From positions 1-64,000 of IMG/VR virus record IMGVR_UViG_3300042503_002860: a DNA stretch of 64,000 nt. One strand, written 5' to 3'. The notes below the pieces were generated by a model, which made no database searches, was not told the origin of the DNA, and was given only the letters and a program-made list of their open reading frames with translations. A program made the translations under genes and the position numbers. The number at the start of each line of letters is the position of its first letter. Within the stretch, counting starts at the first letter, position 1. Below, one piece after another: positions 1-64,000 of the stretch. The DNA comes from a virus.

Positions 1-252
1 TTAAAGTTCTTTTTTCAGCCATAGATCAAGTTCCTTATTCCAATAATGAAACCTCATCATCAGCTTAGTAGCTTGCATCAAAAAGTATTCTCGCAATCCT
101 TTAAATGACAGTTCTATACACTCATCAGCAAACATAATAGAACCATCGTTAAACACCAGATACTCCATAATACAACAGCCACTAGAATCGTATTTATAGA
201 TATCTATCATACGTTCCTTGAGTTGTTTTACCCTACCATTAACTAAATACAT
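1..252 (-). CDS. Hypothetical protein, 83 aa
   Basis: Unrecognised small acidic/hydrophobic protein ending in LKKEL. The frame is open upstream to a TTG at 267, but that TTG lies inside a complete CRISPR repeat (261-297), so the ATG at 252 is the likelier start. Its mRNA would begin at the divergent promoter near 400 and carry the repeat hairpin just upstream of the start codon. No domain is seen; the stop codon is the first three bases of the window. Confidence 0.55.
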   Translation of the reverse strand: MYLVNGRVKQLKERMIDIYKYDSSGCCIMEYLVFNDGSIMFADECIELSFKGLREYFLMQATKLMMRFHYWNKELDLWLKKEL

Positions 253-260
253 CACACAGT

Positions 261-297
261 GTTTCAATCCAACTCCCTATTAAGGGAGTATTTATAC
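261..297 (-). repeat. Solitary intact CRISPR repeat in a 5' UTR
   Basis: This 37-base sequence is identical to the array 1 repeat but stands alone, more than 7 kb from the array. In the minus (crRNA) orientation it ends in GGATTGAAAC nine bases before the ATG at 252, so the mRNA of that small gene would carry a Cas5c-cleavable hairpin in its leader. Confidence 0.95.
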
Positions 298-381
298 TTT
301 CAGAACTCTAGGTCGAGTTCCCAGTTAAGCAAGTTTTCAAGCTTACCTGTATACTGTTTTACTTTTGTCATGTCTTTTTGC

Positions 382-426
382 TTGACATTATTCTAAAATA
401 ATAGTATAGTTATAAAACAATGTCAA
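382..426. promoter_or_regulatory. Overlapping divergent sigma70 promoters
   Basis: The plus strand has TTGACA at 382-387, a 17 bp spacer and TATAGT at 405-410, driving the DNA polymerase gene. The minus strand has TTGACA at 426-421, a 17 bp spacer and TATTAT at 403-398, driving the small gene at 1-252. The two promoters share their core bases, so they should compete for RNA polymerase. Confidence 0.8.
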
Positions 427-452
427 GTAAAATAATAACATAAATTAATAGT

Positions 453-2774
453 ATGTCTGTATTATCTGGAACGCAGTTAGACCTATTGTCATGCCTAAAC
501 GTCAGCAACGGCGTTGCTAAAATAGACAACCAAGAACCAATAGCGGATTATATATGGTTTGTCAGTCAGGATGCAGACATCACACCTGAACTATATGATT
601 ACTGTGAAAAATTATTTACCAGCAACTTACTTGTATTAGATTTAGAAACCTACGGAGCAGAAATGCCTGAAAATGGGGAGTATAAAAGAAAACAAACTAA
701 CGCCCAGTCATATAAGAAAGGCAAAACATCAGGATTACAGGAATTAGCATTATCTCCTATTTATGGAGATATTAGATTACTCCAGTTAGCATCATTAAGT
801 AGTGATAAAGTTTTAGTTGTGGACTTCAAAACCAAATGGGATAGACCACAGCTATCTATAAAATATAAGGAATTTATTGATTATTTAATTGAGAAAATGA
901 GAGAGTTTACCAAGCGTAAAGGTGTATTCATTGGGCATAATATAGGATTTGATCTAGGTTTTCTAAGGGCTAAATATGGTATTAAAACATGGAAAGCTTA
1001 TGACACTATGATTATGTCTCAACTACTATCAGCAGGTATCCTTACGCATAGGCATGGGTTAAAAGATTGTTGTTATCGTTACTTGGGTATAGATGTAGAC
1101 AAGACAGAGCAACTAGCAGATAATAGTTTGCCATTAAGGAACGCACAGATCAATTATGCAGCGTCTGATATCGTTAATACAGGTGAGTTGTTTGTCAGAT
1201 TAAGACAGGAAATTAAACTAGCTGAACTAGAAGAAGTAACAGAGATTGAGGCAAAGTTTACCCCGGCATTAGTAGAGATTAATTATTGGGGGATGCCTGT
1301 GGATTTAGGTGAGCTAAATAGACAAATTAATTGGTATAACAGAAAACTAATGGAACTTGATCAAGAGTTCCAACAAATCCATCCTGGTTTAAATATCCGA
1401 TCTAGTCAGCAAATAGCGGGTATTATTGCGCTTTTAAATAAAAGGGATGCTGAACAGGATGATGAGATTGGGGAACAAGTAGATAGCATTGAGACAGATG
1501 TATTTAATGCTATTCAAACTGTTAAAGCTAAAGGTAGTAGTAAATCCGATTTAGCACTACTCAATGATCACCGTGTAGTGCAGCTAGTTGTAGACTTTAG
1601 AACAGTTTCAATCTATCTCAACTACTGCCAACAAGTGAAGCAAGAAATAGTCTGGATTGAGGGAGTACCGCGTGTAAGTGGAAGTATTAGACAGCTAACC
1701 CGTAAAGGTCAAGGAAGGACTTGTTCAGGGAATAAAAACGCACCTGTTAAGTGTCAAGGTGTTAATATCCAGAACCCTCCGTCTTTAAAGAGTATTAATG
1801 TGAGATTGAAAGCTTGCGGATGTCCTAAAGTTAGGGATATTTTTAGGGCAAAGCAAATAGAACTAATCCCAAAGACAGAACTGAGGCTCATAGCTCAACA
1901 TGAATCACACGCTTTAGTTTGGTTGATGGATTTTAGGATTGTAGATGTTGACTTACCTGCTGCACATTTAGCTATCGCAACTTACATGAGTGGTGAACAA
2001 GATGTAGAAAAGGGTGTAGATCGCCATGCTATTACAATGAAATGTGTTTTTGACTCCGTAGATAGTTATAAGGAGCATAGACACCTATCAATTAAGGACA
2101 TCACAGCCATTAATAAGAAGGATGATCATAACTTATTTAAAAAGTTTACAAAGATTAGGTCTATGTGTAAGAACGTCGTCTATTCTGGGCTTAACTTTGG
2201 GTCTGCTCCTACACTGCAAACAACTATAAAAACTAATAGTAATGAAGAGGTAGCTTTGCCTATTTGCGAAGCAATGACAGAAGCTTTTCCTGTTATTCTG
2301 CCTAAAATAGCAGAACTTAGGGAAATCCTGTGGAAGAAGGCAAACGATAATAAAATTTGTATTGACGGTCATTGGTATGGTACTTTTCAAGATGACTATG
2401 GAACGTATTCTACACCGGGTTATAGACGACGTATTTATTCGTTCTGCAAGACAAACAAAGCAGATCAACACTATGTCCCTAAAGGAGATATTGCAAATTG
2501 CTGGCTTGCAAGTGAATCAAGTAGCGTCAAAGTGGGTATAGCTACTATATATCAGCAAGGAGTATTTACTGAAAAGTTTGATTTAAGATTATCTTCTATT
2601 TGTCATGATGAGGTTGTTTTATTTTGTCGAAAATACCAGGATATTGAAGTAGCAGCTTTAACTCAAGATTCAATGAGACAAGGTTTAGAACACTTTACGG
2701 GTAATGGTAAAATACCATATCCTGATATGATGAAAAATCCTAGAAAATTAATTAGTGCTAGTTGGGAACATTAA
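453..2774 (+). CDS. Family A DNA polymerase with 3'-5' exonuclease
   Basis: Replicative or repair DNA polymerase of the PolA/T7 family, 773 aa. The N-terminal DnaQ-like proofreading domain shows Exo I (DLETYG, about 63-68), Exo II (HNIGFDLG, about 162) and Exo III (YAASDIVNTG, about 235). The polymerase domain shows motif A (DVDLPAAHLAI, about 497), motif B (RSMCKNVVYSGLNFG, about 568) and motif C (HDE, about 717). There is no 5'-3' exonuclease domain. Motif A lacks the usual Glu of DYSQIELR: the aligned residue is Ala, while both catalytic acids (motif A Asp, motif C HDE) are present. The ATG is 43 bases after a consensus -10 box. A strong terminator follows. Confidence 0.95.
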   Translation: MSVLSGTQLDLLSCLNVSNGVAKIDNQEPIADYIWFVSQDADITPELYDYCEKLFTSNLLVLDLETYGAEMPENGEYKRKQTNAQSYKKGKTSGLQELALSPIYGDIRLLQLASLSSDKVLVVDFKTKWDRPQLSIKYKEFIDYLIEKMREFTKRKGVFIGHNIGFDLGFLRAKYGIKTWKAYDTMIMSQLLSAGILTHRHGLKDCCYRYLGIDVDKTEQLADNSLPLRNAQINYAASDIVNTGELFVRLRQEIKLAELEEVTEIEAKFTPALVEINYWGMPVDLGELNRQINWYNRKLMELDQEFQQIHPGLNIRSSQQIAGIIALLNKRDAEQDDEIGEQVDSIETDVFNAIQTVKAKGSSKSDLALLNDHRVVQLVVDFRTVSIYLNYCQQVKQEIVWIEGVPRVSGSIRQLTRKGQGRTCSGNKNAPVKCQGVNIQNPPSLKSINVRLKACGCPKVRDIFRAKQIELIPKTELRLIAQHESHALVWLMDFRIVDVDLPAAHLAIATYMSGEQDVEKGVDRHAITMKCVFDSVDSYKEHRHLSIKDITAINKKDDHNLFKKFTKIRSMCKNVVYSGLNFGSAPTLQTTIKTNSNEEVALPICEAMTEAFPVILPKIAELREILWKKANDNKICIDGHWYGTFQDDYGTYSTPGYRRRIYSFCKTNKADQHYVPKGDIANCWLASESSSVKVGIATIYQQGVFTEKFDLRLSSICHDEVVLFCRKYQDIEVAALTQDSMRQGLEHFTGNGKIPYPDMMKNPRKLISASWEH

Positions 2775-2783
2775 ACAAAAAAT

Positions 2784-2821
2784 AACCCGCTACCTGTAGA
2801 GTTTTGGTAGTGGGTTTTTTT
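2784..2821 (+). terminator. Rho-independent terminator of the polymerase gene
   Basis: Stem AACCCGCTACC with GGTAGTGGGTT and a loop of about 11 bases, followed by a run of seven T on the plus strand. It begins ten bases after the polymerase stop codon. Confidence 0.9.
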
Positions 2822-2846
2822 CTGGGTAAGCTATATTATTTAATGA

Positions 2847-4001
2847 TTATACCACTGCTTTTTCTTTTATCCAAGGTAACATTTTTAATTTTGCACCAGC
2901 AGCATTTTCATGTCCGCCACCGTCTAAACTACGTGCTAATTTGCTAACATCGAAATTGTCGTATTTTTGTCGAGATCGAAAGCTTAATTTATACTCATTT
3001 CCTAAATTAATGTAAGTACAAACAAAAGGTGATTCTGGATTTTCAGTATATAGAATTTCCATCACTTCGTTATAGTAAAAAGCATCATGAGAATCTAACG
3101 GAGCGGCTAAAAACCTATATCCCCAAGCATTAACCCAATGTGCATTATTAGCTAATAACTGTGATCGTTCTCTCTTAGGTGCTAACAACATTTGACCTAA
3201 AGTTTCAAAATGGTACATCAAATCTTTTTGAGAAAAACTAGATAATCTTGTCATTTCACTAATAATTTGATTCCTAGTTAGTCCATGCCGAATATGCCCA
3301 AAAGCTTCGTTTATTTCCTTAGATTTAGGTTGTAACCACTGCCATAAATCTCTATCCTGGACATATAATAAAAACGCTGGCACGGGTTCATCAGGAAAGA
3401 AATATTCCCAAGTTAAAACTGCACCACATTTATAAATATCAAAGTTTAGATCACCATCTGAGAAGTATTTAAACAGTTGGTTAACACTGGTCACACTGCA
3501 AAACCTTTCAAGATAGTTATCAATATCCCGATTATTTAAAATATCAGTCCAGATATTTGTTAACTTAGCAAATGCTATAAAGTCTCTTAATATATGTACA
3601 TCCGTAGCAACTATTAACGATTCTTGATAGGATTCTAAGTAAGCTACTAACAAATGTTTAAGCGTGACTATAGTATGTTCATGTACTTTATCAACCAAAG
3701 TTTTATGATGATCAATCAGGATGATTTGGCAACCGCGATTACGCCACTGGTTTAGGACTTCTAACTCAAAACTAAAATCAACAATAATCAGTAAGTCACC
3801 ATCATTCACTATTGGTAAATCTGACTGATAGGTACAGCCAACTAGATCCGCAGTAGGGTATTTTCTTAAAGCTACCCAAGCGGCTGCGATACCATCTGGA
3901 CAATCTAACCCAGCGCGGACTCTCTTACCATCTCTATAAACATCAGGTTTGATTTGATGATAAAGAATTTTAATTTTACTATCTATTTTACGCCGTGTCA
4001 T
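2847..4001 (-). CDS. DHH-family phosphoesterase (DHH/DHHA1)
   Basis: Metal-dependent phosphoesterase of the DHH superfamily, 384 aa. The N-terminal DHH domain shows CPDGIAAA (about 34-41), VDFSFE (about 74) and the signature DHH (97-99). The C-terminal DHHA1 part has the GGGHENAAGA nucleic-acid-binding loop (about 360). Family members include RecJ-like exonucleases and NrnA-type nanoRNases. In a phage, degradation of short oligonucleotides or 5'-end processing in replication is plausible; the exact substrate cannot be read from sequence. It converges on the polymerase gene and is divergent from the methyltransferase gene. Confidence 0.9.
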   Translation of the reverse strand: MTRRKIDSKIKILYHQIKPDVYRDGKRVRAGLDCPDGIAAAWVALRKYPTADLVGCTYQSDLPIVNDGDLLIIVDFSFELEVLNQWRNRGCQIILIDHHKTLVDKVHEHTIVTLKHLLVAYLESYQESLIVATDVHILRDFIAFAKLTNIWTDILNNRDIDNYLERFCSVTSVNQLFKYFSDGDLNFDIYKCGAVLTWEYFFPDEPVPAFLLYVQDRDLWQWLQPKSKEINEAFGHIRHGLTRNQIISEMTRLSSFSQKDLMYHFETLGQMLLAPKRERSQLLANNAHWVNAWGYRFLAAPLDSHDAFYYNEVMEILYTENPESPFVCTYINLGNEYKLSFRSRQKYDNFDVSKLARSLDGGGHENAAGAKLKMLPWIKEKAVV

Positions 4002-4060
4002 TGTTTTGTTTCATAAGTGTGTTATACTATTATAGTAAAATAAGTGTAATAGCAAATAAT

Positions 4061-4798
4061 ATGGATAAGATTGCTGTCCTCAATAAATGCACAGTAGAAG
4101 GTAATGTTGTCAAGTTGCCTGACATACAGTTAGAGCGTGACACATATTTAGAAGTCAAAAAATCCTTAGAACTTATTGGTGGTAAGTGGAAAGGTGGCAA
4201 GGTCTATGGTTTTGTGTTTCAACAAGATCCCACAGAACTATTAGAAGCAATAGCATCTGGTGATAGAAGAAACTTAAAAAAAGAGTTTCAATTCTTTGCT
4301 ACTCCATCTCCAATAGCAGATGAATTAGTAGTTTTAGCAGACATTCAGGAGCAACATTCAATATTAGAACCTAGCGCGGGTCAAGGCGCGATAATACAAG
4401 CAATCAGCCGATTTAATAGTAATATAACAAAAGTTGATTGCTTTGAATTAATGGATTTAAACAGACAAATACTGTCAAAAATACCAAAAGCTAATATATT
4501 AGGTGATGACTTTTTATTAGCTGATATTCAACAACAATATGATCGAATCATAGCTAACCCACCGTTTACTAAAAATCAGGATATTATTCACATAAGAAAA
4601 ATGTATGACTACTTAAAACCTGGTGGTAGGTTAGTTACTGTTTCCTCAAAACATTGGAGTTTTGCTGATGATAGTAAACCAAAAGAGTTCCGATCTTGGT
4701 TAGAGTCCTTAGATCATCAAGTAATCACCAATGAGCCTGGAGTTTTTAAAGAAAGCGGCACAAGTATTCCAACGCTAACTATCATTATTAATAAGTAA
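4061..4798 (+). CDS. Class I SAM-dependent N6-adenine methyltransferase
   Basis: Probable DNA methyltransferase, 245 aa. Motif I (SILEPSAGQGA, about 97) binds S-adenosylmethionine; motif IV is NPPF (about 160), typical of N6-adenine enzymes. The frame is open upstream to 3995, but that part is hydrophobic, overlaps the DHH gene and contains the TATACT/TATTAT promoter region, so the ATG at 4061 is chosen. The target sequence is unknown. A likely role is protecting phage DNA from host restriction or marking it. Confidence 0.87.
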   Translation: MDKIAVLNKCTVEGNVVKLPDIQLERDTYLEVKKSLELIGGKWKGGKVYGFVFQQDPTELLEAIASGDRRNLKKEFQFFATPSPIADELVVLADIQEQHSILEPSAGQGAIIQAISRFNSNITKVDCFELMDLNRQILSKIPKANILGDDFLLADIQQQYDRIIANPPFTKNQDIIHIRKMYDYLKPGGRLVTVSSKHWSFADDSKPKEFRSWLESLDHQVITNEPGVFKESGTSIPTLTIIINK

Positions 4799-4843
4799 GA
4801 ATAAATAGGGGATTAATTATTAATCTATTAGTCTCCTATAAAA

Positions 4844-5203
4844 CTAGCTGACTCTAATAAACCTTGGGTAATCACTACCATCAATTATTCCTAAAAACTC
4901 ATCTAATGGTCGCGCCCACATTTGTGGATAGTCAGGATCTACTCGCTGGTAAATTACATAATCACCTTCTAAGCAATCATCAGTATATACCTCATGCTCA
5001 TAGACTAAAGCAGTCTTATTGTTTTCGTAGGCTATGAGACATTCATAACCTGTTTCATGATGTTTAATACCGTCGGTTGTTATATCAAAATCATCTGAAT
5101 TTGTTCCTGAAATTGTCCGTCCAGTGACAAATAATATTTTGTAATTATTACCTTTGAAGTGTTGCCATATCTGTCCGGGTTGTGGGGTTCTTTCTAGTTG
5201 CAT
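4844..5203 (-). CDS. DUF1653-like protein, 119 aa
   Basis: Small protein with the pattern of DUF1653: GQIWQHFKGNNYKIL near the start, then a central YEHEV, later YVIYQ, and MWARPLDEFLG near the end. The function of that family is not established. The ATG at 5203 starts the frame. Its leader holds a decayed CRISPR repeat (5296-5330), and the two permuted tRNA-like elements lie upstream on the same strand, so one transcript could carry all three. Confidence 0.75.
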   Translation of the reverse strand: MQLERTPQPGQIWQHFKGNNYKILFVTGRTISGTNSDDFDITTDGIKHHETGYECLIAYENNKTALVYEHEVYTDDCLEGDYVIYQRVDPDYPQMWARPLDEFLGIIDGSDYPRFIRVS

Positions 5204-5295
5204 AATATAGCCCTTGAAATTGTGAAACCCTAGAGATATATCCTTTCTCCAGGGTCGTGTACTTATTTACCAAAGGTAATTTCAGCGCGTTATTT

Positions 5296-5330
5296 GTTAA
5301 ATCTAACTCTTTTAAAAAAGAGTATTTATT
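5296..5330 (-). repeat. Decayed CRISPR repeat with hairpin preserved
   Basis: The plus strand reads ATCTAACTCTTTTAAAAAAG and then AGTATTTATT. It aligns with the array repeat over its whole length, including both ends of the hairpin. The stem bases differ on both arms in a way that keeps pairing (CTCTTTT with AAAAGAG instead of CTCCC with GGGAG). It lies in the leader of the DUF1653-like gene. Confidence 0.6.
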
Positions 5331-5360
5331 TTTGTGAACTAACTTTTTGATTTCCGGTTG

Positions 5361-5461
5361 CCACTATTCATGCTTAGACCAGGCGATTTACCACTTATCC
5401 ACTTTGGCATAAAAGCCAAAGACGGGATTTGAACCCGTGTCTCCAAATGTCTTGATAGTGG
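5361..5461 (-). tRNA. Permuted tRNA-like element B (3' half before 5' half)
   Basis: On the minus strand a T-arm (ACGGG-TTCAAAT-CCCGT, 5438-5422) and the 3' acceptor strand CTTTGGC with discriminator T (5421-5414) come first. A five-base spacer (5413-5409) follows, then the 5' acceptor strand GCCAAAG (5408-5402) and a D-arm with AAGTGGTAAA. The two acceptor strands pair over all 7 bp. The outer flanks CCACTAT (5461-5455) and ATAGTGG (5367-5361) also pair perfectly, and AGAC/GTCT and GG/CC pair inside them. No contiguous anticodon loop exists, so no amino acid is assigned; a U33-based reading of the 5' half would give CUA, with low confidence. No CCA is encoded. Confidence 0.65.
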
Positions 5462-5481
5462 ACGTTGACGTTAGCCGCGCT

Positions 5482-5624
5482 GTTTTAACTTGAGTCTGTA
5501 AAATAGTTTAAATATTAAACTAAATCTAAAAAGCGTCTCTACCAGTTGGACTACCTGCGGGTAAGTCCGCAGGGTGGGATTTGAACCACACACTTTACTT
5601 TTGTTTTTAGACTCAACTTAAAAC
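5482..5624 (-). tRNA. Permuted tRNA-like element A (3' half before 5' half)
   Basis: Same order as element B: T-arm (GTGG-TTCAAATC-CCAC) and 3' acceptor CCTGCGG plus A (5573-5566), a five-base spacer, then 5' acceptor CCGCAGG (5560-5554) and a D-arm (GTCCAACTGGTAGAGAC). The acceptor pairs over 7 bp and CTTTT/AAAAG could form the anticodon stem. The outer flanks (5624-5609 and 5497-5482) pair over 16 positions with one mismatch, enclosing a small hairpin near 5502-5522. The T-stem has only 4 bp with an 8-base loop, so it may be one base short. The element starts two bases after the stop codon of the upstream gene. Confidence 0.6.
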
Positions 5625-5625
5625 A

Positions 5626-6357
5626 TTATACATCAAAAAGATAAGAAAAAACAGGTGTTGCTACATCTTTTTTCACAACTTCTATAGAGTTAGCTGTTTC
5701 CCTAGCAAACACAACTGCACGAGATAACAGATCAACTCGCTTGACTAATTCGTTTTGATGTGATCTTGTAATCGCCCCGGTAAATTTAACAGTTTTCCAT
5801 TTACCTTCAGGAATATCTTCGGATACTTCTTTAACCTGTGCAGGGTGTTCCTTAGTAGCGTCATACAAAACAACAGGCTTAACTACTCGCTTTGTTTTAG
5901 TAGTGTACTTTGGTTCTGTGGAATAGCAGTCTAACTGACTGTTTTTAATCCATTCCTCAGAAATATCCTGTATGGGTAAAGACAATACAAATGTTTTAAT
6001 ATCTGTAAGCTGTTTTTCAAGAAACAAGAGATAAGACACAGGAACAGCAGATAGAATGACACTATCACCAACAACGACATCAGCAATAGCTTGAGTATTC
6101 CCCCAATCCTGAGTAGCCGCGACATTAAACAATTCAGTTAACGCTTCTGAGAATTGTTTGATTAGATCCTCAGATTTAAGTTGTAAGTTGTTTTGCTCTG
6201 ATGGGTAGACAAAACCATCTTCCTGAGCAGGTTCATAAGTGCGAGAAATACCGGAAAATAGATCGGATTTTTGAGCTAATTGATAGATTTTAGTGGTGGC
6301 TTTCTTGGCATCAGCCTTCACGCTGTTAAGGATAGCAATTGCTTGATTAAGTTTCAT
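5626..6357 (-). CDS. Conserved phage protein of unknown function (DUF7873-like)
   Basis: A 243 aa soluble protein resembling a widespread family in bacteria and phages, with an N-terminal helix (MKLNQAIAILNSVKADAKK), then QLAQKSDLFSGISRTYEP, and a C-terminal helix with REXAN (VVFARETANSIEVV). I recognise the pattern but know no function. The ATG at 6357 fits the start pattern of the family. The permuted tRNA-like elements follow its stop codon directly and could share its transcript. Confidence 0.8.
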   Translation of the reverse strand: MKLNQAIAILNSVKADAKKATTKIYQLAQKSDLFSGISRTYEPAQEDGFVYPSEQNNLQLKSEDLIKQFSEALTELFNVAATQDWGNTQAIADVVVGDSVILSAVPVSYLLFLEKQLTDIKTFVLSLPIQDISEEWIKNSQLDCYSTEPKYTTKTKRVVKPVVLYDATKEHPAQVKEVSEDIPEGKWKTVKFTGAITRSHQNELVKRVDLLSRAVVFARETANSIEVVKKDVATPVFSYLFDV

Positions 6358-6408
6358 AATTCAATGGAGTCTGTTGTTTCAATAGTATATCTTGTTTTGT
6401 GTAAAGTT

Positions 6409-6452
6409 GTTTCAATCCAAACGTAAAATAGCATTAATAAAAATATAAATAC
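6409..6452 (-). repeat. Partial, degenerate CRISPR repeat in a 5' UTR
   Basis: GTTTCAATCCAA on the plus strand and TATAAATAC about 20 bases further match the two ends of the repeat, but the middle is replaced by unrelated AT-rich sequence. It lies 52 bases upstream of the start of the 5626-6357 gene, in the expected mRNA leader. Confidence 0.45.
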
Positions 6453-6455
6453 TTA

Positions 6456-6653
6456 TTAATGTAATAAATACTCTTTCAGAATATTACAGCTTGTTTGGAT
6501 GCCATAATATTTATCCCAAGAAATATCAGCATGAGTTCCTGTATCAATCCAGACCTTGATACAAAAAGATGATATAAACTCATGACTCCATCCATCATGA
6601 GTTAGGCTGTTAGATATAGAACTAAAGCGTTTTGATAGTTGAGTTTGATTCAT
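6456..6653 (-). CDS. Hypothetical protein, 65 aa
   Basis: Unrecognised small ORF that starts with ATG at 6653, inside the end of the upstream gene (32 bp overlap), so translation could be coupled. No domain is seen. It may also be the out-of-frame remains of a longer antirepressor-type gene begun by its neighbour. Confidence 0.4.
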   Translation of the reverse strand: MNQTQLSKRFSSISNSLTHDGWSHEFISSFCIKVWIDTGTHADISWDKYYGIQTSCNILKEYLLH

Positions 6654-6885
6654 GTTGTGAGTTAAGATCCGATTTTAGTTTTACGTAGTCATTAAAGGGC
6701 TTGGTGAGCGAAGAATCCTTTAATAACAAGGCTTTGAAGTCTCTACTAGCGTGAGCGTTGGAGAGCGAAACTAAAGTAGCAATTTGCGGTACACCTACGT
6801 AGTAGTTACCTTGCTCATCCATTAAACCATCAATAACAAAGAAACCGAATGGGACTTTTTCTGTCTTAGCTGCTAAAATAGTCAT
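6622..6885 (-). CDS. Short protein resembling the N-terminus of cyanobacterial antirepressors
   Basis: An 87 aa protein with the pattern GLMDEQGNYYVGVPQIATLV and then NAHASRDFKALL. This is like the N-terminal domain (dose-like, VPQIA and ASRDIKALL) of phage-antirepressor-type proteins common in filamentous cyanobacteria. The usual C-terminal domain is missing, so it is either a truncated copy or a stand-alone domain. Start ATG at 6885, 'gcaactATG'. Likely regulatory, but this is inference. Confidence 0.6.
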   Translation of the reverse strand: MTILAAKTEKVPFGFFVIDGLMDEQGNYYVGVPQIATLVSLSNAHASRDFKALLLKDSSLTKPFNDYVKLKSDLNSQHESNSTIKTL

Positions 6886-7065
6886 AGTTGCCTACTTTGC
6901 TTAAATGGATTAGGTGACTCCCATCTGATAAAACATTTGAGGCGTGCTACCGTCTCATCTGTTTGATGGGTGAATATGATTTGATTATTGTAGCATTAAA
7001 ATATAAAATATGTGAGATGTTATAGAGTGTATAGCAATACAATAAACATTGATCAACAGAACACA

Positions 7066-7341
7066 ATGAAACAACGAGTAAAACAAATGGAAGATCACCA
7101 CGACACAGGCTTTATAGTTTTGTCCGCAGTTAGGTACGCTATGGGTAGACGTAGTTATGCTGTTGGATTGATTATTGATTGGGTACAACATTTTTGGGAT
7201 AAACTTACGCCTAATGATAAGGAATGTATTGCTAGAGATGTTAAAAGATTTGTGGAAAGTGATTACTCAAAAGGCGATGATTGTGATCAACGTGATTGGG
7301 AGAATTTTAATATTTGGATTGCAAGTAAAATAAATACTTGA
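7066..7341 (+). CDS. Conserved phage hypothetical protein, 91 aa
   Basis: Contains LSAVRYAMGRRSYAVGLIIDWV, a pattern I associate with small uncharacterised phage proteins (xALRYALGRRTYxxxEVxxW). The upstream ATG-free extension to 7012 is not needed; ATG at 7066 gives a sensible start. Mostly helical, acidic C-terminus. Function unknown. Confidence 0.7.
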   Translation: MKQRVKQMEDHHDTGFIVLSAVRYAMGRRSYAVGLIIDWVQHFWDKLTPNDKECIARDVKRFVESDYSKGDDCDQRDWENFNIWIASKINT

Positions 7342-7405
7342 CATAGATAAAACAATTTGATATATCTAATCTAGATGAAATAATCCCTAATCTATATTAG
7401 GGATT
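7338..7405 (+). promoter_or_regulatory. Promoter and hairpin pointing into CRISPR array 1 (antisense)
   Basis: TTGACA at 7338-7343, a 17 bp spacer and TATATC at 7361-7366, followed by a perfect 10 bp hairpin (AATCCCTAAT, loop CTAT, ATTAGGGATT). The transcript would run into the distal end of array 1, antisense to the crRNA precursor. A 19-codon frame from ATG 7430 ends inside the first repeat. Confidence 0.55.
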
Positions 7406-7465
7406 GAAAGACATTAAAGGTTAAAACAATGCGTAAAACCAAACAAAACAGCACTAACATTGTGT

Positions 7466-9675
7466 GTTTCAATCCAACTCCCTATTAAGGGAGTATTTAT
7501 ACCCTTTTTTCTGATTCTCTTGCAATATTCCACATATGTTTCAATCCAACTCCCTATTAAGGGAGTATTTATACGCTAGATGGCAGTGGTGGTCGGATCT
7601 CCAAGCTAGTGTTTCAATCCAACTCCCTATTAAGGGAGTATTTATACTTCCAAATAATGTTATCAGGGCTATTTTTAGCGATAACTATTAACGTTTCAAT
7701 CCAACTCCCTATTAAGGGAGTATTTATACCTTATATAAATTAGATGGAATGTTCAAAAACAGGTTTCAATCCAACTCCCTATTAAGGGAGTATTTATACG
7801 CCCCAAGTGACTGCCTATTATCATCCCAGAAGGTTTCAATCCAACTCCCTATTAAGGGAGTATTTATACTTTAATGGATCAAGGTTTTTGCCCGGCAATG
7901 AACATTGTTTCAATCCAACTCACTATTAAGGGAGTATTTATACTTTAACATTGTTTTTCTGTTCCTATTTGATAAACTTGTTTCAATCCAACTCCCTATT
8001 AAGGGAGTATTTATACCAAAATTTACACAATCTGAAAGAAGTAATTATGTGTTTCAATCCAACTCCCTATTAAGGGAGTATTTATACCTCTTTAGGCAAG
8101 ATCGACACTCTAGTGCCATCGGTTTCAATCCAACTCCCTATTAAGGGAGTATTTATACGTCGCCAGAACTGGTAATACACCTTTCTAGTTTCAATCCAAC
8201 TCCCTTAATAGGGAGTATTTATACTAATAGATTGATCCAAGAACTTCAGGATCTAATCCTTGTTTCAATCCAACTCCCTATTAAGGGAGTATTTATACTT
8301 TGACGCTGGCAGTGATGATTTTAGTCAATCTTTAGGTTTCAATCCAACTCCCTATTAAGGGAGTATTTATACGATAATGTTTTAATGCTTTACCCTTCTT
8401 ACCATTAGTTTCAATCCAACTCCCTATTAAGGGAGTATTTATACCCACTTGCAGAAAAAAGAGAGTAGCGATCCTCAGTTTCAATCCAACTCCCTATTAA
8501 GGGAGTATTTATACCACAAGACGCATTTAATCTGATGCTTGATTTACACGTTTCAATCCAACTCCCTATTAAGGGAGTATTTATACTTCTTCTGGTAATT
8601 CTTCTGGACGGATACTCTTAGTTTCAATCCAACTCCCTATTAAGGGAGTATTTATACACAAGGTGAAAGATAACTGGACGTATTACCAACTTACGTTTCA
8701 ATCCAACTCCCTATTAAGGGAGTATTTATACGTAAAACAAATTAAACAAGTATCACCAAGCACTAAGTTTCAATCCAACTCCCTATTAAGGGAGTATTTA
8801 TACAAAGAATACAGGAAATACACATTGACCATATATTTGTTTCAATCCAACTCCCTATTAAGGGAGTATTTATACAAATGTAGTGACTGTGGTAAATCTT
8901 TCAATGTTTAAGGTTTCAATCCAACTCCCTATTAAGGGAGTATTTATACTCAGATTGCTTAACTGGTTCAGATTGTTTAACTGGTTCAGTTTCAATCCAA
9001 CTCCCTATTAAGGGAGTATTTATACTGTCAAAATTAATTGATAAACCTTTAATATGTGGGTTTCAATCCAACTCCCTATTAAGGGAGTATTTATACTTAC
9101 ATCGTATAACCCGGTGTATAAAGTAGTAGTTTCAATCCAACTCCCTATTAAGGGAGTATTTATACCATTAGTTGTTAGTTTAGGAATTGGCATCGAATCA
9201 CAGTTTCAATCCAACTCCCTATTAAGGGAGTATTTATACCTAAAGGTCAAATGGCAGTACATACTCGATAAGGTTTCAATCCAACTCCCTATTAAGGGAG
9301 TATTTATACTCTACCCTATCCCACCAATCAGCCCCGGTAACGTTAAGGTTTCAATCCAACTCCCTATTAAGGGAGTATTTATACCGAATTAATTGGCCTA
9401 GTGAGACCGCAACCAATACGTTTCAATCCAACTCCCTATTAAGGGAGTATTTATACGTGCAACTGGAGAAATCGGCGAGCGCTCACCTGGAAGTTTCAAT
9501 CCAACTCCCTATTAAGGGAGTATTTATACTTTCACTTCTTCAATTCTTAAATTAGCTGTTGTTCGTTTCAATCCAACTCCCTATTAAGGGAGTATTTATA
9601 CGGAAGGGGTGAATTAACTCAACGTCTTAACCCATCCTGTTTCAATCCAACTCCCTATTAAGGGAGTATTTATAC
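7466..9675 (-). CRISPR. CRISPR array 1, 31 repeats, type I-C
   Basis: Thirty-one 37-base repeats with 30 spacers of about 33-40 bases. On the minus (transcribed) strand the repeat begins GTATAAATACTCCC and ends AGTTGGATTGAAAC, and CTCCCT/AGGGAG forms the hairpin. The leader lies to the right (9676 onward), so transcription is leftward, away from cas7. Two repeats vary: one base in the repeat at 7907 and an inverted hairpin loop in the repeat at 8188. The leader-distal repeat (7466) is intact. Confidence 0.98.
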
Positions 9676-9906
9676 TGCTGCACTCCAGAGTCCTTACTAT
9701 ATTTAGTTTTCAAGGTTCAGTTGCGCGGATGGTATTATAATAGTCCATTTCAGAAATTGTGTCAAGGGGCGAAATAGCTGAAACCTTTGCTGTATAAGGT
9801 GCGCGGGTACTTATAATAGTAAAATGGCTGAAATTCTTATATATAAAGAATTTCAGCCATTTTATTCATTACTTATATTTTTACACCCACCCATCCGCGC
9901 AATTTA
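9676..9906 (-). promoter_or_regulatory. CRISPR array 1 leader, inverted copy of leader 2
   Basis: Contains a promoter on the minus strand: TTGACA at 9765-9760, 17 bp spacer, TATTAT at 9742-9737, so transcription starts near 9730 just before the array. The block from array to cas7 stop is homologous, in inverted orientation, to 15213-15437 (shared CCGCG, AACTGAACCTTGAAAACTAA, AAGTACCCGCGC and the hairpin). Confidence 0.85.
9821..9863 (-). terminator. Terminator of the cas5-cas8c-cas7 operon
   Basis: A hairpin of 18 bp (AAAATGGCTGAAATTCTT with AAGAATTTCAGCCATTTT) lies 40 bases downstream of the cas7 stop. It separates the cas transcript from the array promoter. A closely related hairpin follows cas3. 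Confidence 0.8.
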
Positions 9907-10764
9907 GGTTAATTTTGTTAGACTTACTCCGTTGGGCAAATCATTACTAAGTATCACCTGATAATCGCTAAAACTGCGAGGTACAGCAACGGTAGACTTA
10001 ATTTCCAGTTTATCAAATAACTCATGAACAGGCGCACTGCCATACTTATTATCGTGACTAAAAATATACAGACCACGACACGCCATAAGACCACGACTAG
10101 CAGAACGATCAAACTCCCAAGATTTAACAAGTGCATCCCACAATAATTCTAGGTCGCGTTCCGTTACGTGGCTGGCTAAACTAGGATTATAAAAAACGTA
10201 AGAACGATATAAACCATAGGGAATAGTTTCTTTACGACCCATAGTTTTGTTGTCTTTGTTTTCTTGGGCTTCAGTGGACGCACAGCGAGTAATGCAAACA
10301 GATTGAGGAAATATAGGATCAATGCTTCTAGCAAAGCTAAATTGTGACGCACCCCATACCTGTCCTGCTTGGTAGTCTCCAGTAGACATAACTGCACCAA
10401 ACATTCTTACATCATAGTAATTTTGGCGCATCCAATTATTAACAACGTCAACACCAGTTTTATCTTTTTTAGACTTCTTAGTTCCAGAAGCATCATAAGC
10501 CGCTTCTAAAGTATTGTTCAGAACCGATCCTGACTTAATAAAGATTCTGAATCTTTCTGGTTTTTGCTCATCAGAGGCAACCATTTGAATGTAGTTCCTA
10601 ACTTTACGTTTTAGACAAGCATCAGTTACCAAACCTTGATTAGTTTGAGGATCAATTCGTGGTTGATTACCAGCATCAGGATCACCGTTAGGATTACCGT
10701 CAAGACAATCAAATAATAGAATAGCGTCGTGTTTTTTGGTTGGGTCTAAATAAATCTGTGTCAT
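9904..10764 (-). CDS. cas7: Cas7 (Csd2), type I-C Cascade backbone
   Basis: The backbone subunit that coats the crRNA spacer in the type I-C Cascade, 286 aa (normal length). Signature near the N-terminus: FDCLDGNPNGDPDAGN (about 18-33), then PRIDPQT and GLVTDACLKRKVRN (about 46-57). Further conserved parts are VRMFGAVMSTGDYQAGQVWG and the SRGLMACRGLYIFSH region. Third gene of the operon, 18 bases after cas8c. The start ATG at 10764 is set by the family N-terminus. Followed by the terminator and leader 1. Confidence 0.97.
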   Translation of the reverse strand: MTQIYLDPTKKHDAILLFDCLDGNPNGDPDAGNQPRIDPQTNQGLVTDACLKRKVRNYIQMVASDEQKPERFRIFIKSGSVLNNTLEAAYDASGTKKSKKDKTGVDVVNNWMRQNYYDVRMFGAVMSTGDYQAGQVWGASQFSFARSIDPIFPQSVCITRCASTEAQENKDNKTMGRKETIPYGLYRSYVFYNPSLASHVTERDLELLWDALVKSWEFDRSASRGLMACRGLYIFSHDNKYGSAPVHELFDKLEIKSTVAVPRSFSDYQVILSNDLPNGVSLTKLT

Positions 10765-10782
10765 GATGTTTACCTTTTGTTA

Positions 10783-12438
10783 TTAGTCGTTTTCAGTTTC
10801 AGTAGTTTCTAATTCAGCTTCAGTTCTTTTAGCATAGAACTCACTTTTCATTTGCCACCAACCTTGAAAGAATAAAGCTTGAGACTTTGTATCAAGAATA
10901 TCTGGCAGACTAGTTATATCAAAATCCTTAAATTCTTCAGTTAATTTAGGTTTGATATAACCAACATTTTCTAAGTGATAACCCATGCAGTGACTACAGA
11001 TTTTAGCAAACACTTGGGAAGGTGTAGATGATAAAATTTTCAAGTTTTTCATCACTACAGTTTTATCCTCAGAAATCTTCTGTGATTTCCAATGTACAGT
11101 GTGAAATAAGAAAGATATTCTACCCAGTTTAAAGGCAGAATCTAAGGTTAATTGTCCAGTGGGATAACTCATGTTATTGCTTGCTAAGTACAGATATAAA
11201 CCTTGTGCTTTGACATAGCTAAATTGTCTTTCTGCACAGATTCTAGAAATAATCTTTTGGGCGTAACCATCCGATAAGGCAGATCCGAGTAGTGCAAATT
11301 TGGTAATTTCTCTAGCGATACGTGACTTGTAATTGTCCTTACCATCAGCAAAAGCACATTTCACTAACAACCAAATTGGACTAGCTTTAGTAGCGCAACT
11401 CAGTTGTATTTCTACAAATCTTTTTAGGGATGATTTGACCTGACCTAAAGTGGTTTCTGTCCAACTAGATAAAGATATTCTCCCAGCGTTACCAGTTAGG
11501 CAAGCTATGAAAAATAGACTTTCTTCCAGTTCCTCAACATTCAGATTTTGAGGTTTATTTGGCGTGGAAAATATAGTTTCTAAAGATGGGTTATCCCACA
11601 CTTCGGCATTTATACCTTCACTGGTTTCCTCACCCCAATAAACAAAAACCTGATTTTCTGTCTTGAACCTATTGTTAGGTGAATCAAGTAAAAAGTTAAG
11701 TGTCTTATGTGTTCTAATTGCGCTTCTAATACTCATAGAAGCATTAGCATTACCAGCTAATCCATAAGACTCAGTAACTTCTTTATCAAAACTTACTAAA
11801 GCTGCACCTGCTGACTGGGAATTAGGAACGCCTTTAATCTTTAGTGGAACTACAGTTTTTAAAACTAATGCCTGTTCTTCACCGGATATTAAACAAAGTC
11901 CTCGTGTTCCTTCATTAAGCTTCAAAAGGTCACTATTTGCCTTCTTAACCCACCATTCCTTAATAATAGGAATACTGGTTATTTGCTCACCATCTAGCAA
12001 AAAAACAAATACTGATTTAACCCAATCTTCTTTAACTTTAGGGTTAACCTCTTTTAGCTGCTTAAATATCTTAGAACTGTCAGTTGATGTGACATATTCA
12101 TAGACTTTCCTAACAGCTTCATGTTCAGTAGCATTAATACATTGCTGTAATAACTCTAAGTACAAAGGCTGTCTTTTTCGTCCACGATCACCAGCACCAA
12201 ATAAATATTCAGCACTATCATCTATTAAAAGAGGTTTTTCACCATTCCTTAACAGATCCGGTACTAAAAGTTTCTTACTTAATGATGGTTGTCCTTTACT
12301 TTTTGGTGTTTCTAAAGACGTTATACTACCACTACTTAAATCAATAGCATAGTTAACACCTTTAGACTCGTAACCGTAGGGAGATAGTAAATTTTGACTA
12401 TCTAAAAACTTGCCTAGTTTATCTAATTCGGACAGCAT
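10783..12438 (-). CDS. cas8c: Cas8c (Csd1), type I-C large subunit
   Basis: Large subunit of type I-C Cascade, 551 aa, which recognises the PAM and recruits Cas3. Csd1 features are the SQSAGAALVSFDKEVTESYGL segment (about 210-230), FLLDSPNNRF and VYWGEET, and the C-terminal helical part with WWQMKSEFYAKR. A CSHCMGY motif near 480 may be a partial zinc knuckle. It overlaps cas5 by 16 bp, which suggests coupled translation. In type I-C systems of other bacteria an internal start in cas8c makes a small Cas11 subunit; no clear internal RBS was picked out here. Confidence 0.93.
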   Translation of the reverse strand: MLSELDKLGKFLDSQNLLSPYGYESKGVNYAIDLSSGSITSLETPKSKGQPSLSKKLLVPDLLRNGEKPLLIDDSAEYLFGAGDRGRKRQPLYLELLQQCINATEHEAVRKVYEYVTSTDSSKIFKQLKEVNPKVKEDWVKSVFVFLLDGEQITSIPIIKEWWVKKANSDLLKLNEGTRGLCLISGEEQALVLKTVVPLKIKGVPNSQSAGAALVSFDKEVTESYGLAGNANASMSIRSAIRTHKTLNFLLDSPNNRFKTENQVFVYWGEETSEGINAEVWDNPSLETIFSTPNKPQNLNVEELEESLFFIACLTGNAGRISLSSWTETTLGQVKSSLKRFVEIQLSCATKASPIWLLVKCAFADGKDNYKSRIAREITKFALLGSALSDGYAQKIISRICAERQFSYVKAQGLYLYLASNNMSYPTGQLTLDSAFKLGRISFLFHTVHWKSQKISEDKTVVMKNLKILSSTPSQVFAKICSHCMGYHLENVGYIKPKLTEEFKDFDITSLPDILDTKSQALFFQGWWQMKSEFYAKRTEAELETTETEND

Positions 12439-13064
12439 AATACACCGTCCTTTAATATAAAATTGGCAAATTCAACAACAGATTTTCCTTTGGTAATCCC
12501 ATTTTTAGACTTCCAGGAAATTTTACCTTTCTTATCTGGAATAAAATGCTCTTGTTTAGGCATCATTCCCAGATCCTTAACACCTCTCAAAGTTGCGCTA
12601 GGGTATTCTTTTTCTTGGGGTAATCCAAAGTAAGCAATATACTCTCGACAGCCAAAATAAGGCTGTTTAAAACATTTACCTTCTTTGATTCTGTCAGCAA
12701 TAATCGCGTAATACTTATCAGGATTAAGGTTGTCATCTGTTAATTCAAAGCAAAAATCAATGTGATAGGCAACGTCTTTTAACAATATCTGAGTCCGTTG
12801 TGTACGGTCTTCCTCAATTGTCTTTAACTTACCCACATTGCGGTAACTTTGCTTTGACTTGATCATGTTCCGCATGACGGACAAATGTTTGATTGGCTTT
12901 AGTACAGAAATACTATTTATGGAATATTTTATCTCAGGTTTCCAAAAAATAGATTCTAGGATGCCAACAGCCGCAGTGAACGTCATAACTGGATAGGTAT
13001 GCGGTTCACTCTTGTACTCAGGTCTGGTAAATAGGGCAAAGTCACCCCAAACTTTTAATTGCAC
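12423..13064 (-). CDS. cas5: Cas5c (Csd5/Cas5d), crRNA-processing endonuclease
   Basis: Type I-C Cas5 replaces Cas6: it cuts the precursor crRNA at the base of the repeat hairpin and stays on the 5' handle. 213 aa. Family features: VWGDFALFTRPEYKSE (about 5-20), YPVMTFTAAVGILESIFW and ISVLKPIKHLSVMRNMI. No Cas6 is present in the window, as expected. First gene of the operon; the intergenic region to cas3 holds a perfect palindrome. Because many stray repeats occur in this element, Cas5c may also act on other transcripts. Confidence 0.95.
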   Translation of the reverse strand: MQLKVWGDFALFTRPEYKSEPHTYPVMTFTAAVGILESIFWKPEIKYSINSISVLKPIKHLSVMRNMIKSKQSYRNVGKLKTIEEDRTQRTQILLKDVAYHIDFCFELTDDNLNPDKYYAIIADRIKEGKCFKQPYFGCREYIAYFGLPQEKEYPSATLRGVKDLGMMPKQEHFIPDKKGKISWKSKNGITKGKSVVEFANFILKDGVLCCPN

Positions 13065-13092
13065 ACAATAAACCTTTGCTCTCTCTAATTTT

Positions 13093-13118
13093 GTAAAATA
13101 ATGTTAGTCTTATTTTAC
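13093..13118. promoter_or_regulatory. Palindromic operator candidate between divergent cas operons
   Basis: GTAAAATAA (13093-13101) and TTATTTTAC (13110-13118) form a perfect 9 bp inverted repeat with an 8-base spacer, in the 79-base gap between cas5 and cas3. A dimeric regulator could control both operons from here. Confidence 0.45.
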
Positions 13119-13143
13119 GTTGTCTCCTTATCATAATGTACTA

Positions 13144-15198
13144 ATGAGATATTTGTCAAGAGTCAATAAAAACAGTCTAAAACAAGAATTAAAACAGCAC
13201 TTAACTAACGTTGCTACAACGTCTAAAAGCATTGTACCATCTGAGTTTCAAGCAGTAGCCTATTATGCCGGGCTATGGCATGATCTAGGTAAGTATAGAG
13301 AAGAATGGCAATATTATTTATTACAACGGGTCGCAGGTGACAAAGTAAAAACTATATCACACGCTGCTCATGGTGCAGTATTAGCTTTGCAGTCACACAC
13401 AAGCAAGAAAGATCCGCCAGCTATGGCTTATATAATTGCCGGACATCATGCAGGCTTATATGCTAAAGACAAGTTAAAAGGAACTGAGTACAAACAAAAA
13501 GCAGAAGGTCTAAACGAGTGTTTATGCAACGCTAAAGATGAAATACCTGGTTTTATGCCGGACAAATTACCAGATATTGATTTACCTAAACTATCTAGGG
13601 AGTTTGCTATCAGGATGTTATTTTCTGTGGTAGTTGATTGTGATCGCACCGATGCCCAAATATTTGAATCTGGTAAACCACCTGCACAAATTAAAGACAT
13701 AATTCCTAACTTCCCTACATTCTCTCATACTTCAGATATTGGATTAATTAGGTCTAAGTTTGCAAATTATTGTATAAACGCAGCTAAATACAATAAAGGA
13801 TTTTTTAGATTATCCGGTGCTTGTGGAATAGGTAAGACCATTGCAAGTGCTAAGTTTGCTTATTTGCACAGTGATATTCATAATATGTCAGGAATAGTTT
13901 ATGTTAGTCCGCTAAAAAGCATTATTGAACAAACAGCTAATGTATACCGGGATCTGTTTGGTGATAATGCAGTATTAGAACATCATTCAGGATATGACCC
14001 TAGTGAAGCTAACCATGAAGAGTATAAGCTAAACACAGAAAGATGGGATAAACCAGTAATTGTTACTAGCGGTGTACAGTTTTATGAAAGTTTATTTGCC
14101 AATAGTCCCTCTAAGTGCCGTAAACTGCAAAGCTTAATCAACAAAGTGATCTTAATAGATGAATCTCAAACTATACCCACTCATTTAGTCCGTCCAACCT
14201 TAGATGTACTAAAAAGTTTAGTTAATGATTGGGGCTGTACTGTAGTTTTAATGAGTGCCACACAGCCAGCATTTAACAACCTAAAAAATGATGATATCAA
14301 AAACATTACAAATATAATCCCTGAACAAGATTGTATAGATTTTTTTGATAAACTTAACAGGGTTAACTATAAATTTAATCCGGCTTTGTGGGAAATAGAA
14401 AACCTAAAAGATGACGTGATTAATTCAGGAATAAAGCAAGGTTTAATAATAGTTAACACGACTAAACTAGCAAGAGACATCTATCAGGAATTATCTGAAT
14501 ATTTACCCTGTTATCATCTCAGTTCTAGAATGTGTCCCGCACATAGACAAGCAACATTAAACACAGTAAAGACGTTATTAGCTGACAATAAACCATGTTT
14601 TTTAGTTAGTACACAAGTAATAGAAGCAGGAGTAGACATAGACTTTCCTCAAGTATGGAGACAGTTAGCACCATTAGATGCAATTATCCAAGCTGCGGGT
14701 AGATGCAACCGTGAGGGTAAACAAGATAAAGGCAATGTAATAATTTTTAAGATGAAAGGTTTTGTTTCATCTGACTATAATAATCGTCAAAAAATCACAG
14801 AACAGTTATTACTACAAACGGATCTAAATATTAATATGCTTAACACAATTAATAGATATTTCCGTATTCTGTACAATGAAAACCATGATGGCGGATTAGA
14901 AATACAAAAGCTTAGGGAAAACTATAATTATCCCGAAGTAGCAGAAAAATATAAAGTTTTGGATGACACACAGATATCTGTAGTAGTTGAATATGGGGAT
15001 AATCAACAATTATTAAATGAGTTAAAAACTAAGGAATTTTTAACTAACAATGACTGGAGAAAATTACAGAAATTTACAGTCAATTTACCGCAAAGTATGG
15101 TTGATTTTGAGGAAGTCAATGGAGTAAAATATTGGATAGGGGAGTATAATAATAATGTTGGTTGTCTACCCTTCGAGTATAAAGTTTTAATAGCATAA
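13144..15198 (+). CDS. cas3: Cas3, HD nuclease-helicase
   Basis: Nuclease-helicase recruited by Cascade to degrade target DNA, 684 aa from the chosen start. The HD domain has LWHDLGK (HD at 46-47), SHAAHG and AGHHAG. The helicase has Walker A GIGKT (about 229), DESQ in place of DEAH (about 339), SATQP (about 371), STQVIEAGVDIDFP and QAAGRCNREG (about 515). All catalytic motifs are intact. The frame extends to a TTG at 13120, but the ATG at 13144 is preferred. Divergent from cas5; no cas1, cas2 or cas4 follows. Confidence 0.97.
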   Translation: MRYLSRVNKNSLKQELKQHLTNVATTSKSIVPSEFQAVAYYAGLWHDLGKYREEWQYYLLQRVAGDKVKTISHAAHGAVLALQSHTSKKDPPAMAYIIAGHHAGLYAKDKLKGTEYKQKAEGLNECLCNAKDEIPGFMPDKLPDIDLPKLSREFAIRMLFSVVVDCDRTDAQIFESGKPPAQIKDIIPNFPTFSHTSDIGLIRSKFANYCINAAKYNKGFFRLSGACGIGKTIASAKFAYLHSDIHNMSGIVYVSPLKSIIEQTANVYRDLFGDNAVLEHHSGYDPSEANHEEYKLNTERWDKPVIVTSGVQFYESLFANSPSKCRKLQSLINKVILIDESQTIPTHLVRPTLDVLKSLVNDWGCTVVLMSATQPAFNNLKNDDIKNITNIIPEQDCIDFFDKLNRVNYKFNPALWEIENLKDDVINSGIKQGLIIVNTTKLARDIYQELSEYLPCYHLSSRMCPAHRQATLNTVKTLLADNKPCFLVSTQVIEAGVDIDFPQVWRQLAPLDAIIQAAGRCNREGKQDKGNVIIFKMKGFVSSDYNNRQKITEQLLLQTDLNINMLNTINRYFRILYNENHDGGLEIQKLRENYNYPEVAEKYKVLDDTQISVVVEYGDNQQLLNELKTKEFLTNNDWRKLQKFTVNLPQSMVDFEEVNGVKYWIGEYNNNVGCLPFEYKVLIA

Positions 15199-15212
15199 AT
15201 ACTTAGTATCAA

Positions 15213-15437
15213 GCGCGTGTGGTTGGGTGTGAAAATCTAGATAATGAATAAAATAGCTGAAATTCTTGATAGGTAAGAGTTTCAGCTATTTTGTTTTTGT
15301 AAGTACCCGCGCCTTAGTAATGGTAAGGGTTTCGGCTGTTTTTGCTGTTGACACAATTCCTGGAATGGGGTATGATTATCTCATCCGCGAAACTGAACCT
15401 TGAAAACTAAATATAATCAGGCTTTTAGAAAGCAACA
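15213..15437 (+). promoter_or_regulatory. CRISPR array 2 leader, inverted copy of leader 1
   Basis: Contains TTGACA at 15348-15353, a 17 bp spacer and TATGAT at 15371-15376, placing a transcription start about 55 bases before the first repeat. Homologous over about 225 bases, inverted, to 9676-9906. The last 30 bases before the repeat differ most between the two leaders. Confidence 0.85.
15250..15292 (+). terminator. Terminator of cas3
   Basis: Hairpin AAAATAGCTGAAATTCTT with AAGAGTTTCAGCTATTTT followed by GTTTTTG. It is the counterpart of the hairpin after cas7 and insulates cas3 from the array 2 promoter. Confidence 0.8.
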
Positions 15438-16989
15438 GTATAAATACTCCCTTGATAGGGAGTTGGATTGAAACAACCCTATTTGGATAATAGGGTTAAT
15501 CACCTTGGTATAAATACTCCCTTGATAGGGAGTTGGATTGAAACATTGACCTTGCCGATCTGGTTCATACCTACCGCAATGTATAAATACTCCCTTGATA
15601 GGGAGTTGGATTGAAACAAATCATCTATTGTGCGATCGCCTATAGATGGAGATAGTATAAATACTCCCTTGATAGGGAGTTGGATTGAAACATTGTTCCA
15701 ACTGCAAGTAACTTTATCAATAATCCGTATAAATACTCCCTTGATAGGGAGTTGGATTGAAACGTAGCGTTCATATCTAGCAGCCCCTTATCTTGGTATA
15801 AATACTCCCTTGATAGGGAGTTGGATTGAAACTCAGCAGTTAGATATTTTTCACCTTTCAAGTTAGGTATAAATACTCCCTTGATAGGGAGTTGGATTGA
15901 AACCACACCCATAATTAACTGAGCCGCTTCAGAAGCTTGGGTATAAATACTCCCTTGATAGGGAGTTGGATTGAAACGCCAATCCAATACGTTACAGACT
16001 GATAGCTGACCCCGTATAAATACTCCCTTGATAGGGAGTTGGATTGAAACGCTTTGATAGGCAATCCCCTTTAAGTCCTTACCAGGTATAAATACTCCCT
16101 TGATAGGGAGTTGGATTGAAACTTCTATTCCTTCGAGGCTGCACACTCTAACATATTCGGTATAAATACTCCCTTGATAGGGAGTTGGATTGAAACTTTA
16201 ATGTTGCCATTAATCAGCCAGGCGCGAATGTATAAAGTATAAATACTCCCTTGATAGGGAGTTGGATTGAAACATCTGGTTTAGCACTACTAGCTATGGT
16301 GAAAAATTTGGTATAAATACTCCCTTGATAGGGAGTTGGATTGAAACAACCTAAGCGTAAAGCTAAAACGGACAACCTTTAAGTATAAATACTCCCTTGA
16401 TAGGGAGTTGGATTGAAACCACTTTTGGTTAACGGGTAGTCGGTAAAAAGGTCATGGGTATAAATACTCCCTTGATAGGGAGTTGGATTGAAACTTATTA
16501 TTGGAAAACTTTTTAACCATAGCCAGTATAAATACTCCCTTGATAGGGAGTTGGATTGAAACTTAACGCTTTACCCTTCTTACCGTTAGACACCCTGTAT
16601 AAATACTCCCTTGATAGGGAGTTGGATTGAAACAATCTGTTTTAGTCCATCAGATAATAGTTGGGAATTTTGACGTATAAATACTCCCTTGATAGGGAGT
16701 TGGATTGAAACAATCTGTTTTAGTCCATCAGATAATAGTTGGGAATTTTGACGTATAAATACTCCCTTGATAGGGAGTTGGATTGAAACAATGGTGCGAT
16801 CGCTCAAAAGTATAAATACTCCCTTGATAGGGAGTTGGATTGAAACGTTCACTTCTTCAAAATAATCTAATTCATTCTCAGTATAAATACTCCCTTGATA
16901 GGGAGTTGGATTGAAACTTTTGTCTGCTATCGTTCTAGCAGTGATAACCCAGGTATAAATACTCCCTTAATTGGGAGTTGGATTGATAC
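15438..16989 (+). CRISPR. CRISPR array 2, 22 repeats, type I-C
   Basis: Twenty-two 37-base repeats with 21 spacers, transcribed rightward from leader 2. The repeat differs from array 1 at one loop base (CTTGATAGGG instead of CTTAATAGGG). The terminal repeat (16953-16989) is degenerate in loop and 3' end (GATTGATAC), which marks the old end of the array. One spacer is present twice in a row (16634-16674 and 16712-16752), and one spacer is only 20 bases (16790-16809). Confidence 0.98.
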
Positions 16990-17053
16990 TGATTAAAACA
17001 AATTAAAACTAATTTAAACACAAAATAAAACAAAAAAATATTTTAACCACCCC

Positions 17054-17082
17054 TTGACACACCTAAAATAATTTGATATATT
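17054..17082 (+). promoter_or_regulatory. Strong promoter of giant RNA candidate 1
   Basis: TTGACA (17054-17059), 17 bp spacer, TATATT (17077-17082). The expected start near 17089 coincides with the 5' base of a TTGGT/ACCAA helix. No ORF follows. Confidence 0.8.
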
Positions 17083-17088
17083 ATATTT

Positions 17089-18366
17089 ATTGGTGAAACC
17101 TTTACGGTGACGTACTGGGGAAACCAACGCTAGTGTAATAATTACTCACTACTGCCTATAGATGCTTGAAAAGGATAGCTGAGGGTATGGACAAGAGGGA
17201 TAACAGACACAAGCGACCGAGCCGATACTTATGTATCTAGCCTGACAAAAAGAAATTTAAGGAAGTACCCATCCGCTTTAATACCTATTGGGAATTGAAA
17301 GCAAGGCCTTGCGAGGTTGATGGCATAGAACCTTAGAAGAAGTAGTGACCCCCGACCGAACTAAGTAAATCAGCAATGATTGAACAGGTCAAGCCACCAC
17401 CGAAAGAACGGAGTGAGGTGTTGGAATTAGCCACGAGGGATAGGAGCTATTAAAGTCAGTTGATGGTTATAAAAGCTGACTTCTCATACTGGAGAAGGAT
17501 AAACTTTAAATCCGGTTAGTTAGTCAAAAACGAACCGCCTTTGGAAAGCGCAGTAGGACTAGATTTAAAGCATAAGGGTGAAAGTAAGGAGATCATACGT
17601 TCTACGTGTTCTTTAATGAGCCTCCCGAACCAAAAAAACCACACAGCTAGGTCGTTCACTAGGGATTATCAACAATCTTGACTCTATAAAGTATGTAATT
17701 TTTACGTGAATCTAGGATAAAAAAGCAAAAATCAGATACTACTCCAAGCTAGACTGGCAAGGATGAAAGAAGCAGTACATCTGGACTTAGGGAAAAGGAT
17801 AATCACACATTTAGACAGTTCATGCTTATTTGAACCTGTTATAAAACAATGAATCTGTATAAAGATTCGCGGGAATAATCCCAAAAACGTTGTAACTTTT
17901 TTTCTAAGGGAGCAATCCCTAAAAACCCTAAAAATCTCATGATCAAAAACAAGAGCTTCCTCTCATGCTGATTGCGTGACGTTAGTAGAGAGGGTCACGT
18001 AAGCTTACAAAATATTTTTACCAGGGCTACAGGCTCTTAGATTTCTTTTTATACCTGTATGTCCAGACACTTATGCTGCGAATTTTTATTTAAACTAGAT
18101 ATTTTAGTGGTAATTCTGCCTCAACTAACTAAAACAGCCACTTTTTGCCCTCGACTCTAGAATACAGTCGTGCATTTCTAATAAAATACTTTGCGCTAAA
18201 AATGCTATTAACTTGATAATAAATAGTAAATATCAAGCAAATAGTATATAAATTATAAAATATAGGAGTAAAAATAGTAAATTGCTGAAAGCCTTATATA
18301 GCAATACTTTTAGAGGTGATCCAAAGTTCGTAATATTCTATATCTATTACGAATCTTGGATCACCC
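17089..18366 (+). ncRNA. Giant structured noncoding RNA candidate 1
   Basis: About 1.28 kb without a credible ORF but with a strong promoter and many potential stems: TTGGT/ACCAA at the 5' end, GTCAG/CTGAC (17455-17481), GAATCT/AGATTC (17851-17868), AGGGA/TCCCT (17907-17920), CGTGAC/GTCACG (17975-17999), and a long terminal hairpin at 18315-18365. GAAA loops are frequent and base composition is less AT-rich than in the spacers nearby. The densest structure ends near 18060. Size, phage context and ornate folding recall GOLLD or ROOL RNAs, but I could not match a family consensus by eye. A second region at 48956-50216 has the same architecture. Confidence 0.65.
18315..18365 (+). repeat. Conserved 3' hairpin, copy 1
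   Basis: GGTGATCCAAAGTTCGTAAT pairs with ATTACGAATCTTGGATCACC. The same outer stem (GGTGATCCAA with TTGGATCACC) occurs at 48956-49019 at the 3' end of RNA candidate 2, read in the opposite direction. Confidence 0.8.
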
Positions 18367-18454
18367 TTTAGCTTGTATTTACTAAGGTTTCTAGCTATTG
18401 TACTTAGGAACATGATACCAGTAATTTTAGTAAACGAATCTTTTAAAATAGTGT

Positions 18455-18523
18455 TTGACATTAAAATAAATACAGGGTAAAATAGTGATATAAATACTTC
18501 CTGAAAAGAAATTGGATTAAAAC
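18455..18523 (+). promoter_or_regulatory. Promoter followed by a decayed CRISPR repeat as mRNA leader
   Basis: TTGACA (18455-18460), 17 bp spacer, TAAAAT (18478-18483). The transcript would start at about 18490 in a repeat-like sequence (18488-18523: TATAAATACTTCC and GAAATTGGATTAAAAC), seven bases before the first start codon of the following operon. Confidence 0.65.
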
Positions 18524-18529
18524 AGCAAA

Positions 18530-18805
18530 GTGATCACAAGTACATCAGCACCAATTAAAATTGTTGGCAGCTATTTCAGAGACGTTGACGGCTGGCGACG
18601 AATGAAGTCGCTAGATAGGGAATGTTCTGAACAAAGGATGTTACAAACCTGGACAAGCAATAAAAACTGTCGAGGTAGGAATTTTGATTTTGTGGTTGAC
18701 AGACCCCAGGAAATTACCAGAAACGGTAAAACTTGGGTTTGGAACTTGTACGGATTTAAGGTTTGTAGAAGTAACAGGTTAAGATCACATGGAGAAGACA
18801 TCTAA
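18530..18805 (+). CDS. Hypothetical protein, 91 aa (GTG start)
   Basis: Unrecognised basic protein. The frame begins with GTG at 18530; an internal ATG is at 18602. No domain seen. First gene of a run of small genes; overlaps the next by 17 bp. Its leader is a decayed CRISPR repeat. Confidence 0.5.
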   Translation: MITSTSAPIKIVGSYFRDVDGWRRMKSLDRECSEQRMLQTWTSNKNCRGRNFDFVVDRPQEITRNGKTWVWNLYGFKVCRSNRLRSHGEDI

Positions 18806-19238
18806 AATGGTATATTTAGATCCGTTTAGCAACGGTAAAGACCTTGTATTTGTTGACTGGGATTTCGCACTATCTGTAGTAGAAACTTTAGATAAGTATG
18901 CCAGCGATGAGAACAGAACCCTGATCAAAGGCAAAGCAGCGATTAATATACTTGCTGAGTATGGTGCAATTACATATAAAGCTGTTTACCCTCCAACTAA
19001 ATTGGCTATTGTAATCTCACCACCATTTATATTCTTTTGTCCGTCACCTGATGGACTAGATGGTGTATTCATTGAGGATTATTATGAGGACAAACACGGT
19101 AAGTGTTTTATGCAATTAGAAAAGGACAACTTATTTGCTTACACCAATATAGATGCAAGGTTAGACGGATGGTCGTTTGCTGCGGGTATGGTAGAATTAG
19201 CACAAAAGAATAAGGATCGTAACCAAGGAAAATTATGA
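18789..19238 (+). CDS. Hypothetical protein, 149 aa
   Basis: Acidic, soluble protein of unknown function; MVYLDPFSNGKDLVFVDWDFALSVVETLDKY at the N-terminus. Translationally coupled on both sides: its ATG overlaps the upstream gene and its stop overlaps the next start (ATGA at 19235-19238). Confidence 0.75.
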   Translation: MEKTSKMVYLDPFSNGKDLVFVDWDFALSVVETLDKYASDENRTLIKGKAAINILAEYGAITYKAVYPPTKLAIVISPPFIFFCPSPDGLDGVFIEDYYEDKHGKCFMQLEKDNLFAYTNIDARLDGWSFAAGMVELAQKNKDRNQGKL

Positions 19239-19498
19239 AAATCTGGAGAATAGAAGTCAAAATCGAAGCTGATGATGATCTCTCAGAAGATGAAATTATC
19301 AATTTATTAGAGAGCATAAATCACCGTAGTATTGAATATTTAGTTGTTTCCAAAACGGATAAATATTCGAGTAACAGATTTCTTAGAGGGTTTAGATATA
19401 TCTGGGAAAACTTCAGAGAGTGGCAATTGCATATAGACCCTAGACCAAGTTCACTGATAGATGATTCAATGTTTTGGGATATTCTTTGCAGTAAATAA
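19235..19498 (+). CDS. Hypothetical protein, 87 aa
   Basis: Small protein starting MKIWRIEVKIEADDDLSEDEI, which looks like an alpha/beta fold of ferredoxin-like type, then a tryptophan-rich C-terminal part. Function unknown. Starts in the ATGA overlap with the upstream gene. Confidence 0.72.
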   Translation: MKIWRIEVKIEADDDLSEDEIINLLESINHRSIEYLVVSKTDKYSSNRFLRGFRYIWENFREWQLHIDPRPSSLIDDSMFWDILCSK

Positions 19499-19579
19499 CG
19501 TTTTGACCAACTCTATAGAACCGTGTAAAAAGCTAACAGCTAACGACTGAACAATACCGCATAAACAAAGGTAAGCAAA

Positions 19580-19900
19580 ATGACAAAAATAAACAATCTC
19601 TTACTATCAATAGAAAACCTATGTGCTGACTTAAATACAACAGAAGCTAAAGCAGCGAAAAGTAAGCGCAAATGGATTTATGATTTTTCCCTTCGTTATG
19701 ACTCGCAGGAAAAGCAATGGTCAGCAGCAATTTACAATTATCTAGTCCTTAGTGATGGTTCACACGACGGTGGTTACGAAGTTGCGGCAGCATCAGCTAC
19801 TCAACCAGAAAAAGCCATAGAGTCCCTACTAAAGTCAAAAGAAATTGCTGATAGACTTACTGATAGTCAAACAGCGTATGAATCATTTAAAATGACGTAA
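19580..19900 (+). CDS. Hypothetical protein, 106 aa
   Basis: Unrecognised. N-terminal helix (LLLSIENLCADL), a central beta-type stretch (WIYDFSLRYDSQEKQWSAAIYNY) and a C-terminal helix. A good RBS (AAAGGT) lies upstream of ATG 19580, a pattern repeated before many genes in this window. The stop codon touches a decayed CRISPR repeat. Confidence 0.75.
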   Translation: MTKINNLLLSIENLCADLNTTEAKAAKSKRKWIYDFSLRYDSQEKQWSAAIYNYLVLSDGSHDGGYEVAAASATQPEKAIESLLKSKEIADRLTDSQTAYESFKMT

Positions 19901-20003
19901 GATAAATACTTCTTGAAAAGGAGTTGGATTGAAACAAAATAGCGAGATAAATACTCCCTTAACCGGAAGTTGGATTGAAACATAAAACAAAACGGATTGA
20001 AAC
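19900..20003 (+). repeat. Cluster of decayed CRISPR repeats with a short spacer
   Basis: Two repeat-like units (19900-19935 and 19946-19981), both ending in AGTTGGATTGAAAC, are separated by about 10 bases, and a third 3' fragment (CGGATTGAAAC) ends at 20003. The hairpin stems are partly broken. They fill the gap between two genes and form the leader of the gene at 20008. Confidence 0.75.
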
Positions 20004-20007
20004 ACAA

Positions 20008-20250
20008 ATGTTAAAAGCAAGATTGAAAAAAGATTTTGTTGATGAAAGAACAACAAGACTAAATCAAAGGGAAGAATCAGTACAGGTATCATTAGTATGT
20101 ATTCCCCAAGGATCTGAAGTACAGCTAAATTGGACAGGTGCAGATTTAGCAGAAGAAGGTATTCTTGGGAATATTTGTGAAATTGTATATCAGGATACAG
20201 TTGCTTACATTGATTTTGATTTTTTGGAAGTAATTGGTATCATGGATTAA
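20008..20250 (+). CDS. Hypothetical protein, 80 aa
   Basis: Unrecognised small acidic protein with a possible beta-rich C-terminal domain (VQVSLVCIPQGSEVQLNW). The frame is open upstream through the decayed repeats to 19975, but ATG 20008 is the sensible start. Confidence 0.6.
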   Translation: MLKARLKKDFVDERTTRLNQREESVQVSLVCIPQGSEVQLNWTGADLAEEGILGNICEIVYQDTVAYIDFDFLEVIGIMD

Positions 20251-20271
20251 AACATTAAAACAGAAAATACC

Positions 20272-20409
20272 ATGACCAATTTTGAATTGTTCCTTTATGG
20301 TTTTGAACGGATTGCTTTAGTAGCTAAATGCTGGGTTAAACTACTAAATGATAAATTAAGCAGAGATGACTTTTTCAACAATTTAAAACCATTTAACGGT
20401 AAGATATGA
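20272..20409 (+). CDS. Small protein, 45 aa, tandem paralogue 1
   Basis: Starts MTNFELFLYGFERIALVAKC. It shares the first 25 residues with the next gene (MTNFE-F-YGFER, A-K-WV-LL), so the two are a tandem duplication. An amphipathic helix is likely. The stop overlaps the next start (ATGA). Function unknown. Confidence 0.65.
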   Translation: MTNFELFLYGFERIALVAKCWVKLLNDKLSRDDFFNNLKPFNGKI

Positions 20410-20558
20410 CAAACTTTGAACGTTTTATTTACGGATTTGAACGTTTATGTATGGCAACTAAAGCCTGGGTTAGTTTGCTAACTAAAGAAGAAACTGATGA
20501 CATAAACCACAAAATGTTTTTCTTTTTGTACTTACAGCCATATAGCTGGGATAAGTGA
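20406..20558 (+). CDS. Small protein, 50 aa, tandem paralogue 2
   Basis: Starts MTNFERFIYGFERLCMATKA; paralogue of the preceding gene and coupled to it by ATGA overlap. The C-terminus is aromatic (FFFLYLQPYSWDK). A terminator follows 14 bases later. Function unknown; conservation of the pair supports both being real genes. Confidence 0.65.
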   Translation: MTNFERFIYGFERLCMATKAWVSLLTKEETDDINHKMFFFLYLQPYSWDK

Positions 20559-20571
20559 AAAATTAAACTTA

Positions 20572-20602
20572 AAAAAACTCCCTAATAAGTAAGGAGTTTT
20601 TT
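20572..20602 (+). terminator. Rho-independent terminator
   Basis: AAAAAACTCC and GGAGTTTTTT with an 11-base loop, ending the small-gene run. Confidence 0.85.
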
Positions 20603-20664
20603 ATTTGTTAAAACAAGAAATGATAACTTAACATTTGATCATAAATAATTTAAAGGCGTTAATC

Positions 20665-20886
20665 ATGAGTAATTATCCAAAATCTTTAGAAGGAAAAAGT
20701 TGCGCTAGTTGCCAATATTTAATTCCTGTTTTTTGTCATCCATGGAATAAAGAAATTGGCAAAGGGAAAGTCAGTCAGCAACTGGGGTTTGTTTGTACTT
20801 TGTTCCAAAAAGACAGCAATGCGTCTATATTTTTAGAAGTAAACACGGGTATTTGTGAGTGTTATACCTTGAAAGACCCTTTTTAA
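20665..20886 (+). CDS. Small cysteine-rich protein, 73 aa
   Basis: Six cysteines, including CASC near residue 13, one each in the FCHP and FVCT segments, and CEC near the C-terminus. This suggests a metal site or Fe-S cluster. The frame reaches 20635, but ATG 20665 follows a normal leader. Function unknown. Confidence 0.7.
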   Translation: MSNYPKSLEGKSCASCQYLIPVFCHPWNKEIGKGKVSQQLGFVCTLFQKDSNASIFLEVNTGICECYTLKDPF

Positions 20887-20941
20887 TTGCCAAAATATAA
20901 AATAAAACATATACTGATTGAAACATTAAAATATTTGACCT

Positions 20942-21181
20942 ATGCCTGGTAAAATGGCGTGGCTATCATCCACATTTGGAGACAGCACTAAAATATTATT
21001 TCTACAGCCTGACCCTACACAGCCCTTTAGACCCTATACAGTATTCCCTCACCTCAAAATACCTGATCATAAAATCCAAGGTGGCAGCAAAGGCTGGGCG
21101 ACCTATCAGAAGTTGTTTAAGTGTGGTTGGGAACTGGTAGCGAGTGACAAAGTAAGAGCAAGTGAAAAAGACTATGAATAA
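20942..21181 (+). CDS. Hypothetical protein upstream of nblA, 79 aa
   Basis: Unrecognised, proline-rich in the middle (LQPDPTQPFRPYTVFPHL). Its end overlaps the nblA start by 8 bp, so both are probably translated together. A repeat fragment (GATTGAAAC) lies 22 bases upstream of the ATG. Confidence 0.6.
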   Translation: MPGKMAWLSSTFGDSTKILFLQPDPTQPFRPYTVFPHLKIPDHKIQGGSKGWATYQKLFKCGWELVASDKVRASEKDYE

Positions 21182-21362
21182 CCTAAAAATAGAGCAACAA
21201 TTCCAGATAGCATCTTTTAAACAGCAAGTAGCACAAATGTCTAGGGAACAGTCTCAAGACCTCTTAGTTAAACTGTATGAACAGATGCTAGTACAAGAAG
21301 TAACATACAAACAATTACTAAAGCATCAATGGGGTTTAGCTGATGCTATTAAAACAGAATAG
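21174..21362 (+). CDS. nblA: NblA, phycobilisome degradation adaptor
   Basis: NblA is a small cyanobacterial adaptor that presents phycobiliproteins to Clp protease. This 62 aa protein has the family pattern throughout: LKIEQQFQIASFKQQVAQMS near the start, then DLLVKLYEQMLVQE and a TYKQLLKHQWGL C-terminal helix. ATG 21174 gives normal NblA length; a GTG four codons upstream is possible. NblA genes are known from freshwater cyanophages, where they are thought to free amino acids and change light capture during infection. It points to a phycobilisome-containing host. Confidence 0.95.
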   Translation: MNNLKIEQQFQIASFKQQVAQMSREQSQDLLVKLYEQMLVQEVTYKQLLKHQWGLADAIKTE

Positions 21363-21368
21363 GATAAT

Positions 21369-21398
21369 AAAAGCACTTATTATAAGTGCTTTTATTTT
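21369..21398. terminator. Bidirectional terminator between nblA and the next gene
   Basis: Perfect hairpin AAAAGCACTTA, loop TTA-type, TAAGTGCTTTT. It sits between convergent genes and has T-runs on both strands. Confidence 0.85.
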
Positions 21399-22011
21399 AA
21401 TCAACCGGGTTAGTACCATAGAAAAATTTATCACTATTTTCTGATGCCCACTTACCAGAAGATTCGCTCTTGTACTTGTGAGTATGTATTTTGTAACCTG
21501 GATTACCTGCTAGGGGTTCAGTTATAAAACTCGGATCAAACCAAACTATCCTGTTATTTGGTTGTATGGCAAAACAACCGTTATCTAATTTTAAAACATG
21601 ACCGCATTTATGCTCACTTGGATCTTCTGCCCAGTCTCCACTGATCCAATCAATAGTAAACATATATTCACCACCGTACCATTTCCCGTCTTTGAGAATA
21701 GTTTTACAGCGTAGTTCATGAAGATATGAATAAGCTATTGCACAGGGTTCATAACTTAGGCAATCCCACAATTGCAACCAATCCAATGGTAGTTGATCAC
21801 AGTCCTCTTTCCAAACTAAGGCATGAATTGGGACTCTAGCAAATTGCGCTCCTTGATTCGTCATTAAATTGAAACCGACAGATCGGCCAGGAATAGAAGT
21901 CATGCCAAACACTCGTACGGGAACAAAGCCTGTTTGTTGCACGTCCCAATCGTAAAGAAATGACTTGTTAATCAAACATTTAAAATGAGGAATATCAATA
22001 CTAAAAGTCAT
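21397..22011 (-). CDS. Conserved phage protein of unknown function, 204 aa
   Basis: Pattern VPVRVFGMTSIPGRSVGFNLM, then LPLDWLQLWDCLSYE and YGGEYMFTIDW resembles proteins of unknown function found in large phages. No catalytic motif is evident. Convergent with nblA. Confidence 0.82.
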   Translation of the reverse strand: MTFSIDIPHFKCLINKSFLYDWDVQQTGFVPVRVFGMTSIPGRSVGFNLMTNQGAQFARVPIHALVWKEDCDQLPLDWLQLWDCLSYEPCAIAYSYLHELRCKTILKDGKWYGGEYMFTIDWISGDWAEDPSEHKCGHVLKLDNGCFAIQPNNRIVWFDPSFITEPLAGNPGYKIHTHKYKSESSGKWASENSDKFFYGTNPVD

Positions 22012-22123
22012 AATTACGTTATTGCAAAATAAATATTATTATACCTGTAATGTGTCTAAACAGAATGATTACAAAAATACCCATCAACACATAGCTGATG
22101 GGTATTTTATTGCTGTTTAATGA

Positions 22124-22411
22124 TTAAACATGATTGATAGCAAATATCAAGTTTTCTAAGATAGCTTTGCTAAGGCCTATATCATTAATGTTAACTTTAA
22201 TTGGGATTGCTTCAACACCATCGCCTGTCATATTGATAAATATGTGCTGCATTTCCTCATCATAACCTAATTTAATACCTATAGGTTTATGATAGTGAAA
22301 CCAAGTGCCATGGTTGCTGTACCAAAAATCATTGTTAGCATTTAAAATACTTTCTAAAGCATACAGATTTAATTTGAAAGGTACGGGTAATTTGTCAGTT
22401 GCTATTGCCAT
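22124..22411 (-). CDS. Hypothetical protein, 95 aa
   Basis: Unrecognised. Predicted mixed alpha/beta; contains NANNDFWYSNHGTWFHYHKPIGI and ends with a helix (LSKAILENLIFAINHV). Last gene of a minus-strand run with the three upstream genes. Confidence 0.7.
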   Translation of the reverse strand: MAIATDKLPVPFKLNLYALESILNANNDFWYSNHGTWFHYHKPIGIKLGYDEEMQHIFINMTGDGVEAIPIKVNINDIGLSKAILENLIFAINHV

Positions 22412-22474
22412 ACCTAATAATTCCTCAAAATCAATTTTTAATTTTTCACGTTTCTATTCTGATCCTATTAAGAT

Positions 22475-22822
22475 TTAACCAAGAATATCTAAAATCTTTT
22501 GCAGTTGCAGACTATCTAAACGATTAAGAAATCCTTTGTCTACCTTAGTCTTAATTTCAGATTTTAATTGCTGCTTTTCAATATCCTTAACTAATTCTGG
22601 ACTAGCAATAACAGCTTCATATTTGAAAGATTCGCTTGCGACTTGATTACCTCCATCTTTCTGAAATTTCTTCCCGTCGGCTAAGATTACCTGTGTTTTA
22701 GTAATGCGATCAACCTTACATAGTTCCCAATTGTGGCTGTTGGAATAACATGACGCATTTTTTAGTTTAATTGCCAAGACATCACCTACGACTACACCGC
22801 TTAAATCAGTAGAATACTTCAT
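22475..22822 (-). CDS. Hypothetical protein, 115 aa
   Basis: N-terminal beta-rich part (VGDVLAIKLKNA, VDRITKTQVILADGKKFQKDG) that looks like a small SH3- or KOW-type fold, then a helical charged C-terminus. ATG 22822 has AAAGGG nine bases upstream. Function unknown. Confidence 0.75.
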   Translation of the reverse strand: MKYSTDLSGVVVGDVLAIKLKNASCYSNSHNWELCKVDRITKTQVILADGKKFQKDGGNQVASESFKYEAVIASPELVKDIEKQQLKSEIKTKVDKGFLNRLDSLQLQKILDILG

Positions 22823-22843
22823 TTGTTTTACCCTTTGTATTAA

Positions 22844-23062
22844 TCATTCTGAAAATTCAAAACTTTTACTGCCTAATTCTTCAAAAATTTCATAGGCTGT
22901 CTTTAGACCCACATCATAACTTTGTCTGTTGAATCTGGCCTGCCTCCAACCCATGGCTTTAATTCTATTTTTAGGTACAGGTAAGCCAGCATTAAAATCG
23001 GCATAACCTTGGCTAAAAAGATGATCAATCTTGTTTTTTGTTGCTGTGTTTGTCATATTCAA
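22844..23062 (-). CDS. Hypothetical protein, 72 aa
   Basis: Small basic protein with YADFNAGLPVPKNRIKAMGWRQARFNRQ. The spacing of G, P and W recalls ribosome-modulation-factor-like proteins, but the match is too weak to name. Overlaps the stop of the upstream fusion gene by 4 bp. Confidence 0.65.
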   Translation of the reverse strand: MNMTNTATKNKIDHLFSQGYADFNAGLPVPKNRIKAMGWRQARFNRQSYDVGLKTAYEIFEELGSKSFEFSE

Positions 23063-25086
23063 TAATTCCTCAAAATCAATTCTTTACAACCTTCCCGACT
23101 GCCTAATTTACAGGCAATATTTCGACTTGCTGACACTTCTGTTTTTTGCAAAAAGTGTAAATCATCCCAGTAGTTAGTATTGCTACTGCTCAAGATTATT
23201 TTAGCTTCTTTGCTATTTTGCAACCTGATAAACTCAGCCAGCATTAAGTTATCAGCCAGACCCCATCCATCTTTACCATATCCCACAAAATTAGCTGTGT
23301 GACTTGCTGGTATATATGGCGGATCTAAATAAACCAAAGTATCACTATCAATAAAAGCAGAACACTCTTGATAGTCGCTTGACTTGATAAACACATTGCG
23401 TAGTTTTTCTGAAACTAACTCAAGGTTGTGGCTATCACATATAAGAGGATTGTCATATTTACCAAAAGAAGTATTAAAGCCACCATCAGATTTTCTCACC
23501 CTCCATAAACCATTAAAGCACGTTCTGTTTAAAAAGATAACAATAGCTGCACGGATAACATGATTAGTAGAATAACCATCATAATTAAAAGTTTTAGCTT
23601 CCACATTAAACTTTTGCCGCACAGCCTCAAAATACTTTCTGCGGTCGTCATCTGACCTCTGAAGGTAATCATCTTGAACTTTAGTCAGAATACTAATTAA
23701 CCGAGTAACATCCTGTTGAATGACTTTATAAGTGAGCATTAAATCCAGGCTATTATCGTTAATTAGCACCTCCTGAATATTGTCCTCACTATTAAGTAAG
23801 TGGAACAATAAAGCTCCGCCACCAACAAAGGGTTCACAGTATTTATAGAACTTAGGTAGGTCTAGTGTGAGAGCATTTAATAGCTGTGTCTTACCACCTG
23901 CCCATTTTAAGAAAGGCTTTGCTCTTGAATTAGTTTTTATCACAGATTTGTTCTCCTGTTTTATCTCTAATGCAGTTGTTTTTATCGTATGTTCTAATAC
24001 TGGAAGCTTAATGTCTAAATAACTACTAACATTCTGAGGATTTTTATTTTTCCTAGGTTTGAAAACGGAATCTTCATAAGGTAAGTTCAATATTCTCTTA
24101 TGTTCTGATACTATCCAATCATTTGTATATGTTTCAGGATAGCAAAAATCATCTTTTAATTTTTCCTCTATTTCTGTAATCTCCTCTTGAGTAATATAAC
24201 CAAGATTTAGTAGCTTTTGTTTATCTAGTTTTTTCCATATACTTCTGCGGTCTTCTATATAAATAGCCCCAAAGTTTTTAGTCTTTTTACTGTGTATTCG
24301 TCTACAGTTTCTTAACTTTTCTAAAACCTCTCTAAATTCTAATGCGTTTTCCCGTGTTTCATCTTTTTTTAATGTATTAATAGTGATGACTGGACACATT
24401 AAGCAACCCATTCTTAAACTCCCCTTCTCATCTGTAGCTTGTGAGTAAGTTGATTTCATTAGATTAAAAACACCATCATACAAAACTGTCCCATCAGCAT
24501 AAAATATTAAATCCCAGACATCACAGTTTCTCAAATTAATAATAGGATCATGTGAGTTTTTTATTTTATCAATACCACATTCACCTGTATTACATGGTGT
24601 TTGTAGTCTAGTGTCTCTAGAAGAGCTTTCTCCTAAATGTCTTCCTGTTAATGCTTGACTGCCTTGTTTCTTTCTTTTGTTTTGTGGAGATACTTTGAGA
24701 TAGTTTGTACACCACCTGTTACGCCAATCTGGTACAGGATACCCTTTGACAAACTGGTAATACCAATAGCTATAATCGGGATCTAATTTATAGAAATTTA
24801 CAATACCTTGTAAAAAATTTTCTATTCTACTTATTACTGTATAAAGAGATTTTGTTTCTAATCTTGTATCAGCAAATAGCACTTCAAAATTATCTGTGTT
24901 CTTATTATATAATTTCTTCCAAAGCAAAAATACTATAAGTAGTGCATGGGAATCTTTACCACCACTAAAAGCAAGATGGTATTTGTTACAAGGACTCAGA
25001 TTGTCAATATATGTGATAGCATCTAAAACTTTAGTTAATAAAGGCAAATCTTCACATTTTAAAATTTTTTTTAATTTATCTATCAT
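23059..25086 (-). CDS. PAPS-reductase-like / Dam-like adenine methyltransferase fusion
   Basis: A 675 aa two-domain protein. Residues about 1-330 form a PAPS-reductase/DndC-type ATP pyrophosphatase domain with SGGKDS (41-46), RWCTNYLKVSP and cysteine motifs (NTGECGI, GCLMCPV). Residues about 385-675 form a Dam-type N6-adenine methyltransferase with FLKWAGGKTQLL, EPFVGGGALLFHL and DPPYIP (about 583). The TTG at 25164 is the -35 box of the promoter, so ATG 25086, preceded by AAGG, is the start. PAPS-reductase-like proteins serve sulfur activation in sulfate reduction and DNA phosphorothioation. A joint DNA-modifying role is inferred, not shown. Confidence 0.88.
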   Translation of the reverse strand: MIDKLKKILKCEDLPLLTKVLDAITYIDNLSPCNKYHLAFSGGKDSHALLIVFLLWKKLYNKNTDNFEVLFADTRLETKSLYTVISRIENFLQGIVNFYKLDPDYSYWYYQFVKGYPVPDWRNRWCTNYLKVSPQNKRKKQGSQALTGRHLGESSSRDTRLQTPCNTGECGIDKIKNSHDPIINLRNCDVWDLIFYADGTVLYDGVFNLMKSTYSQATDEKGSLRMGCLMCPVITINTLKKDETRENALEFREVLEKLRNCRRIHSKKTKNFGAIYIEDRRSIWKKLDKQKLLNLGYITQEEITEIEEKLKDDFCYPETYTNDWIVSEHKRILNLPYEDSVFKPRKNKNPQNVSSYLDIKLPVLEHTIKTTALEIKQENKSVIKTNSRAKPFLKWAGGKTQLLNALTLDLPKFYKYCEPFVGGGALLFHLLNSEDNIQEVLINDNSLDLMLTYKVIQQDVTRLISILTKVQDDYLQRSDDDRRKYFEAVRQKFNVEAKTFNYDGYSTNHVIRAAIVIFLNRTCFNGLWRVRKSDGGFNTSFGKYDNPLICDSHNLELVSEKLRNVFIKSSDYQECSAFIDSDTLVYLDPPYIPASHTANFVGYGKDGWGLADNLMLAEFIRLQNSKEAKIILSSSNTNYWDDLHFLQKTEVSASRNIACKLGSREGCKELILRNY

Positions 25087-25135
25087 TTTATTGTACCTTG
25101 CATCTTTGTGATATTTGATAATTTGATTGTTTATA

Positions 25136-25164
25136 ACAATAACACACTCATGATTTAATGTCAA
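25136..25164 (-). promoter_or_regulatory. Promoter of the fusion methyltransferase
   Basis: TTGACA (25164-25159), 17 bp spacer, TATTGT (25141-25136) on the minus strand. It decides the start of the fusion gene, because the apparent TTG start is the -35 box. Confidence 0.75.
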
Positions 25165-25228
25165 GCGTAATCTGGTAAAATACTAAAATATGTTGTATAG
25201 TATTTTAAAATGTTTCTAATGTAAACCA

Positions 25229-25786
25229 GTGCTGAAAATCAAAAAACTGTACCCAGACTCTAAAATCCCTACTCGTGCTTATCCTACAGACAGTGGTTTA
25301 GATTTATACGCTTATTTACCTGATGGTGAGATCAAGTTATTGCCAGTTATTAGCAAGGGTAAAACAATCACAGTAGAGGACATACCAGGTGAAGGTAGAT
25401 TTGTAGATATTGAGGATAGGGTAATTCAACAGTTCTCAGTCACTATTCCCACAGGCATTGCAATAGAACTACCACAAGCTAGAACAATAGTTTTAGAGTC
25501 AGATAATACCCGACGTACTTTAGTTGAAGAAGCTCAAATCCGAGGTAAATCAGGATTAGCAAGTAAGGGAATAGCTGCACATTGGGGGACAGGAGATAAT
25601 CCTTATGTGGGTGAATTAAAAGTTATTTTAACTAACATTGGGTCGACGGAACCATTTGTTATTTCTCACGGAATGAAAATAGCACAATTAGTAATTCAAA
25701 CTGTGATAATTCCGGAATTAAAGATAGTGGAAGAATTAGCAAATACAGATCGTGGTGTAAACGGTTTTGGGAGTACAGGAATATAA
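25229..25786 (+). CDS. dut: dUTP diphosphatase (trimeric dUTPase)
   Basis: Hydrolyses dUTP to dUMP, the substrate for the downstream ThyX, and keeps uracil out of DNA. 185 aa with motif I (YPTDSGLDLYAYLP), motif III (RGKSGLASKG), motif IV (GELKVILTNIG) and the glycine-rich C-terminal motif V (RGVNGFGSTG). About 40 residues longer than the common core owing to insertions between motifs I and II. Starts with GTG at 25229. Its stop overlaps the thyX ATG (TAATG). Confidence 0.95.
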   Translation: MLKIKKLYPDSKIPTRAYPTDSGLDLYAYLPDGEIKLLPVISKGKTITVEDIPGEGRFVDIEDRVIQQFSVTIPTGIAIELPQARTIVLESDNTRRTLVEEAQIRGKSGLASKGIAAHWGTGDNPYVGELKVILTNIGSTEPFVISHGMKIAQLVIQTVIIPELKIVEELANTDRGVNGFGSTGI

Positions 25787-26610
25787 TGTTTCAACCAACA
25801 GCTAAAGTAATTTGTGATTCCGTCAATGTAATGACAGGTGATCGCTTAACAACTATGATTATCAAATATCATCGGTTTATACATAGCGAAATTTTGGCAC
25901 ATAGATCACTTTCTCGTAACAGTTCGAGTAGTCGTGCTATACCAATTAATAAACTAATTCAAAACGTAATTGATGACGACGTTTACCCCTTGCATTGGGG
26001 TAAAAACCAAAAAGGTATGCAAGCCTTTAAGGAAATATCAGAATCAGACATTGAGCAAGCTAAGAGATTATGGGAAGTAGCAAGGAATAACGCTATAAAT
26101 TCAGCAAGACAACTAGCTGATTTAGGAGTTCATAAACAAGTCGTAAACAGAATATTAGAACCATTTAGCACGATCACCGTCATAGTTTCAGGTACAGAAT
26201 GGTCTAATTTTTTTAAACAAAGATGTCATCCTGATGCACAACCTGAAATAAGAATTTTAGCTAATGAAATGTATAATGCTTACAATAATAGCAACCCTAG
26301 AGAACTAGCTGTTGGTGCTTGGCATATACCATTAATAGATGACTGTGATGATTTAATTGGGATTAGCCAAGCATTAAAAATATCTGCGGGTAGGTGCGCT
26401 AGAGTTTCTTATTTAAACCATGAAGGTAAAAGAAACATTGAGGACGATATAGCACTACATGATAAATTATTAAGTTCAAACCCTAAGCACTTATCACCAT
26501 TTGAACATCAGGCAGTGCAAACAAAATCAGAATATTTTGGTAACTTTAGAGGCTTTAAACAATACCGTAAATTCATAGAAGAAAATGACCAGACATACCT
26601 CAGATATTAA
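25786..26610 (+). CDS. thyX: Flavin-dependent thymidylate synthase ThyX
   Basis: Converts dUMP to dTMP with FAD and NADPH. 274 aa; the ThyX motif appears as HRSLSRNSSSSR (39-50). Conserved parts include GVHKQVVNRILEPFSTITVIVSG and the NFFKQRCHPDAQPEIR segment that binds dUMP and FAD. Coupled to dut by a TAATG junction; overlaps the next gene by 26 bp. Part of a dNTP operon with dut and tmk. Confidence 0.97.
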   Translation: MFQPTAKVICDSVNVMTGDRLTTMIIKYHRFIHSEILAHRSLSRNSSSSRAIPINKLIQNVIDDDVYPLHWGKNQKGMQAFKEISESDIEQAKRLWEVARNNAINSARQLADLGVHKQVVNRILEPFSTITVIVSGTEWSNFFKQRCHPDAQPEIRILANEMYNAYNNSNPRELAVGAWHIPLIDDCDDLIGISQALKISAGRCARVSYLNHEGKRNIEDDIALHDKLLSSNPKHLSPFEHQAVQTKSEYFGNFRGFKQYRKFIEENDQTYLRY

Positions 26611-26899
26611 CAGTCATATCTTCAATATTTCTTATCACCAAATTAGTTTTTATCTACAAGCTAATGGATGGGTACATGAAAAAACGATAGCTGATATAGA
26701 TATTTACTCACTTGAGTTTGGACAATCAGCTTGTAAAATGCTTTTACCTCATAATGATCAATCTGAAGATTATAAACATAGATTAGCTGATATCTTGTTA
26801 ATTCTTCAAATGACACAATCACCATCTTTAGAAGATATCAGTTGGCAAATTAAAAAATTTTGTACAGACTTTATAACACAGGAACAGACGTATGAATAA
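26585..26899 (+). CDS. Hypothetical protein, 104 aa, in the dTTP operon
   Basis: Unrecognised, helical. It lies between thyX and tmk and overlaps both (26 and 8 bp), so it is surely cotranslated with them. The pattern of LADILLILQMTQ and ISWQIKKF could be a small interaction module. Function unknown. Confidence 0.8.
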   Translation: MTRHTSDINSHIFNISYHQISFYLQANGWVHEKTIADIDIYSLEFGQSACKMLLPHNDQSEDYKHRLADILLILQMTQSPSLEDISWQIKKFCTDFITQEQTYE

Positions 26900-27554
26900 A
26901 GGTAAGTTTATTGTTTTTGAAGGTGGCGAAGGTTCTGGTAAATCGACGCAACTAGAGCTTTTAGCTAAATATTTAGAATTAAAAAATATTCCTGTTTACA
27001 AAACTAAAGAACCCGGTGGAACACAATTAGGAACTAATTTACGAGAGATACTTTTGAGTGATTCAAATATTAGCAAGATATCAGAACTGCTACTGTATGC
27101 AGCAGATAGAGCTAATCATGTTAATCTAATCCAAGACTGCTTAAATAGTGGTTACTGGGTATTATGTGACAGGTTTACATGGTCAACAATGGCTTATCAG
27201 GGTTACGGTACAGGTCATAGTTTAGAAGATATTGAATATCTAAATGATCTAGCCTGTCAAGGGTTAAAACCAGACTGGACAATACTGCTAGACATTAATC
27301 CTAAAGTTGGACTAGCTAGGAAATATCAGCAAGGCGAAACAAATAAGTTTGAAGCTAAAAGTATAGAATTTCACAGCCGTGTTAGGGACGGTTATAGGCT
27401 GCTGTTTCTCAAAGCATTTAATACAAGCGTGGCTAATATATTTTATTGTCAATCAGCCATTAATCCTGATAGACAAATAAGTATAGATGTACTGCATAAC
27501 ACAATAATAGGAAATATACCGTTTGAGTTAGTGGAGTGTGCTAGTTTCAAATAA
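26892..27554 (+). CDS. tmk: Thymidylate kinase
   Basis: Phosphorylates dTMP to dTDP. 220 aa with P-loop GGEGSGKST (11-19), EPGGTQLG and the DR(F/Y) motif (CDRFTWSTMAYQGYG, about 97). The dut-thyX-orf-tmk order gives a complete dUTP-to-dTDP route in one operon. A terminator follows immediately. Confidence 0.96.
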   Translation: MNKGKFIVFEGGEGSGKSTQLELLAKYLELKNIPVYKTKEPGGTQLGTNLREILLSDSNISKISELLLYAADRANHVNLIQDCLNSGYWVLCDRFTWSTMAYQGYGTGHSLEDIEYLNDLACQGLKPDWTILLDINPKVGLARKYQQGETNKFEAKSIEFHSRVRDGYRLLFLKAFNTSVANIFYCQSAINPDRQISIDVLHNTIIGNIPFELVECASFK

Positions 27555-27556
27555 TT

Positions 27557-27587
27557 AAAAAGCCACCTGACTGTCAAGTGGCTTTTT
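27557..27587. terminator. Bidirectional terminator after tmk
   Basis: AAAAAGCCAC and GTGGCTTTTT with an 11-base loop, shared by the convergent small gene. Confidence 0.88.
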
Positions 27588-27591
27588 GTGT

Positions 27592-27747
27592 TTACCTTTT
27601 TGCTTTTAATTTTTTACCAATGTTTTTTCTGTAGTACAAATTAAGACAGTGAGGACAAGTTACTTTTTCAATACTACTAGATAAATAAGGAAAAGCACCT
27701 TTCCTATTGCAGGATAGTTCTTTTGAGTAATGGATATTGATTGTCAT
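27592..27747 (-). CDS. Small basic protein with possible zinc site, 51 aa
   Basis: Contains one Cys early and a CPHC motif, ending in a lysine/arginine-rich tail (RKNIGKKLKAKR). The frame extends to a TTG at 27786 that belongs to a promoter-like TTGACATTGAA, so ATG 27747 is chosen. Possibly nucleic-acid binding; function unknown. Confidence 0.6.
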   Translation of the reverse strand: MTINIHYSKELSCNRKGAFPYLSSSIEKVTCPHCLNLYYRKNIGKKLKAKR

Positions 27748-27924
27748 TTTTATCTCTGTTTTTTTTTCATTATAATTCAATGTCAAGCAAAATATGAATA
27801 TTTATTTTTAGTACAAAAATACTAGCTTGACATATTTGCCTTAAACAGACAATACTGGGAAAACATCCTACACAAAATAATAAAATGTCTCCCCAATCAG
27901 TCAAAATCCTATGGCAGTTAGTGT

Positions 27925-29373
27925 CTAGACTAGAAGCTCAACAGTCACATGACCGTGATCACATACAACACGTTTTACAAGATCCTGAAATAAAATCCGT
28001 TGTTCTTCTACCGTTGCCTGCCTCCAAAGCTGCGGCATAGCTGCATAATGTCTCATTAGTTCATATTTACTATCAAGACCTGTTGATATATTCTCCCGTT
28101 TTAAAGACATCAACAGGTTTTCTAATTTAGTCTGTTTCATCTGAATTGCTTCTTGCAAATCAGGGTCATTAAGTCCTATCAGTTTTTTTATTTGTTGCCT
28201 AATCTCATCTATTTCCGGCGTTGTTTCCTTTATTTCCTCATGCTGTATAACTTGATTGGCTATTTCATCAGCACGTTGACATAGCGCATTGATAACATAA
28301 GTAATACAATCCTCTATAACTAAGCTATAACTAGCTTTTCTATCACAAGTCGCTAGTTTACCTGGTTCTGGATAAGCATTTTTGCAAAGTAAATAGCTAT
28401 ACTTGGTAGTTTCACCTGCCTTAGTTGTGAACTTACTGCTTTGAACACGCATAAAACCACCACAACCAGCACAATATATAAGCCCTATTAACGGGTTTAT
28501 GACGATAGACCTTTTGCGCTTAGTTAGATGTGACTTGTCAAGAATATTACAAATTTCTATATATTTCTCATCTGATAAAATCCGTTCAAACTTATCAGGA
28601 ATAAGCACTCGTTTATTATTATCCTGGTTAAAATAGACTAGGAAACCTCGGAGCATGGGATGTAATAACCACTTCCTAAACCCGCCATGACTATGGGGAT
28701 GATCGGGTATTAATTTTGATTTACTAAATTCAAAACCGTACAGCATATTAAACTTTTTAACAGTACCACTCAATGACCTAGACTGACAGAAATAATCAAT
28801 CATATCTATGGCTACTTGATAATAACTTCTGTTAGATTCTTTATATAAATCATGGTTTATAATCAAAGTGTCATCTACTTTTTTATAACCAAACAAAGCC
28901 TGAAAGACTTTTTCCTGCGCTCTAAAATATTTGACACCTTCCCTAGAATTGTGGATAATCAAATCACGTTCTCTTTCAGCTAAGGCTGATTTTAGTCGTA
29001 AATTAAACAGGTCATCTGGTTTATCTAATCCAAGTTGGCCACCATCAAGGAAAACAAGAATAACTCCAGTATTTTTTAGTTCCTCCAGTTCTTGCTCAAA
29101 ATGTAGCGATGATCGCGTAAACCTTGAAAAGTAGGGGATAACTAATTTTTTAATTTTCCCAGCCTTGATTAAAGTCAAAACCTTCCGATAATTAACGCGG
29201 CTATCTGAAGCACCACTATCAATATCCCAATAGATTTGGTCATCAGTTAACCCATAATTCCGTAAAGCCTCAATATATCTTTCCAGTCCGTGACCTTCTA
29301 ATTGTTGCCGTTGAGTAGAGACACGGCAGTACCCGACACTATACTTTAAATCCTTATCCTGCATAACTTTCAC
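27925..29373 (-). CDS. Large serine recombinase, XisF-like
   Basis: Site-specific recombinase, 482 aa. The N-terminal resolvase domain has GYCRVST with the catalytic Ser at about residue 19 and the conserved SRFTRS arginine region. A recombinase domain and a zinc ribbon (YCAGCGG) follow, then a C-terminal coiled coil. The overall type resembles XisF, which excises the fdxN element in heterocystous cyanobacteria. Here it may integrate or excise the phage, or invert a segment. A 10 bp inverted repeat lies upstream (29401-29442). No partner excisionase is recognised. Confidence 0.94.
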   Translation of the reverse strand: MKVMQDKDLKYSVGYCRVSTQRQQLEGHGLERYIEALRNYGLTDDQIYWDIDSGASDSRVNYRKVLTLIKAGKIKKLVIPYFSRFTRSSLHFEQELEELKNTGVILVFLDGGQLGLDKPDDLFNLRLKSALAERERDLIIHNSREGVKYFRAQEKVFQALFGYKKVDDTLIINHDLYKESNRSYYQVAIDMIDYFCQSRSLSGTVKKFNMLYGFEFSKSKLIPDHPHSHGGFRKWLLHPMLRGFLVYFNQDNNKRVLIPDKFERILSDEKYIEICNILDKSHLTKRKRSIVINPLIGLIYCAGCGGFMRVQSSKFTTKAGETTKYSYLLCKNAYPEPGKLATCDRKASYSLVIEDCITYVINALCQRADEIANQVIQHEEIKETTPEIDEIRQQIKKLIGLNDPDLQEAIQMKQTKLENLLMSLKRENISTGLDSKYELMRHYAAMPQLWRQATVEEQRILFQDLVKRVVCDHGHVTVELLV

Positions 29374-29400
29374 CTTTGCTTAGTTAGTTACTTTATTATA

Positions 29401-29442
29401 TGCCTAATTGTTACTATACTCTACCCTGGAATCAATTAGGCA
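29401..29442. promoter_or_regulatory. Inverted repeat upstream of the recombinase
   Basis: TGCCTAATTG (29401-29410) and CAATTAGGCA (29433-29442) are a perfect 10 bp inverted repeat with a 22-base spacer, in the 133-base gap between two divergent genes. It could be an operator or part of an attachment site. Confidence 0.45.
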
Positions 29443-29506
29443 GAAAATAAAAAACACTAAACCGTTGAAACGAAAACACAAAATAGACAAAATAAGGTAA
29501 AATACA

Positions 29507-30400
29507 ATGACTACGATCACACAACCTAACTTAGACCATCTTTATAGAATGTTATCCTCAGACTCAAACAGAGAAACTGAATTTGGTGAACTGTTAATCA
29601 AAATAATAAAGAACCCGGTTATCCCAGTTCTTAGGGAACATCTGTTTCATCCCAGTCCAACACCAAATAAACCAGGACAAAAACAACGACTGCAAACAAG
29701 TCGTTTACCCCAAGAAGTATATGCAAAGGTAAGGGAAGAGTGGACTAAAACAAGCAAGGAACGCAACCTTTACCCTGATTCTCACGGACTATCCTATGAT
29801 ATGTTCATGAAAATGCTGCGTGACTTATATGGATGTCAGGATGTGCGTGATCCTGAAATGCCTATAACACGGGAAGCTGTAAATCATTTAGTTCATACTG
29901 GAAATCCCTGGACTAAATCAAAATCGGCAGTCACAGTCCAGGATTACAACTTGCAGTTTATCTGCTGTTTTACTCAGACATATACGTTTGATGAGTTAAA
30001 GGAAGTAGGTGAGCGAGTTTTAAAAGAGTATTACAGAATAAAACACTCAGCAACAAAGCCAGGTACTAGCGAACCTATTAGACTGAATTTAGATTTTACT
30101 CCGCCAAAAGCACCAAATCCTGAGACTATTTATTTAAGCCACAGAGGCGAATTGACCAATGATGAAAAGAAAGCTAATAACCTTAGAAGCTTGTTGTGGA
30201 ATACCCTAATTGAGCGTGGCAAGGATTATTTCTTAAGATCCGGTATTTCCGCAGAAGAACTACTCTCTGTCATTACAGAAGAAAATCCATATGTGCGGAT
30301 GACTACTTTTCAAAGCTTGGCTCTATTATTAGATTTATCCTTAGACGAAGTAGTGAAACGACTTGCTAAGGATACTGATAATTTAGACGCTGGTTTCTGA
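29507..30400 (+). CDS. Hypothetical protein, 297 aa, divergent from the recombinase
   Basis: Helical, soluble protein of unknown function. It has a basic segment near 75 (SRLPQEVYAKVREEW), a middle region with ITREAVNHLVHTGNPWTKSKSAVTVQ-type helices, and a C-terminal leucine-rich helical part. DNA binding is possible but not established. Sharing an intergenic region with the recombinase suggests a regulatory or accessory role. Confidence 0.75.
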   Translation: MTTITQPNLDHLYRMLSSDSNRETEFGELLIKIIKNPVIPVLREHLFHPSPTPNKPGQKQRLQTSRLPQEVYAKVREEWTKTSKERNLYPDSHGLSYDMFMKMLRDLYGCQDVRDPEMPITREAVNHLVHTGNPWTKSKSAVTVQDYNLQFICCFTQTYTFDELKEVGERVLKEYYRIKHSATKPGTSEPIRLNLDFTPPKAPNPETIYLSHRGELTNDEKKANNLRSLLWNTLIERGKDYFLRSGISAEELLSVITEENPYVRMTTFQSLALLLDLSLDEVVKRLAKDTDNLDAGF

Positions 30401-30556
30401 CTTTTCATCCCTGATAATCCAGGGATGATTATCTAAAACATATTGCCATGTTTTTTTAAGTTCAGGACTCAATGATTCAAACGGATCATTGAGTTTTTCT
30501 TTGTCTTTTAGTGTTACCTCAGTTTGTTGTTCTGTGATTGGTTTTGACGAAGGCAT
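30383..30556 (-). CDS. Hypothetical protein, 57 aa
   Basis: Small charged protein (MPSSKPITEQQTEVTLKDKE...) ending in WIIRDEKSETSV. Overlaps the end of the convergent gene by 18 bp. The frame reaches 30640, but that part is a hydrophobic AT-rich extension; ATG 30556 is preferred. Confidence 0.5.
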   Translation of the reverse strand: MPSSKPITEQQTEVTLKDKEKLNDPFESLSPELKKTWQYVLDNHPWIIRDEKSETSV

Positions 30557-30812
30557 AGTCAGCAAAAAAATAAATATTTCTAATGTATATTCTACTTTAT
30601 ATTTTATGCTCATGCAACAAAATAAAAAACAAGTTAACACATATTAATCATACTTTTAGTAGATGACTAAAGTCCCTTTTTATGTAATGACAATAATTAC
30701 ATTTGTAATATGTAGTAGCATTATATATACTATAAGTAATAATAGATAGATTGTCTGATTACAATATTTCTAAGGGTAAATGTAAGAATTAGACGTTTAG
30801 GCTATCTAGGCA

Positions 30813-30834
30813 TAAAACACAAAAAAGTGTTTTA
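30813..30834. promoter_or_regulatory. Palindrome upstream of the RNR gene
   Basis: TAAAACAC and GTGTTTTA flank six A, 36 bases before the RNR start. It could be a repressor site comparable to NrdR boxes, though it does not match their consensus, and it lacks a T-run beyond its own arm. Confidence 0.35.
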
Positions 30835-30869
30835 ATAGTAAATGTAAAATATTTTAAACTATCCGTAGT

Positions 30870-33800
30870 ATGCCAGTAGTTAAATTTTCTCTGAATCAGT
30901 ATCGTGCTTACTTTGACTTAGTTAAGCCTCAATATATTAGCTGGGATTTCTATAAAAAATATATAGACAGAAAACCGCCATTTGGCGAGTTAGGTGCAAT
31001 TATATATTTGAGAACTTACAGCCGATTTATTAATGAACTAAAACGCCGTGAACTATGGCAAGAAACCGTATTAAGAAACATTGAGTACAGCCTAAGCTTA
31101 GACACTGTAACCCCATTAGAGGACAAATTTACAGAAGCTAAAGCGTTATTTGATATGATGTTTAACTTGCAGGGTTTTCCTGCGGGTAGAAGTCTATGGA
31201 CAGCAGGATCACCACAAACTGAAAAAGATTCATCCAGTAATTGGAACTGTACATTTAAGACTGTAGACAGTTTAAGCGCGTTTAGTGAGATTTTTTATTG
31301 GTTGTTAATTGGTGCTGGTACTGGTTTTAGTGTTGAGCAAAAATATATTTCTCAACTACCAGAATTTAATGCAAAAGTCCATGTGATTCATGAAGACTAC
31401 AACTATCAAAAGAGACTTGATGGTACTTTTGTTAATATCACAGATTCAGAAAGTAGTCCGCAGTTCCTAACAACTTACACCGATTTTGTAGAGACTTCAG
31501 AAATAATTAGACCTGACAATGAGTTTGTTAGACATCTAGATGATAACCACAAGATAGTTAGATTACAAATTGGCGATAGTAAAGAAGATTGGTGTAATGC
31601 TTTGAGAATATTTTTAAAAGCATTGACTAATAAAAATGTAGAGAAAATCTACATTAATTATGATCCTATACGTCCGCAGGGAACGCCTATCAAAACTTTT
31701 GGCGGACGTGCTAGTGGGCATAGAACATTATTAGAAATGTTTGATAATATTTCATATGTTCTTCAAAGATGTTCAGGTGTTTTAGCCTCTATTGACTGCT
31801 TAGATATCATAAATGCTTTAGGTTATAACGTAATGGCAGGTGGTGTACGTCGCTGCTTACCTAAAGGTACATTAGTTCATCTTCAAAATGGACTAGTACC
31901 AATTGAAAAAGTCAAAGTGGGTGACATAGTAGCAACATCAAAAGGCTATCATCAGGTGACTGACTTTGTTTATCAAGGTATTCAACCAATATCCCAAATT
32001 ACAACGCAAGCGGGCATTTTTGAATGTACAGATAAACACAAAATAGCGATCATTTCTGACACTCAAGGTAACTATATCTGGAAGCAAGCTAAGGATATAC
32101 AAATTGGTGACAGAATGGTATTTGTTAAAAATACTATTCCAGGTACAGAAACTAAACTTCCAGAATTTGACTACATTTATCCTGAACATAGTACAACCTG
32201 CAAAGCAATAACCATACCGGATATGAGTGATGATATCGCCTATTTGCTAGGTTTCTTACACGGAAATGGTTATGTTAGACTAACATCTTCAGAAGGAAAT
32301 ATCAGCTTTGCAATAGCTCCTGATTTACCACAAATAGTAGAAAAAATTGACAGTATTATTAAGCAGTTCGGTGTTCATACAAAATTACGTGAACCCCAAG
32401 AAAATGATAACTGCTATAAGCTAGTAATTAAGTCAAAACAATTAGCTACTTTTTTAAGTCAGTTTAAGTTATCTAATCAAACTTTAGTTATTCCCGATCT
32501 AATTCTTCAGGGTCTTGATTCTTATAGAGCAGCATACACGGCAGGCGTATTTGATGCCGACGGTTCAGTTAAAAACAGACCTATTACTGTTGCCACAAGT
32601 GTTTATCCTGAATTTTTGAAACAGTTGCAAGTAGTTTTATCAAGTTTAGGCATCTTAACTACTTTAAATAAAAAAAGAGATGCTAAAGGCAATTGGAAAG
32701 CACTTCACATACTTAATCTGAAAGGGGAAATGTTTATTGATAGATTTGAAAGACAAGTAGCATCATTTTCACTTAAGTTTAGAGACAATAGAAAATCTGC
32801 AAGATCACAAAATGATTTTGGTTTTCCGTCCAGGATGGTCACTTCTGATAAAGTTAAGTTTGGCAGTCAATGGGATGCTAAATGTAAACAGATGACTGTA
32901 GCTAGACTTGAGAAAATCACAGGCATTGAGGTTTATAGAGTCCCTGTAGAAGTGTTAAGTATCAATCACGCGGTAAGAAATGATTACACTTACGATATCA
33001 GTGTGGATTCAGTAAATGAGTTTATTGCTGATACTGGTTATTTAGTACATAACACTGCTGAACTGGCTCTAGGCGATAGTTCAGATGAATCCTTTAAGAC
33101 CGCAAAAGTAGGACTGTTTAGTGATCCAGCTAAAGCAAGAGTTAAGGATCTAAGAACAATGTCTAATAACTCTACAGGCGAATATGATCATCCTGGAGTA
33201 GATGCAATTAATAAGACATTTGAATGTTTAGAAACTCAAGGTGACCCAGGTTTTTGGATTATTGGAAATAGTCAGAAATTAGCAACATCACCCGTTAAAG
33301 GCACGAATCCATGTGCTGAAGCGGCTTTAGACGACAAACAATCATGCAACTTAACGACTAAGAACGTTAGGGCTTGCATATACTTTGATAAAAAGTCTGG
33401 CAAGTGGGAGTATAACTGGGAACTAGGGAAAAAAGTCATTGAACTAATTACCCGACTAGGAACTCGGATCACACTAGCTAAACAATGGCATCCAGAATGG
33501 GACAGAACACAGAAGAGAGATCGTTTGCTTGGAGTTTCTATGACAGGCGTAATGGATGCCTTTGATCTACTTGGTTGGGATTATGAGCAGCAAAAGTATT
33601 TCTTCCAATGGTGTAAGCAAACAGCGATAAAAGCCTCAGACGATTACCACGACTATTTAGGAATTAACAGAAGTGCTAGAGTCTGTTTAATGAAACCAGA
33701 AGGAACAATCAGCCTACTACCAACCGTTTCTAGTGGTATCCATCGCGCTTATGCTCCTTACTATTTACGTCGCGTTAGATTTAGTAAATCAGATCCTTTA

Positions 33801-34310
33801 GCACAAGTATTATTAGACTTGGGTCTTAAACCTGTACCGCAAAATGGGCAAGGCGACGATTTATTCAGTGATATTTGTAATACTTGGGTCTTTACATTTC
33901 CTATCAAGACTAATGCTAAAACTCGCGCAATTGATGAGCCAGTTACAGAACAATTAGAACGCTATAGACTAGCACAAACTAACTATGCTGATAGGGGCCA
34001 TAACATTTCAATAACTGTAACTGTTGCGCCAGATGAATATAAAACAGCCGCAAATTGGGTAAATGATAATTGGGATGACATTATTGGAATTGCTTTTTTA
34101 CCTAGATTTGATCCGGTTGAAGGTGGTAAAGCAGCTTATCCTTTGATGCCCCTAGAACCGTGTGACAAGGAAACTTATGAAGCTTTGAAAGCACAATTAC
34201 CTGTACTTTCTCAAACAGATATTATCAATAAATTATCTGAGATTGAGAAAGGATTTGAGGAACAGGAATTAGATCAAGGATGTGTTACAGGTGCGTGTCC
34301 TATTCGCTAG
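30870..34310 (+). CDS. Class II (B12-dependent) ribonucleoside-triphosphate reductase with intein
   Basis: Monomeric adenosylcobalamin-dependent RNR of the Lactobacillus leichmannii type, making dNTPs from NTPs. 1146 aa, of which 400 are an intein; the mature enzyme would be 746 aa, the normal size. Extein features: PAGRSLWTAG, SNWNCTFK (first redox Cys), LLIGAGTGFSVEQ, GGVRR, NPCAEAALDDKQSCNL (active-site and second redox Cys), MKPEGTISLLP, and C-terminal GCVTGACPIR with the CxxxxC reductant pair. It complements dut-thyX-tmk. Confidence 0.97.
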   Translation: MPVVKFSLNQYRAYFDLVKPQYISWDFYKKYIDRKPPFGELGAIIYLRTYSRFINELKRRELWQETVLRNIEYSLSLDTVTPLEDKFTEAKALFDMMFNLQGFPAGRSLWTAGSPQTEKDSSSNWNCTFKTVDSLSAFSEIFYWLLIGAGTGFSVEQKYISQLPEFNAKVHVIHEDYNYQKRLDGTFVNITDSESSPQFLTTYTDFVETSEIIRPDNEFVRHLDDNHKIVRLQIGDSKEDWCNALRIFLKALTNKNVEKIYINYDPIRPQGTPIKTFGGRASGHRTLLEMFDNISYVLQRCSGVLASIDCLDIINALGYNVMAGGVRRCLPKGTLVHLQNGLVPIEKVKVGDIVATSKGYHQVTDFVYQGIQPISQITTQAGIFECTDKHKIAIISDTQGNYIWKQAKDIQIGDRMVFVKNTIPGTETKLPEFDYIYPEHSTTCKAITIPDMSDDIAYLLGFLHGNGYVRLTSSEGNISFAIAPDLPQIVEKIDSIIKQFGVHTKLREPQENDNCYKLVIKSKQLATFLSQFKLSNQTLVIPDLILQGLDSYRAAYTAGVFDADGSVKNRPITVATSVYPEFLKQLQVVLSSLGILTTLNKKRDAKGNWKALHILNLKGEMFIDRFERQVASFSLKFRDNRKSARSQNDFGFPSRMVTSDKVKFGSQWDAKCKQMTVARLEKITGIEVYRVPVEVLSINHAVRNDYTYDISVDSVNEFIADTGYLVHNTAELALGDSSDESFKTAKVGLFSDPAKARVKDLRTMSNNSTGEYDHPGVDAINKTFECLETQGDPGFWIIGNSQKLATSPVKGTNPCAEAALDDKQSCNLTTKNVRACIYFDKKSGKWEYNWELGKKVIELITRLGTRITLAKQWHPEWDRTQKRDRLLGVSMTGVMDAFDLLGWDYEQQKYFFQWCKQTAIKASDDYHDYLGINRSARVCLMKPEGTISLLPTVSSGIHRAYAPYYLRRVRFSKSDPLAQVLLDLGLKPVPQNGQGDDLFSDICNTWVFTFPIKTNAKTRAIDEPVTEQLERYRLAQTNYADRGHNISITVTVAPDEYKTAANWVNDNWDDIIGIAFLPRFDPVEGGKAAYPLMPLEPCDKETYEALKAQLPVLSQTDIINKLSEIEKGFEEQELDQGCVTGACPIR
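31854..33053 (+). other. Intein with LAGLIDADG homing endonuclease inside the RNR
   Basis: Begins at Cys329 (after GGVRR) with CLPKGTLVHLQNG and ends at His-Asn728 followed by Thr729. Splicing block B is CTDKHK. The endonuclease has two dodecapeptide motifs, LLGFLHGNGY and AGVFDADGSV; both keep their acidic or Asn/Asp end residues except that the first has Asn for Asp (HGNG). The C-terminal block reads NEFIADTGYLVHN. Splicing residues are all present. Confidence 0.96.
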
Positions 34311-34443
34311 TTTCACACTAGAACAATTAATAGAGGTAGCTGATTTTTATGGATTAAAGCTACCTTTAATCTATTACAAAAGTCGAGTACAGCTAACAAA
34401 AGAAATACTTGACTTTGTACCAACATTTAACTACTACCAATAG
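34291..34443 (+). CDS. Small SAP-like protein overlapping the RNR end, 50 aa
   Basis: GTG-started frame inside the last 20 bases of the RNR gene that runs to 34443. The sequence FTLEQLIEVADFYGLKLPL and then SRVQLTKEIL has the spacing of a SAP or Rho-N helix-turn-helix motif, which binds DNA or RNA. It ends 8 bases before the next gene. Moderately supported because of its GTG start. Confidence 0.45.
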   Translation: MRVLFASFTLEQLIEVADFYGLKLPLIYYKSRVQLTKEILDFVPTFNYYQ

Positions 34444-34451
34444 ACAAGACT

Positions 34452-34748
34452 ATGGGATATAAACCTCACGTTGAGCCAATACCAGAAAATTATTTTATTC
34501 CTGGCGATGTAGTTTATGACTGCGCTCTAAACTATTACGAAATAAGAAGTTATCCCCTTTGCAGACTTTACTTTGATCCTAACCCTAATGCTAAATTTCC
34601 AATACAACCTAACGCTTTTGAAGGCATCACACCGGAAGAAAGAAAAGCAGGAAGGAAAGCAAATCATCTAAGTTATTTAGCTGTATTACGTGGGTACAAT
34701 AGGGAGCATTTAGTAACAGATACTAGTTTTAAAAAAGTAGTTAATTAA
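34452..34748 (+). CDS. Hypothetical protein, 98 aa
   Basis: Unrecognised; aromatic and proline-rich (PENYFIPGDVVYDCALNYYEIRS). Eight bases after the small ORF, in one transcript with the RNR. A terminator follows. Confidence 0.72.
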   Translation: MGYKPHVEPIPENYFIPGDVVYDCALNYYEIRSYPLCRLYFDPNPNAKFPIQPNAFEGITPEERKAGRKANHLSYLAVLRGYNREHLVTDTSFKKVVN

Positions 34749-34753
34749 ACATA

Positions 34754-34789
34754 AAAAAGACTTATCTTGTTAATAGGATAAGTCTTTTT
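34754..34789. terminator. Bidirectional terminator
   Basis: AAAAAGACTTATC and GATAAGTCTTTTT with a 10-base loop, between convergent genes. Confidence 0.88.
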
Positions 34790-34810
34790 GTTTATTTAGT
34801 TTTTGTTAGA

Positions 34811-35284
34811 TTAAAACCCTAAGCTATAGCCAGCGTCAGCATACGCTTGGATTTCCACGTCAAAACTATCTAGTTTATGTGGTGGTTTTACAGGTGTAGG
34901 TTCACCTGCTAGATATTCCCCATCAAAATAGAAGATGGGAATATCTTTTTGCTTACAAAATTCAATTTCTGCTTTTGTGCTATTACCTATGTATCCAGAT
35001 TTGTCTGATACTACTACGATCACATCAGACATTAATATTTTCTTGTAATGCAATGTTTTGATTTTCTCATAGACTTCCCCGGTGTTTCCTTCTCTATCTT
35101 TATGATAAGAGTGTCCCCAGCTACCGCACATTAATACTATCCAACCATCAAATGTAAGACGACGGTTGATTTCCATGCACTCAGTAAAGAACTTTGTACT
35201 ACCACACAAAGTTACTATACCGTTGCCCAATTGAAAAAAATTATAAGCGGAGTACAGTTCAAACTCTTGTTCTTGATATGTCAT
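34811..35284 (-). CDS. Nucleoside 2-deoxyribosyltransferase-like / DUF4406 protein
   Basis: 157 aa Rossmann-type protein with VTLCGSTKF near the start, ILMSDVIVVV in the middle, and SGYIGNSTKAEIEFC, the order seen in the nucleoside deoxyribosyltransferase-like superfamily. Many phages carry such proteins; substrates are mostly unknown. The frame extends to 35341, but ATG 35284 has AAAGGT just upstream, the common RBS of this element. Confidence 0.78.
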   Translation of the reverse strand: MTYQEQEFELYSAYNFFQLGNGIVTLCGSTKFFTECMEINRRLTFDGWIVLMCGSWGHSYHKDREGNTGEVYEKIKTLHYKKILMSDVIVVVSDKSGYIGNSTKAEIEFCKQKDIPIFYFDGEYLAGEPTPVKPPHKLDSFDVEIQAYADAGYSLGF

Positions 35285-35512
35285 TGGTTTACCTTTGTTG
35301 TTGAGATGTTGTCTATCTACCACTACCACGTTCGTCTTCAATCTTTAGCATATCCCCATCCTCATTAAAAATACTAGTCTGACTGTTATCAAAGCAGTTG
35401 CTACTATGAGCAACAGTAAAGTATTCAGCAGTAATTTTGTACTGCTAGAGCTTGTTTGTTCCATCTGTGTTTTATTGTTTTGATTAAAAATAAGATAACA
35501 CAAAATAAAATA

Positions 35513-35647
35513 ATGTCAAACAGAAAATTATTAAGAAATGTTAAGACTTTATTTTTTGAGAAAACTAAGCTAGTATTAACGTACCTTAAACAAACTAAGA
35601 CCTATGAAACTATTAACAGGAAAACAAGACGCGATCACACAATATAA
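35513..35647 (+). CDS. Hypothetical protein, 44 aa
   Basis: Very basic small protein (MSNRKLLRNVKTLFFEKTKL and on to RKTRRD). Overlaps the next gene by 44 bases in another frame, so it is uncertain. No domain. Confidence 0.35.
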   Translation: MSNRKLLRNVKTLFFEKTKLVLTYLKQTKTYETINRKTRRDHTI

Positions 35648-35828
35648 ACAACAATCAACACAGCCTATAATATATGAGGCTGAAGTAGTTGATTTACATC
35701 CTGAACCAGTGGCAGACATAGATTTTTTTAGATGTCCAACGGCTGAAGACATAGCACAAGCAGAACAGGAATTAGAACAAACTAGAAAGTTATCTTACTG
35801 GCAATGGCTTAAAAGTGTGCTAGGATAG
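35604..35828 (+). CDS. Hypothetical protein, 74 aa
   Basis: Acidic middle (YEAEVVDLHPEPVADIDFF) and a C-terminal helix ending WQWLKSVLG. Unrecognised. The IS200/IS605 element begins about 110 bases downstream. Confidence 0.6.
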   Translation: MKLLTGKQDAITQYKQQSTQPIIYEAEVVDLHPEPVADIDFFRCPTAEDIAQAEQELEQTRKLSYWQWLKSVLG

Positions 35829-35955
35829 GATTGTTAATCAAGGTTCATAAATCCACTAGGTGTAACAAGCGTTTCAGGTGTTATGCCTTATTTTTTATTT
35901 ATTAACAACTAGCAGATATCATGACCGAAAATAATGGGATACAAGCCCCGTCCTT

Positions 35956-36363
35956 TTAGGACGGCTTTTCTTGATTTTTAATACACTCCTTCAATATTTC
36001 TAGCGGCGCACCTCCTACAGAAATAGCAAAATAACTAGGACTCCATAATGCTTCTTTATGGGGTTTTTTATAGCCAGCTTGTCCGTATCTACGACTAGAT
36101 ACACCTTTTAAAGCATTTACTATCTGGGAAATAGATAATTTAGGCGGGTACTCAATAAGTGCATGAACGTGATTATCTTCACCATTAAACTCAATCACTT
36201 GAAAGTTCATTTTTTCAGCAACTTCCCGAAATGATTTCTCAATCAAATCAATACTTTCTCCAGTAAATACAGACCGACGATATTTAGTAACACAGACTAA
36301 GTGAATCTTTAAGTCTGTAACACTATGTCTTTCACGCCTAAAGATAGTTGCCATTTTAATCAA
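35956..36363 (-). CDS. tnpA: TnpA, IS200/IS605 Y1 transposase, catalytic Tyr replaced
   Basis: HUH single-strand transposase, 135 aa. The HUH motif is intact (NHVHAL, His65 and His67), as is the SPSYFAISVGGAPLEILK segment. At residue 127, where the family has the nucleophilic Tyr (pattern K-x-Y-I-x-x-Q), the sequence is KECIKNQ: TGT Cys instead of TAT Tyr, a single transition. The protein is otherwise full length, so the element may have lost self-mobility recently. Confidence 0.95.
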   Translation of the reverse strand: MIKMATIFRRERHSVTDLKIHLVCVTKYRRSVFTGESIDLIEKSFREVAEKMNFQVIEFNGEDNHVHALIEYPPKLSISQIVNALKGVSSRRYGQAGYKKPHKEALWSPSYFAISVGGAPLEILKECIKNQEKPS

Positions 36364-36405
36364 ACCAATATATAATTAATCTACCAACCAATTATAGCAC
36401 TGATT

Positions 36406-37593
36406 ATGAAAGCCAGATATCAGTATCGTTTTTACCCCACAATTCAACAACAACAGAGTCTAGCTCAGTTGTTTGGTTGCGTTCGGGTGGTATGGAACGA
36501 TGCTTTGGCTATTTGTAAACAAGCAGAAAAATTGCCAAGCAATAATGATTTGCAAAAACTAGTTATTACTCAAGCAAAGAAAACTGCTGAACGTAATTGG
36601 TTGTCCGAGGTATCTAATATTCCTTTGCAGCAATCAGTTGCAGACTTAGGGGTTGCCTACAAAAACTTTTTTGACTCCATTAAAGGTAAGCGAAAAGGTA
36701 AAAAATTTGGGAGTCCCAAGTTTAAAAAGAAAACAAATCAGCAATCGGCACGGTTTAGAATTGGTGGTTTTTCAATTAAAGGAAATGAAGTTTATCTTGC
36801 TAAAATTGGAAACGTAAAACCAATCTGGTCTAGGGAATTACCAGCTTCGCCTAGTTCTGTAACAGTAATCAAAGATTGTGCTAATCGTTATTTTCTTAGT
36901 TTTGTAGTAGAAGTTGAACCTGTTAATATTGATGCCAAAAACCAAAGTATCGGTATTGATTTAGGAATTAAAACTTTTGCTGTCATGAGTAATGGGGAAA
37001 AAGCTAAAAGTCCTGATTACGCACAATTAGATAGGAAAATTCGTAAACTTCAAAAGAAGTTAGCACGTCAATCGAAAGACTCAAAGCGCAGAAATAAAAC
37101 CCGAATTAAAATTGCAAAACTCCATAATCAAATTACTGATATCCGTAAAGACTTCTTGCACAAATTATCTACCAAAATTATTAACGAAAACCAAGTTATT
37201 GTTTTAGAAGACTTGAATGTGTCGGGCATGGTCAAAAACCGCAAACTTGCCAGAGTAATTAGTCTACAAGGATGGAGGCAATTTAGAACTTTATGCGAGG
37301 GTAAATCGCAAAAGTTTAATAGGGATTTTCGTGTTATTAGCAGATGGGAAGCAACAAGCCAAATTTGCTCTGAATGTGGATACAAATGGGGTAAACTTGA
37401 TTTGAAAATTCGGTCGGTTAAGTGCATGAGTTGTGGAACTGAACACGACCGAGACGAAAATGCTGCCAAAAATATAAATAAAGTCGGGATAGGGCATTGC
37501 CACGACTCTAAACGGACGCAGAGACAGAATAAGACTACTTCGGTAGCATCAGTCGGTGAAGCGTCAAGAATCACCGCGCCTTTAGGTCGGTGA
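36406..37593 (+). CDS. tnpB: TnpB, RuvC-like RNA-guided nuclease of IS200/IS605
   Basis: 395 aa with N-terminal YQYRFYPTIQQQQSLAQLFG, RuvC Asp in IGIDLGIKT (about 186), Glu in VLEDLNVSG (about 268), zinc ribbon CSECGY and CMSCG, and the last RuvC Asp in HDRDENAAKNI (about 349). All active-site acids are present. TnpB proteins use an omega RNA from the element's right end to cut DNA lacking the insertion. It may remain active although TnpA looks dead. Confidence 0.96.
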   Translation: MKARYQYRFYPTIQQQQSLAQLFGCVRVVWNDALAICKQAEKLPSNNDLQKLVITQAKKTAERNWLSEVSNIPLQQSVADLGVAYKNFFDSIKGKRKGKKFGSPKFKKKTNQQSARFRIGGFSIKGNEVYLAKIGNVKPIWSRELPASPSSVTVIKDCANRYFLSFVVEVEPVNIDAKNQSIGIDLGIKTFAVMSNGEKAKSPDYAQLDRKIRKLQKKLARQSKDSKRRNKTRIKIAKLHNQITDIRKDFLHKLSTKIINENQVIVLEDLNVSGMVKNRKLARVISLQGWRQFRTLCEGKSQKFNRDFRVISRWEATSQICSECGYKWGKLDLKIRSVKCMSCGTEHDRDENAAKNINKVGIGHCHDSKRTQRQNKTTSVASVGEASRITAPLGR

Positions 37594-37595
37594 GT

Positions 37596-37799
37596 ATGTC
37601 AAAACAGTATTTACAAGATTTAATAGATTTGAAGACTAAAGATCATCCTGAGATTGGAGATTGGTATATAGAGTACCGACCTTTTGATGGTTGGTATACT
37701 GTACCAGACTATCCAAGGTACACTGGTGATCCTGGTGAGTTTCTGGGTGCTAACTGGAAACAGAGCGCAAAAGCGATAAAAAGATTTTATAAACCTTGA
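37596..37799 (+). CDS. Hypothetical protein, 67 aa
   Basis: Unrecognised acidic and aromatic protein (GDWYIEYRPFDGWYTVPDYP). Its ATG lies three bases after the tnpB stop, inside or at the right end of the insertion sequence, so its original start may have been changed by the insertion. Confidence 0.65.
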   Translation: MSKQYLQDLIDLKTKDHPEIGDWYIEYRPFDGWYTVPDYPRYTGDPGEFLGANWKQSAKAIKRFYKP

Positions 37800-37867
37800 T
37801 CTATTACGCAGTTATTTGGATTCTGTTCCATCCCTAAAATTATTTTAAATTATTTTTCTCAAAACAC

Positions 37868-37940
37868 TTGACATTAATTTTAAGTGCTGTTATATTAATG
37901 ATATAAGGAAAGCCACCGAACGTCTTAATTCCCGGTGGCG
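37868..37940 (+). promoter_or_regulatory. Promoter and hairpin at the start of the SWIM-protein gene
   Basis: TTGACA (37868-37873), 17 bp spacer, TATATT (37891-37896). The leader then forms GCCACCG/CGGTGGC (37914-37939) directly before the ATG at 37941, hiding the start region in a strong stem. A translational switch is possible. Confidence 0.6.
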
Positions 37941-38546
37941 ATGCAAAAAGTTATGTCTACCACAATAGCACGTCCAGTTCTTAAAAAACAACCTCGCAAA
38001 GTTCAATCATTAAACCAAGTCAGCAAACACTACTATGAAGTAGTAGGAGACACTGGTAATCTCTACCAGTATGATTCTTTGATGGACTGCTGTAACTGCA
38101 AGGCAGGGCAGAACGGAATAGACTGCTATCATGCTAAAGCAGTCAGAGATAAAATAGAATACGACAACTTAAACAAGACTGAGTATCTAGTAGGAATACC
38201 CACCACGGACATAGGTGGTATGATTCACGATCTTGGCTTAACTGCCAAATTTAAGGGTTTAGTTACCATTTGTGAGTTTTGGGGTGGACAACAAGCCATG
38301 TTAATTCAGGTCTACCACAAAGATTATTTTCTGTGTGAGATACATTGTATAAACCGTATTTTTGTTATTACAAACAACATGACTGGTAGATCCAAGACTC
38401 ATTGCCCCAAGGATCGGGGTGTGCTAGAAGTTCTTAAAGATAATTTACAGCGTCTTCGGAACTCCAGTCAATACTGGGATAGACAAGAAGCCAAAAACGC
38501 CTTACTTCCTACAGGTAACTGGGGTGTAATCAACGCAGGATTGTAA
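37941..38546 (+). CDS. SWIM zinc-finger-like protein, about 201 aa
   Basis: N-terminal basic segment, then a SWIM-type zinc site: YQYDSLMDCCNCKAG followed by GIDCYHAKAV (CxC...CxH). The rest has aromatic beta-type sequence (GLVTICEFWGG, HKDYFLCEIHC). SWIM domains bind DNA or proteins. The frame starts with GTG 37935; ATGs at 37941 and 37953 are alternatives. Function unknown. Confidence 0.72.
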   Translation: MQKVMSTTIARPVLKKQPRKVQSLNQVSKHYYEVVGDTGNLYQYDSLMDCCNCKAGQNGIDCYHAKAVRDKIEYDNLNKTEYLVGIPTTDIGGMIHDLGLTAKFKGLVTICEFWGGQQAMLIQVYHKDYFLCEIHCINRIFVITNNMTGRSKTHCPKDRGVLEVLKDNLQRLRNSSQYWDRQEAKNALLPTGNWGVINAGL

Positions 38547-38590
38547 AATTAAACAAAATAAAAGCGATGACCCACATCATCGCTCCAACC

Positions 38591-38645
38591 GATATCTCAT
38601 TCATATAAAATAGTAGCATAAAGTATTTTTATATGAGTGAGATAT
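38591..38645. terminator. Long perfect hairpin upstream of the HU gene
   Basis: A 19 bp stem with one wobble (ATATCTCATTCATATAAAA with TTTTATATGAGTGAGATAT) and T-rich flanks. It probably terminates the upstream gene; a shorter hairpin (AGCGATGA/TCATCGCT) precedes it at about 38565-38584. Confidence 0.6.
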
Positions 38646-38695
38646 TTTATTGTTTTGTGTAGTATGCTAGAAAACAGTCGTTATTATGCAGAACA

Positions 38696-38974
38696 ATGAA
38701 CAAAACAGAATTTGTATCAGCTATATTTGAAAGAACAAAACTCAAAAAGAATCAAGCTAAAGAAGCCATTGATGCTGCCTTAGAAATAATCCAAGAACAA
38801 GTAGCATCCGGTGAGTCTGTAGATTTTGTAGGCTTTGGATCTTTTTGTTCTGTGGAACTAAAAGAAAGAGAAGGCATTAACCCAAAAACTAAAGAAAAGA
38901 TTAGTATTCCTGCTAAAGTAACTCCTAAGTTTAAGCCAGGTAAAGCGTTTAAAGAGTTAGTTGCTAAAGCATAA
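38696..38974 (+). CDS. hup: HU-family DNA-binding protein
   Basis: Nucleoid-type histone-like protein, 92 aa, full length. MNKTEFVSAIFERTKLKKNQ at the start, VDFVGFGSFCSVELKEREG in the core and FKPGKAFKELVAKA at the end match HU. A phage HU may compact DNA or assist replication, recombination or packaging. Confidence 0.97.
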   Translation: MNKTEFVSAIFERTKLKKNQAKEAIDAALEIIQEQVASGESVDFVGFGSFCSVELKEREGINPKTKEKISIPAKVTPKFKPGKAFKELVAKA

Positions 38975-38980
38975 AAACAA

Positions 38981-39013
38981 AACCTCAGACTTATATAGTT
39001 CTGAGGTTTTTTT
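38981..39013. terminator. Bidirectional terminator after hup
   Basis: AACCTCAGA and TCTGAGGTTTTTTT between convergent genes. Confidence 0.88.
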
Positions 39014-39017
39014 ATAC

Positions 39018-39824
39018 TTATTTTTTTGGTAGTTCCAATACTTTTTTCTTAGGTGGTTCAGTCGTTGGTAGCTCTGTTATTTTACTAGGTAATACTTTCT
39101 TGATAGTTTCTACCGGATCACTAGTTACTACACCAACAGTTATTTTTTTCTTAACCAGTGGCTTATCCCCAGTTGGTTCAACTGTGATCACTTTCTTATT
39201 TTTTTTCTTTTTGATTTTCTTTTTGAGGCTTTTTAGTAGACTCTTATCCGGCACTTCTTCACTAATTAATTGATGACTGACTACTTGCAATTGACCATCT
39301 TCAAGCTTACAGACTAAAGCAGCTAATTTATGCTTATATAGTCCCCATAGGTCATCTGTAGCTGATACTTTAACTTTAAAACTACGAGTAGCAAAATTGA
39401 CCTTATGTTTAGTTGGTATTGGACTGTTAAAGTTCCGCTTAAGAATAAATTGGTAAACCTTCTCTTCTTTTTTACCACCCACTAATGCACCTGTAACCAA
39501 AAAGCAATTATCCACACCTTCTAGACCACATCCCACAATCGTAAATTGAACAGTTGCAGTGTTATCTTCAGTAGCCAATCTGTTTCTAAACCATACTAAA
39601 AAATAGTGAGATTTTGAGTATAAATTTTTTACTACTTGCCTACATTTAATGTGTACAAAAGCAGGAAACTCACCGTATTTAGTTTTCAGAACACCTTTAC
39701 CCTTGTTTATCCCAGTCTGGTCTTCTAAATATGTGAACTTACCTTTAACTGTTCCCAATGCTTGAAAACCAGCATGATTAGGTATAGGTTCAATCTTGAA
39801 TGAGGGTTTGATTTTAGTTGCCAT
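39018..39824 (-). CDS. Unknown protein with lysine-rich tail, possible ssDNA-binding role
   Basis: 268 aa. Residues 1-195 look like a beta-rich globular domain (VKGKFTYLEDQ, FPAFVHIKCRQVV, ATVQFTIVGCGLEG). Then a strongly basic stretch (LKKKIKKKKNKK) and a proline/lysine/threonine-rich tail follow. The arrangement would suit a nucleic-acid-binding protein expressed near replication genes, but no family is recognised. Confidence 0.75.
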   Translation of the reverse strand: MATKIKPSFKIEPIPNHAGFQALGTVKGKFTYLEDQTGINKGKGVLKTKYGEFPAFVHIKCRQVVKNLYSKSHYFLVWFRNRLATEDNTATVQFTIVGCGLEGVDNCFLVTGALVGGKKEEKVYQFILKRNFNSPIPTKHKVNFATRSFKVKVSATDDLWGLYKHKLAALVCKLEDGQLQVVSHQLISEEVPDKSLLKSLKKKIKKKKNKKVITVEPTGDKPLVKKKITVGVVTSDPVETIKKVLPSKITELPTTEPPKKKVLELPKK

Positions 39825-39894
39825 TGCTGTAGTCCTGTTTTATCTAGCAGTATGGCATATTCTAGGCAGCTTGTAAAATGTGTGATTATTTTGC

Positions 39895-39923
39895 TTGACA
39901 TTATAATAAAATGGTGATATATT
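39895..39923 (+). promoter_or_regulatory. Promoter upstream of the 39953 gene
   Basis: TTGACA (39895-39900), 17 bp spacer, TATATT (39918-39923); AAAGGT lies before the start codon of the next gene. Confidence 0.75.
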
Positions 39924-39952
39924 AATGAAAACAAACAAAGGTAAAATAACTT

Positions 39953-40237
39953 ATGGCAACCTATAAAATTTTTTACAATGCCTACATTGATCAAGAATCC
40001 CACCCAAGTATAACTACTAAACAATCAGCAATAAAAATTGCTAAAACTTTGACCACTAATCAAGTTGGCGATTTCGACTGGGATGAAGATTGTAAATCCT
40101 TAAACTTCTGTGAATACGTCTTGGTTGAGGCAGAAACTCAACGGGAAGCGGTAGAATTTAACCCGGCAGCAATGCCACAAATAAAAGATGCGGATTATGC
40201 AGGAGTATCAAAACTTCGTAAAGCAAAAGTAGCATAA
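39953..40237 (+). CDS. Hypothetical protein, 94 aa
   Basis: Small acidic protein (GDFDWDEDCKSLNFCEYVLVEAE). No domain recognised. Own promoter and terminator make it a single-gene unit. Confidence 0.75.
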   Translation: MATYKIFYNAYIDQESHPSITTKQSAIKIAKTLTTNQVGDFDWDEDCKSLNFCEYVLVEAETQREAVEFNPAAMPQIKDADYAGVSKLRKAKVA

Positions 40238-40240
40238 TAA

Positions 40241-40277
40241 AAACCCCATGACTTGAAGTGTTTTAGTCATGGGGTTT
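40241..40277 (+). terminator. Rho-independent terminator
   Basis: AAACCCCATGAC and GTCATGGGGTTT with a 13-base loop. Confidence 0.85.
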
Positions 40278-40359
40278 GTGTGGATCTAGTACAAGTAACT
40301 TAGATTATAACATAAAATAAATAAGTTGCTTAAAATGCCAACTATTAAGTAAAACAAAA

Positions 40360-41463
40360 ATGAAAGTAATATGCTCCGTTGTTGATCTGCGTGATCAACT
40401 AGAAAAACTGGTATTAGCTTGTAATACTAAGTATTCCCCTACTCTTAGCTATGTTTTAGTAGAATCAAAAGATTCTATTATAAGAATGACCACTACTGAC
40501 TTAAGCATTAGCTTATCAATAACTGTAGTAGGTCAAGTAGTAAAGTCTGGTAACGGTTTACTACCATGTAAGCAGTTATTAAGCTTACTTAAAGTTTTAG
40601 CTGCTGATGAAGTAGTTTTGACTATAAATGATGAAATCTGTTTAGTACAAACTAATACAGGTAATTACCGATTACCAAGCGAACCGTTTACAAATTTTCC
40701 CAACTTACCCACAATACAAGATGGGGACACTTATCAGCTAGAAGCAAAGAAACTTACTGAAGGTATAAAAGCAGTTTTATTTAGTGCTAGTACAGATGAA
40801 ACTAAAGGTGTTTTATGTGGAGTGCATCTGACCATGCTACAAGGACATAATTTAGAATTTGCAACTACTAATGCTCATATACTTTCATTAATAGAATTAA
40901 CTAGTGAATATACAAACTCTGATACAGAGTTTACTATTCCTAACCAAGCTTGTTTGTTGCTGCAAAAACTCCTAGAAAAAGTTGATGATGTCAAGATCAC
41001 TGTTAAAGATTCGGACATTGCCTTTGAGTTTGATAATTACAAACTTACTAGCCGATTGTTAGAGGGACAATACCCAAGATATTATCATTTGTTCCCTCGA
41101 CAGTTTGATAAAAAACTAACTGTTGATCGGGTAGCTTTACTTGATGCTGTTGAGAAAATTCAAGTAATATCATCATTAAAAAATAATGGTGTTATTTTTA
41201 ATCTAAGTCTAGAAAATCAAGAAATAAATCTAACATCTCAAGTAACAGAGGTGGGTATCACAAAGATATCCTTACCAGCACAAATATCCGGTGATAGTTT
41301 GAAAACTGCGTTTTATTGTCCATACTTAGTTAGCGTATTAAAAAATCTTTCATCTACTGAAGTGCAGATTAAGCTTAATGCTAAATTAACCCCTGTAGTG
41401 TTTTCCCCATTAAGCACTCAGAAAATCAAATATTTAGTAATGCCCTTTGAAATCAGAAAATAA
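40360..41463 (+). CDS. dnaN: DNA polymerase III beta subunit-like sliding clamp, copy 1
   Basis: 367 aa, normal DnaN length. Three-domain clamp pattern: VLACNTKYSPTLSYVLVES, then LPCKQLLSLLKVL and YRLPSEPFTNFPNLP in domain I; TNAHILSLIELT and RLLEGQYPRYYHLFP in domain II; the C-terminus KYLVMPFEIRK is a good variant of YLVMPM. Followed after three bases by a second clamp gene. Expected partner is the polymerase at 453-2774 or a host polymerase. Confidence 0.9.
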   Translation: MKVICSVVDLRDQLEKLVLACNTKYSPTLSYVLVESKDSIIRMTTTDLSISLSITVVGQVVKSGNGLLPCKQLLSLLKVLAADEVVLTINDEICLVQTNTGNYRLPSEPFTNFPNLPTIQDGDTYQLEAKKLTEGIKAVLFSASTDETKGVLCGVHLTMLQGHNLEFATTNAHILSLIELTSEYTNSDTEFTIPNQACLLLQKLLEKVDDVKITVKDSDIAFEFDNYKLTSRLLEGQYPRYYHLFPRQFDKKLTVDRVALLDAVEKIQVISSLKNNGVIFNLSLENQEINLTSQVTEVGITKISLPAQISGDSLKTAFYCPYLVSVLKNLSSTEVQIKLNAKLTPVVFSPLSTQKIKYLVMPFEIRK

Positions 41464-41466
41464 AAA

Positions 41467-42873
41467 ATGAAAATCATAACAACAATTAAAGAAATAACTG
41501 AAGCTTTACCTGGACTATTAGCTGTAATTCCTAAGCGTCCTACCCATGCAGTGTTAGCTAATATTTACTGCCAAACCATAAAAGAAAACGGTAAAGAAGG
41601 TATTAGATTAAGGGCAACTAATTTACAGTCATACCTCACAGTTTTTATTGCCTGTAATGTAGTGGAATCTGGCGAGTGCTGTATACCTGCTAAATTGTTT
41701 TCTGATATCATCACCAAAACTAAATCTAGCGGTGTATTAGAGTTAATCCTATCTGGTAATGGTGAAGAATTAACAATAGGAACTAACAATCTGAAACAAG
41801 CTATTAAAGCTTATGACAGTCCTGAGTTCATAGAGTTTCCAAAACCTGAAAAAACAGATAAACAAGTGACTGTTGATGGTATTCAGTTTTTCAATAAAGC
41901 TAAAACCTTGTGTGAACACATCAGCAAAAATAGTTACACAGAAAACCTTAATAATGTACATTTAGCTTATGGTAAACTCGCAGCCTGTGATGGTCATAAA
42001 TTAGCCTATGCAGATTTGAAAGTAAGCAAAGATGCACCTAGTATTTTTATACCGCCAGATTTAATTCCAGTTTTAAATAAATTGAATCTGGTCAAAAAAT
42101 TAAAGGGCTTAGAGAACACTGATATTACTTTTAGTGTACAGGAATATGAATTAACAAACGGTGATCTACTGTTCTTTAACTTTGATAATTGGGAACTAAT
42201 ACAAGGCACTCGCAGTTATAAACCACTACCTGACACAAATTTAGAAGATGGTACTGTTTACACTGATGTAGAGTTTGATAGGAAGCACTTATTATCAAGA
42301 ATAAAAGCGGCAATCATTTGTAATGAAAAGAAGATTACAAGGTTATGGTTGCATTTACAAGCAGGTAATCTTCACTTTATTACAGATAATAGTTCCGACT
42401 ATTTAGAAGCTTATACTTCTGGTGTGATTGCTTCCTGTTTGATAGAGGCTGAAAAGCTTGTACAGATAGTGGATAGTTTAAAAACTAAAACAATTAAAAT
42501 CAAACTACCCCATTCTTGGGGATTGTTAGGCGTGGAAGTAGATGATTTTAACATTGGTTTATTATTAATGAAATCTAAGGATTATGATCAAATAACTTTA
42601 GATGAGTTTGTAGAAACTATAGGTGTAGAAAGTCCAGTAGAGATTACTTGGAAAGAATTACCACAGTTATCTACAGAAGTTAATCATGAAACTGAGGAAG
42701 CATTACCAGAAATAAAATCAACGGCTGTTGCTGTGTTAGAACCCGTTACCACAGAACCAACTATTGATAGCCAAGTGAAGGATGCTACTACACATCTACA
42801 AAACCTTTTGGCTACTGTCACAGATGTACAACTTAAAGAAGCAATAGTTAAAGAAGTTTTAGCTTTAGTTTAG
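41467..42873 (+). CDS. Divergent sliding clamp (DnaN-like), copy 2, with C-terminal extension
   Basis: 468 aa. The N-terminal 360 residues follow the DnaN layout (LPGLLAVIPKRPTHAVLANIYCQ, ESGECCIPAKLFSDII, YDSPEFIEFPKP, CDGHKLAYADLKV) but diverge strongly from copy 1. About 90 additional residues form an acidic linker and a C-terminal helix (ATTHLQNLLATVTDVQLKEAIVKEVLALV). The usual C-terminal VMPM is not visible. May pair with copy 1 in a mixed clamp or serve another role; inference only. Confidence 0.82.
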   Translation: MKIITTIKEITEALPGLLAVIPKRPTHAVLANIYCQTIKENGKEGIRLRATNLQSYLTVFIACNVVESGECCIPAKLFSDIITKTKSSGVLELILSGNGEELTIGTNNLKQAIKAYDSPEFIEFPKPEKTDKQVTVDGIQFFNKAKTLCEHISKNSYTENLNNVHLAYGKLAACDGHKLAYADLKVSKDAPSIFIPPDLIPVLNKLNLVKKLKGLENTDITFSVQEYELTNGDLLFFNFDNWELIQGTRSYKPLPDTNLEDGTVYTDVEFDRKHLLSRIKAAIICNEKKITRLWLHLQAGNLHFITDNSSDYLEAYTSGVIASCLIEAEKLVQIVDSLKTKTIKIKLPHSWGLLGVEVDDFNIGLLLMKSKDYDQITLDEFVETIGVESPVEITWKELPQLSTEVNHETEEALPEIKSTAVAVLEPVTTEPTIDSQVKDATTHLQNLLATVTDVQLKEAIVKEVLALV

Positions 42874-42937
42874 TAACATTCCCCAGAAATATCTGGGGAT
42901 TTAACAAGTTTCAAACTATCTTAATAGGACACTACAA

Positions 42938-44503
42938 ATGTTAGAAAATGAATTTTTTCCCACACCTAACGCAACTATAGGCGAAATGGTCAGCTTTGCT
43001 AATTACAAATCTGGTAATGCTGGTTCAGTATTAGATCCTAATGGTGGATCTGGTGCAATTCTAGACTATCTAAAGGAGTTTAATACAAACAGATTTAATA
43101 ATAGTGATATAAGAAAATTCTATGCTTTAGAAATTAATCAAGATTTAAAATACACGCTTCAGGGTAAAGGTTATAAAGTTTTGGGTTTTGATTTCCTGGA
43201 ATATGATGAGCCGATGACTTTTAATTGGATCTTTATGAATCCGCCATTTAGTAACGGCGTTGATCATGTTCTTAAAGCATATACACATTTAAAAGACGGT
43301 GGCACATTAGTTGCTTTACTCAACGCCCAAACAATTAAGAATCCCCATACCAAGAATAAGCAAAACTTGATTCACCTGCTTTGTAAATCTTTCAATGAGC
43401 AAAGCAAAGACGGATGGAGTATTAACTACTCAGAAAATAACCTGACAGATGCCCTAGAACACCTTGAAAATCAGAAGAGGATTAAATGGTTAGGTAGATG
43501 TTTTACTAATGCAGAACGCCCTACAACTGTTGAGGTTGTCATGCTTAAAATTACTAAACCTAAAAAGTTAGTAACCATTAACTTTGAGGAAATTAAATTT
43601 GATCTAGATGCTGAATTAGGTCAACAACAATTTAACCCTAATGCCTTAGCTAGTCGGGATATAGTTAGAGACTTAGTAGCACGTTATAACGCTGTGAGGA
43701 AAATAGTAATAGAACGCTACGAGACACAAGCAAAACTAGACTTTTACTTACAAGGTATATCAGATTCAGTTTATGGTACATTTGATCGTAATGATAGATA
43801 TGATAAGACTACAACCTGTTTAGACAATGAGACAGACTTAAACACCCAGCTTGCTTATTTAAAGTCAAGATTTTGGAACACAGTATTTATCAAAACTGAA
43901 ATAGGAAACAAGGCAACATCTAACTTTAGGAAGAAATTTGAAGAATTTACAGTACAACAATCTACAATTGCATTTACTGAAGAGAACGTTAAAGAAGTTT
44001 TATATCTCTTTATTGCCAACATGGGATCTATGATGCGTGATTGTGTGATAGAGATTTTTGATAAAGCCACTGCGTATCATGAAAAGAATCAAATACATAA
44101 CGAAGGATGGAAAACTAACAAATCTTGGAAACTTAATAAAAGAATAATTGTTCCCAATGGTGTAACTTTTGATGGTAGATGGTCAGATGATGGAAGTTTT
44201 AGCATTAACTATTATCAAAGTGATTTTCTCAATGATTTAGATCGCGTTATGAATTTTTTATCAGGAATAAAGTCCGATAAAGACAACAGATACAATGGAT
44301 CAACTTATTCCACAATTAGCAACTTTTGTAATAATTATCAAAAGTATGGTAAACACTACTCTGATACTTTTGAGAATGAGCATTTCAAGTTTAAGATTTT
44401 TAAAAAAGGTACATTGCATATAGACTTCAAAGATTTAAAAGTCTTGGAACAGATTAACCGTATAGCTGCCGAAGGTAAAAATTGGTTAGGTCAAGGCTGT
44501 TGA
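42938..44503 (+). CDS. Class I SAM methyltransferase with DUF4942-like C-terminus
   Basis: 521 aa. The N-terminal methyltransferase has FFPTPNATIGEMV, SAM motif VLDPNGGSGAIL and catalytic NPPF (about 102). The C-terminal half matches the DUF4942 type found after such methyltransferases in phages and plasmids (helical, with WKLNKRIIVPNGVTFDGRW). Probable N6-adenine DNA methylation; the third methyltransferase in the window. Confidence 0.87.
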   Translation: MLENEFFPTPNATIGEMVSFANYKSGNAGSVLDPNGGSGAILDYLKEFNTNRFNNSDIRKFYALEINQDLKYTLQGKGYKVLGFDFLEYDEPMTFNWIFMNPPFSNGVDHVLKAYTHLKDGGTLVALLNAQTIKNPHTKNKQNLIHLLCKSFNEQSKDGWSINYSENNLTDALEHLENQKRIKWLGRCFTNAERPTTVEVVMLKITKPKKLVTINFEEIKFDLDAELGQQQFNPNALASRDIVRDLVARYNAVRKIVIERYETQAKLDFYLQGISDSVYGTFDRNDRYDKTTTCLDNETDLNTQLAYLKSRFWNTVFIKTEIGNKATSNFRKKFEEFTVQQSTIAFTEENVKEVLYLFIANMGSMMRDCVIEIFDKATAYHEKNQIHNEGWKTNKSWKLNKRIIVPNGVTFDGRWSDDGSFSINYYQSDFLNDLDRVMNFLSGIKSDKDNRYNGSTYSTISNFCNNYQKYGKHYSDTFENEHFKFKIFKKGTLHIDFKDLKVLEQINRIAAEGKNWLGQGC

Positions 44504-44517
44504 TTTGAATAACAGAA

Positions 44518-44545
44518 AGCACATTTAGATTCAACTAAATGTGCT
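44518..44545 (+). terminator. Terminator of the methyltransferase gene
   Basis: AGCACATTTAG and CTAAATGTGCT with a 6-base loop, 15 bases after the stop. Confidence 0.7.
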
Positions 44546-44586
44546 TATCATACTTAAAAAATGATTTAATATTTTGTACTTACAAG

Positions 44587-44615
44587 AAAAAACCCTGAAG
44601 TTATCAGGGTTTTTT
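44587..44615. terminator. Terminator of the convergent HTH gene
   Basis: AAAAAACCCTGA and TCAGGGTTTTTT with a 5-base loop, T-runs on both strands. Confidence 0.88.
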
Positions 44616-44616
44616 A

Positions 44617-45144
44617 TCACACTTTTTTATAAGTTTTTCCGTTCTTAATCAAGTTGATTGTTTGCCGGCTAACTCCATATTTCTTAGCAAGGTAGCCACC
44701 TATTCTACCATTAGCAATACCGGGAACACCTTCTTTAAATGCTTCTCTGATTTCCTTAACTTGTTCAATAGTCAAGGCATAACTAGAGTTTTCTGTTAGT
44801 GGTTTTTGTGGTTGGTTCATACTACTTAAATAAGTTCTAAACTGGTGTATAGTTTGTTTTTCAGGATCAAACTCATTTAAAAAGAGGTTTTTATGCTCTT
44901 CTGGTAAAGCATCCCACCAAGGTCTTTCTTGGAGTGGTTTCCTCCTTAAACTTTCTTTCCTATGCCAAATACTTGCCTTTGCTTTTTGCTCATCTGTTAA
45001 TGGTTTTCTAGGTCTAGATTTCTTAGCTATTCGCGCCATAATCTTGATTTTATCTTTATATTTTGCCCTGTATCTCAGATTAGCTTCTACGTGTGCTGGT
45101 AATTCAAATGCTTCGGAATAATCCTGATTTCTTCTGAATCTCAT
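44617..45144 (-). CDS. DNA-binding protein with C-terminal HTH, 175 aa
   Basis: The last 50 residues contain a helix-turn-helix (IGGYLAKKYGVSRQTINLIKNGKTYKKV is the region), like the DNA-binding tail of phage homing endonucleases and small regulators. The basic N-terminal two thirds have no recognisable nuclease motif. The TTG at 45165 is not the start: ATG 45144 has AAAGG eight bases upstream. Own promoter at 45187-45215. Confidence 0.75.
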   Translation of the reverse strand: MRFRRNQDYSEAFELPAHVEANLRYRAKYKDKIKIMARIAKKSRPRKPLTDEQKAKASIWHRKESLRRKPLQERPWWDALPEEHKNLFLNEFDPEKQTIHQFRTYLSSMNQPQKPLTENSSYALTIEQVKEIREAFKEGVPGIANGRIGGYLAKKYGVSRQTINLIKNGKTYKKV

Positions 45145-45186
45145 AGTTTCGCCTTTGTGTTTCAAAATGATATTTATTAGTATAGC

Positions 45187-45215
45187 AGCATAGCTATATT
45201 TAATATTAATGTCAA
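45187..45215 (-). promoter_or_regulatory. Promoter of the HTH gene
   Basis: TTGACA (45215-45210), 17 bp spacer, TATGCT (45192-45187) on the minus strand. Confidence 0.65.
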
Positions 45216-45223
45216 GTACCCAT

Positions 45224-45252
45224 AAAAAAAGATAGCTTGTTAGGCTATCTTA
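45224..45252 (-). terminator. Terminator of the 45274-45826 operon
   Basis: AAGATAGC and GCTATCTT with a 7-base loop and seven T on the minus strand. Confidence 0.75.
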
Positions 45253-45273
45253 TGTTTGTTTTATTTGTGTACT

Positions 45274-45561
45274 CTATAAAACATGGTAATACCAATGTTT
45301 AAATTCCCTAGCTTGCCGTCCTTCCTCAGCTATAAGTTGTTCTAATTTTTTAAAATCATGATCATAATCAGGATCAAACTTTCGGTAGTTACCTAACACA
45401 ATACTAAGATCATTCTCTAGTTCTATTCCACGCCGTTCTACTCGGCTGTAGAGTTTATCAAATGTTTTATCCATGTCTCTAATATCATGTAATTGTGTTA
45501 CATGACCATCCCAGCGATCTATTAATTTGTAGCCATCTAATATGGCATATCCTTTAAGCAT
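45274..45561 (-). CDS. Hypothetical protein, 95 aa
   Basis: Acidic helical protein (MLKGYAILDGYKLIDRWDGH; IAEEGRQAREFKHWYYHVL at the end). Starts four bases after the upstream gene. Function unknown. Confidence 0.72.
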   Translation of the reverse strand: MLKGYAILDGYKLIDRWDGHVTQLHDIRDMDKTFDKLYSRVERRGIELENDLSIVLGNYRKFDPDYDHDFKKLEQLIAEEGRQAREFKHWYYHVL

Positions 45562-45565
45562 TGTT

Positions 45566-45826
45566 TTATTCTCCCACTAATGCAGCGTATTTTAAACGAT
45601 ATTTTTCACCATTTATGGCATTTATCGCATCATCTTCTTCTATGATTAGCTGCTCCATTCTCTTAACTAACTCTTGCGCTTTTTGTCTGGAACAATTAAC
45701 CAAAGGTCTGTTTGGTGGCAGTTTACAGAACCTTTCATGCTCCTCACTAGGAAGCTGTTTTAGAATTGCAATCCTTTCTTGGCGGATTGCTTCAAGATTG
45801 TCTTGTAATTGTTTTAGGGTTGCCAT
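45566..45826 (-). CDS. Hypothetical coiled-coil protein, 86 aa
   Basis: Predicted two-helix coiled coil (MATLKQLQDNLEAIRQERIA; QKAQELVKRMEQLIIEEDDA). First gene of a two-gene operon from the promoter at 45852-45880. Function unknown. Confidence 0.72.
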   Translation of the reverse strand: MATLKQLQDNLEAIRQERIAILKQLPSEEHERFCKLPPNRPLVNCSRQKAQELVKRMEQLIIEEDDAINAINGEKYRLKYAALVGE

Positions 45827-45851
45827 AGCTTGTTTTACTTATTTTTTTTAT

Positions 45852-45880
45852 AATATAACTGCATTTAAAAATAATGTCAA
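45852..45880 (-). promoter_or_regulatory. Promoter of the two-gene operon
   Basis: TTGACA (45880-45875), 17 bp spacer, TATATT (45857-45852) on the minus strand. Confidence 0.75.
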
Positions 45881-45951
45881 GTATTCTATAAGATTATTTT
45901 TAATACAAAATAAAACACTCTAGATTACAGGCTAGAGTGCTAAAATACCTA

Positions 45952-46125
45952 TTATTTTTGCTCCCATGTTATGTAACAATCCTTAAATTCAGGATTATTT
46001 TTAAGAAAGTGATCTTTGATAAATATTGCTCCTAAATAGTCATCAGCAGTAAACCAAGAACTATAAAATATAATCTTACTGGTTTTGTGCTGATGTTTAC
46101 GAAGTTTAAAGCGGTAATTGCCCAT
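45952..46125 (-). CDS. Hypothetical protein, 57 aa
   Basis: Basic small protein (MGNYRFKLRKHQHKTSKIIF). ATG 46125 lies one base after the stop of the upstream small gene, so translation is coupled; a GTG at 46137 is less likely. Function unknown. Confidence 0.6.
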   Translation of the reverse strand: MGNYRFKLRKHQHKTSKIIFYSSWFTADDYLGAIFIKDHFLKNNPEFKDCYITWEQK

Positions 46126-46126
46126 T

Positions 46127-46303
46127 TTAATTGTCACTAAAAGTAACTAAGAGAACCTTGTGATCATCATGCCAAATATAATCAACAATGCTTTTATTTT
46201 GCTGACTACCTTCTTGCCTTGCTATATGTAAAGCAGATGGACAATCTGTTATTTTTGGATTTTGATGATGAGCAAAATAGCCATTATTATGTTTATCAAT
46301 CAT
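46127..46303 (-). CDS. Hypothetical protein, 58 aa
   Basis: Histidine-rich small protein (MIDKHNNGYFAHHQNPKITD) with an IARQEGSQQNK middle and a hydrophobic end. It overlaps the upstream gene by 8 bp and precedes the next by one base, so it fits tightly in a three-gene operon. Function unknown. Confidence 0.6.
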   Translation of the reverse strand: MIDKHNNGYFAHHQNPKITDCPSALHIARQEGSQQNKSIVDYIWHDDHKVLLVTFSDN

Positions 46304-46604
46304 TGCAGTCTCCTATTTTTAATGCTTTTAACTTGGCAAGAAATTCTTGCATATATTTTTCTTCCTTCTCCATAGAGAAAGAATAAAAGGCTGCTAAGGA
46401 ACATCGTCCTTCCATACGGTCAAAAAAGCTTTTCTGGTAATGCCCATCTGTCCAAGTCCATATCTCATCAAACAAGTCATCTGATATGCTGCTTGGTTGT
46501 GATCTAACATGAATATACTCATCATCAAGATAAGCAATTTTTATTGCTGCTTGATAACATTCCCACATTAGATCATTTACAGATTGTTCAAATACTTCCG
46601 TCAT
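46296..46604 (-). CDS. Hypothetical protein, 102 aa
   Basis: Acidic helical protein with many aromatic residues (DEIWTWTDGHYQKSFFDRM). First gene of the operon that runs to 45952. Function unknown. Confidence 0.72.
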   Translation of the reverse strand: MTEVFEQSVNDLMWECYQAAIKIAYLDDEYIHVRSQPSSISDDLFDEIWTWTDGHYQKSFFDRMEGRCSLAAFYSFSMEKEEKYMQEFLAKLKALKIGDCND

Positions 46605-46633
46605 TGTTTTATCTATGTTTCCTTTGCTCTCTT

Positions 46634-46662
46634 ACTATAACTGCATATAAAAATAATGTCAA
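46634..46662 (-). promoter_or_regulatory. Promoter of the three-gene operon
   Basis: TTGACA (46662-46657), 17 bp spacer, TATAGT (46639-46634) on the minus strand; nearly the same sequence as the promoter at 45852-45880. Confidence 0.75.
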
Positions 46663-46692
46663 GTATTCTATAAAAAAATACTTGACACAGAT

Positions 46693-46800
46693 TTGATTAT
46701 TTTAGGAACTTGATGTATAATCTAATAACAACACCAAGAAACACTTACGGTTTATGAAAGTCGTCCTGATAGTCCCTAAGCTATTAGGATTATTTTTTTA
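46693..46800 (+). ncRNA. Candidate small RNA with own promoter and terminator
   Basis: TTGATT (46693-46698), 17 bp spacer, TATAAT (46716-46721) would start a transcript near 46728. It contains no ORF of note and ends in a hairpin TCCTGATAG/CTATTAGGA followed by TTATTTTTTT (to 46799). The expected RNA is about 70 bases. Its end overlaps the last codon of the convergent gene at 46798. Confidence 0.5.
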
Positions 46801-48402
46801 CCTGGTTAAGCTTTCAAAATCAGAATCAAAGCAATCTTTTGATTGCAGTTCATTTGCACACCATTTAGCGATCACTGGCTTACAGTCGTTCATTGCGGAC
46901 AAGTCATTATGAAAGGCTCGATAGTCTTTATGAGAGCCTTTTAACTGGCATCTTTCAAAAAGTTTAAGCATGAGTAGTCTATTCTTGTACGGAATATGAT
47001 ACTTGTCTGCTAAGACTTTGAGCATTTTTTCTACATCTAAGATGGCATCAAACACTTGGGGATAATAGAAATGATGTCTTTCTAAATAAGGCAAGCCCCG
47101 GTACTGTTCATGTATATACAACTCTTGATCTGGTGGTAAGTATCTAGTTGGCATAAAGGGTAGACTGTTTGCAGGTGCTACGTCTACAATCATTTTTGCC
47201 CAGCTTGAAAAAGCGCATATAGAACAGTACAATTGTTTTTCACTAGAATAGAATTGCCGCAAAAGTCCTACAAAAGTACGCATCTGATGACGTAATTTGT
47301 AACTAGCATCAAATCTTGGGTAATCTCTCTCTAGCAGTTTTCCCTTCTCTACATCAGATTGTGCTAACCGTTCTAAAAGGTAAGCTTCCTCAAGATTATT
47401 TTGGGATCTGTAAGTATTTATCTCAAACAAGTCTAGTCGTTCTGGATAGTCTGCTTTAAACCTGTCAACCATTGCATTAATCAATGGTTCATCTTTAACC
47501 AGCCGATTTTCCTTAGCAGTAGCACAGACTATTTTGCTAATGTCCTTACGTCTGCCAAATTTAGAAACGCCTTGCTTATCAGTAGAAACTAAGGTTTCTT
47601 CATACAGCATATTAAAATCCAGACTGAAAAGTTTATCCCACTGCCAAGTTTTCAGATCACAACCACGTCCAGGTACACCCCTGGTAGTAGTCAATGCTGC
47701 GGGTAAAGTAGTATTTACAATCTCGATCCGGTCTTTTGATAGTTGGTCAAGTGAGGATACGCCACAATCCCTTCTAATTTTATAAATCGTCCAGAATATC
47801 TCTTTCAGATTATTGATGTGCTTGAAGGCGTTTTTCTGTACCTGTGGAGGCAAAACTGCTAAATCCTGGTAGTAGCTTTTGCCGTCCCTAAACTCTAGGA
47901 GATGTTGCCAGATATCGGAAATGTGATCTCGGAAGTATTCTAGATTAGCTACTTTATGATCCGTCCTCCTTAACATTTCCGCAGTGATGTCTAGACGGTC
48001 GTGTAAGGAGTCCAAATCAGTCTGCCCTCCTAAATGTACCTGAAACCCGGTAACGTGCTGTATATAGGCACGTAGTCCAATATGCCCAATAGAGACTAGA
48101 GATTTTATTGCTTCGGAGTTCCTTTCTATTTCTGCATAGTAGGCAATTATCCCAAAAGCATAATTGCTGTCAAAAAGATTCTGATGCCCAAAGACATCTA
48201 GCAGATATTGAGATTCTGTCTTTTTGTAAAAACATTGAAGCGGTTCATAGTTAGATAATGTTTGTCTTACGTTATTGACTAATCTACCTACTGTAGTTTG
48301 ATGCACTCCAGATAGTTTAGCGATCGCTTCCTGATTTAACCCAGTTTGACCACCATCCAAGGCAATGAAATACTGGTCATCCTTAAAAAATTGGTACGGC
48401 AT
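46798..48402 (-). CDS. HTH regulator resembling cyanobacterial antirepressor-type proteins, 534 aa
   Basis: N-terminal helix-turn-helix (GLNQEAIAKLSGVHQTTVGRLV, about 21-42), then a segment of the form AYYAEIERNSEAIKSL and IGLRAYIQHVTGFQ, which is like the AxRSL...GxRxYIxxxTG pattern of phage antirepressors. The long C-terminal part is unrecognised, so replication initiation or another DNA-linked role is possible. Follows a small HTH gene after five bases. Contains a HIP1 site. Confidence 0.7.
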   Translation of the reverse strand: MPYQFFKDDQYFIALDGGQTGLNQEAIAKLSGVHQTTVGRLVNNVRQTLSNYEPLQCFYKKTESQYLLDVFGHQNLFDSNYAFGIIAYYAEIERNSEAIKSLVSIGHIGLRAYIQHVTGFQVHLGGQTDLDSLHDRLDITAEMLRRTDHKVANLEYFRDHISDIWQHLLEFRDGKSYYQDLAVLPPQVQKNAFKHINNLKEIFWTIYKIRRDCGVSSLDQLSKDRIEIVNTTLPAALTTTRGVPGRGCDLKTWQWDKLFSLDFNMLYEETLVSTDKQGVSKFGRRKDISKIVCATAKENRLVKDEPLINAMVDRFKADYPERLDLFEINTYRSQNNLEEAYLLERLAQSDVEKGKLLERDYPRFDASYKLRHQMRTFVGLLRQFYSSEKQLYCSICAFSSWAKMIVDVAPANSLPFMPTRYLPPDQELYIHEQYRGLPYLERHHFYYPQVFDAILDVEKMLKVLADKYHIPYKNRLLMLKLFERCQLKGSHKDYRAFHNDLSAMNDCKPVIAKWCANELQSKDCFDSDFESLTR

Positions 48403-48407
48403 ATGTT

Positions 48408-48632
48408 CTATGGTTGTGTTTGCTGTTCTAACGCTTGTTTCATAACCTGAAATACTTTCTTGATTCTGGAATAGCTTGCTGTTTCATAGCCAGAATCAAT
48501 CCAAATGCGGACTCGTTTATAGCTAAAGCCTGTCTCACTTGCTAATTGTCTTTTAGACCATCCCAACTGCAAGCGCATCAATTCCAGTGTTTCATGCAAC
48601 TTGTTAATGTCAACCTGTCTTAAGTCTAACAT
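48408..48632 (-). CDS. Small HTH regulator, 74 aa
   Basis: One HTH domain (LGWSKRQLASETGFSYKRVRIWIDSG). XRE- or MerR-like in layout. Likely a repressor working with or against the larger regulator in the same operon. Confidence 0.75.
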   Translation of the reverse strand: MLDLRQVDINKLHETLELMRLQLGWSKRQLASETGFSYKRVRIWIDSGYETASYSRIKKVFQVMKQALEQQTQP

Positions 48633-48955
48633 AAAAAAAGTCCTAAAAAGTCCACTATCTAAAATATATCAGAAAACGTGCTTTCTTTATAAAAATAAAT
48701 AAAACAGCACCATTACACTATAATTTCCTATCTGTCAATCAGTAATTTTTTGAAAAACTCTATTTTTGCACGATACTTCAAATCTTTATACAGTAATAGT
48801 TTTAATGCCAGACGGTAGGAATAAACAAAGGTATCTGCACTATAGTATACAGATATACAGCAATATAAAAAATACTTAAATAAATAGCTGAAACTATTGA
48901 TATATAAAGCTTTTCACTTTTAATGTTTTTTAGTAAGTGATGTTATTAACTGTAG
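48633..48955. other. AT-rich gap with no recognised feature
   Basis: About 320 bases of AT-rich sequence between the small regulator and the terminal hairpin of RNA candidate 2. It should contain the promoter of the regulator operon, but none stands out, and no ORF or repeat is supported. Confidence 0.5.
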
Positions 48956-49019
48956 GGTGATCCAAAAGTTCTAAAAACGATAGCTTATATATTATGATTT
49001 TCTCAACTTTTGGATCACC
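48956..49019 (-). repeat. Conserved 3' hairpin, copy 2
   Basis: GGTGATCCAAAAGTT with AACTTTTGGATCACC around a 34-base loop. Same outer stem and similar flanks (TAGCAA before, CACCCT after, in RNA orientation) as 18315-18365. Confidence 0.8.
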
Positions 49020-49755
49020 TTAGCTTTTTTTGCTATTTTTCTCAGTAAATTATAAGTAATCCGTATTAAAAATAACTTTAGTAAAAAACATATTAAAAAC
49101 TATATTTTAACTCCTAGAATACTTATATAAAGCCCACTCTGTTATTACAAGTCGGCGCGGAAATTCCAATTAGCTAACTATAAACACTTAATTAGGTAAT
49201 TTATAAAACAGTAAGCAGTTAGTATAGTAATTATGTACTAAAGTAAAAATTGACAGCACAAATGTTTGAGCATTTTTAGTTAAAAAAACTTTTTAATGCC
49301 CGGTTTTCTATTTAATTTTTTAAGCCGTAATAAACCCTATGGATAACTGACATCCTATCCACTAGATGTCAAGGGCTATAGCTGGCTGTTAACCTACAGC
49401 CAGAGTTACTTTAGTTTCTTCAAATTAATCAGGTTGCGAGCCGTCATTCTTTTTAGTCCCCTCAGATAAATCTGTTTTACCCACAGATGGGAGTCAAATT
49501 ACCTTTTAACCAATAGGCTTGTCTGTTTTTGTTTAGGATTCGCGGTCTTCAACATACTTCATCCAAGACGCTAAGTGTCGTTTAGCTGCGTCCTATTTAC
49601 TTGATCAGCTAGGTTACTGATATGTGGGTGTTTTTACATCTTGCTCTGATGGTTTTTGCGCTTATACAGTCGCACTTTCGATACCCAATAGAATTTGCTA
49701 ACATCTACACCGCCGCACCTGGAGTCATTTATTTCTAAAAGTAGTTCCCATTGTC

Positions 49756-49792
49756 GTTTCAATCCAACTCCCTATTAAGAGAGTATTTATAC
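49756..49792 (-). repeat. CRISPR repeat inside RNA candidate 2
   Basis: Array 1 type repeat with one stem change (GAGAG for GGGAG on the plus strand, so one pair becomes C-A or is lost). In RNA orientation it ends in GGATTGAAAC, as in a pre-crRNA, so Cas5c could cut the RNA here. Confidence 0.9.
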
Positions 49793-50222
49793 ATTCCCCT
49801 TGTCTAGTTAATACCTAATGTTCATGGAAATCGCGCTCAAATATGGATCTAGTTTTTTGGTTCAATCCCTTCAGTAAAGTCTCACTACCTTACTAAATTT
49901 TTGATATCCCCTCAAGTCCGCCCAATTATATTGTCCCCATTTCAGGGTATCGTCATGGCCAACGCAATCTGCACTACTTTTTTATTGATTCACTTTTAAT
50001 CCTTACAGGATTTAGGTCTCAACTAGAATCCGCCACGCGCACGCATACGGACTAGAAGCAATTTCCAATTAAAAACTAAATGAGAGTCTTTAATTTTCAA
50101 GCCGGGTAATGACTTCACCGACTCATCTTGCGTTCCTTACTGGTCTAGGGCTTTTATAATAAACGCTGAGGTGTGTTACAACGCTCGATTGTTTCGCCTA
50201 TCAGATTTATTCGATTAAATAT

Positions 50223-50251
50223 AATATAACACGGGATAAAATAAATGTCAA
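50223..50251 (-). promoter_or_regulatory. Strong promoter of giant RNA candidate 2
   Basis: TTGACA (50251-50246), 17 bp spacer, TATATT (50228-50223) on the minus strand; identical boxes to the promoter of candidate 1. Confidence 0.8.
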
Positions 50252-50264
50252 CCCCATATAAAAT

Positions 50265-50294
50265 AAAAAAACCTAGTAATTTTGTACTAGGTTT
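50265..50294 (-). terminator. Terminator upstream of RNA candidate 2
   Basis: AAACCTAGTA and TACTAGGTTT with a T-run on the minus strand; it ends the transcript of the 50455-50724 gene before the RNA promoter. Confidence 0.8.
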
Positions 50295-50368
50295 GAGTTC
50301 TTATTACTTAGAATTAATTAAAACTAGGGGCTTTTCTGTTGCGGTTTCTGATATCTTAGCTGGTTTAT

Positions 50369-50405
50369 GTTTCAATCCAACTCCCTATCAAGGGAGTATT
50401 TATAC
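50369..50405 (-). repeat. Solitary CRISPR repeat, array 2 type
   Basis: Complete repeat with the array 2 loop base, 50 bases downstream of the 50455-50724 gene on the same strand and 75 bases before its terminator. The transcript would carry repeat, about 75 bases and a terminator, like a one-repeat array. Confidence 0.93.
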
Positions 50406-50454
50406 CATAAGCTTGTGTTTTATGGTTTCTAAATTCATTTTAACACAAATGTGC

Positions 50455-50724
50455 TTACTTGACTTCAAATACATAACCAGATTCAGTTACTTTGACTAAT
50501 CTCAATACAGTATCAGTCCCGTCTTTTTTCAGGCTACCTTTCCACGCTAGGCAACCAAAAGATGTTTTATCTCGAATGTCTTCCGCTTCCTCTAAAAGCT
50601 GTTTGCATCTAGTATTATACTTTTTCCAAACATCCTCTATTTTGCAGGATGTAAACTTAGCTACAATTTTGTTATTAGCAGCTAAGATATGGTATTCTGT
50701 TTTTTCTGTATTTCTTAAAGTCAT
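50455..50724 (-). CDS. Hypothetical protein, 89 aa
   Basis: Mixed alpha/beta small protein (EYHILAANNKIVAKFTSCKI; KVTESGYVFEVK). GGAG lies nine bases before ATG 50724. Function unknown. Its mRNA carries a CRISPR repeat in the 3' UTR. Confidence 0.75.
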   Translation of the reverse strand: MTLRNTEKTEYHILAANNKIVAKFTSCKIEDVWKKYNTRCKQLLEEAEDIRDKTSFGCLAWKGSLKKDGTDTVLRLVKVTESGYVFEVK

Positions 50725-50836
50725 CTTATTCTCCTTATTTTTTTTTAACTTGACACAACTCGGGATAATGCCTAATTTTAAGAGTCACCTATTTAAGGCG
50801 ATGTTTGGTTTACCTTTGTTTTTTAACCACACTAAT

Positions 50837-50865
50837 AATATAACAGCATTTAAAATTAATGTCAA
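50837..50865 (-). promoter_or_regulatory. Promoter of the 50455-50724 gene
   Basis: TTGACA (50865-50860), 17 bp spacer, TATATT (50842-50837) on the minus strand. Confidence 0.72.
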
Positions 50866-50924
50866 GCATTTTATAAAACTATTTTAGAAGTATAAAATAT
50901 TATACATAAGTTATAAATATTTAA

Positions 50925-51095
50925 ATGTTATACATAATACACTCGGATCAAGACTTATACAAAATCGGGATATCTCACAATCCAGAAAACAAAACCATTC
51001 TAGGTAAATCAGAATAGTTTAGGCTGTGTCCTGAAACCTTAGAATGGCTAGATGAATTTTTGAACAAACACTTAACTTCTAATTCTGTTTACTGA
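50925..51095 (+). pseudogene. GIY-YIG/MUG113-like fragment with in-frame TAG
   Basis: Reads MLYIIHSDQDLYKIGISHNPE, the typical start of MUG113/T5orf172-type GIY-YIG domains, then TAG at codon 31 (51015-51017), and continues in frame with FRLCPETLEWLDEFLNKHL to TGA at 51093-51095. Most of the domain is missing, so it is either a decayed gene or a short gene read through the amber codon. Overlaps the end of the convergent tail gene. Confidence 0.5.
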
Positions 51096-51704
51096 AGGAA
51101 ACCCACCAAATCTTAAAGTATGCCCGTGATATTGTTTACACGCGTCTAAATCTTTTCTACAGGCTCTATTAGCTGGTGTAGTAGGATTGCCAAAGATGTC
51201 AAAATTAAGATTAATAGGTGCTTGACAATCTTGATCGCCTAATTGCCACTGGCATCTTTTAGAATATACCCTAGCTGGTAGTTTCTTTCTTTCTAATGAG
51301 TAGGGAGTTAGGGAAAATGTAAATTGATTTTGATATTCTCCAGTGTACTGATTAATCTTTAAATTTAATTCATAGAATTGTGTAGAGTCAGCCGTAGGTT
51401 TATCGTCTAAAAACATAGGCTGCGTACGTTTTACGTTTACGTCCGCACCGATAACAAAATAATTATCAATTACATCTCCAACTAAACCAGATATATCAGA
51501 AACTATTAAGGATGCACGTGCTTCTACACTTTCACCTGATTTGCTAAAACTACTAATTTTACAAGGAAAACCTTGATAAATAGTGTTACTAAAACTTACA
51601 GTTCCATAGTTACAGATTTTAATATCAAAATCTTGGTTTCTGATATTAATTAAATCTATAAATATTTCGGTGTCTAGCTGTTGGGCATTGGATATTAAAC
51701 TCAT
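51072..51704 (-). CDS. Minor tail protein L-like (lambda gpL family)
   Basis: 210 aa from ATG 51704 (MSLISNAQQLDTEIFIDLIN). The C-terminal cysteine region matches lambda gpL, which binds a [4Fe-4S] cluster at the tail tip: SKRCQWQLGDQDC, then RACRKDLDACKQ and RFGGFPSV. A longer frame to 51803 is a poor fit. It lies at the left end of the tail operon, far from its usual place next to the tape measure. Confidence 0.88.
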   Translation of the reverse strand: MSLISNAQQLDTEIFIDLINIRNQDFDIKICNYGTVSFSNTIYQGFPCKISSFSKSGESVEARASLIVSDISGLVGDVIDNYFVIGADVNVKRTQPMFLDDKPTADSTQFYELNLKINQYTGEYQNQFTFSLTPYSLERKKLPARVYSKRCQWQLGDQDCQAPINLNFDIFGNPTTPANRACRKDLDACKQYHGHTLRFGGFPSVNRIRS

Positions 51705-51732
51705 AATTTTCCCACAAAGATAATTAAAAAAT

Positions 51733-52190
51733 CTAAGGTATGTGTGCTGAATATAAAGAAACATGATCCACGATATATCCATTAGCAGCACTAGCAATTC
51801 CAAAAGAATGAGTGTGAGTATCTTGCGCTCCTAGTCCGTAGATACTCGCATTAACTGCTGTGCCATTAGCAATGGTAGTCCTAATCGGTGTAAGAAACAT
51901 AGGCACTCTAAAAGGAAAATAGAGGAATAGATTTCCTACTTCCGGAGACTGTAATCCATTAGTTATCAACTGAGCGTATCTCTGACACTTAGCTAATTCA
52001 ACAGCGTAATCATCAGAAGTAAAAGCAGTAGCACTACTGCCTTCTTCTAGTTTTGGGCGTGAGATTACCCATGTTCCTGAAGTTTGCGCTCCTACCCTTA
52101 GTCTTACTTCCAATCCATTTGATACCTCAGCAGGTAATGTTACTGTAGCTGTATATCTTGTAAGTGTGGAGTTAACAGTCCATGTAACAT
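51733..52190 (-). pseudogene. 5'-truncated tail fibre, third cassette
   Basis: Encodes only the C-terminal part of a fibre: the conserved [20 protein letters not shown] block and a unique end (SLYSAHIP). Homology with the other two fibres stops abruptly at about 52190, where the sequence joins the end of the upstream assembly-type gene, with an in-frame stop just before the junction. The remaining frame (from TTG 52113) is intact and could be expressed if a start is supplied by recombination. Confidence 0.75.
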
Positions 52191-52209
52191 GGTTTACAAG
52201 CTACCTCAA

Positions 52210-52638
52210 CTAAATTTTAACTAAATTACTAAAATGCAATTCTTGAACTGCATTATTCCAAAGCGTTTTTTCTTGTTCACTTAACACATACCCATCATTA
52301 ATTAACTCATCAAGACTATCTTTTAATGCTTGTTCTGTTCTAATATTTGACAGGACAGTAATTAAATTAACGTAATCAACAGATAAAATATTGTCTGTTT
52401 TAGCCTCTTGTTTCAAACGTAAATAAAGCGGCTTTAATTCACCTGCTAAAACACTACTATAAAGACCATCCCAATCCGGTAGCATAGGTAGAATAATAAC
52501 ATCAGCAGGCTCAGGGGTGTTGCCTTTAGCTAACCACGCTTCATATAATTGCCAGTCACCGTTCTGACCTTGGGGAATTGTTGCACCATCAAATAAACGA
52601 ATTATTTGATTTGGGTTGGAAGTTAGTTTGTAAGTCAT
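52210..52638 (-). CDS. Tail fibre accessory/assembly-type protein, copy 2, 142 aa
   Basis: Pattern [20 protein letters not shown] and [17 protein letters not shown] is typical of small proteins encoded after tail fibres in cyanobacterial phages and prophages. Very similar to 53982-54407. Probably aids assembly or forms part of the fibre. Starts four bases after the fibre gene. Confidence 0.8.
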
Positions 52639-52642
52639 AAGT

Positions 52643-53962
52643 CTAGGGGATATGCGCTAAAAATGTAGTAAGGTTTAGGGATGCAGCAGCACCGCCAGAC
52701 GCAGCACTTCCTATTTGAGTACGCAAAGAGTTTTTTGTAGTAGTAATACCAACAATTACGTAGGAATTAAAGAAATTGCTCCAAGTACTAGAAGTGATAG
52801 GGGCAGAAAACATTTCAACAGGAAAAGTAATAATAGGTGAATGTCCTCTAGCACCAAGTTCGCCATACCAAACAAAATCCTGAGTAATATTTAAAGCGTA
52901 GAAATGCCTTAAGCATCGCAGCAATTCCGTAGAATAGTTACCGCAATTAAAGTCAGTAGCACTACTGCCTTCTTCTAGTTTAGGTCTAGCAATTACCCAT
53001 GTACCGGAAGTTTGCGCTCCTACCCTTAGTCTTACTTCCAATCCATTTGATACCTCAGCAGGTAATGTTACTGTAGCTGTATATCTTGTAAGTGTGGAGT
53101 TAACAGTCCACGTACCTGAAGCTATAAGTGTCTGCGTAGGTGTGGCAATCGTTCCATGAGTATCTGATGTGGTGGTTGGTCTAAATAGTTCCCACGTCAC
53201 AGTAGATAATTGTGAGTTACTCAGTTCTACACTTAGTGTTACAGTTTTCCCACTAAGTTTGGCTGTGTCTCTACTTTCTAATCTTTGTAATAAATAAACC
53301 GCAGTAGTTAAAGTTGCTCCTCTAATTGTGAGAGATTGATTAGACCTATCAAATACATAGCTAGGATTACCACCAGATGCAGCTAAACACCATTCTGACT
53401 CGCCAGGGTAGCCTAAAGAAGCTGTGGGAAGATTAAGAGAATTAGGTATAGTCCCAGATGCCGCACCTTGGATCACAGCCAAAGCAGGATTTTTTAAATA
53501 ATTAAGACTATTTAATTTAAAAGAAAGATTTAACTTAGCAAAATTTACCGCACCATCTGCTATTTTATCAGTCGTAATTGATCCATCAGCTATAGTATCC
53601 GTAATAATTTCTGTTTTCTGTTCTATAAACGTTGCTGTTATTTGCCATAAATAAGTACCTTGTTGAATTACACTCCACTTATCACAAACATACTCCTTAT
53701 AATTATAAGGAGTATATTGTGTGTCTAATGGTCGCCATCTAAATTTTGTAATTCCACCATAGCTAGTGAACAGGTCAATTATTTCATCTTTATCCGCCGT
53801 GCTTAAATTAGGGATTATTAACTCTGTAGTAGTTCTAGCAGAGTTAGGCGATATAACCATTAAACCATAGCCATCACCTAATTTAGTATTTTGAATTTGA
53901 GCTTTTACCTCTTGACTAAATTCCCATTTAGTTGGTGGTAATATTAATATGGGTGATGGCAT
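52643..53962 (-). CDS. Chimeric tail protein: gpM-like domain fused to tail fibre, 439 aa
   Basis: Residues 1-120 resemble lambda minor tail protein M ([20 protein letters not shown], then [10 protein letters not shown] and [12 protein letters not shown]). From about 125 the protein is a tail fibre homologous to 54433-55425: [33 protein letters not shown], the [24 protein letters not shown] block and a variable C-terminal tip. The fusion places a fibre directly on a tail-tip domain. Confidence 0.82.
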
Positions 53963-53981
53963 GGTTTAGAAACTACCTCAA

Positions 53982-54407
53982 CTAAACTTTAACTAAATTA
54001 CTAAAATGCAACTCTGTAACAGCATTATTCCAAAGCGTTTTTTCTTGTTCACTTAAATCATACCCATCATTAATTAATTCATCAAGACTATCTTTTAATG
54101 CTTGTTCTGTTCTAATATTTGACAGGACAGTAATTAAATTAATGTAGTCAACAGACAAGATAATATCTGCTTTTGCTGCTTGTTTCAAACGCAAATAAAG
54201 CGGCTTTAAATCACCAGCTAAAACACGATTATAAAGACCATCCCAATCAGGAAAAATAGACGCGACAATAACATCAGCAGGTTGTGGAGTGTTACCCTTA
54301 GCTACCCACGCTTCGTATAATTGCCAGTCGCCGTTGTTGCCTTCAGGGATTGCGGCACCGTCAAATAATCGGATTATTTGACTAGGAAATTGACTTAATT
54401 TGTACAT
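53982..54407 (-). CDS. Tail fibre accessory/assembly-type protein, copy 1, 141 aa
   Basis: Near-identical in layout to 52210-52638 ([20 protein letters not shown], then GNTPQPADVI, C-terminal [20 protein letters not shown]). Follows the first fibre gene, forming a fibre-accessory cassette that is duplicated downstream. Confidence 0.8.
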   Translation of the reverse strand: MYKLSQFPSQIIRLFDGAAIPEGNNGDWQLYEAWVAKGNTPQPADVIVASIFPDWDGLYNRVLAGDLKPLYLRLKQAAKADIILSVDYINLITVLSNIRTEQALKDSLDELINDGYDLSEQEKTLWNNAVTELHFSNLVKV

Positions 54408-54432
54408 ATTTTTGTATTAAAGAAATTGTGAT

Positions 54433-55425
54433 TTAAGGAATATGTGCTGCAAAAGACCCTAATGACAAATTTGCTCCAGCACCACCAGAGTTTACGTTTC
54501 CTATTTGAGTAAAATATCCTTGTTTAGTCGTGTAATCAACCATCACGTAGGCATTCTCCCCACCAATCCAATAAGTATTCAATCTTATCGGTGCTTGAAA
54601 CATTTCTACTGGAAAATTAATAATAGGGCTGTGACCTCTTGCTCCTAGTTCTCCATACCAGACAAAAGATTGAACAAGATTGTTCAGCGTATAAAAATAT
54701 CTTTGGCATTTTTGCAATTCAACGGCGTAATCATCACAAACAAAAGCAGTAGCAGTAGATCCCTCCTCTAGTTTAGGTCTGGCAATTACCCATGTACCGG
54801 AAGTTTGCGCTCCTACCCTTAGTCTTACTTCCAATCCGTTAGATACCTCAGCAGGTAAGGTTACAGTAGCACTATATCTTGTAAGTGTTGAGTTTACTGT
54901 CCATGTTCCACTTGCCACAACTGTCTGAGTAGGGGATGCTATTGTACCATGCGCATCTACTGTAGTGGATGGTCTAAAAAATTCCCACGTCACAGTTGAT
55001 AATTGTGAATTTGATAGTTCTACACTCAAAGTCACTTGCTTTGAGCGCAATCTAATTGCATCAATGGATTCTATTCTTTGTAATACATGAATAGCCGTAG
55101 TTGATGCTGCACCTCCTAGAGTTAAAGTTTGATTAGCCGTGCTAAAAGCGTAGGTAGGTGTACCACCAGATGCAGCAATACACCACTCTGTTTCACTAGG
55201 GTATCCTAAAGATGCCGTAGGTAAAGTAAGAGAGTTAGTGAGTGTACCTGATGATCCAGCACCTTGGATCACAGCAAAAGCAGGATTTTTAAAATAATTT
55301 GGATTATTTAATTGAATAGCGACACTCAGTTTAGCTGGTGTCACTGCACCGTCTGCTATCTTAGCCGTCGTAATTGATCCATCTGGAACTGTACCACTAC
55401 CAGAATTATTAATGATGATTCCCAT
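54433..55425 (-). CDS. Tail fibre protein, 330 aa
   Basis: N-terminal repeats (DGSITTAKIADGAVTPAKL) as in many fibres, NPAFAVIQGAGSSGTL, a lectin-like core with [20 protein letters not shown] and [19 protein letters not shown], and a C-terminal tip that differs from the other copies. Its ATG overlaps the stop of the upstream gene at 55425. Host receptor binding is inferred. Confidence 0.85.
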   Translation of the reverse strand: MGIIINNSGSGTVPDGSITTAKIADGAVTPAKLSVAIQLNNPNYFKNPAFAVIQGAGSSGTLTNSLTLPTASLGYPSETEWCIAASGGTPTYAFSTANQTLTLGGAASTTAIHVLQRIESIDAIRLRSKQVTLSVELSNSQLSTVTWEFFRPSTTVDAHGTIASPTQTVVASGTWTVNSTLTRYSATVTLPAEVSNGLEVRLRVGAQTSGTWVIARPKLEEGSTATAFVCDDYAVELQKCQRYFYTLNNLVQSFVWYGELGARGHSPIINFPVEMFQAPIRLNTYWIGGENAYVMVDYTTKQGYFTQIGNVNSGGAGANLSLGSFAAHIP

Positions 55426-56294
55426 TATACAATCTCCGTAATTCTTGCAAATCCATTGGCACTACTCCATATTCCTCTAATTTCACCTGAATAATCCTCA
55501 CCATTAAAAGTTGCAAAAGATGGTGTATTCCCTACTCTAGCAGGTAGAAAGATAGAAAAGTTGGTTGTACTAGCCGCACTAGCATTTAATACAATATATA
55601 AATCTGAAGCTGAGTCATTAACAATAATTACAGTTTTTCTATCATTGTTAGCTACTAATAATATTACTGACGTTGCGCTACTGGCGACGTTAGATATTGT
55701 TGATGTGGCTGCAAAAGATTGAACTACAGAAATAGATCCTGAAGGTGCTTTTGCTCCCAAAGATGCCGGAATTTTACCGTCAATACTACTTAATGAGTTA
55801 TTACCAGTAGTTTGTAAGGCACTTGTAGACGCACCAGTAGGTAATGACACTGTACCGGAAATATTAGCAATTGAGCCAATAGTATTTGTACCGCTATTAA
55901 TTCCTACAGAAGTTGGTGGTGTTAATGTTGTTAATTGTGCAGCAGGTAATACTACAGGCACACTACCACTAGCTAAAGCCTGACCTAAATTAGGTAATTT
56001 AGTATTTATACTAGCTAAATTACCACCAGATTCTAATGCAAGTGCAGATGTGTTTAAATTAGTTCCTGCATTAGCAATAAAGCTAGTGTTGGTGAAAGTA
56101 AGATCAGGTGCGGTACCAATATTAAAAGTAGGGATAGTAGTAAACGCTGGTAATGTACCACTAATTCCTACATTCCAAGTCCCTAATTGTACTGCCGTAA
56201 ATTCAGGGACATAAGGATCTGCAAGTGTTCCGCTTCCTGTAGCTTTTCTGTAGGCTGTTGCGCCTGTCACATCTATATACGGCTGATGTGCCAT
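55425..56294 (-). CDS. Tail/fibre-associated low-complexity protein, 289 aa
   Basis: Starts MAHQPYIDVTGATAYRKATG; rich in Thr, Ser, Ala and Gly with short repeats (GTLPAFTTIPTFNIGT, SGSVPVVLPAAQ). C-terminal part VILLVANNDRKTVIIVNDSASDLYIVL looks like a small beta domain found in phage tail proteins. Three bases after gene J. Structural, exact role unknown. Confidence 0.8.
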   Translation of the reverse strand: MAHQPYIDVTGATAYRKATGSGTLADPYVPEFTAVQLGTWNVGISGTLPAFTTIPTFNIGTAPDLTFTNTSFIANAGTNLNTSALALESGGNLASINTKLPNLGQALASGSVPVVLPAAQLTTLTPPTSVGINSGTNTIGSIANISGTVSLPTGASTSALQTTGNNSLSSIDGKIPASLGAKAPSGSISVVQSFAATSTISNVASSATSVILLVANNDRKTVIIVNDSASDLYIVLNASAASTTNFSIFLPARVGNTPSFATFNGEDYSGEIRGIWSSANGFARITEIV

Positions 56295-56296
56295 TT

Positions 56297-58630
56297 TTAA
56301 AATTCTCCTGTAAACACTGTGAAATATTGATTACTTACGTCTGCCGTCGCTTGTGGTGCAGATGGTGCTTCTACAAAAGTGCTAACTTTATTATTAGTTG
56401 TGATAGCAGCTACCCTCACATAGAAGAATCCGTTACCTACATTTTCCCACCTAGCTGATAGTTCAGTAGTTACTTGAGTAGAACCCCATTCAGCCGTTGC
56501 ACCTCTTTTAAATTCAACTTTATATCTATCAGTATATGGTTCTTCTATAGTAACACCATTTACTTCCTTTGTAGGACGTTGCCACGATGCAACAAGTGTA
56601 AAACTTGTTCTTTCACCGTAGTTAATTCTTTGTATTCGGCAAGCAACATCTCTAGGTGGTGAGGCTACTATTGGTAGTCTTGCCACCGGAATAATTACTG
56701 GTACTTTTATCCCTGATTCAATCTGATTGTAATAATCTGCACTATAAGTTTTAGCAGTAATATCAAAAACATTCAGATTATCTTCAACTGGATTTACTTC
56801 TGTAATTCGGTAAAGCTGTGTCCTGCTTATAGTATCTATTATTTGCCAAGGTGATCCCGGTGCAGGTAAATCTGTTAAAGGTGTAGCTAGATTAATTTCT
56901 GTAAATGTTCCTGCCCCATTGCTAATTAACCTTTCTACAACTGTTTCATCTGGTAATGTTAATAAAATCTTTTTGTCTGTACTCCCTGTTAATGCTAATG
57001 GTGAATCAATTATTATTTTTGTGCTAGTTACATCTGAAACTAAACCACCGTTTCTAATTCTATTTTTAGCACTATCCGCCACTTGGATTACATCACCAGG
57101 CGAAAAAAACATAGCACGTGTTCTGACTCTACAAGTCAAAGTTATATTATTAGGTTGTGATCCTAAAATAGTCCGTCGTCCCGATCTAATAGCTGCGCCT
57201 CGCCGGGTTTCTCCTAATAAAGCATACTCTTCTACTTGCACGCCATAACGTTGAATTGCTGAAATATCTTCTACTATTTCTGGTATTAATTCCCAGTCTT
57301 CAATTGTAGATTGGTAAGATACCTTAGCAACTGTTGTGACTGTATTTAATTCTGGCGTTTGATAAGCAAATTTACCATCTTCTACATCAGCATTAGTGAG
57401 GACTTTAGGTAACGCTATTGTGGGTCTGTCTTGCCAAAAACTAATCTGTGATCCGTTCCAATATGGTTTTGCATACATACTAGAACAGATAGCGCGAATC
57501 ATTTCTAATACTATTTCCTGACCGCCTGACCCTAAAATAGTATTAAATAAAAATCTACGTTCCGTCCCACCACCACCATTAGATACAAACTGATTATTAT
57601 AGACACTACATTGATATAAAGCATATTTATCTATATATTGACTAGGAATACCTAAATTAAATCTTGGCTCTGTAAGCAACTTCCAGACCACCCAAGCAGG
57701 GTCTGCCGTTGCTCTATCCGGTGTATAAAAGCTACCATTCCAACCACCGCTATAATCAATTCCATTATCAGTTGTATTGATAGTTGCATTAGTTGGGATG
57801 TCGCAAATCATCCCTCTCACTTTTGCCCATATTTCTGGAGTAGATTGAAAAGTTTTTGCAGGAAATTGTACACTTAGTAATGCCGTATTTAAGTAGGCTA
57901 TTCTATCGCTCGTAATTTCCGTATAACTAATCCATCTTAAATTAGCTGTTATGTAGCTGGTTTTTGGCGGAATTGGACTAGGCGGTTCTTGAGGATATAG
58001 CTTTACTACCCTAACTTCAAAATAACTTTCATTTCTATTAACAGCAAAACGATAATTAAACGCAACTTGATCAGAATATCTAGCAGTGATATCTTGTGAA
58101 TGTCTTAGTACAAACGCACCATTAATACCTTCTTTTATATATATTTGAAACCCTATGCTTGTCTGTCTAATATCGCCATTTGCATCATTATATTGCAACT
58201 GGAAACCAAGTCTAACTTGAATTTCTGTTAAATCAGCATTTGATATAGTTCGTGTTTGCGGAAGCCCAAATTTAACTTCGACATTCAGAGGATTGTCTGA
58301 AAAAGTAGCATCTATTAAATTATATGCTTGTCCTGTGGAAAGAGTACCATTAGTACTGCTGACAGTCACATTAGCAAAATTAAAAGAGCCGTCCGGATTT
58401 TGAAAAGGCGTTTTGTCAAAATAAACCCCTTGAAACCCGCCAATTAGTCCCCCAATGGGGCCCTCGCACATTCCTAAAACTAACTTAACATAATCATTAG
58501 TTACCCCTGAAATAGAGTCAATGATTTGTTGTCTAACTTGCTGTGCTTGCTGTTGAGGTGAGGAGCTACTACCACCACCACCGCCAAATAAACCGCCTGA
58601 ACCTGACAAATTTTTTGTCATATTTTTCAA
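56297..58630 (-). CDS. Host specificity protein J-like tail tip protein, 777 aa
   Basis: Central tail-tip protein of lambda J type, about two thirds the size of lambda gpJ. Features: glycine/serine-rich start, MCEGPIGGLIGGFQGVYFDKTPFQNPDG, TSYITANLRWISYTEI, the SYQSTIEDWELIPEIVEDISAIQRYG segment and C-terminal fibronectin-like domain (VASWQRPTKEVNGVTIEE). It should plug the tube and carry receptor-binding parts. Confidence 0.94.
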   Translation of the reverse strand: MKNMTKNLSGSGGLFGGGGGSSSSPQQQAQQVRQQIIDSISGVTNDYVKLVLGMCEGPIGGLIGGFQGVYFDKTPFQNPDGSFNFANVTVSSTNGTLSTGQAYNLIDATFSDNPLNVEVKFGLPQTRTISNADLTEIQVRLGFQLQYNDANGDIRQTSIGFQIYIKEGINGAFVLRHSQDITARYSDQVAFNYRFAVNRNESYFEVRVVKLYPQEPPSPIPPKTSYITANLRWISYTEITSDRIAYLNTALLSVQFPAKTFQSTPEIWAKVRGMICDIPTNATINTTDNGIDYSGGWNGSFYTPDRATADPAWVVWKLLTEPRFNLGIPSQYIDKYALYQCSVYNNQFVSNGGGGTERRFLFNTILGSGGQEIVLEMIRAICSSMYAKPYWNGSQISFWQDRPTIALPKVLTNADVEDGKFAYQTPELNTVTTVAKVSYQSTIEDWELIPEIVEDISAIQRYGVQVEEYALLGETRRGAAIRSGRRTILGSQPNNITLTCRVRTRAMFFSPGDVIQVADSAKNRIRNGGLVSDVTSTKIIIDSPLALTGSTDKKILLTLPDETVVERLISNGAGTFTEINLATPLTDLPAPGSPWQIIDTISRTQLYRITEVNPVEDNLNVFDITAKTYSADYYNQIESGIKVPVIIPVARLPIVASPPRDVACRIQRINYGERTSFTLVASWQRPTKEVNGVTIEEPYTDRYKVEFKRGATAEWGSTQVTTELSARWENVGNGFFYVRVAAITTNNKVSTFVEAPSAPQATADVSNQYFTVFTGEF

Positions 58631-58635
58631 GTTCC

Positions 58636-59241
58636 TTATGCACTATAGCTAGATGTGATTTCGACAGATAAAACTTGAAAGTTTTTAACTAAAACCTCAC
58701 CAAATACTAAAGGTATAGGCGTACCTTCTTTAGTCATATATCCTGGACTTTGGAAGAAAGAGGATCTTCTATCATCCATGCTTATTTCACTTGGATCATT
58801 ATTCATATGTGTGCTAGGATTACCAAAAAGCACAGATTGTAACAACCCTGTTGCACCTGATATAATCAACCCCCAGCCTAAATTCACAGCTATAGCACCA
58901 ACGCCTGTAATAGTTGTCAACGCTATCCCAATCCCAATCATGGCAACGCTAGTGATGAATTTCCCAACCTCTCCAGATCCTTGGATAGCTGGTGTGATTT
59001 CTACAGTTAACCCTGTAATAGGTAATAGTAATTCTGGTGAATTTTCATCAACTTCTCTTTCCCAATTAGGTGCTTTAATAATAATTGAATAAACCCAATC
59101 AGTACCTAATACATAATGTTTGAAGTTTTCAAAATAACAACATAGAAAGTTGATTGTTTCTCTAACCGTATGCACATCAGCTTGTAATTCTGGTAAAAAT
59201 TCCTTACCTAAAGCACCATTTAATTTAATAGTAGTTAGCAT
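58636..59241 (-). CDS. Tail assembly protein I-like, 201 aa
   Basis: Fits lambda gpI: TIKLNGALGKEFLPELQADVHTVRETINFLC at the N-terminus, then a glycine/alanine-rich hydrophobic stretch (about 105-140) and a conserved C-terminal part (TPIPLVFGEVLVKNFQVLSV). Between K and J as in lambda; overlaps K by 7 bp. Confidence 0.87.
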   Translation of the reverse strand: MLTTIKLNGALGKEFLPELQADVHTVRETINFLCCYFENFKHYVLGTDWVYSIIIKAPNWEREVDENSPELLLPITGLTVEITPAIQGSGEVGKFITSVAMIGIGIALTTITGVGAIAVNLGWGLIISGATGLLQSVLFGNPSTHMNNDPSEISMDDRRSSFFQSPGYMTKEGTPIPLVFGEVLVKNFQVLSVEITSSYSA

Positions 59242-59993
59242 ATTTCTTTTAATCTCCCATGTAAAAGTGTTCTTTTACGCCAATAATCAGCATACTGCTC
59301 TATTCTTGACACTGATGAATCTGATGGGGAATGAAGAATAATATTTTCTTCTGGTTTGACCATAACTATAGCATGATTTACTTTCCTACCACCTTTTAAA
59401 GCCACACCGAATACATCATATTTTTGTGGTTGTGTTCCTAACGGCAGCAAGTTAAATTTGTCCATACTCCAAGGACAGTCATAATCTGTTGGCGGAAAGT
59501 TTTCCAATTGAGTTCTATGAAATTCCCCAATATCCACATTTAAAGTTCCCAATAGATACCTTCGGACAATTGCAAAACAGTCAGACCGTCCCCAATGAAA
59601 TCTAGTGTTTAAATAAAATTCTAAATCTTGTGGTTTGTAGTCTTTTTTCTCTAGTGGAAACGGATCTGGATTGTTAGCCTCATAATAGTCCCACACATCA
59701 AAACCAGAATGATAAAGAATAATAGGTTTTTGGCTTTGATGAGCAAGTTCAATATCTGTATAGGTAAAATACCCCGACTGACCTTCTTTATGGTGTGTAT
59801 GCCAAATAGCCGTAATATCTGAGTAGTTAAATTCCGCTAAGTCAGTAGCGGCTATTGTAAAATGATTTGTTGGATCATCATGAATGTTATTTAAAACAAT
59901 GGCATTACCATCGATAACAATGCCACAGATTTCCTTATCCGTCCCTAAAGCAGCCGTTTTAATTTGTAATTTAATTAAGTCTGGTATTAGCAT
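59235..59993 (-). CDS. Tail assembly protein K-like, JAB/MPN plus NlpC/P60
   Basis: 252 aa with two domains. The JAB/MPN domain has HTHHKEGQSGYFTYTD (the HxH and SxxD metal motif). The NlpC/P60 domain has the catalytic Cys in WGRSDCFAIVRRY and the His in VNHAIVMV. Lambda gpK has the same order and may act as a peptidase during assembly or cell-wall passage. First gene of this part of the operon, divergent from the portal gene. Confidence 0.9.
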   Translation of the reverse strand: MLIPDLIKLQIKTAALGTDKEICGIVIDGNAIVLNNIHDDPTNHFTIAATDLAEFNYSDITAIWHTHHKEGQSGYFTYTDIELAHQSQKPIILYHSGFDVWDYYEANNPDPFPLEKKDYKPQDLEFYLNTRFHWGRSDCFAIVRRYLLGTLNVDIGEFHRTQLENFPPTDYDCPWSMDKFNLLPLGTQPQKYDVFGVALKGGRKVNHAIVMVKPEENIILHSPSDSSVSRIEQYADYWRKRTLLHGRLKEIC

Positions 59994-60072
59994 AGAATCA
60001 TTTTTTAGCTATCACTAAATATAGCACACATAGATAAATGCTACAATAAAATAAAAGTTAAATCAATAAAAT

Positions 60073-61983
60073 ATGTTAAACACTAATATTCTTTCTCCCA
60101 AAGTCCAGGCATTAGTATCAACCTGGATAGGGATGGTACAACAGTCAGATAAAAACATAGCTAACACTTATGTAGAAATGCTTAAGGATTCGCCAGTAGC
60201 CAGCGCGGCTAACGACTTGCGAATAATGTTAGGTGTTTCCATGTTAGATAAATACCAGCATCCAGACCCAGACATTCAACATTTTGTAAGAACGTCTATC
60301 AACGCAATGGAGGGTAGTTGGTTAAATGTTGTCTCACAAATGCTGACATTTATTCCTTTTGGTAAATCGTTCTCAGAAGTAAGTTACAAGATTAAAAAAA
60401 GAAAAGCCCATTTAGATATTATCAGAACAGTAGATCCTAGATATTATTGGTTTGAAGGCTTTAACGGACAAATAAGCCGGGTACATTATCTAAGGTTTAG
60501 CGATATCTATATTCCCTATGAAAATGGTATTCATTTAATTAACCAGCCTTACATTGCTTTAGGTGGCGATCCTCATGGCGTGGCTATTTGCCGTCGTGCC
60601 TATCCTTACTGGGAACTAACAAAAGTAATCAACGCTTGTATGGCTGTGGCATCAGAAAGACAGGCTACCAAATTGTTAGTAGGAAAAACTGACACTGGTA
60701 ATAATTCCGTTAGCATGATTAATCCTGAAACTGGACAGCCTTATATAGATCCAAATACAGGTGAACCTAGATTATTTAATCAGGGTTATGTGATGTCTAG
60801 AAACTTAGAAGATATCAAAAATAATTCCTATGCCGTGATTGATCTAGCTGATGAAATTGAGGCGATCGCACATGAATCCGACGGTCGTTTCTTCATCAAT
60901 ATCTTAGGCTACCTAGAATCAATGATTATGCTATCCTGGTTAGTCCCTCGCACAGTTACAGGAACAGGAACAGTCAGCAGTGGTGATAGTAACCTAAACG
61001 AAGGGCATCAAAACATTCTTAGATTAGTGACTAGATCCCAAATGCAGATAGTAGGGGAAGCATTAGTAGAGCAAGCGATTCGTCCAATGTTGGAGTTTAA
61101 CTTTGGCGAGTTAGACGACTATGGCACTTTTCCCCTTGTCATAGAAGATAATATAGACACAATCACGCTATTAAACATCATTAATAATTGTGTGAATACC
61201 GGAACTTTTAGCAAATATGATTTAGACGTACTCAATAAAATGAGAACATTAGCAGGTATCACAGCCTTAGAAGAATTACCTAATGAGGAGGTAGAACTCA
61301 ACCAAAAAAAGTATCAACTTGACTTATTAACTAAGTCAAAGAACCAAGAATCAACTAACTTTACCTGGAATAAAAAAAGCCAACGTTATCACTATGCCAA
61401 CGGTTCTAAGAAAGGTCGGTTTGTTAAAGAAAGTCAGATAGAGCAGTTAACAGAACAAGCGATTAAAGATCATTTAGAACTAGGCGAAGTTGTGAATAAC
61501 GCCTTATTTTCTGGAAAAATTAACGTTGCTAGATGGGAACGGCAAACAGCAGAACTATTAAGAAGTTTAGCTATCTATCAATATGCTTTAGGTATAGGTG
61601 GCGCAAAACAAATGGACTGGCAGGACTACTCATTAATTAATGGTCAATTAAATCTTGAGTATCAATATCTGCGTAGATTTTCACGAGATATTTTAAGAGG
61701 CAATCTATCTGAAGCACAGATAGAAGCGCGTATAAAAATGTACTATAACAAAACTAATCACTTTAAAGAACGCGGCAGACTAGAAGGGCATAAACGTAAT
61801 GGTTATTTATGGGAACGTAGAGTAATAGCAGCAAACCATAGCTGTGATGATTGTATTCGTTATACTGGGATGGGATGGGCGCAAATTGGTACACTGCCTA
61901 ACCCTGGAGAAAACTGTCAATGTAAGTCTAATTGTAAATGCGTAAAATACTACTCAAACTCACTAATAATGCCAAAACTATGA
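60073..61983 (+). CDS. Portal protein (Mu gp29/DUF935-like) fused to head-morphogenesis-type C-terminus
   Basis: 636 aa. The N-terminal 400 residues resemble DUF935 portal proteins (IMLGVSMLDKYQHPDPDIQ, FIPFGKSFSEVSYKI, MLSWLVPRTVTGTG). The C-terminal 150 residues have the SPP1 gp7-like signature: ERRVIAANHSCDDCIRYTGMGW, then IGTLPNPGENCQC and SNCKC. The portal forms the DNA channel of the capsid; the fused part may help head assembly. On the plus strand, opposite to the tail genes. Confidence 0.87.
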   Translation: MLNTNILSPKVQALVSTWIGMVQQSDKNIANTYVEMLKDSPVASAANDLRIMLGVSMLDKYQHPDPDIQHFVRTSINAMEGSWLNVVSQMLTFIPFGKSFSEVSYKIKKRKAHLDIIRTVDPRYYWFEGFNGQISRVHYLRFSDIYIPYENGIHLINQPYIALGGDPHGVAICRRAYPYWELTKVINACMAVASERQATKLLVGKTDTGNNSVSMINPETGQPYIDPNTGEPRLFNQGYVMSRNLEDIKNNSYAVIDLADEIEAIAHESDGRFFINILGYLESMIMLSWLVPRTVTGTGTVSSGDSNLNEGHQNILRLVTRSQMQIVGEALVEQAIRPMLEFNFGELDDYGTFPLVIEDNIDTITLLNIINNCVNTGTFSKYDLDVLNKMRTLAGITALEELPNEEVELNQKKYQLDLLTKSKNQESTNFTWNKKSQRYHYANGSKKGRFVKESQIEQLTEQAIKDHLELGEVVNNALFSGKINVARWERQTAELLRSLAIYQYALGIGGAKQMDWQDYSLINGQLNLEYQYLRRFSRDILRGNLSEAQIEARIKMYYNKTNHFKERGRLEGHKRNGYLWERRVIAANHSCDDCIRYTGMGWAQIGTLPNPGENCQCKSNCKCVKYYSNSLIMPKL

Positions 61984-62165
61984 AAAACACCACTGTATTA
62001 CCGGGAATATTTGCCACGCTTAGTACCATATTAGCCCTAGCTGTATTGTATGCCCCTAACTTATCAGATGCTAAAAGCAGTGGCGCGTTCAATATTTCCC
62101 TAGCTTTAGCTTCAGGCAGTGCCGGATTAGCAGTATCAGATAAAGAAAAGCATGACCACAACTAA
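61980..62165 (+). CDS. Small membrane protein, 61 aa
   Basis: One hydrophobic segment near the N-terminus (LPGIFATLSTILALAVLY) and a second mildly hydrophobic stretch, then a charged tail (DKEKHDHN). A holin-like or other membrane role is possible. ATG 61980 overlaps the portal stop (ATGA). Confidence 0.6.
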   Translation: MKNTTVLPGIFATLSTILALAVLYAPNLSDAKSSGAFNISLALASGSAGLAVSDKEKHDHN

Positions 62166-62325
62166 ATTCACTCCTAAACCTGAAACATTACCACCCATAG
62201 GTGATCTGATGACAGAATTAACTTTAAATACAGATGTAGTAGAAAACATCCTTAAAGAGTTCATAGATAATCCGCCTATACCAGAATTAGCTAATTTAAT
62301 ATTAGCTGAACCCGATGATGATTAA
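62152..62325 (+). CDS. Hypothetical protein, 57 aa
   Basis: Acidic, proline-rich at the start (MTTTKFTPKPETLPPIGDLM) and helical after. Overlaps the preceding gene by 14 bp, so it is the third gene of the portal operon. Function unknown. Confidence 0.6.
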   Translation: MTTTKFTPKPETLPPIGDLMTELTLNTDVVENILKEFIDNPPIPELANLILAEPDDD

Positions 62326-62363
62326 TATTTGTAGTAGAATATGAGAACCATCTTTTTAATCTC

Positions 62364-62406
62364 AAAAAAAGCAGTTAGCTAATCATAGCTGACTGCAATT
62401 TTTTTA
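62364..62406. terminator. Bidirectional terminator between portal operon and tape measure
   Basis: GCAGTTAGCT and AGCTGACTGC with a 6-base loop, flanked by seven A and seven T. Confidence 0.85.
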
Positions 62407-62422
62407 TGTTGATTTAGATATA

Positions 62423-64000
62423 TTATCTGTTGTAAGGATTACCACGATTAATAGAACCGCCTACTCTCATTTCCCGACGAATACCATCTGATACCATCGC
62501 TTGTACAGCCTGTGACAGTCTGTAGGTATCTACTTCAGAATCACTGCCAACCTCAACACTTACAGGAACATTTATAGTTGTCGTATTGCCAATCTTAGAT
62601 GCCATACTACCGTTACCACCTGCACCTACAACACCACCATTAGCAAACCCAGCCACACCGCTTTGCAACTTATTCCAAATAGCGGTTTCTTTGTGGTTAA
62701 GAACCCGTTCACCTTCAGAAGCAACTATTAAATGAGGCTTACGTCCAGTAATAGATCGCTCCTTATTCATTACCCCAACTATCCCGCCATCAGCAAACAT
62801 TGGTAAAGTAGCAAAACCAAAATCTGTAGGAATAGCATCAAATAATCCAGGCGTAGGATTAAATCCCATAGAATTGGCATTAAACACAGAACCAGAGAGA
62901 ATATCAAAAGTGCCACCAAGAAGACTGCTAAAAATATCACCACCCGCGTCCATTGCTGTGTTTGCCACAGTTTGACTACTTAATGTTAAAGCAGCTTGCA
63001 TCAACATTTGCCCAGCTTGGTTTAATGTCATACCTGCCAGGTTGAGTCCATTAGCACCAACACTCAAATCAGCTAAACCTTTAACAGCATTTATACCATC
63101 AGTTGGTTTTTCATCTTTCTTTTTATTTCCAAACAATCCCTCAGTCCAACCAAATAGAGCATCAGTCATGCGTTTAGATGCCATATCAGCTAGAGGATCA
63201 AGGAAACCTTTCATAATAGAGTTAAATAGATCACTTACGGACTCGCCAAACCCTTTTGTACTTAATAGGAACTCCTTAAACCCGCCCCTAAAGCTACTTG
63301 TGACACCTTTAACCACAGTTCCTAACTCAGAGAATTGTAGTTTAATAGCGTCTAGTTTTGCTTCATTAGTCAGCTTGAGATTTTCCCGTAAAGTATTAAT
63401 CTGTTCATTAGTTAACTTATTAGCTTCCGTAGCTTCAGCGTTCTTTCTAATAAAATCATCTAACTGAAGCGTAGCCTTAGCAAAATCCATCTGTTGATTA
63501 TTAATAGCCAATTGCTTATCAATCTTTTCAGCACGGAAATCAAGACCATAGGCTTTGAGTAGAGAACTTCTAGACTCTTGTACACCTTTAAATGAATCCT
63601 GGATAAATTGCACTCTTTCTAATAATCTAGAAGGAATATTTGCATTTTCAGCAATACGATCATTTTTTTGTTTTAACTCAATATTTTGTTTATTGCGTTC
63701 AAATTCTTCCTTAACGTAGTCCCTTCTTTTCTTAGCTTCTTCAGAAGAAATAGACCGACTATTTTCTTCATTTGTAATAGCATTAAGTTTTTCTTTATAT
63801 TCATTCTCGGTATTTAATAAAGCTAGGTTTGCTTCTAAATCAGCAGTTCTAGCAGACCTTGGATCAAGTGGGTTTAATTGCTGTAATAGTTTACGCTGTT
63901 CAACTTGTTTTTGGAGTAAACTAATTCGGAGTTTTTCAGTTTGTAATGTAACTCCTGTTCGTCTAGATATTTCCTCTCTATTAAATTGTTCTACTCTTGC
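62423..64000 (-). CDS. Tail tape measure protein, C-terminal part (cut by the window end)
   Basis: The frame is open to base 64000, so the gene begins outside the window; the GTG at 63613 is not the start. About 525 codons are visible. The upstream part is coiled coil (QKQVEQRKLLQQ; NEYKEKLNAITNEE). Then comes SFRGGFKEFLLSTKGFGESV and the C-terminal pattern of lambda-like tape measures, MFADGGIVGVM, VASEGERVLNHKE and FANGGVVGAGG. It sets tail length and may pass into the cell with the DNA. Confidence 0.92.
   Translation of the reverse strand, partial: ARVEQFNREEISRRTGVTLQTEKLRISLLQKQVEQRKLLQQLNPLDPRSARTADLEANLALLNTENEYKEKLNAITNEENSRSISSEEAKKRRDYVKEEFERNKQNIELKQKNDRIAENANIPSRLLERVQFIQDSFKGVQESRSSLLKAYGLDFRAEKIDKQLAINNQQMDFAKATLQLDDFIRKNAEATEANKLTNEQINTLRENLKLTNEAKLDAIKLQFSELGTVVKGVTSSFRGGFKEFLLSTKGFGESVSDLFNSIMKGFLDPLADMASKRMTDALFGWTEGLFGNKKKDEKPTDGINAVKGLADLSVGANGLNLAGMTLNQAGQMLMQAALTLSSQTVANTAMDAGGDIFSSLLGGTFDILSGSVFNANSMGFNPTPGLFDAIPTDFGFATLPMFADGGIVGVMNKERSITGRKPHLIVASEGERVLNHKETAIWNKLQSGVAGFANGGVVGAGGNGSMASKIGNTTTINVPVSVEVGSDSEVDTYRLSQAVQAMVSDGIRREMRVGGSINRGNPYNR

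Follow-up and report, generated by a model that had tools for sequence, protein, structure and literature searches.

Bacterial Y RNAs reportedly mimic tRNAs, a likeness attributed to work by Chen and colleagues in 2014. Two-piece tmRNA places its acceptor piece first and has the intervening stretch removed, and the tRNA-like structures of plant viruses sit at the 3' ends of genomic RNAs. According to PMC11472068, the bacterial Y RNA of structure 6CU1 superposes on tRNAs via circular permutation, such that the layout of a permuted tRNA-like module is already known. By its Rfam consensus, the bacterial Y RNA (YrlA, Rfam RF02553) carries a permuted module of T-arm, acceptor hairpin and D-arm on an extended stem, and it is found in phages as well. 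Two further papers propose Y RNAs with an Rsr protein in Listeria phage CKA15 (PMC12282133) and place TROVE in a subset of jumbo phages (PMC7824862). PMC11472068 also ascribes tRNA mimicry with a permuted strand order to the plant-virus structures of TYMV and BMV, but classes these as non-circular permutations. PMC3978253 mentions the two-piece permuted form of tmRNA and describes the permuted tRNA genes of red algae and archaea, in which the 3' half comes first, a short intervening sequence separates it from the 5' half, and the flanks pair.

The window considered here is a stretch of 64,000 nucleotides from the viral record IMGVR_UViG_3300042503_002860, which is 111,652 bases long. Direct reading of the sequence places two modules of T-arm, acceptor hairpin and D-arm, termed A and B, at 5361-5624 on the minus strand, each with paired outer flanks. 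The initial annotation took these for two separate permuted tRNA genes and knew of no case in bacteria or phages. Bacterial Y RNAs already carry a circularly permuted tRNA-like module, however, as stated in PMC11472068, and a rotated tRNA-like element in a bacterium does not of itself point to a permuted tRNA that serves translation. The two elements recur together as a conserved pair, probably within a single RNA, downstream of a DUF7873 gene in bacteria and phages. The window most likely holds not two permuted tRNA genes but one two-headed, tRNA-mimicking RNA linked to DUF7873. That A and B are the two heads of a single trans-acting non-coding RNA of ~400 nt, complexed with the DUF7873 protein, is considered fairly probable. 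Each head would present the acceptor and elbow half of a tRNA in circularly permuted order, with a longer helix in the position of the anticodon arm that would join it to the remainder of the molecule; further on would come a 3' hairpin whose loop is often NGGAYAY. The features of the locus are as follows.

5626-6357, minus strand: DUF7873 gene (PF25283), 243 amino acids, the proposed protein partner (Pfam E 1e-91)
5227-5624, minus strand: proposed two-headed RNA, from the arrangement in homologues, with inferred ends
5609-5624, minus strand: head A, outer stem, 5' strand; 15/16 pairs with 5482-5497, flank duplex z -3.4
5604-5611, minus strand: head A, inner stem, 5' strand TCTAAAAA; 8/8 with TTTTTAGA at 5525-5532, by inspection
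5574-5591, minus strand: head A, T-arm of 5 bp with a bulged U
5567-5573, minus strand: head A, acceptor 3' strand CCTGCGG; 7/7 with 5554-5560
5561-5566, minus strand: head A, acceptor-loop spacer ACTTAC (A73-C-T-T..), from the class pattern of spacer ends
5554-5560, minus strand: head A, acceptor 5' strand CCGCAGG, from sequence reading
5534-5553, minus strand: head A, D-arm, from sequence and the R1 alignment
5525-5532, minus strand: head A, inner stem, 3' strand TTTTTAGA, pairing with TCTAAAAA
5482-5497, minus strand: head A, outer stem, 3' strand, pairing with 5609-5624
5334-5478, minus strand: head B domain, full length to model R2 (1-143), 62.3 bits, E 1.6e-15
5470-5474, minus strand: head B, helix Px, 5' strand CTAAC, pairing with GTTAG at 5339-5343, by inspection
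5455-5461, minus strand: head B, helix Py, 5' strand CCACTAT; 7/7 with 5361-5367
5422-5438, minus strand: head B, T-arm, from sequence, R1 and R2
5415-5421, minus strand: head B, acceptor 3' strand CTTTGGC; 7/7 with 5402-5408
5409-5414, minus strand: head B, acceptor-loop spacer TTTTAT, from sequence reading
5402-5408, minus strand: head B, acceptor 5' strand GCCAAAG, from sequence reading
5385-5401, minus strand: head B, D-arm, from sequence, R1 and R2
5361-5367, minus strand: head B, helix Py, 3' strand ATAGTGG, pairing with 5455-5461
5339-5343, minus strand: head B, helix Px, 3' strand GTTAG, from sequence and R2
5227-5255, minus strand: 3' hairpin with GGATAT in the loop, paired by eye, the probable 3' end

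A gap of 422 nt separates DUF7873 from the next listed ORF (4844-5203), and the proposed RNA takes up almost all of it. The RNA adjoins the gene: DUF7873 ends at 5626 and the RNA would start at 5624, with the outer stem of A one base on. The permuted order of T-arm, acceptor and D-arm given by the initial annotation is borne out for both modules on the minus strand, as are acceptor strands paired at all seven positions (CCTGCGG/CCGCAGG in A, CTTTGGC/GCCAAAG in B) and outer flanks that pair 15/16 between the 16-mers 5624-5609 and 5497-5482 of A and 7/7 between CCACTAT and ATAGTGG of B. The spacers, described there as five bases long, are of 6 nt. For the T-stem of A, given there as 4 bp, a reading with 5 bp and a single bulged U is available; the R1 alignment treats the extra base as a one-base insertion. 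The inner stem of A sits in place of the anticodon stem and shares three bases with the outer stem, making the two alternatives. The homologous helix to Px is 94.7% paired in 39 sequences, and those to Py 90-91%. The 3' hairpin of the window is ACCCTGGAGA-AAGGATATA-TCTCTAGGGT at 5255-5227, again paired by eye.

Linear use of ARAGORN finds no tRNA in the window, and Rfam gives no match there at gathering level. When the elements are circularised and introns allowed, ARAGORN calls a tRNA in A and in B, calls made on the native sequences alone, and the acceptor, T and D arms of the rotated elements are complete. Searches at the DNA level gave no match among plasmids and one weak match among phages, to a Gordonia tRNA junction. 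A strict scan for the module returned none in 200 Markov-1 random windows; the same scan finds B in the window but misses A because of the bulge in A.

A degenerate pattern derived from A was used to scan viral sequences and gave 144 matches among at least 120 loci, 129 of which overlap at least one ARAGORN tRNA and are junctions of tandem tRNA genes. Covariance model R1 was then made from 13 other viral elements with A and B excluded; its members were picked for acceptor pairing, so the acceptor covariation in it is partly a product of selection, and one of them, L068, is itself linked to DUF7873. R1 scores 38.0 bits on A (E 2.1e-10), a value that is partly non-independent because A gave the search pattern behind R1, and 37.2 bits on B (E 3.8e-10), which is independent. 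The only other matches in the window up to E 10 are two of 6.2 and 5.8 bits, the next best having an E of 2.4. The pair might be what is left of a tandem tRNA array, in which the 3' half of one tRNA lies beside the 5' half of the next: phage tRNA arrays look similar at their junctions, and R1 scores these junctions too, so that the model does not discriminate where such arrays exist. In-register acceptor pairing separates the two, with 7/7 in none and 6/7 in four of the 129 tRNA-overlapping junctions, against seven pairs in ten, six in four and four in one of the 15 matches that have no tRNA call (L052 and L069 belong to this class of 15 but were omitted from R1). The strong covariation described below also speaks against an array remnant, unless the alignment is wrong, and such an origin is extremely unlikely.

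The RNA read as two-headed recurs next to relatives of the same gene. Profile scans found DUF7873 homologues in 73 phage records, at 319 viral loci and at 576 or more genome loci, and the best 80 of the 319 viral and the best 80 of the at least 576 genome relatives were kept. Counted among the 80 viral loci is L148, a second record of the same virus (IMGVR_UViG_3300042503_001836, 118,553 bases), which is 100% identical over 14,093 bases of L002 and therefore adds no independent evidence. The titles of the relatives kept name Nostoc, Cylindrospermum, Streptomyces, Actinomadura, Ktedonobacteria, Planctomycetaceae, Myxococcota and others, and the gene and RNA recur as a pair in chromosomes (cyanobacterial, actinobacterial and others) as well as in phages. 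By the strict scan, at least one module lies no more than 900 nt downstream of the DUF7873 stop at 53 of 80 viral and 70 of 80 genome loci (123/160), and none lies in the 960 nt upstream of the gene at any of the 160 loci. Tandem modules 80-170 nt apart are present at 47/80 viral and 50/80 genome loci, as compared to 0/166 antisense and 2/166 upstream controls.

This proximity could also be that of a cis-acting element, either a 3'-UTR or a tRNA-sensing structure, with DUF7873 or the gene after it under its control, given that at many loci no more than ~100 nt separate the DUF7873 stop from the start of the first head on the same strand. Such a role is unlikely: in L202 and L272, two of the 75 loci positive for model R2, the RNA lies on the strand opposite to DUF7873, and a check of a few genome loci shows varied neighbours (AI-2E transporter, resolvase, M1 peptidase, LRR, Schlafen and DprA), which suggests a stand-alone cassette of two parts. 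A scan of the window for promoters and terminators picked out nothing resembling a promoter, and its single terminator-like site is actually the T-arm of B; this outcome neither supports nor excludes a separate transcript. The two-headed RNA is taken to be transcribed and bound by the DUF7873 protein.

Seven of the 73 phage records were fetched. In Mimi, Phendrix, NiceHouse, PA-SR01, Pam2 and a Microcoleus phage, DUF7873 is followed by ~400-1200 nt with no annotated gene, interrupted in PA-SR01 by a single annotated CDS of 99 nt. R1 detects both heads in this gap in Mimi, Phendrix and NiceHouse; in PA-SR01 and Pam2 the first head is detected there by R1 and the second by R2. The R1 and R2 matches of the Microcoleus phage are weak and ~2 kb downstream. 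Rhizobium phage RHph_TM21B encodes a distant homologue (28% identity) and has only one head by the scan, with an R2 score of 46.2 bits. Among 12 loci searched with Rfam at gathering level, only tRNAs, one tRNA-Sec and one tmRNA were returned, none of them inside the gap after DUF7873.

NCBIfam, PADLOC and PHROGs returned no family for the DUF7873 of the window, and a profile search of solved structures gave a best E of 0.079. An AlphaFold model (pLDDT 89.8, pTM 0.63) has no Foldseek match under E 0.001, the best being E 0.12 in the PDB and E 0.0022 with a TM of 0.22 among viral models; VIA-align of the model pairs it with 3kdq, of unknown function (Z 9.3, rmsd 8.2), a match that is not relied on. 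The predicted structure thus has no confident fold match, from which novelty of the fold does not follow. The building block of the RNA is already known, but in a search of openly licensed PMC papers DUF7873 appears in none, and no description of a two-headed RNA, nor any known system with two such heads or with DUF7873, was found.

Alignment of 46 non-redundant loci gives as the strongest covarying pairs the T-, acceptor and D-stems of both heads together with two outer helices and the Levitt 15:48 tertiary pair of head 2; the outer stem of head A is absent from the strongest pairs. The second domain was treated separately in an alignment, A5, of 39 head-2 domains with the window left out, over which 37 pairs were scored. 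In A5, 91.1% of 1434 cells are paired, and the weakest helix is the one resembling an anticodon stem, at 66.8%. Covariation is 0.815, whereas 500 shuffles give 0.250 (sd 0.013). Slid versions give no more than 0.177, a control that favours the structure used because this was derived from a larger alignment containing the same sequences. The Levitt pair is U-A in 25, C-G in 13 and unpaired in one of the 39. Across loci the flank-duplex signal is modest, with a mean z of -1.7 for 65 first heads and -1.9 for 64 second heads.

Model R2, built from A5, matches B of the window over its full length with 62.3 bits and A partially with 35.0 bits. It was tried on 83 of the 127 loci outside training (58/62 viral, 20/60 genome and 5/5 named phage), of which 75 score at least 50 bits (50 to 123). 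Once the second record of this virus, three loci that nearly duplicate training loci and one member from each of eight near-identical pairs are taken out, 71 loci remain, and 65 of these score as high. The eight loci under 50 bits are L144, L152, L153, L157, L206, L212, L237 and L269, of which L212 ends soon after the gene. In 14 whole genomes with DUF7873, seven of which supplied training loci, the first 150 candidates per genome were scored; in 13 a single match exceeds 60 bits and lies at the DUF7873 locus, no other match in any of them rising over 51.7 bits, and in the fourteenth, G040, the best match of 34.5 bits is also at the DUF7873 locus. A further 198 genomes were picked, regardless of DUF7873, from the phylum of the Actinophytocola genome G038, itself a training locus, and only 16 candidates per genome were scored there, with stricter filters. 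Eight pass E 1e-9. Six of the matches are full-length, all with DUF7873 in the fetched locus, and these six include G038 itself, L313, which is training locus L261, and L326, which is 92% identical to training locus L292; the other two are partial matches of 53-54 bits at loci that lack DUF7873.

The ends of the acceptor loops were compared in non-redundant sets of 65 loci, for which shared 8-mers served to thin out 99; neither set includes the window, because the bulge in A fails the strict scan. These ends resemble those of tRNA. Base 73 is A in 47/64 first heads and U or G in 63/65 second heads, base 74 is C in 50/64 and 51/65, base 75 is a pyrimidine in 53/64 and 61/65, and base 76 is A in 32/64 and 35/65, respectively. 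Exact CCA is found in 19/64 first and 26/65 second heads, where chance would give ~1 each. On the other side of the loop, base -1 is U in 31/64 and 46/65, and base 1 is G in 47/65 and 57/65. Spacer length runs from 4 nt up to the 30-nt limit of the search, as if the middle were dispensable. CCA is absent from both window spacers, ACTTAC and TTTTAT, and bases 74-76 of B are all T. The heads have no single aminoacylation identity, given that their discriminator and acceptor sequences vary. The 3' hairpin, with at least 8 bp and a GGAYA loop, occurs in 31 of the 65 non-redundant loci, where shuffles would give 2.0, ~100-180 nt past the start of the 5' acceptor strand of head 2, and was not found in the other 34.

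After rotation, ARAGORN takes most of the homologous elements for tRNAs. At 99 related loci, the window not among them, ARAGORN calls a tRNA in 96 first and 93 second elements after rotation and in 0/99 of each after shuffling; together with the R1 scores, this upholds the earlier claim that the modules are beyond chance, and across the family the comparison of rotated with shuffled sequence, which the initial annotation had named as a possible refutation, comes out in favour of the modules. True permuted tRNA genes, whose halves a phage or host ligase would join into translating tRNAs, would share these rotated calls, the permuted order, the paired outer flanks and the tRNA-like ends. They are nonetheless very improbable here. 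No anticodon is conserved, and a contiguous anticodon loop with U33 is absent from the window, as had already been conceded; RtcB is found in neither of the two records of this virus; and the outer helices of the second head, which covary, persist from phylum to phylum. Decoding by the heads, and with it two tRNA genes for translation, is unlikely because longer helices replace the anticodon arm and because ARAGORN, when made to assign an anticodon, comes up with a very diverse set: 37 kinds in its calls on 65 first elements and 35 in those on 65 second. The two-headed RNA differs from the permuted tRNAs of red algae and archaea in this lack of anticodon identity and in being a conserved pair beside a protein gene in bacteria. 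What is kept are the features that enzymes read on the upper half of a tRNA, namely its elbow, acceptor stem and ends.

Without rotation, 24 of the 99 homologous regions, such as those of Streptomyces L256 and L279, receive tRNA calls from ARAGORN, mostly of ~87 nt. These are treated as spurious, and genome annotations may contain false tRNAs at Streptomyces DUF7873 loci.

With its acceptor piece before its 5' piece, the RNA also resembles permuted two-piece tmRNA, and it might be a variant of it with a tag reading frame in the linker. To the tmRNA-like gene order can be added the NCCA encoded in part of the family. Against it, the two-headed RNA has a proper D-stem and two heads, and tmRNA models do not match the window beyond a short T-arm match of 15.1 bits in B. 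All 24 unrotated ARAGORN calls are tRNA and none tmRNA, Rfam places no tmRNA in the gap at any of 12 loci, and Phendrix has a separate tmRNA of its own. The G3-U70 pair, which marks alanine identity, is present in just 5 of 39 second heads, and the window has G3-C70 in A and C3-G70 in B. A tmRNA variant is hence given very little credence. The layout also brought to mind a permuted group I intron around exons, which was rejected as the flanks are too short and the Rfam scans list no intron.

The closest likeness is to Y RNA. The two-headed RNA resembles it in architecture but lacks its defining partner gene. One rival reading is that it is a Y RNA whose Ro60 (TROVE/Rsr) partner is supplied by the host, with the module as the tRNA mimic and the outer stem as the Ro-binding stem. 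The order of the module matches that of Y RNA, including the circular permutation noted above for 6CU1, and Rfam YrlA aligns full length, if weakly, to A (17.7 bits, E 1.7); an element beside TROVE in L032 reaches 38.6 bits, and both are below the gathering level of 69 bits. The Ro-like family phrog_850 matches 7 of the 15 other viral records with modules (five strong, two weak) and none of 15 tandem-tRNA controls, but it also matches 8 of 14 control genomes including E. coli, and the two weak matches may be other vWA proteins. TROVE itself occurs in 2/15 module records and 0/15 controls, DUF7788 in 3/15 module records, and several of the 15 viral modules are probably phage Y RNAs.

For the window, such a Y RNA is improbable. 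The conserved neighbour is DUF7873, in the place of a Ro gene, and TROVE, DUF2828, DUF7788 and phrog_850 are absent from both records of this virus, each of which may be a fragment. On Ro-linked viral loci R2 scores 31-43 bits, mostly over partial matches, as against the 50 to 123 bits of 75/83 DUF7873 loci. The RNA is also set apart from Y RNA by its two heads, by the 3' hairpin with its GGAYA loop in about half of the loci, by the NCYA-like ends of the acceptor loops and by a YrlA score far under the cut-off. A Y RNA with a Ro60 of the phage's own was set aside, with no Ro-type gene in either record.

Among the viral modules, L105:2977-3025, L057:11222-11270 and L031:1786-1837 seem by eye to have a full anticodon arm in the 3' part, with loops CTTCTAA, CTGAAAA and CTTTTAA, respectively, and an opening between the D-arm and the anticodon arm. 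The records of L105 and L057 have Ro-like matches and that of L031 has none; all three modules are possibly four-arm Y RNAs. Those of L027, L031, L069, L070, L096 and L119 go with neither a phrog_850 match nor DUF7873, for which other partners, fragments or, for L069, chance can be listed. In Listeria phage A511 (L007), a DUF7788/DUF2828 protein (23733-25253) and RtcB (21192-22403) are encoded near a match to ROOL RNA (26196-26747) that is sub-threshold (87.5 bits, cut-off 99.1) and beside a tRNA array.

In the proposed mechanism of the two-headed RNA, the heads would be recognised by enzymes that read the tRNA elbow and acceptor, namely RNase P, 3' processing enzymes, CCA-adding enzymes and possibly EF-Tu or synthetases. 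The acceptor loops may be cut by the enzymes of tRNA maturation to give an RNA of several base-paired pieces with one or two free acceptor ends, much like two-piece tmRNA. The suggestion of the initial annotation that RNase P and 3' processing could leave pieces joined by base pairs fits the conserved ends of the spacers, going by the sequences; the window spacers have no CCA, such that a CCA-adding enzyme would be needed there. With these mimics the complex could then attract tRNA-handling enzymes or compete for them, in much the way that Y RNA serves Ro60. A more specific version is tentative and somewhat doubtful: that DUF7873 and a double-headed mimic, cut into a three-piece RNA with two NCCA ends, form a widespread and as yet unnamed complex that engages or titrates tRNA and the translation machinery in bacteria and phages. 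It would be one particle with two tRNA-like heads, for example a decoy against tRNA-targeting nucleases.

The locus matters because several phyla and many phages conserve this structured RNA, with its two copies of the acceptor and elbow half of tRNA, beside a gene family that has no known function. If the proposal is correct, DUF7873 gains a partner and permuted tRNA mimicry reaches beyond Ro60 and Y RNA. Whether RNase P and CCA-adding enzymes of bacteria act on acceptor loops in permuted form would also become directly testable.

The window contains several further features of note. Type I-C CRISPR-Cas genes occupy 9904-15198, with Cas5d, Csd1 and Cas3 identified by Pfam and a Cas7-like ORF (9904-10764) by eye, and self-matches indicate repeat-rich stretches on both sides at ~7.4-9.7 kb and 15.2-17.0 kb. 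The remaining observations were made by eye. An ORF of 701 amino acids (23059-25164) resembles a fusion of a PAPS-reductase-type domain with a Dam-type methyltransferase, and one of 1146 amino acids (30870-34310) resembles a ribonucleotide reductase with an intein. A pair of ORFs at 35956-37593 is like IS200/IS605-type TnpA and TnpB, and two adjacent ORFs at 40360-42873 resemble sliding clamps.
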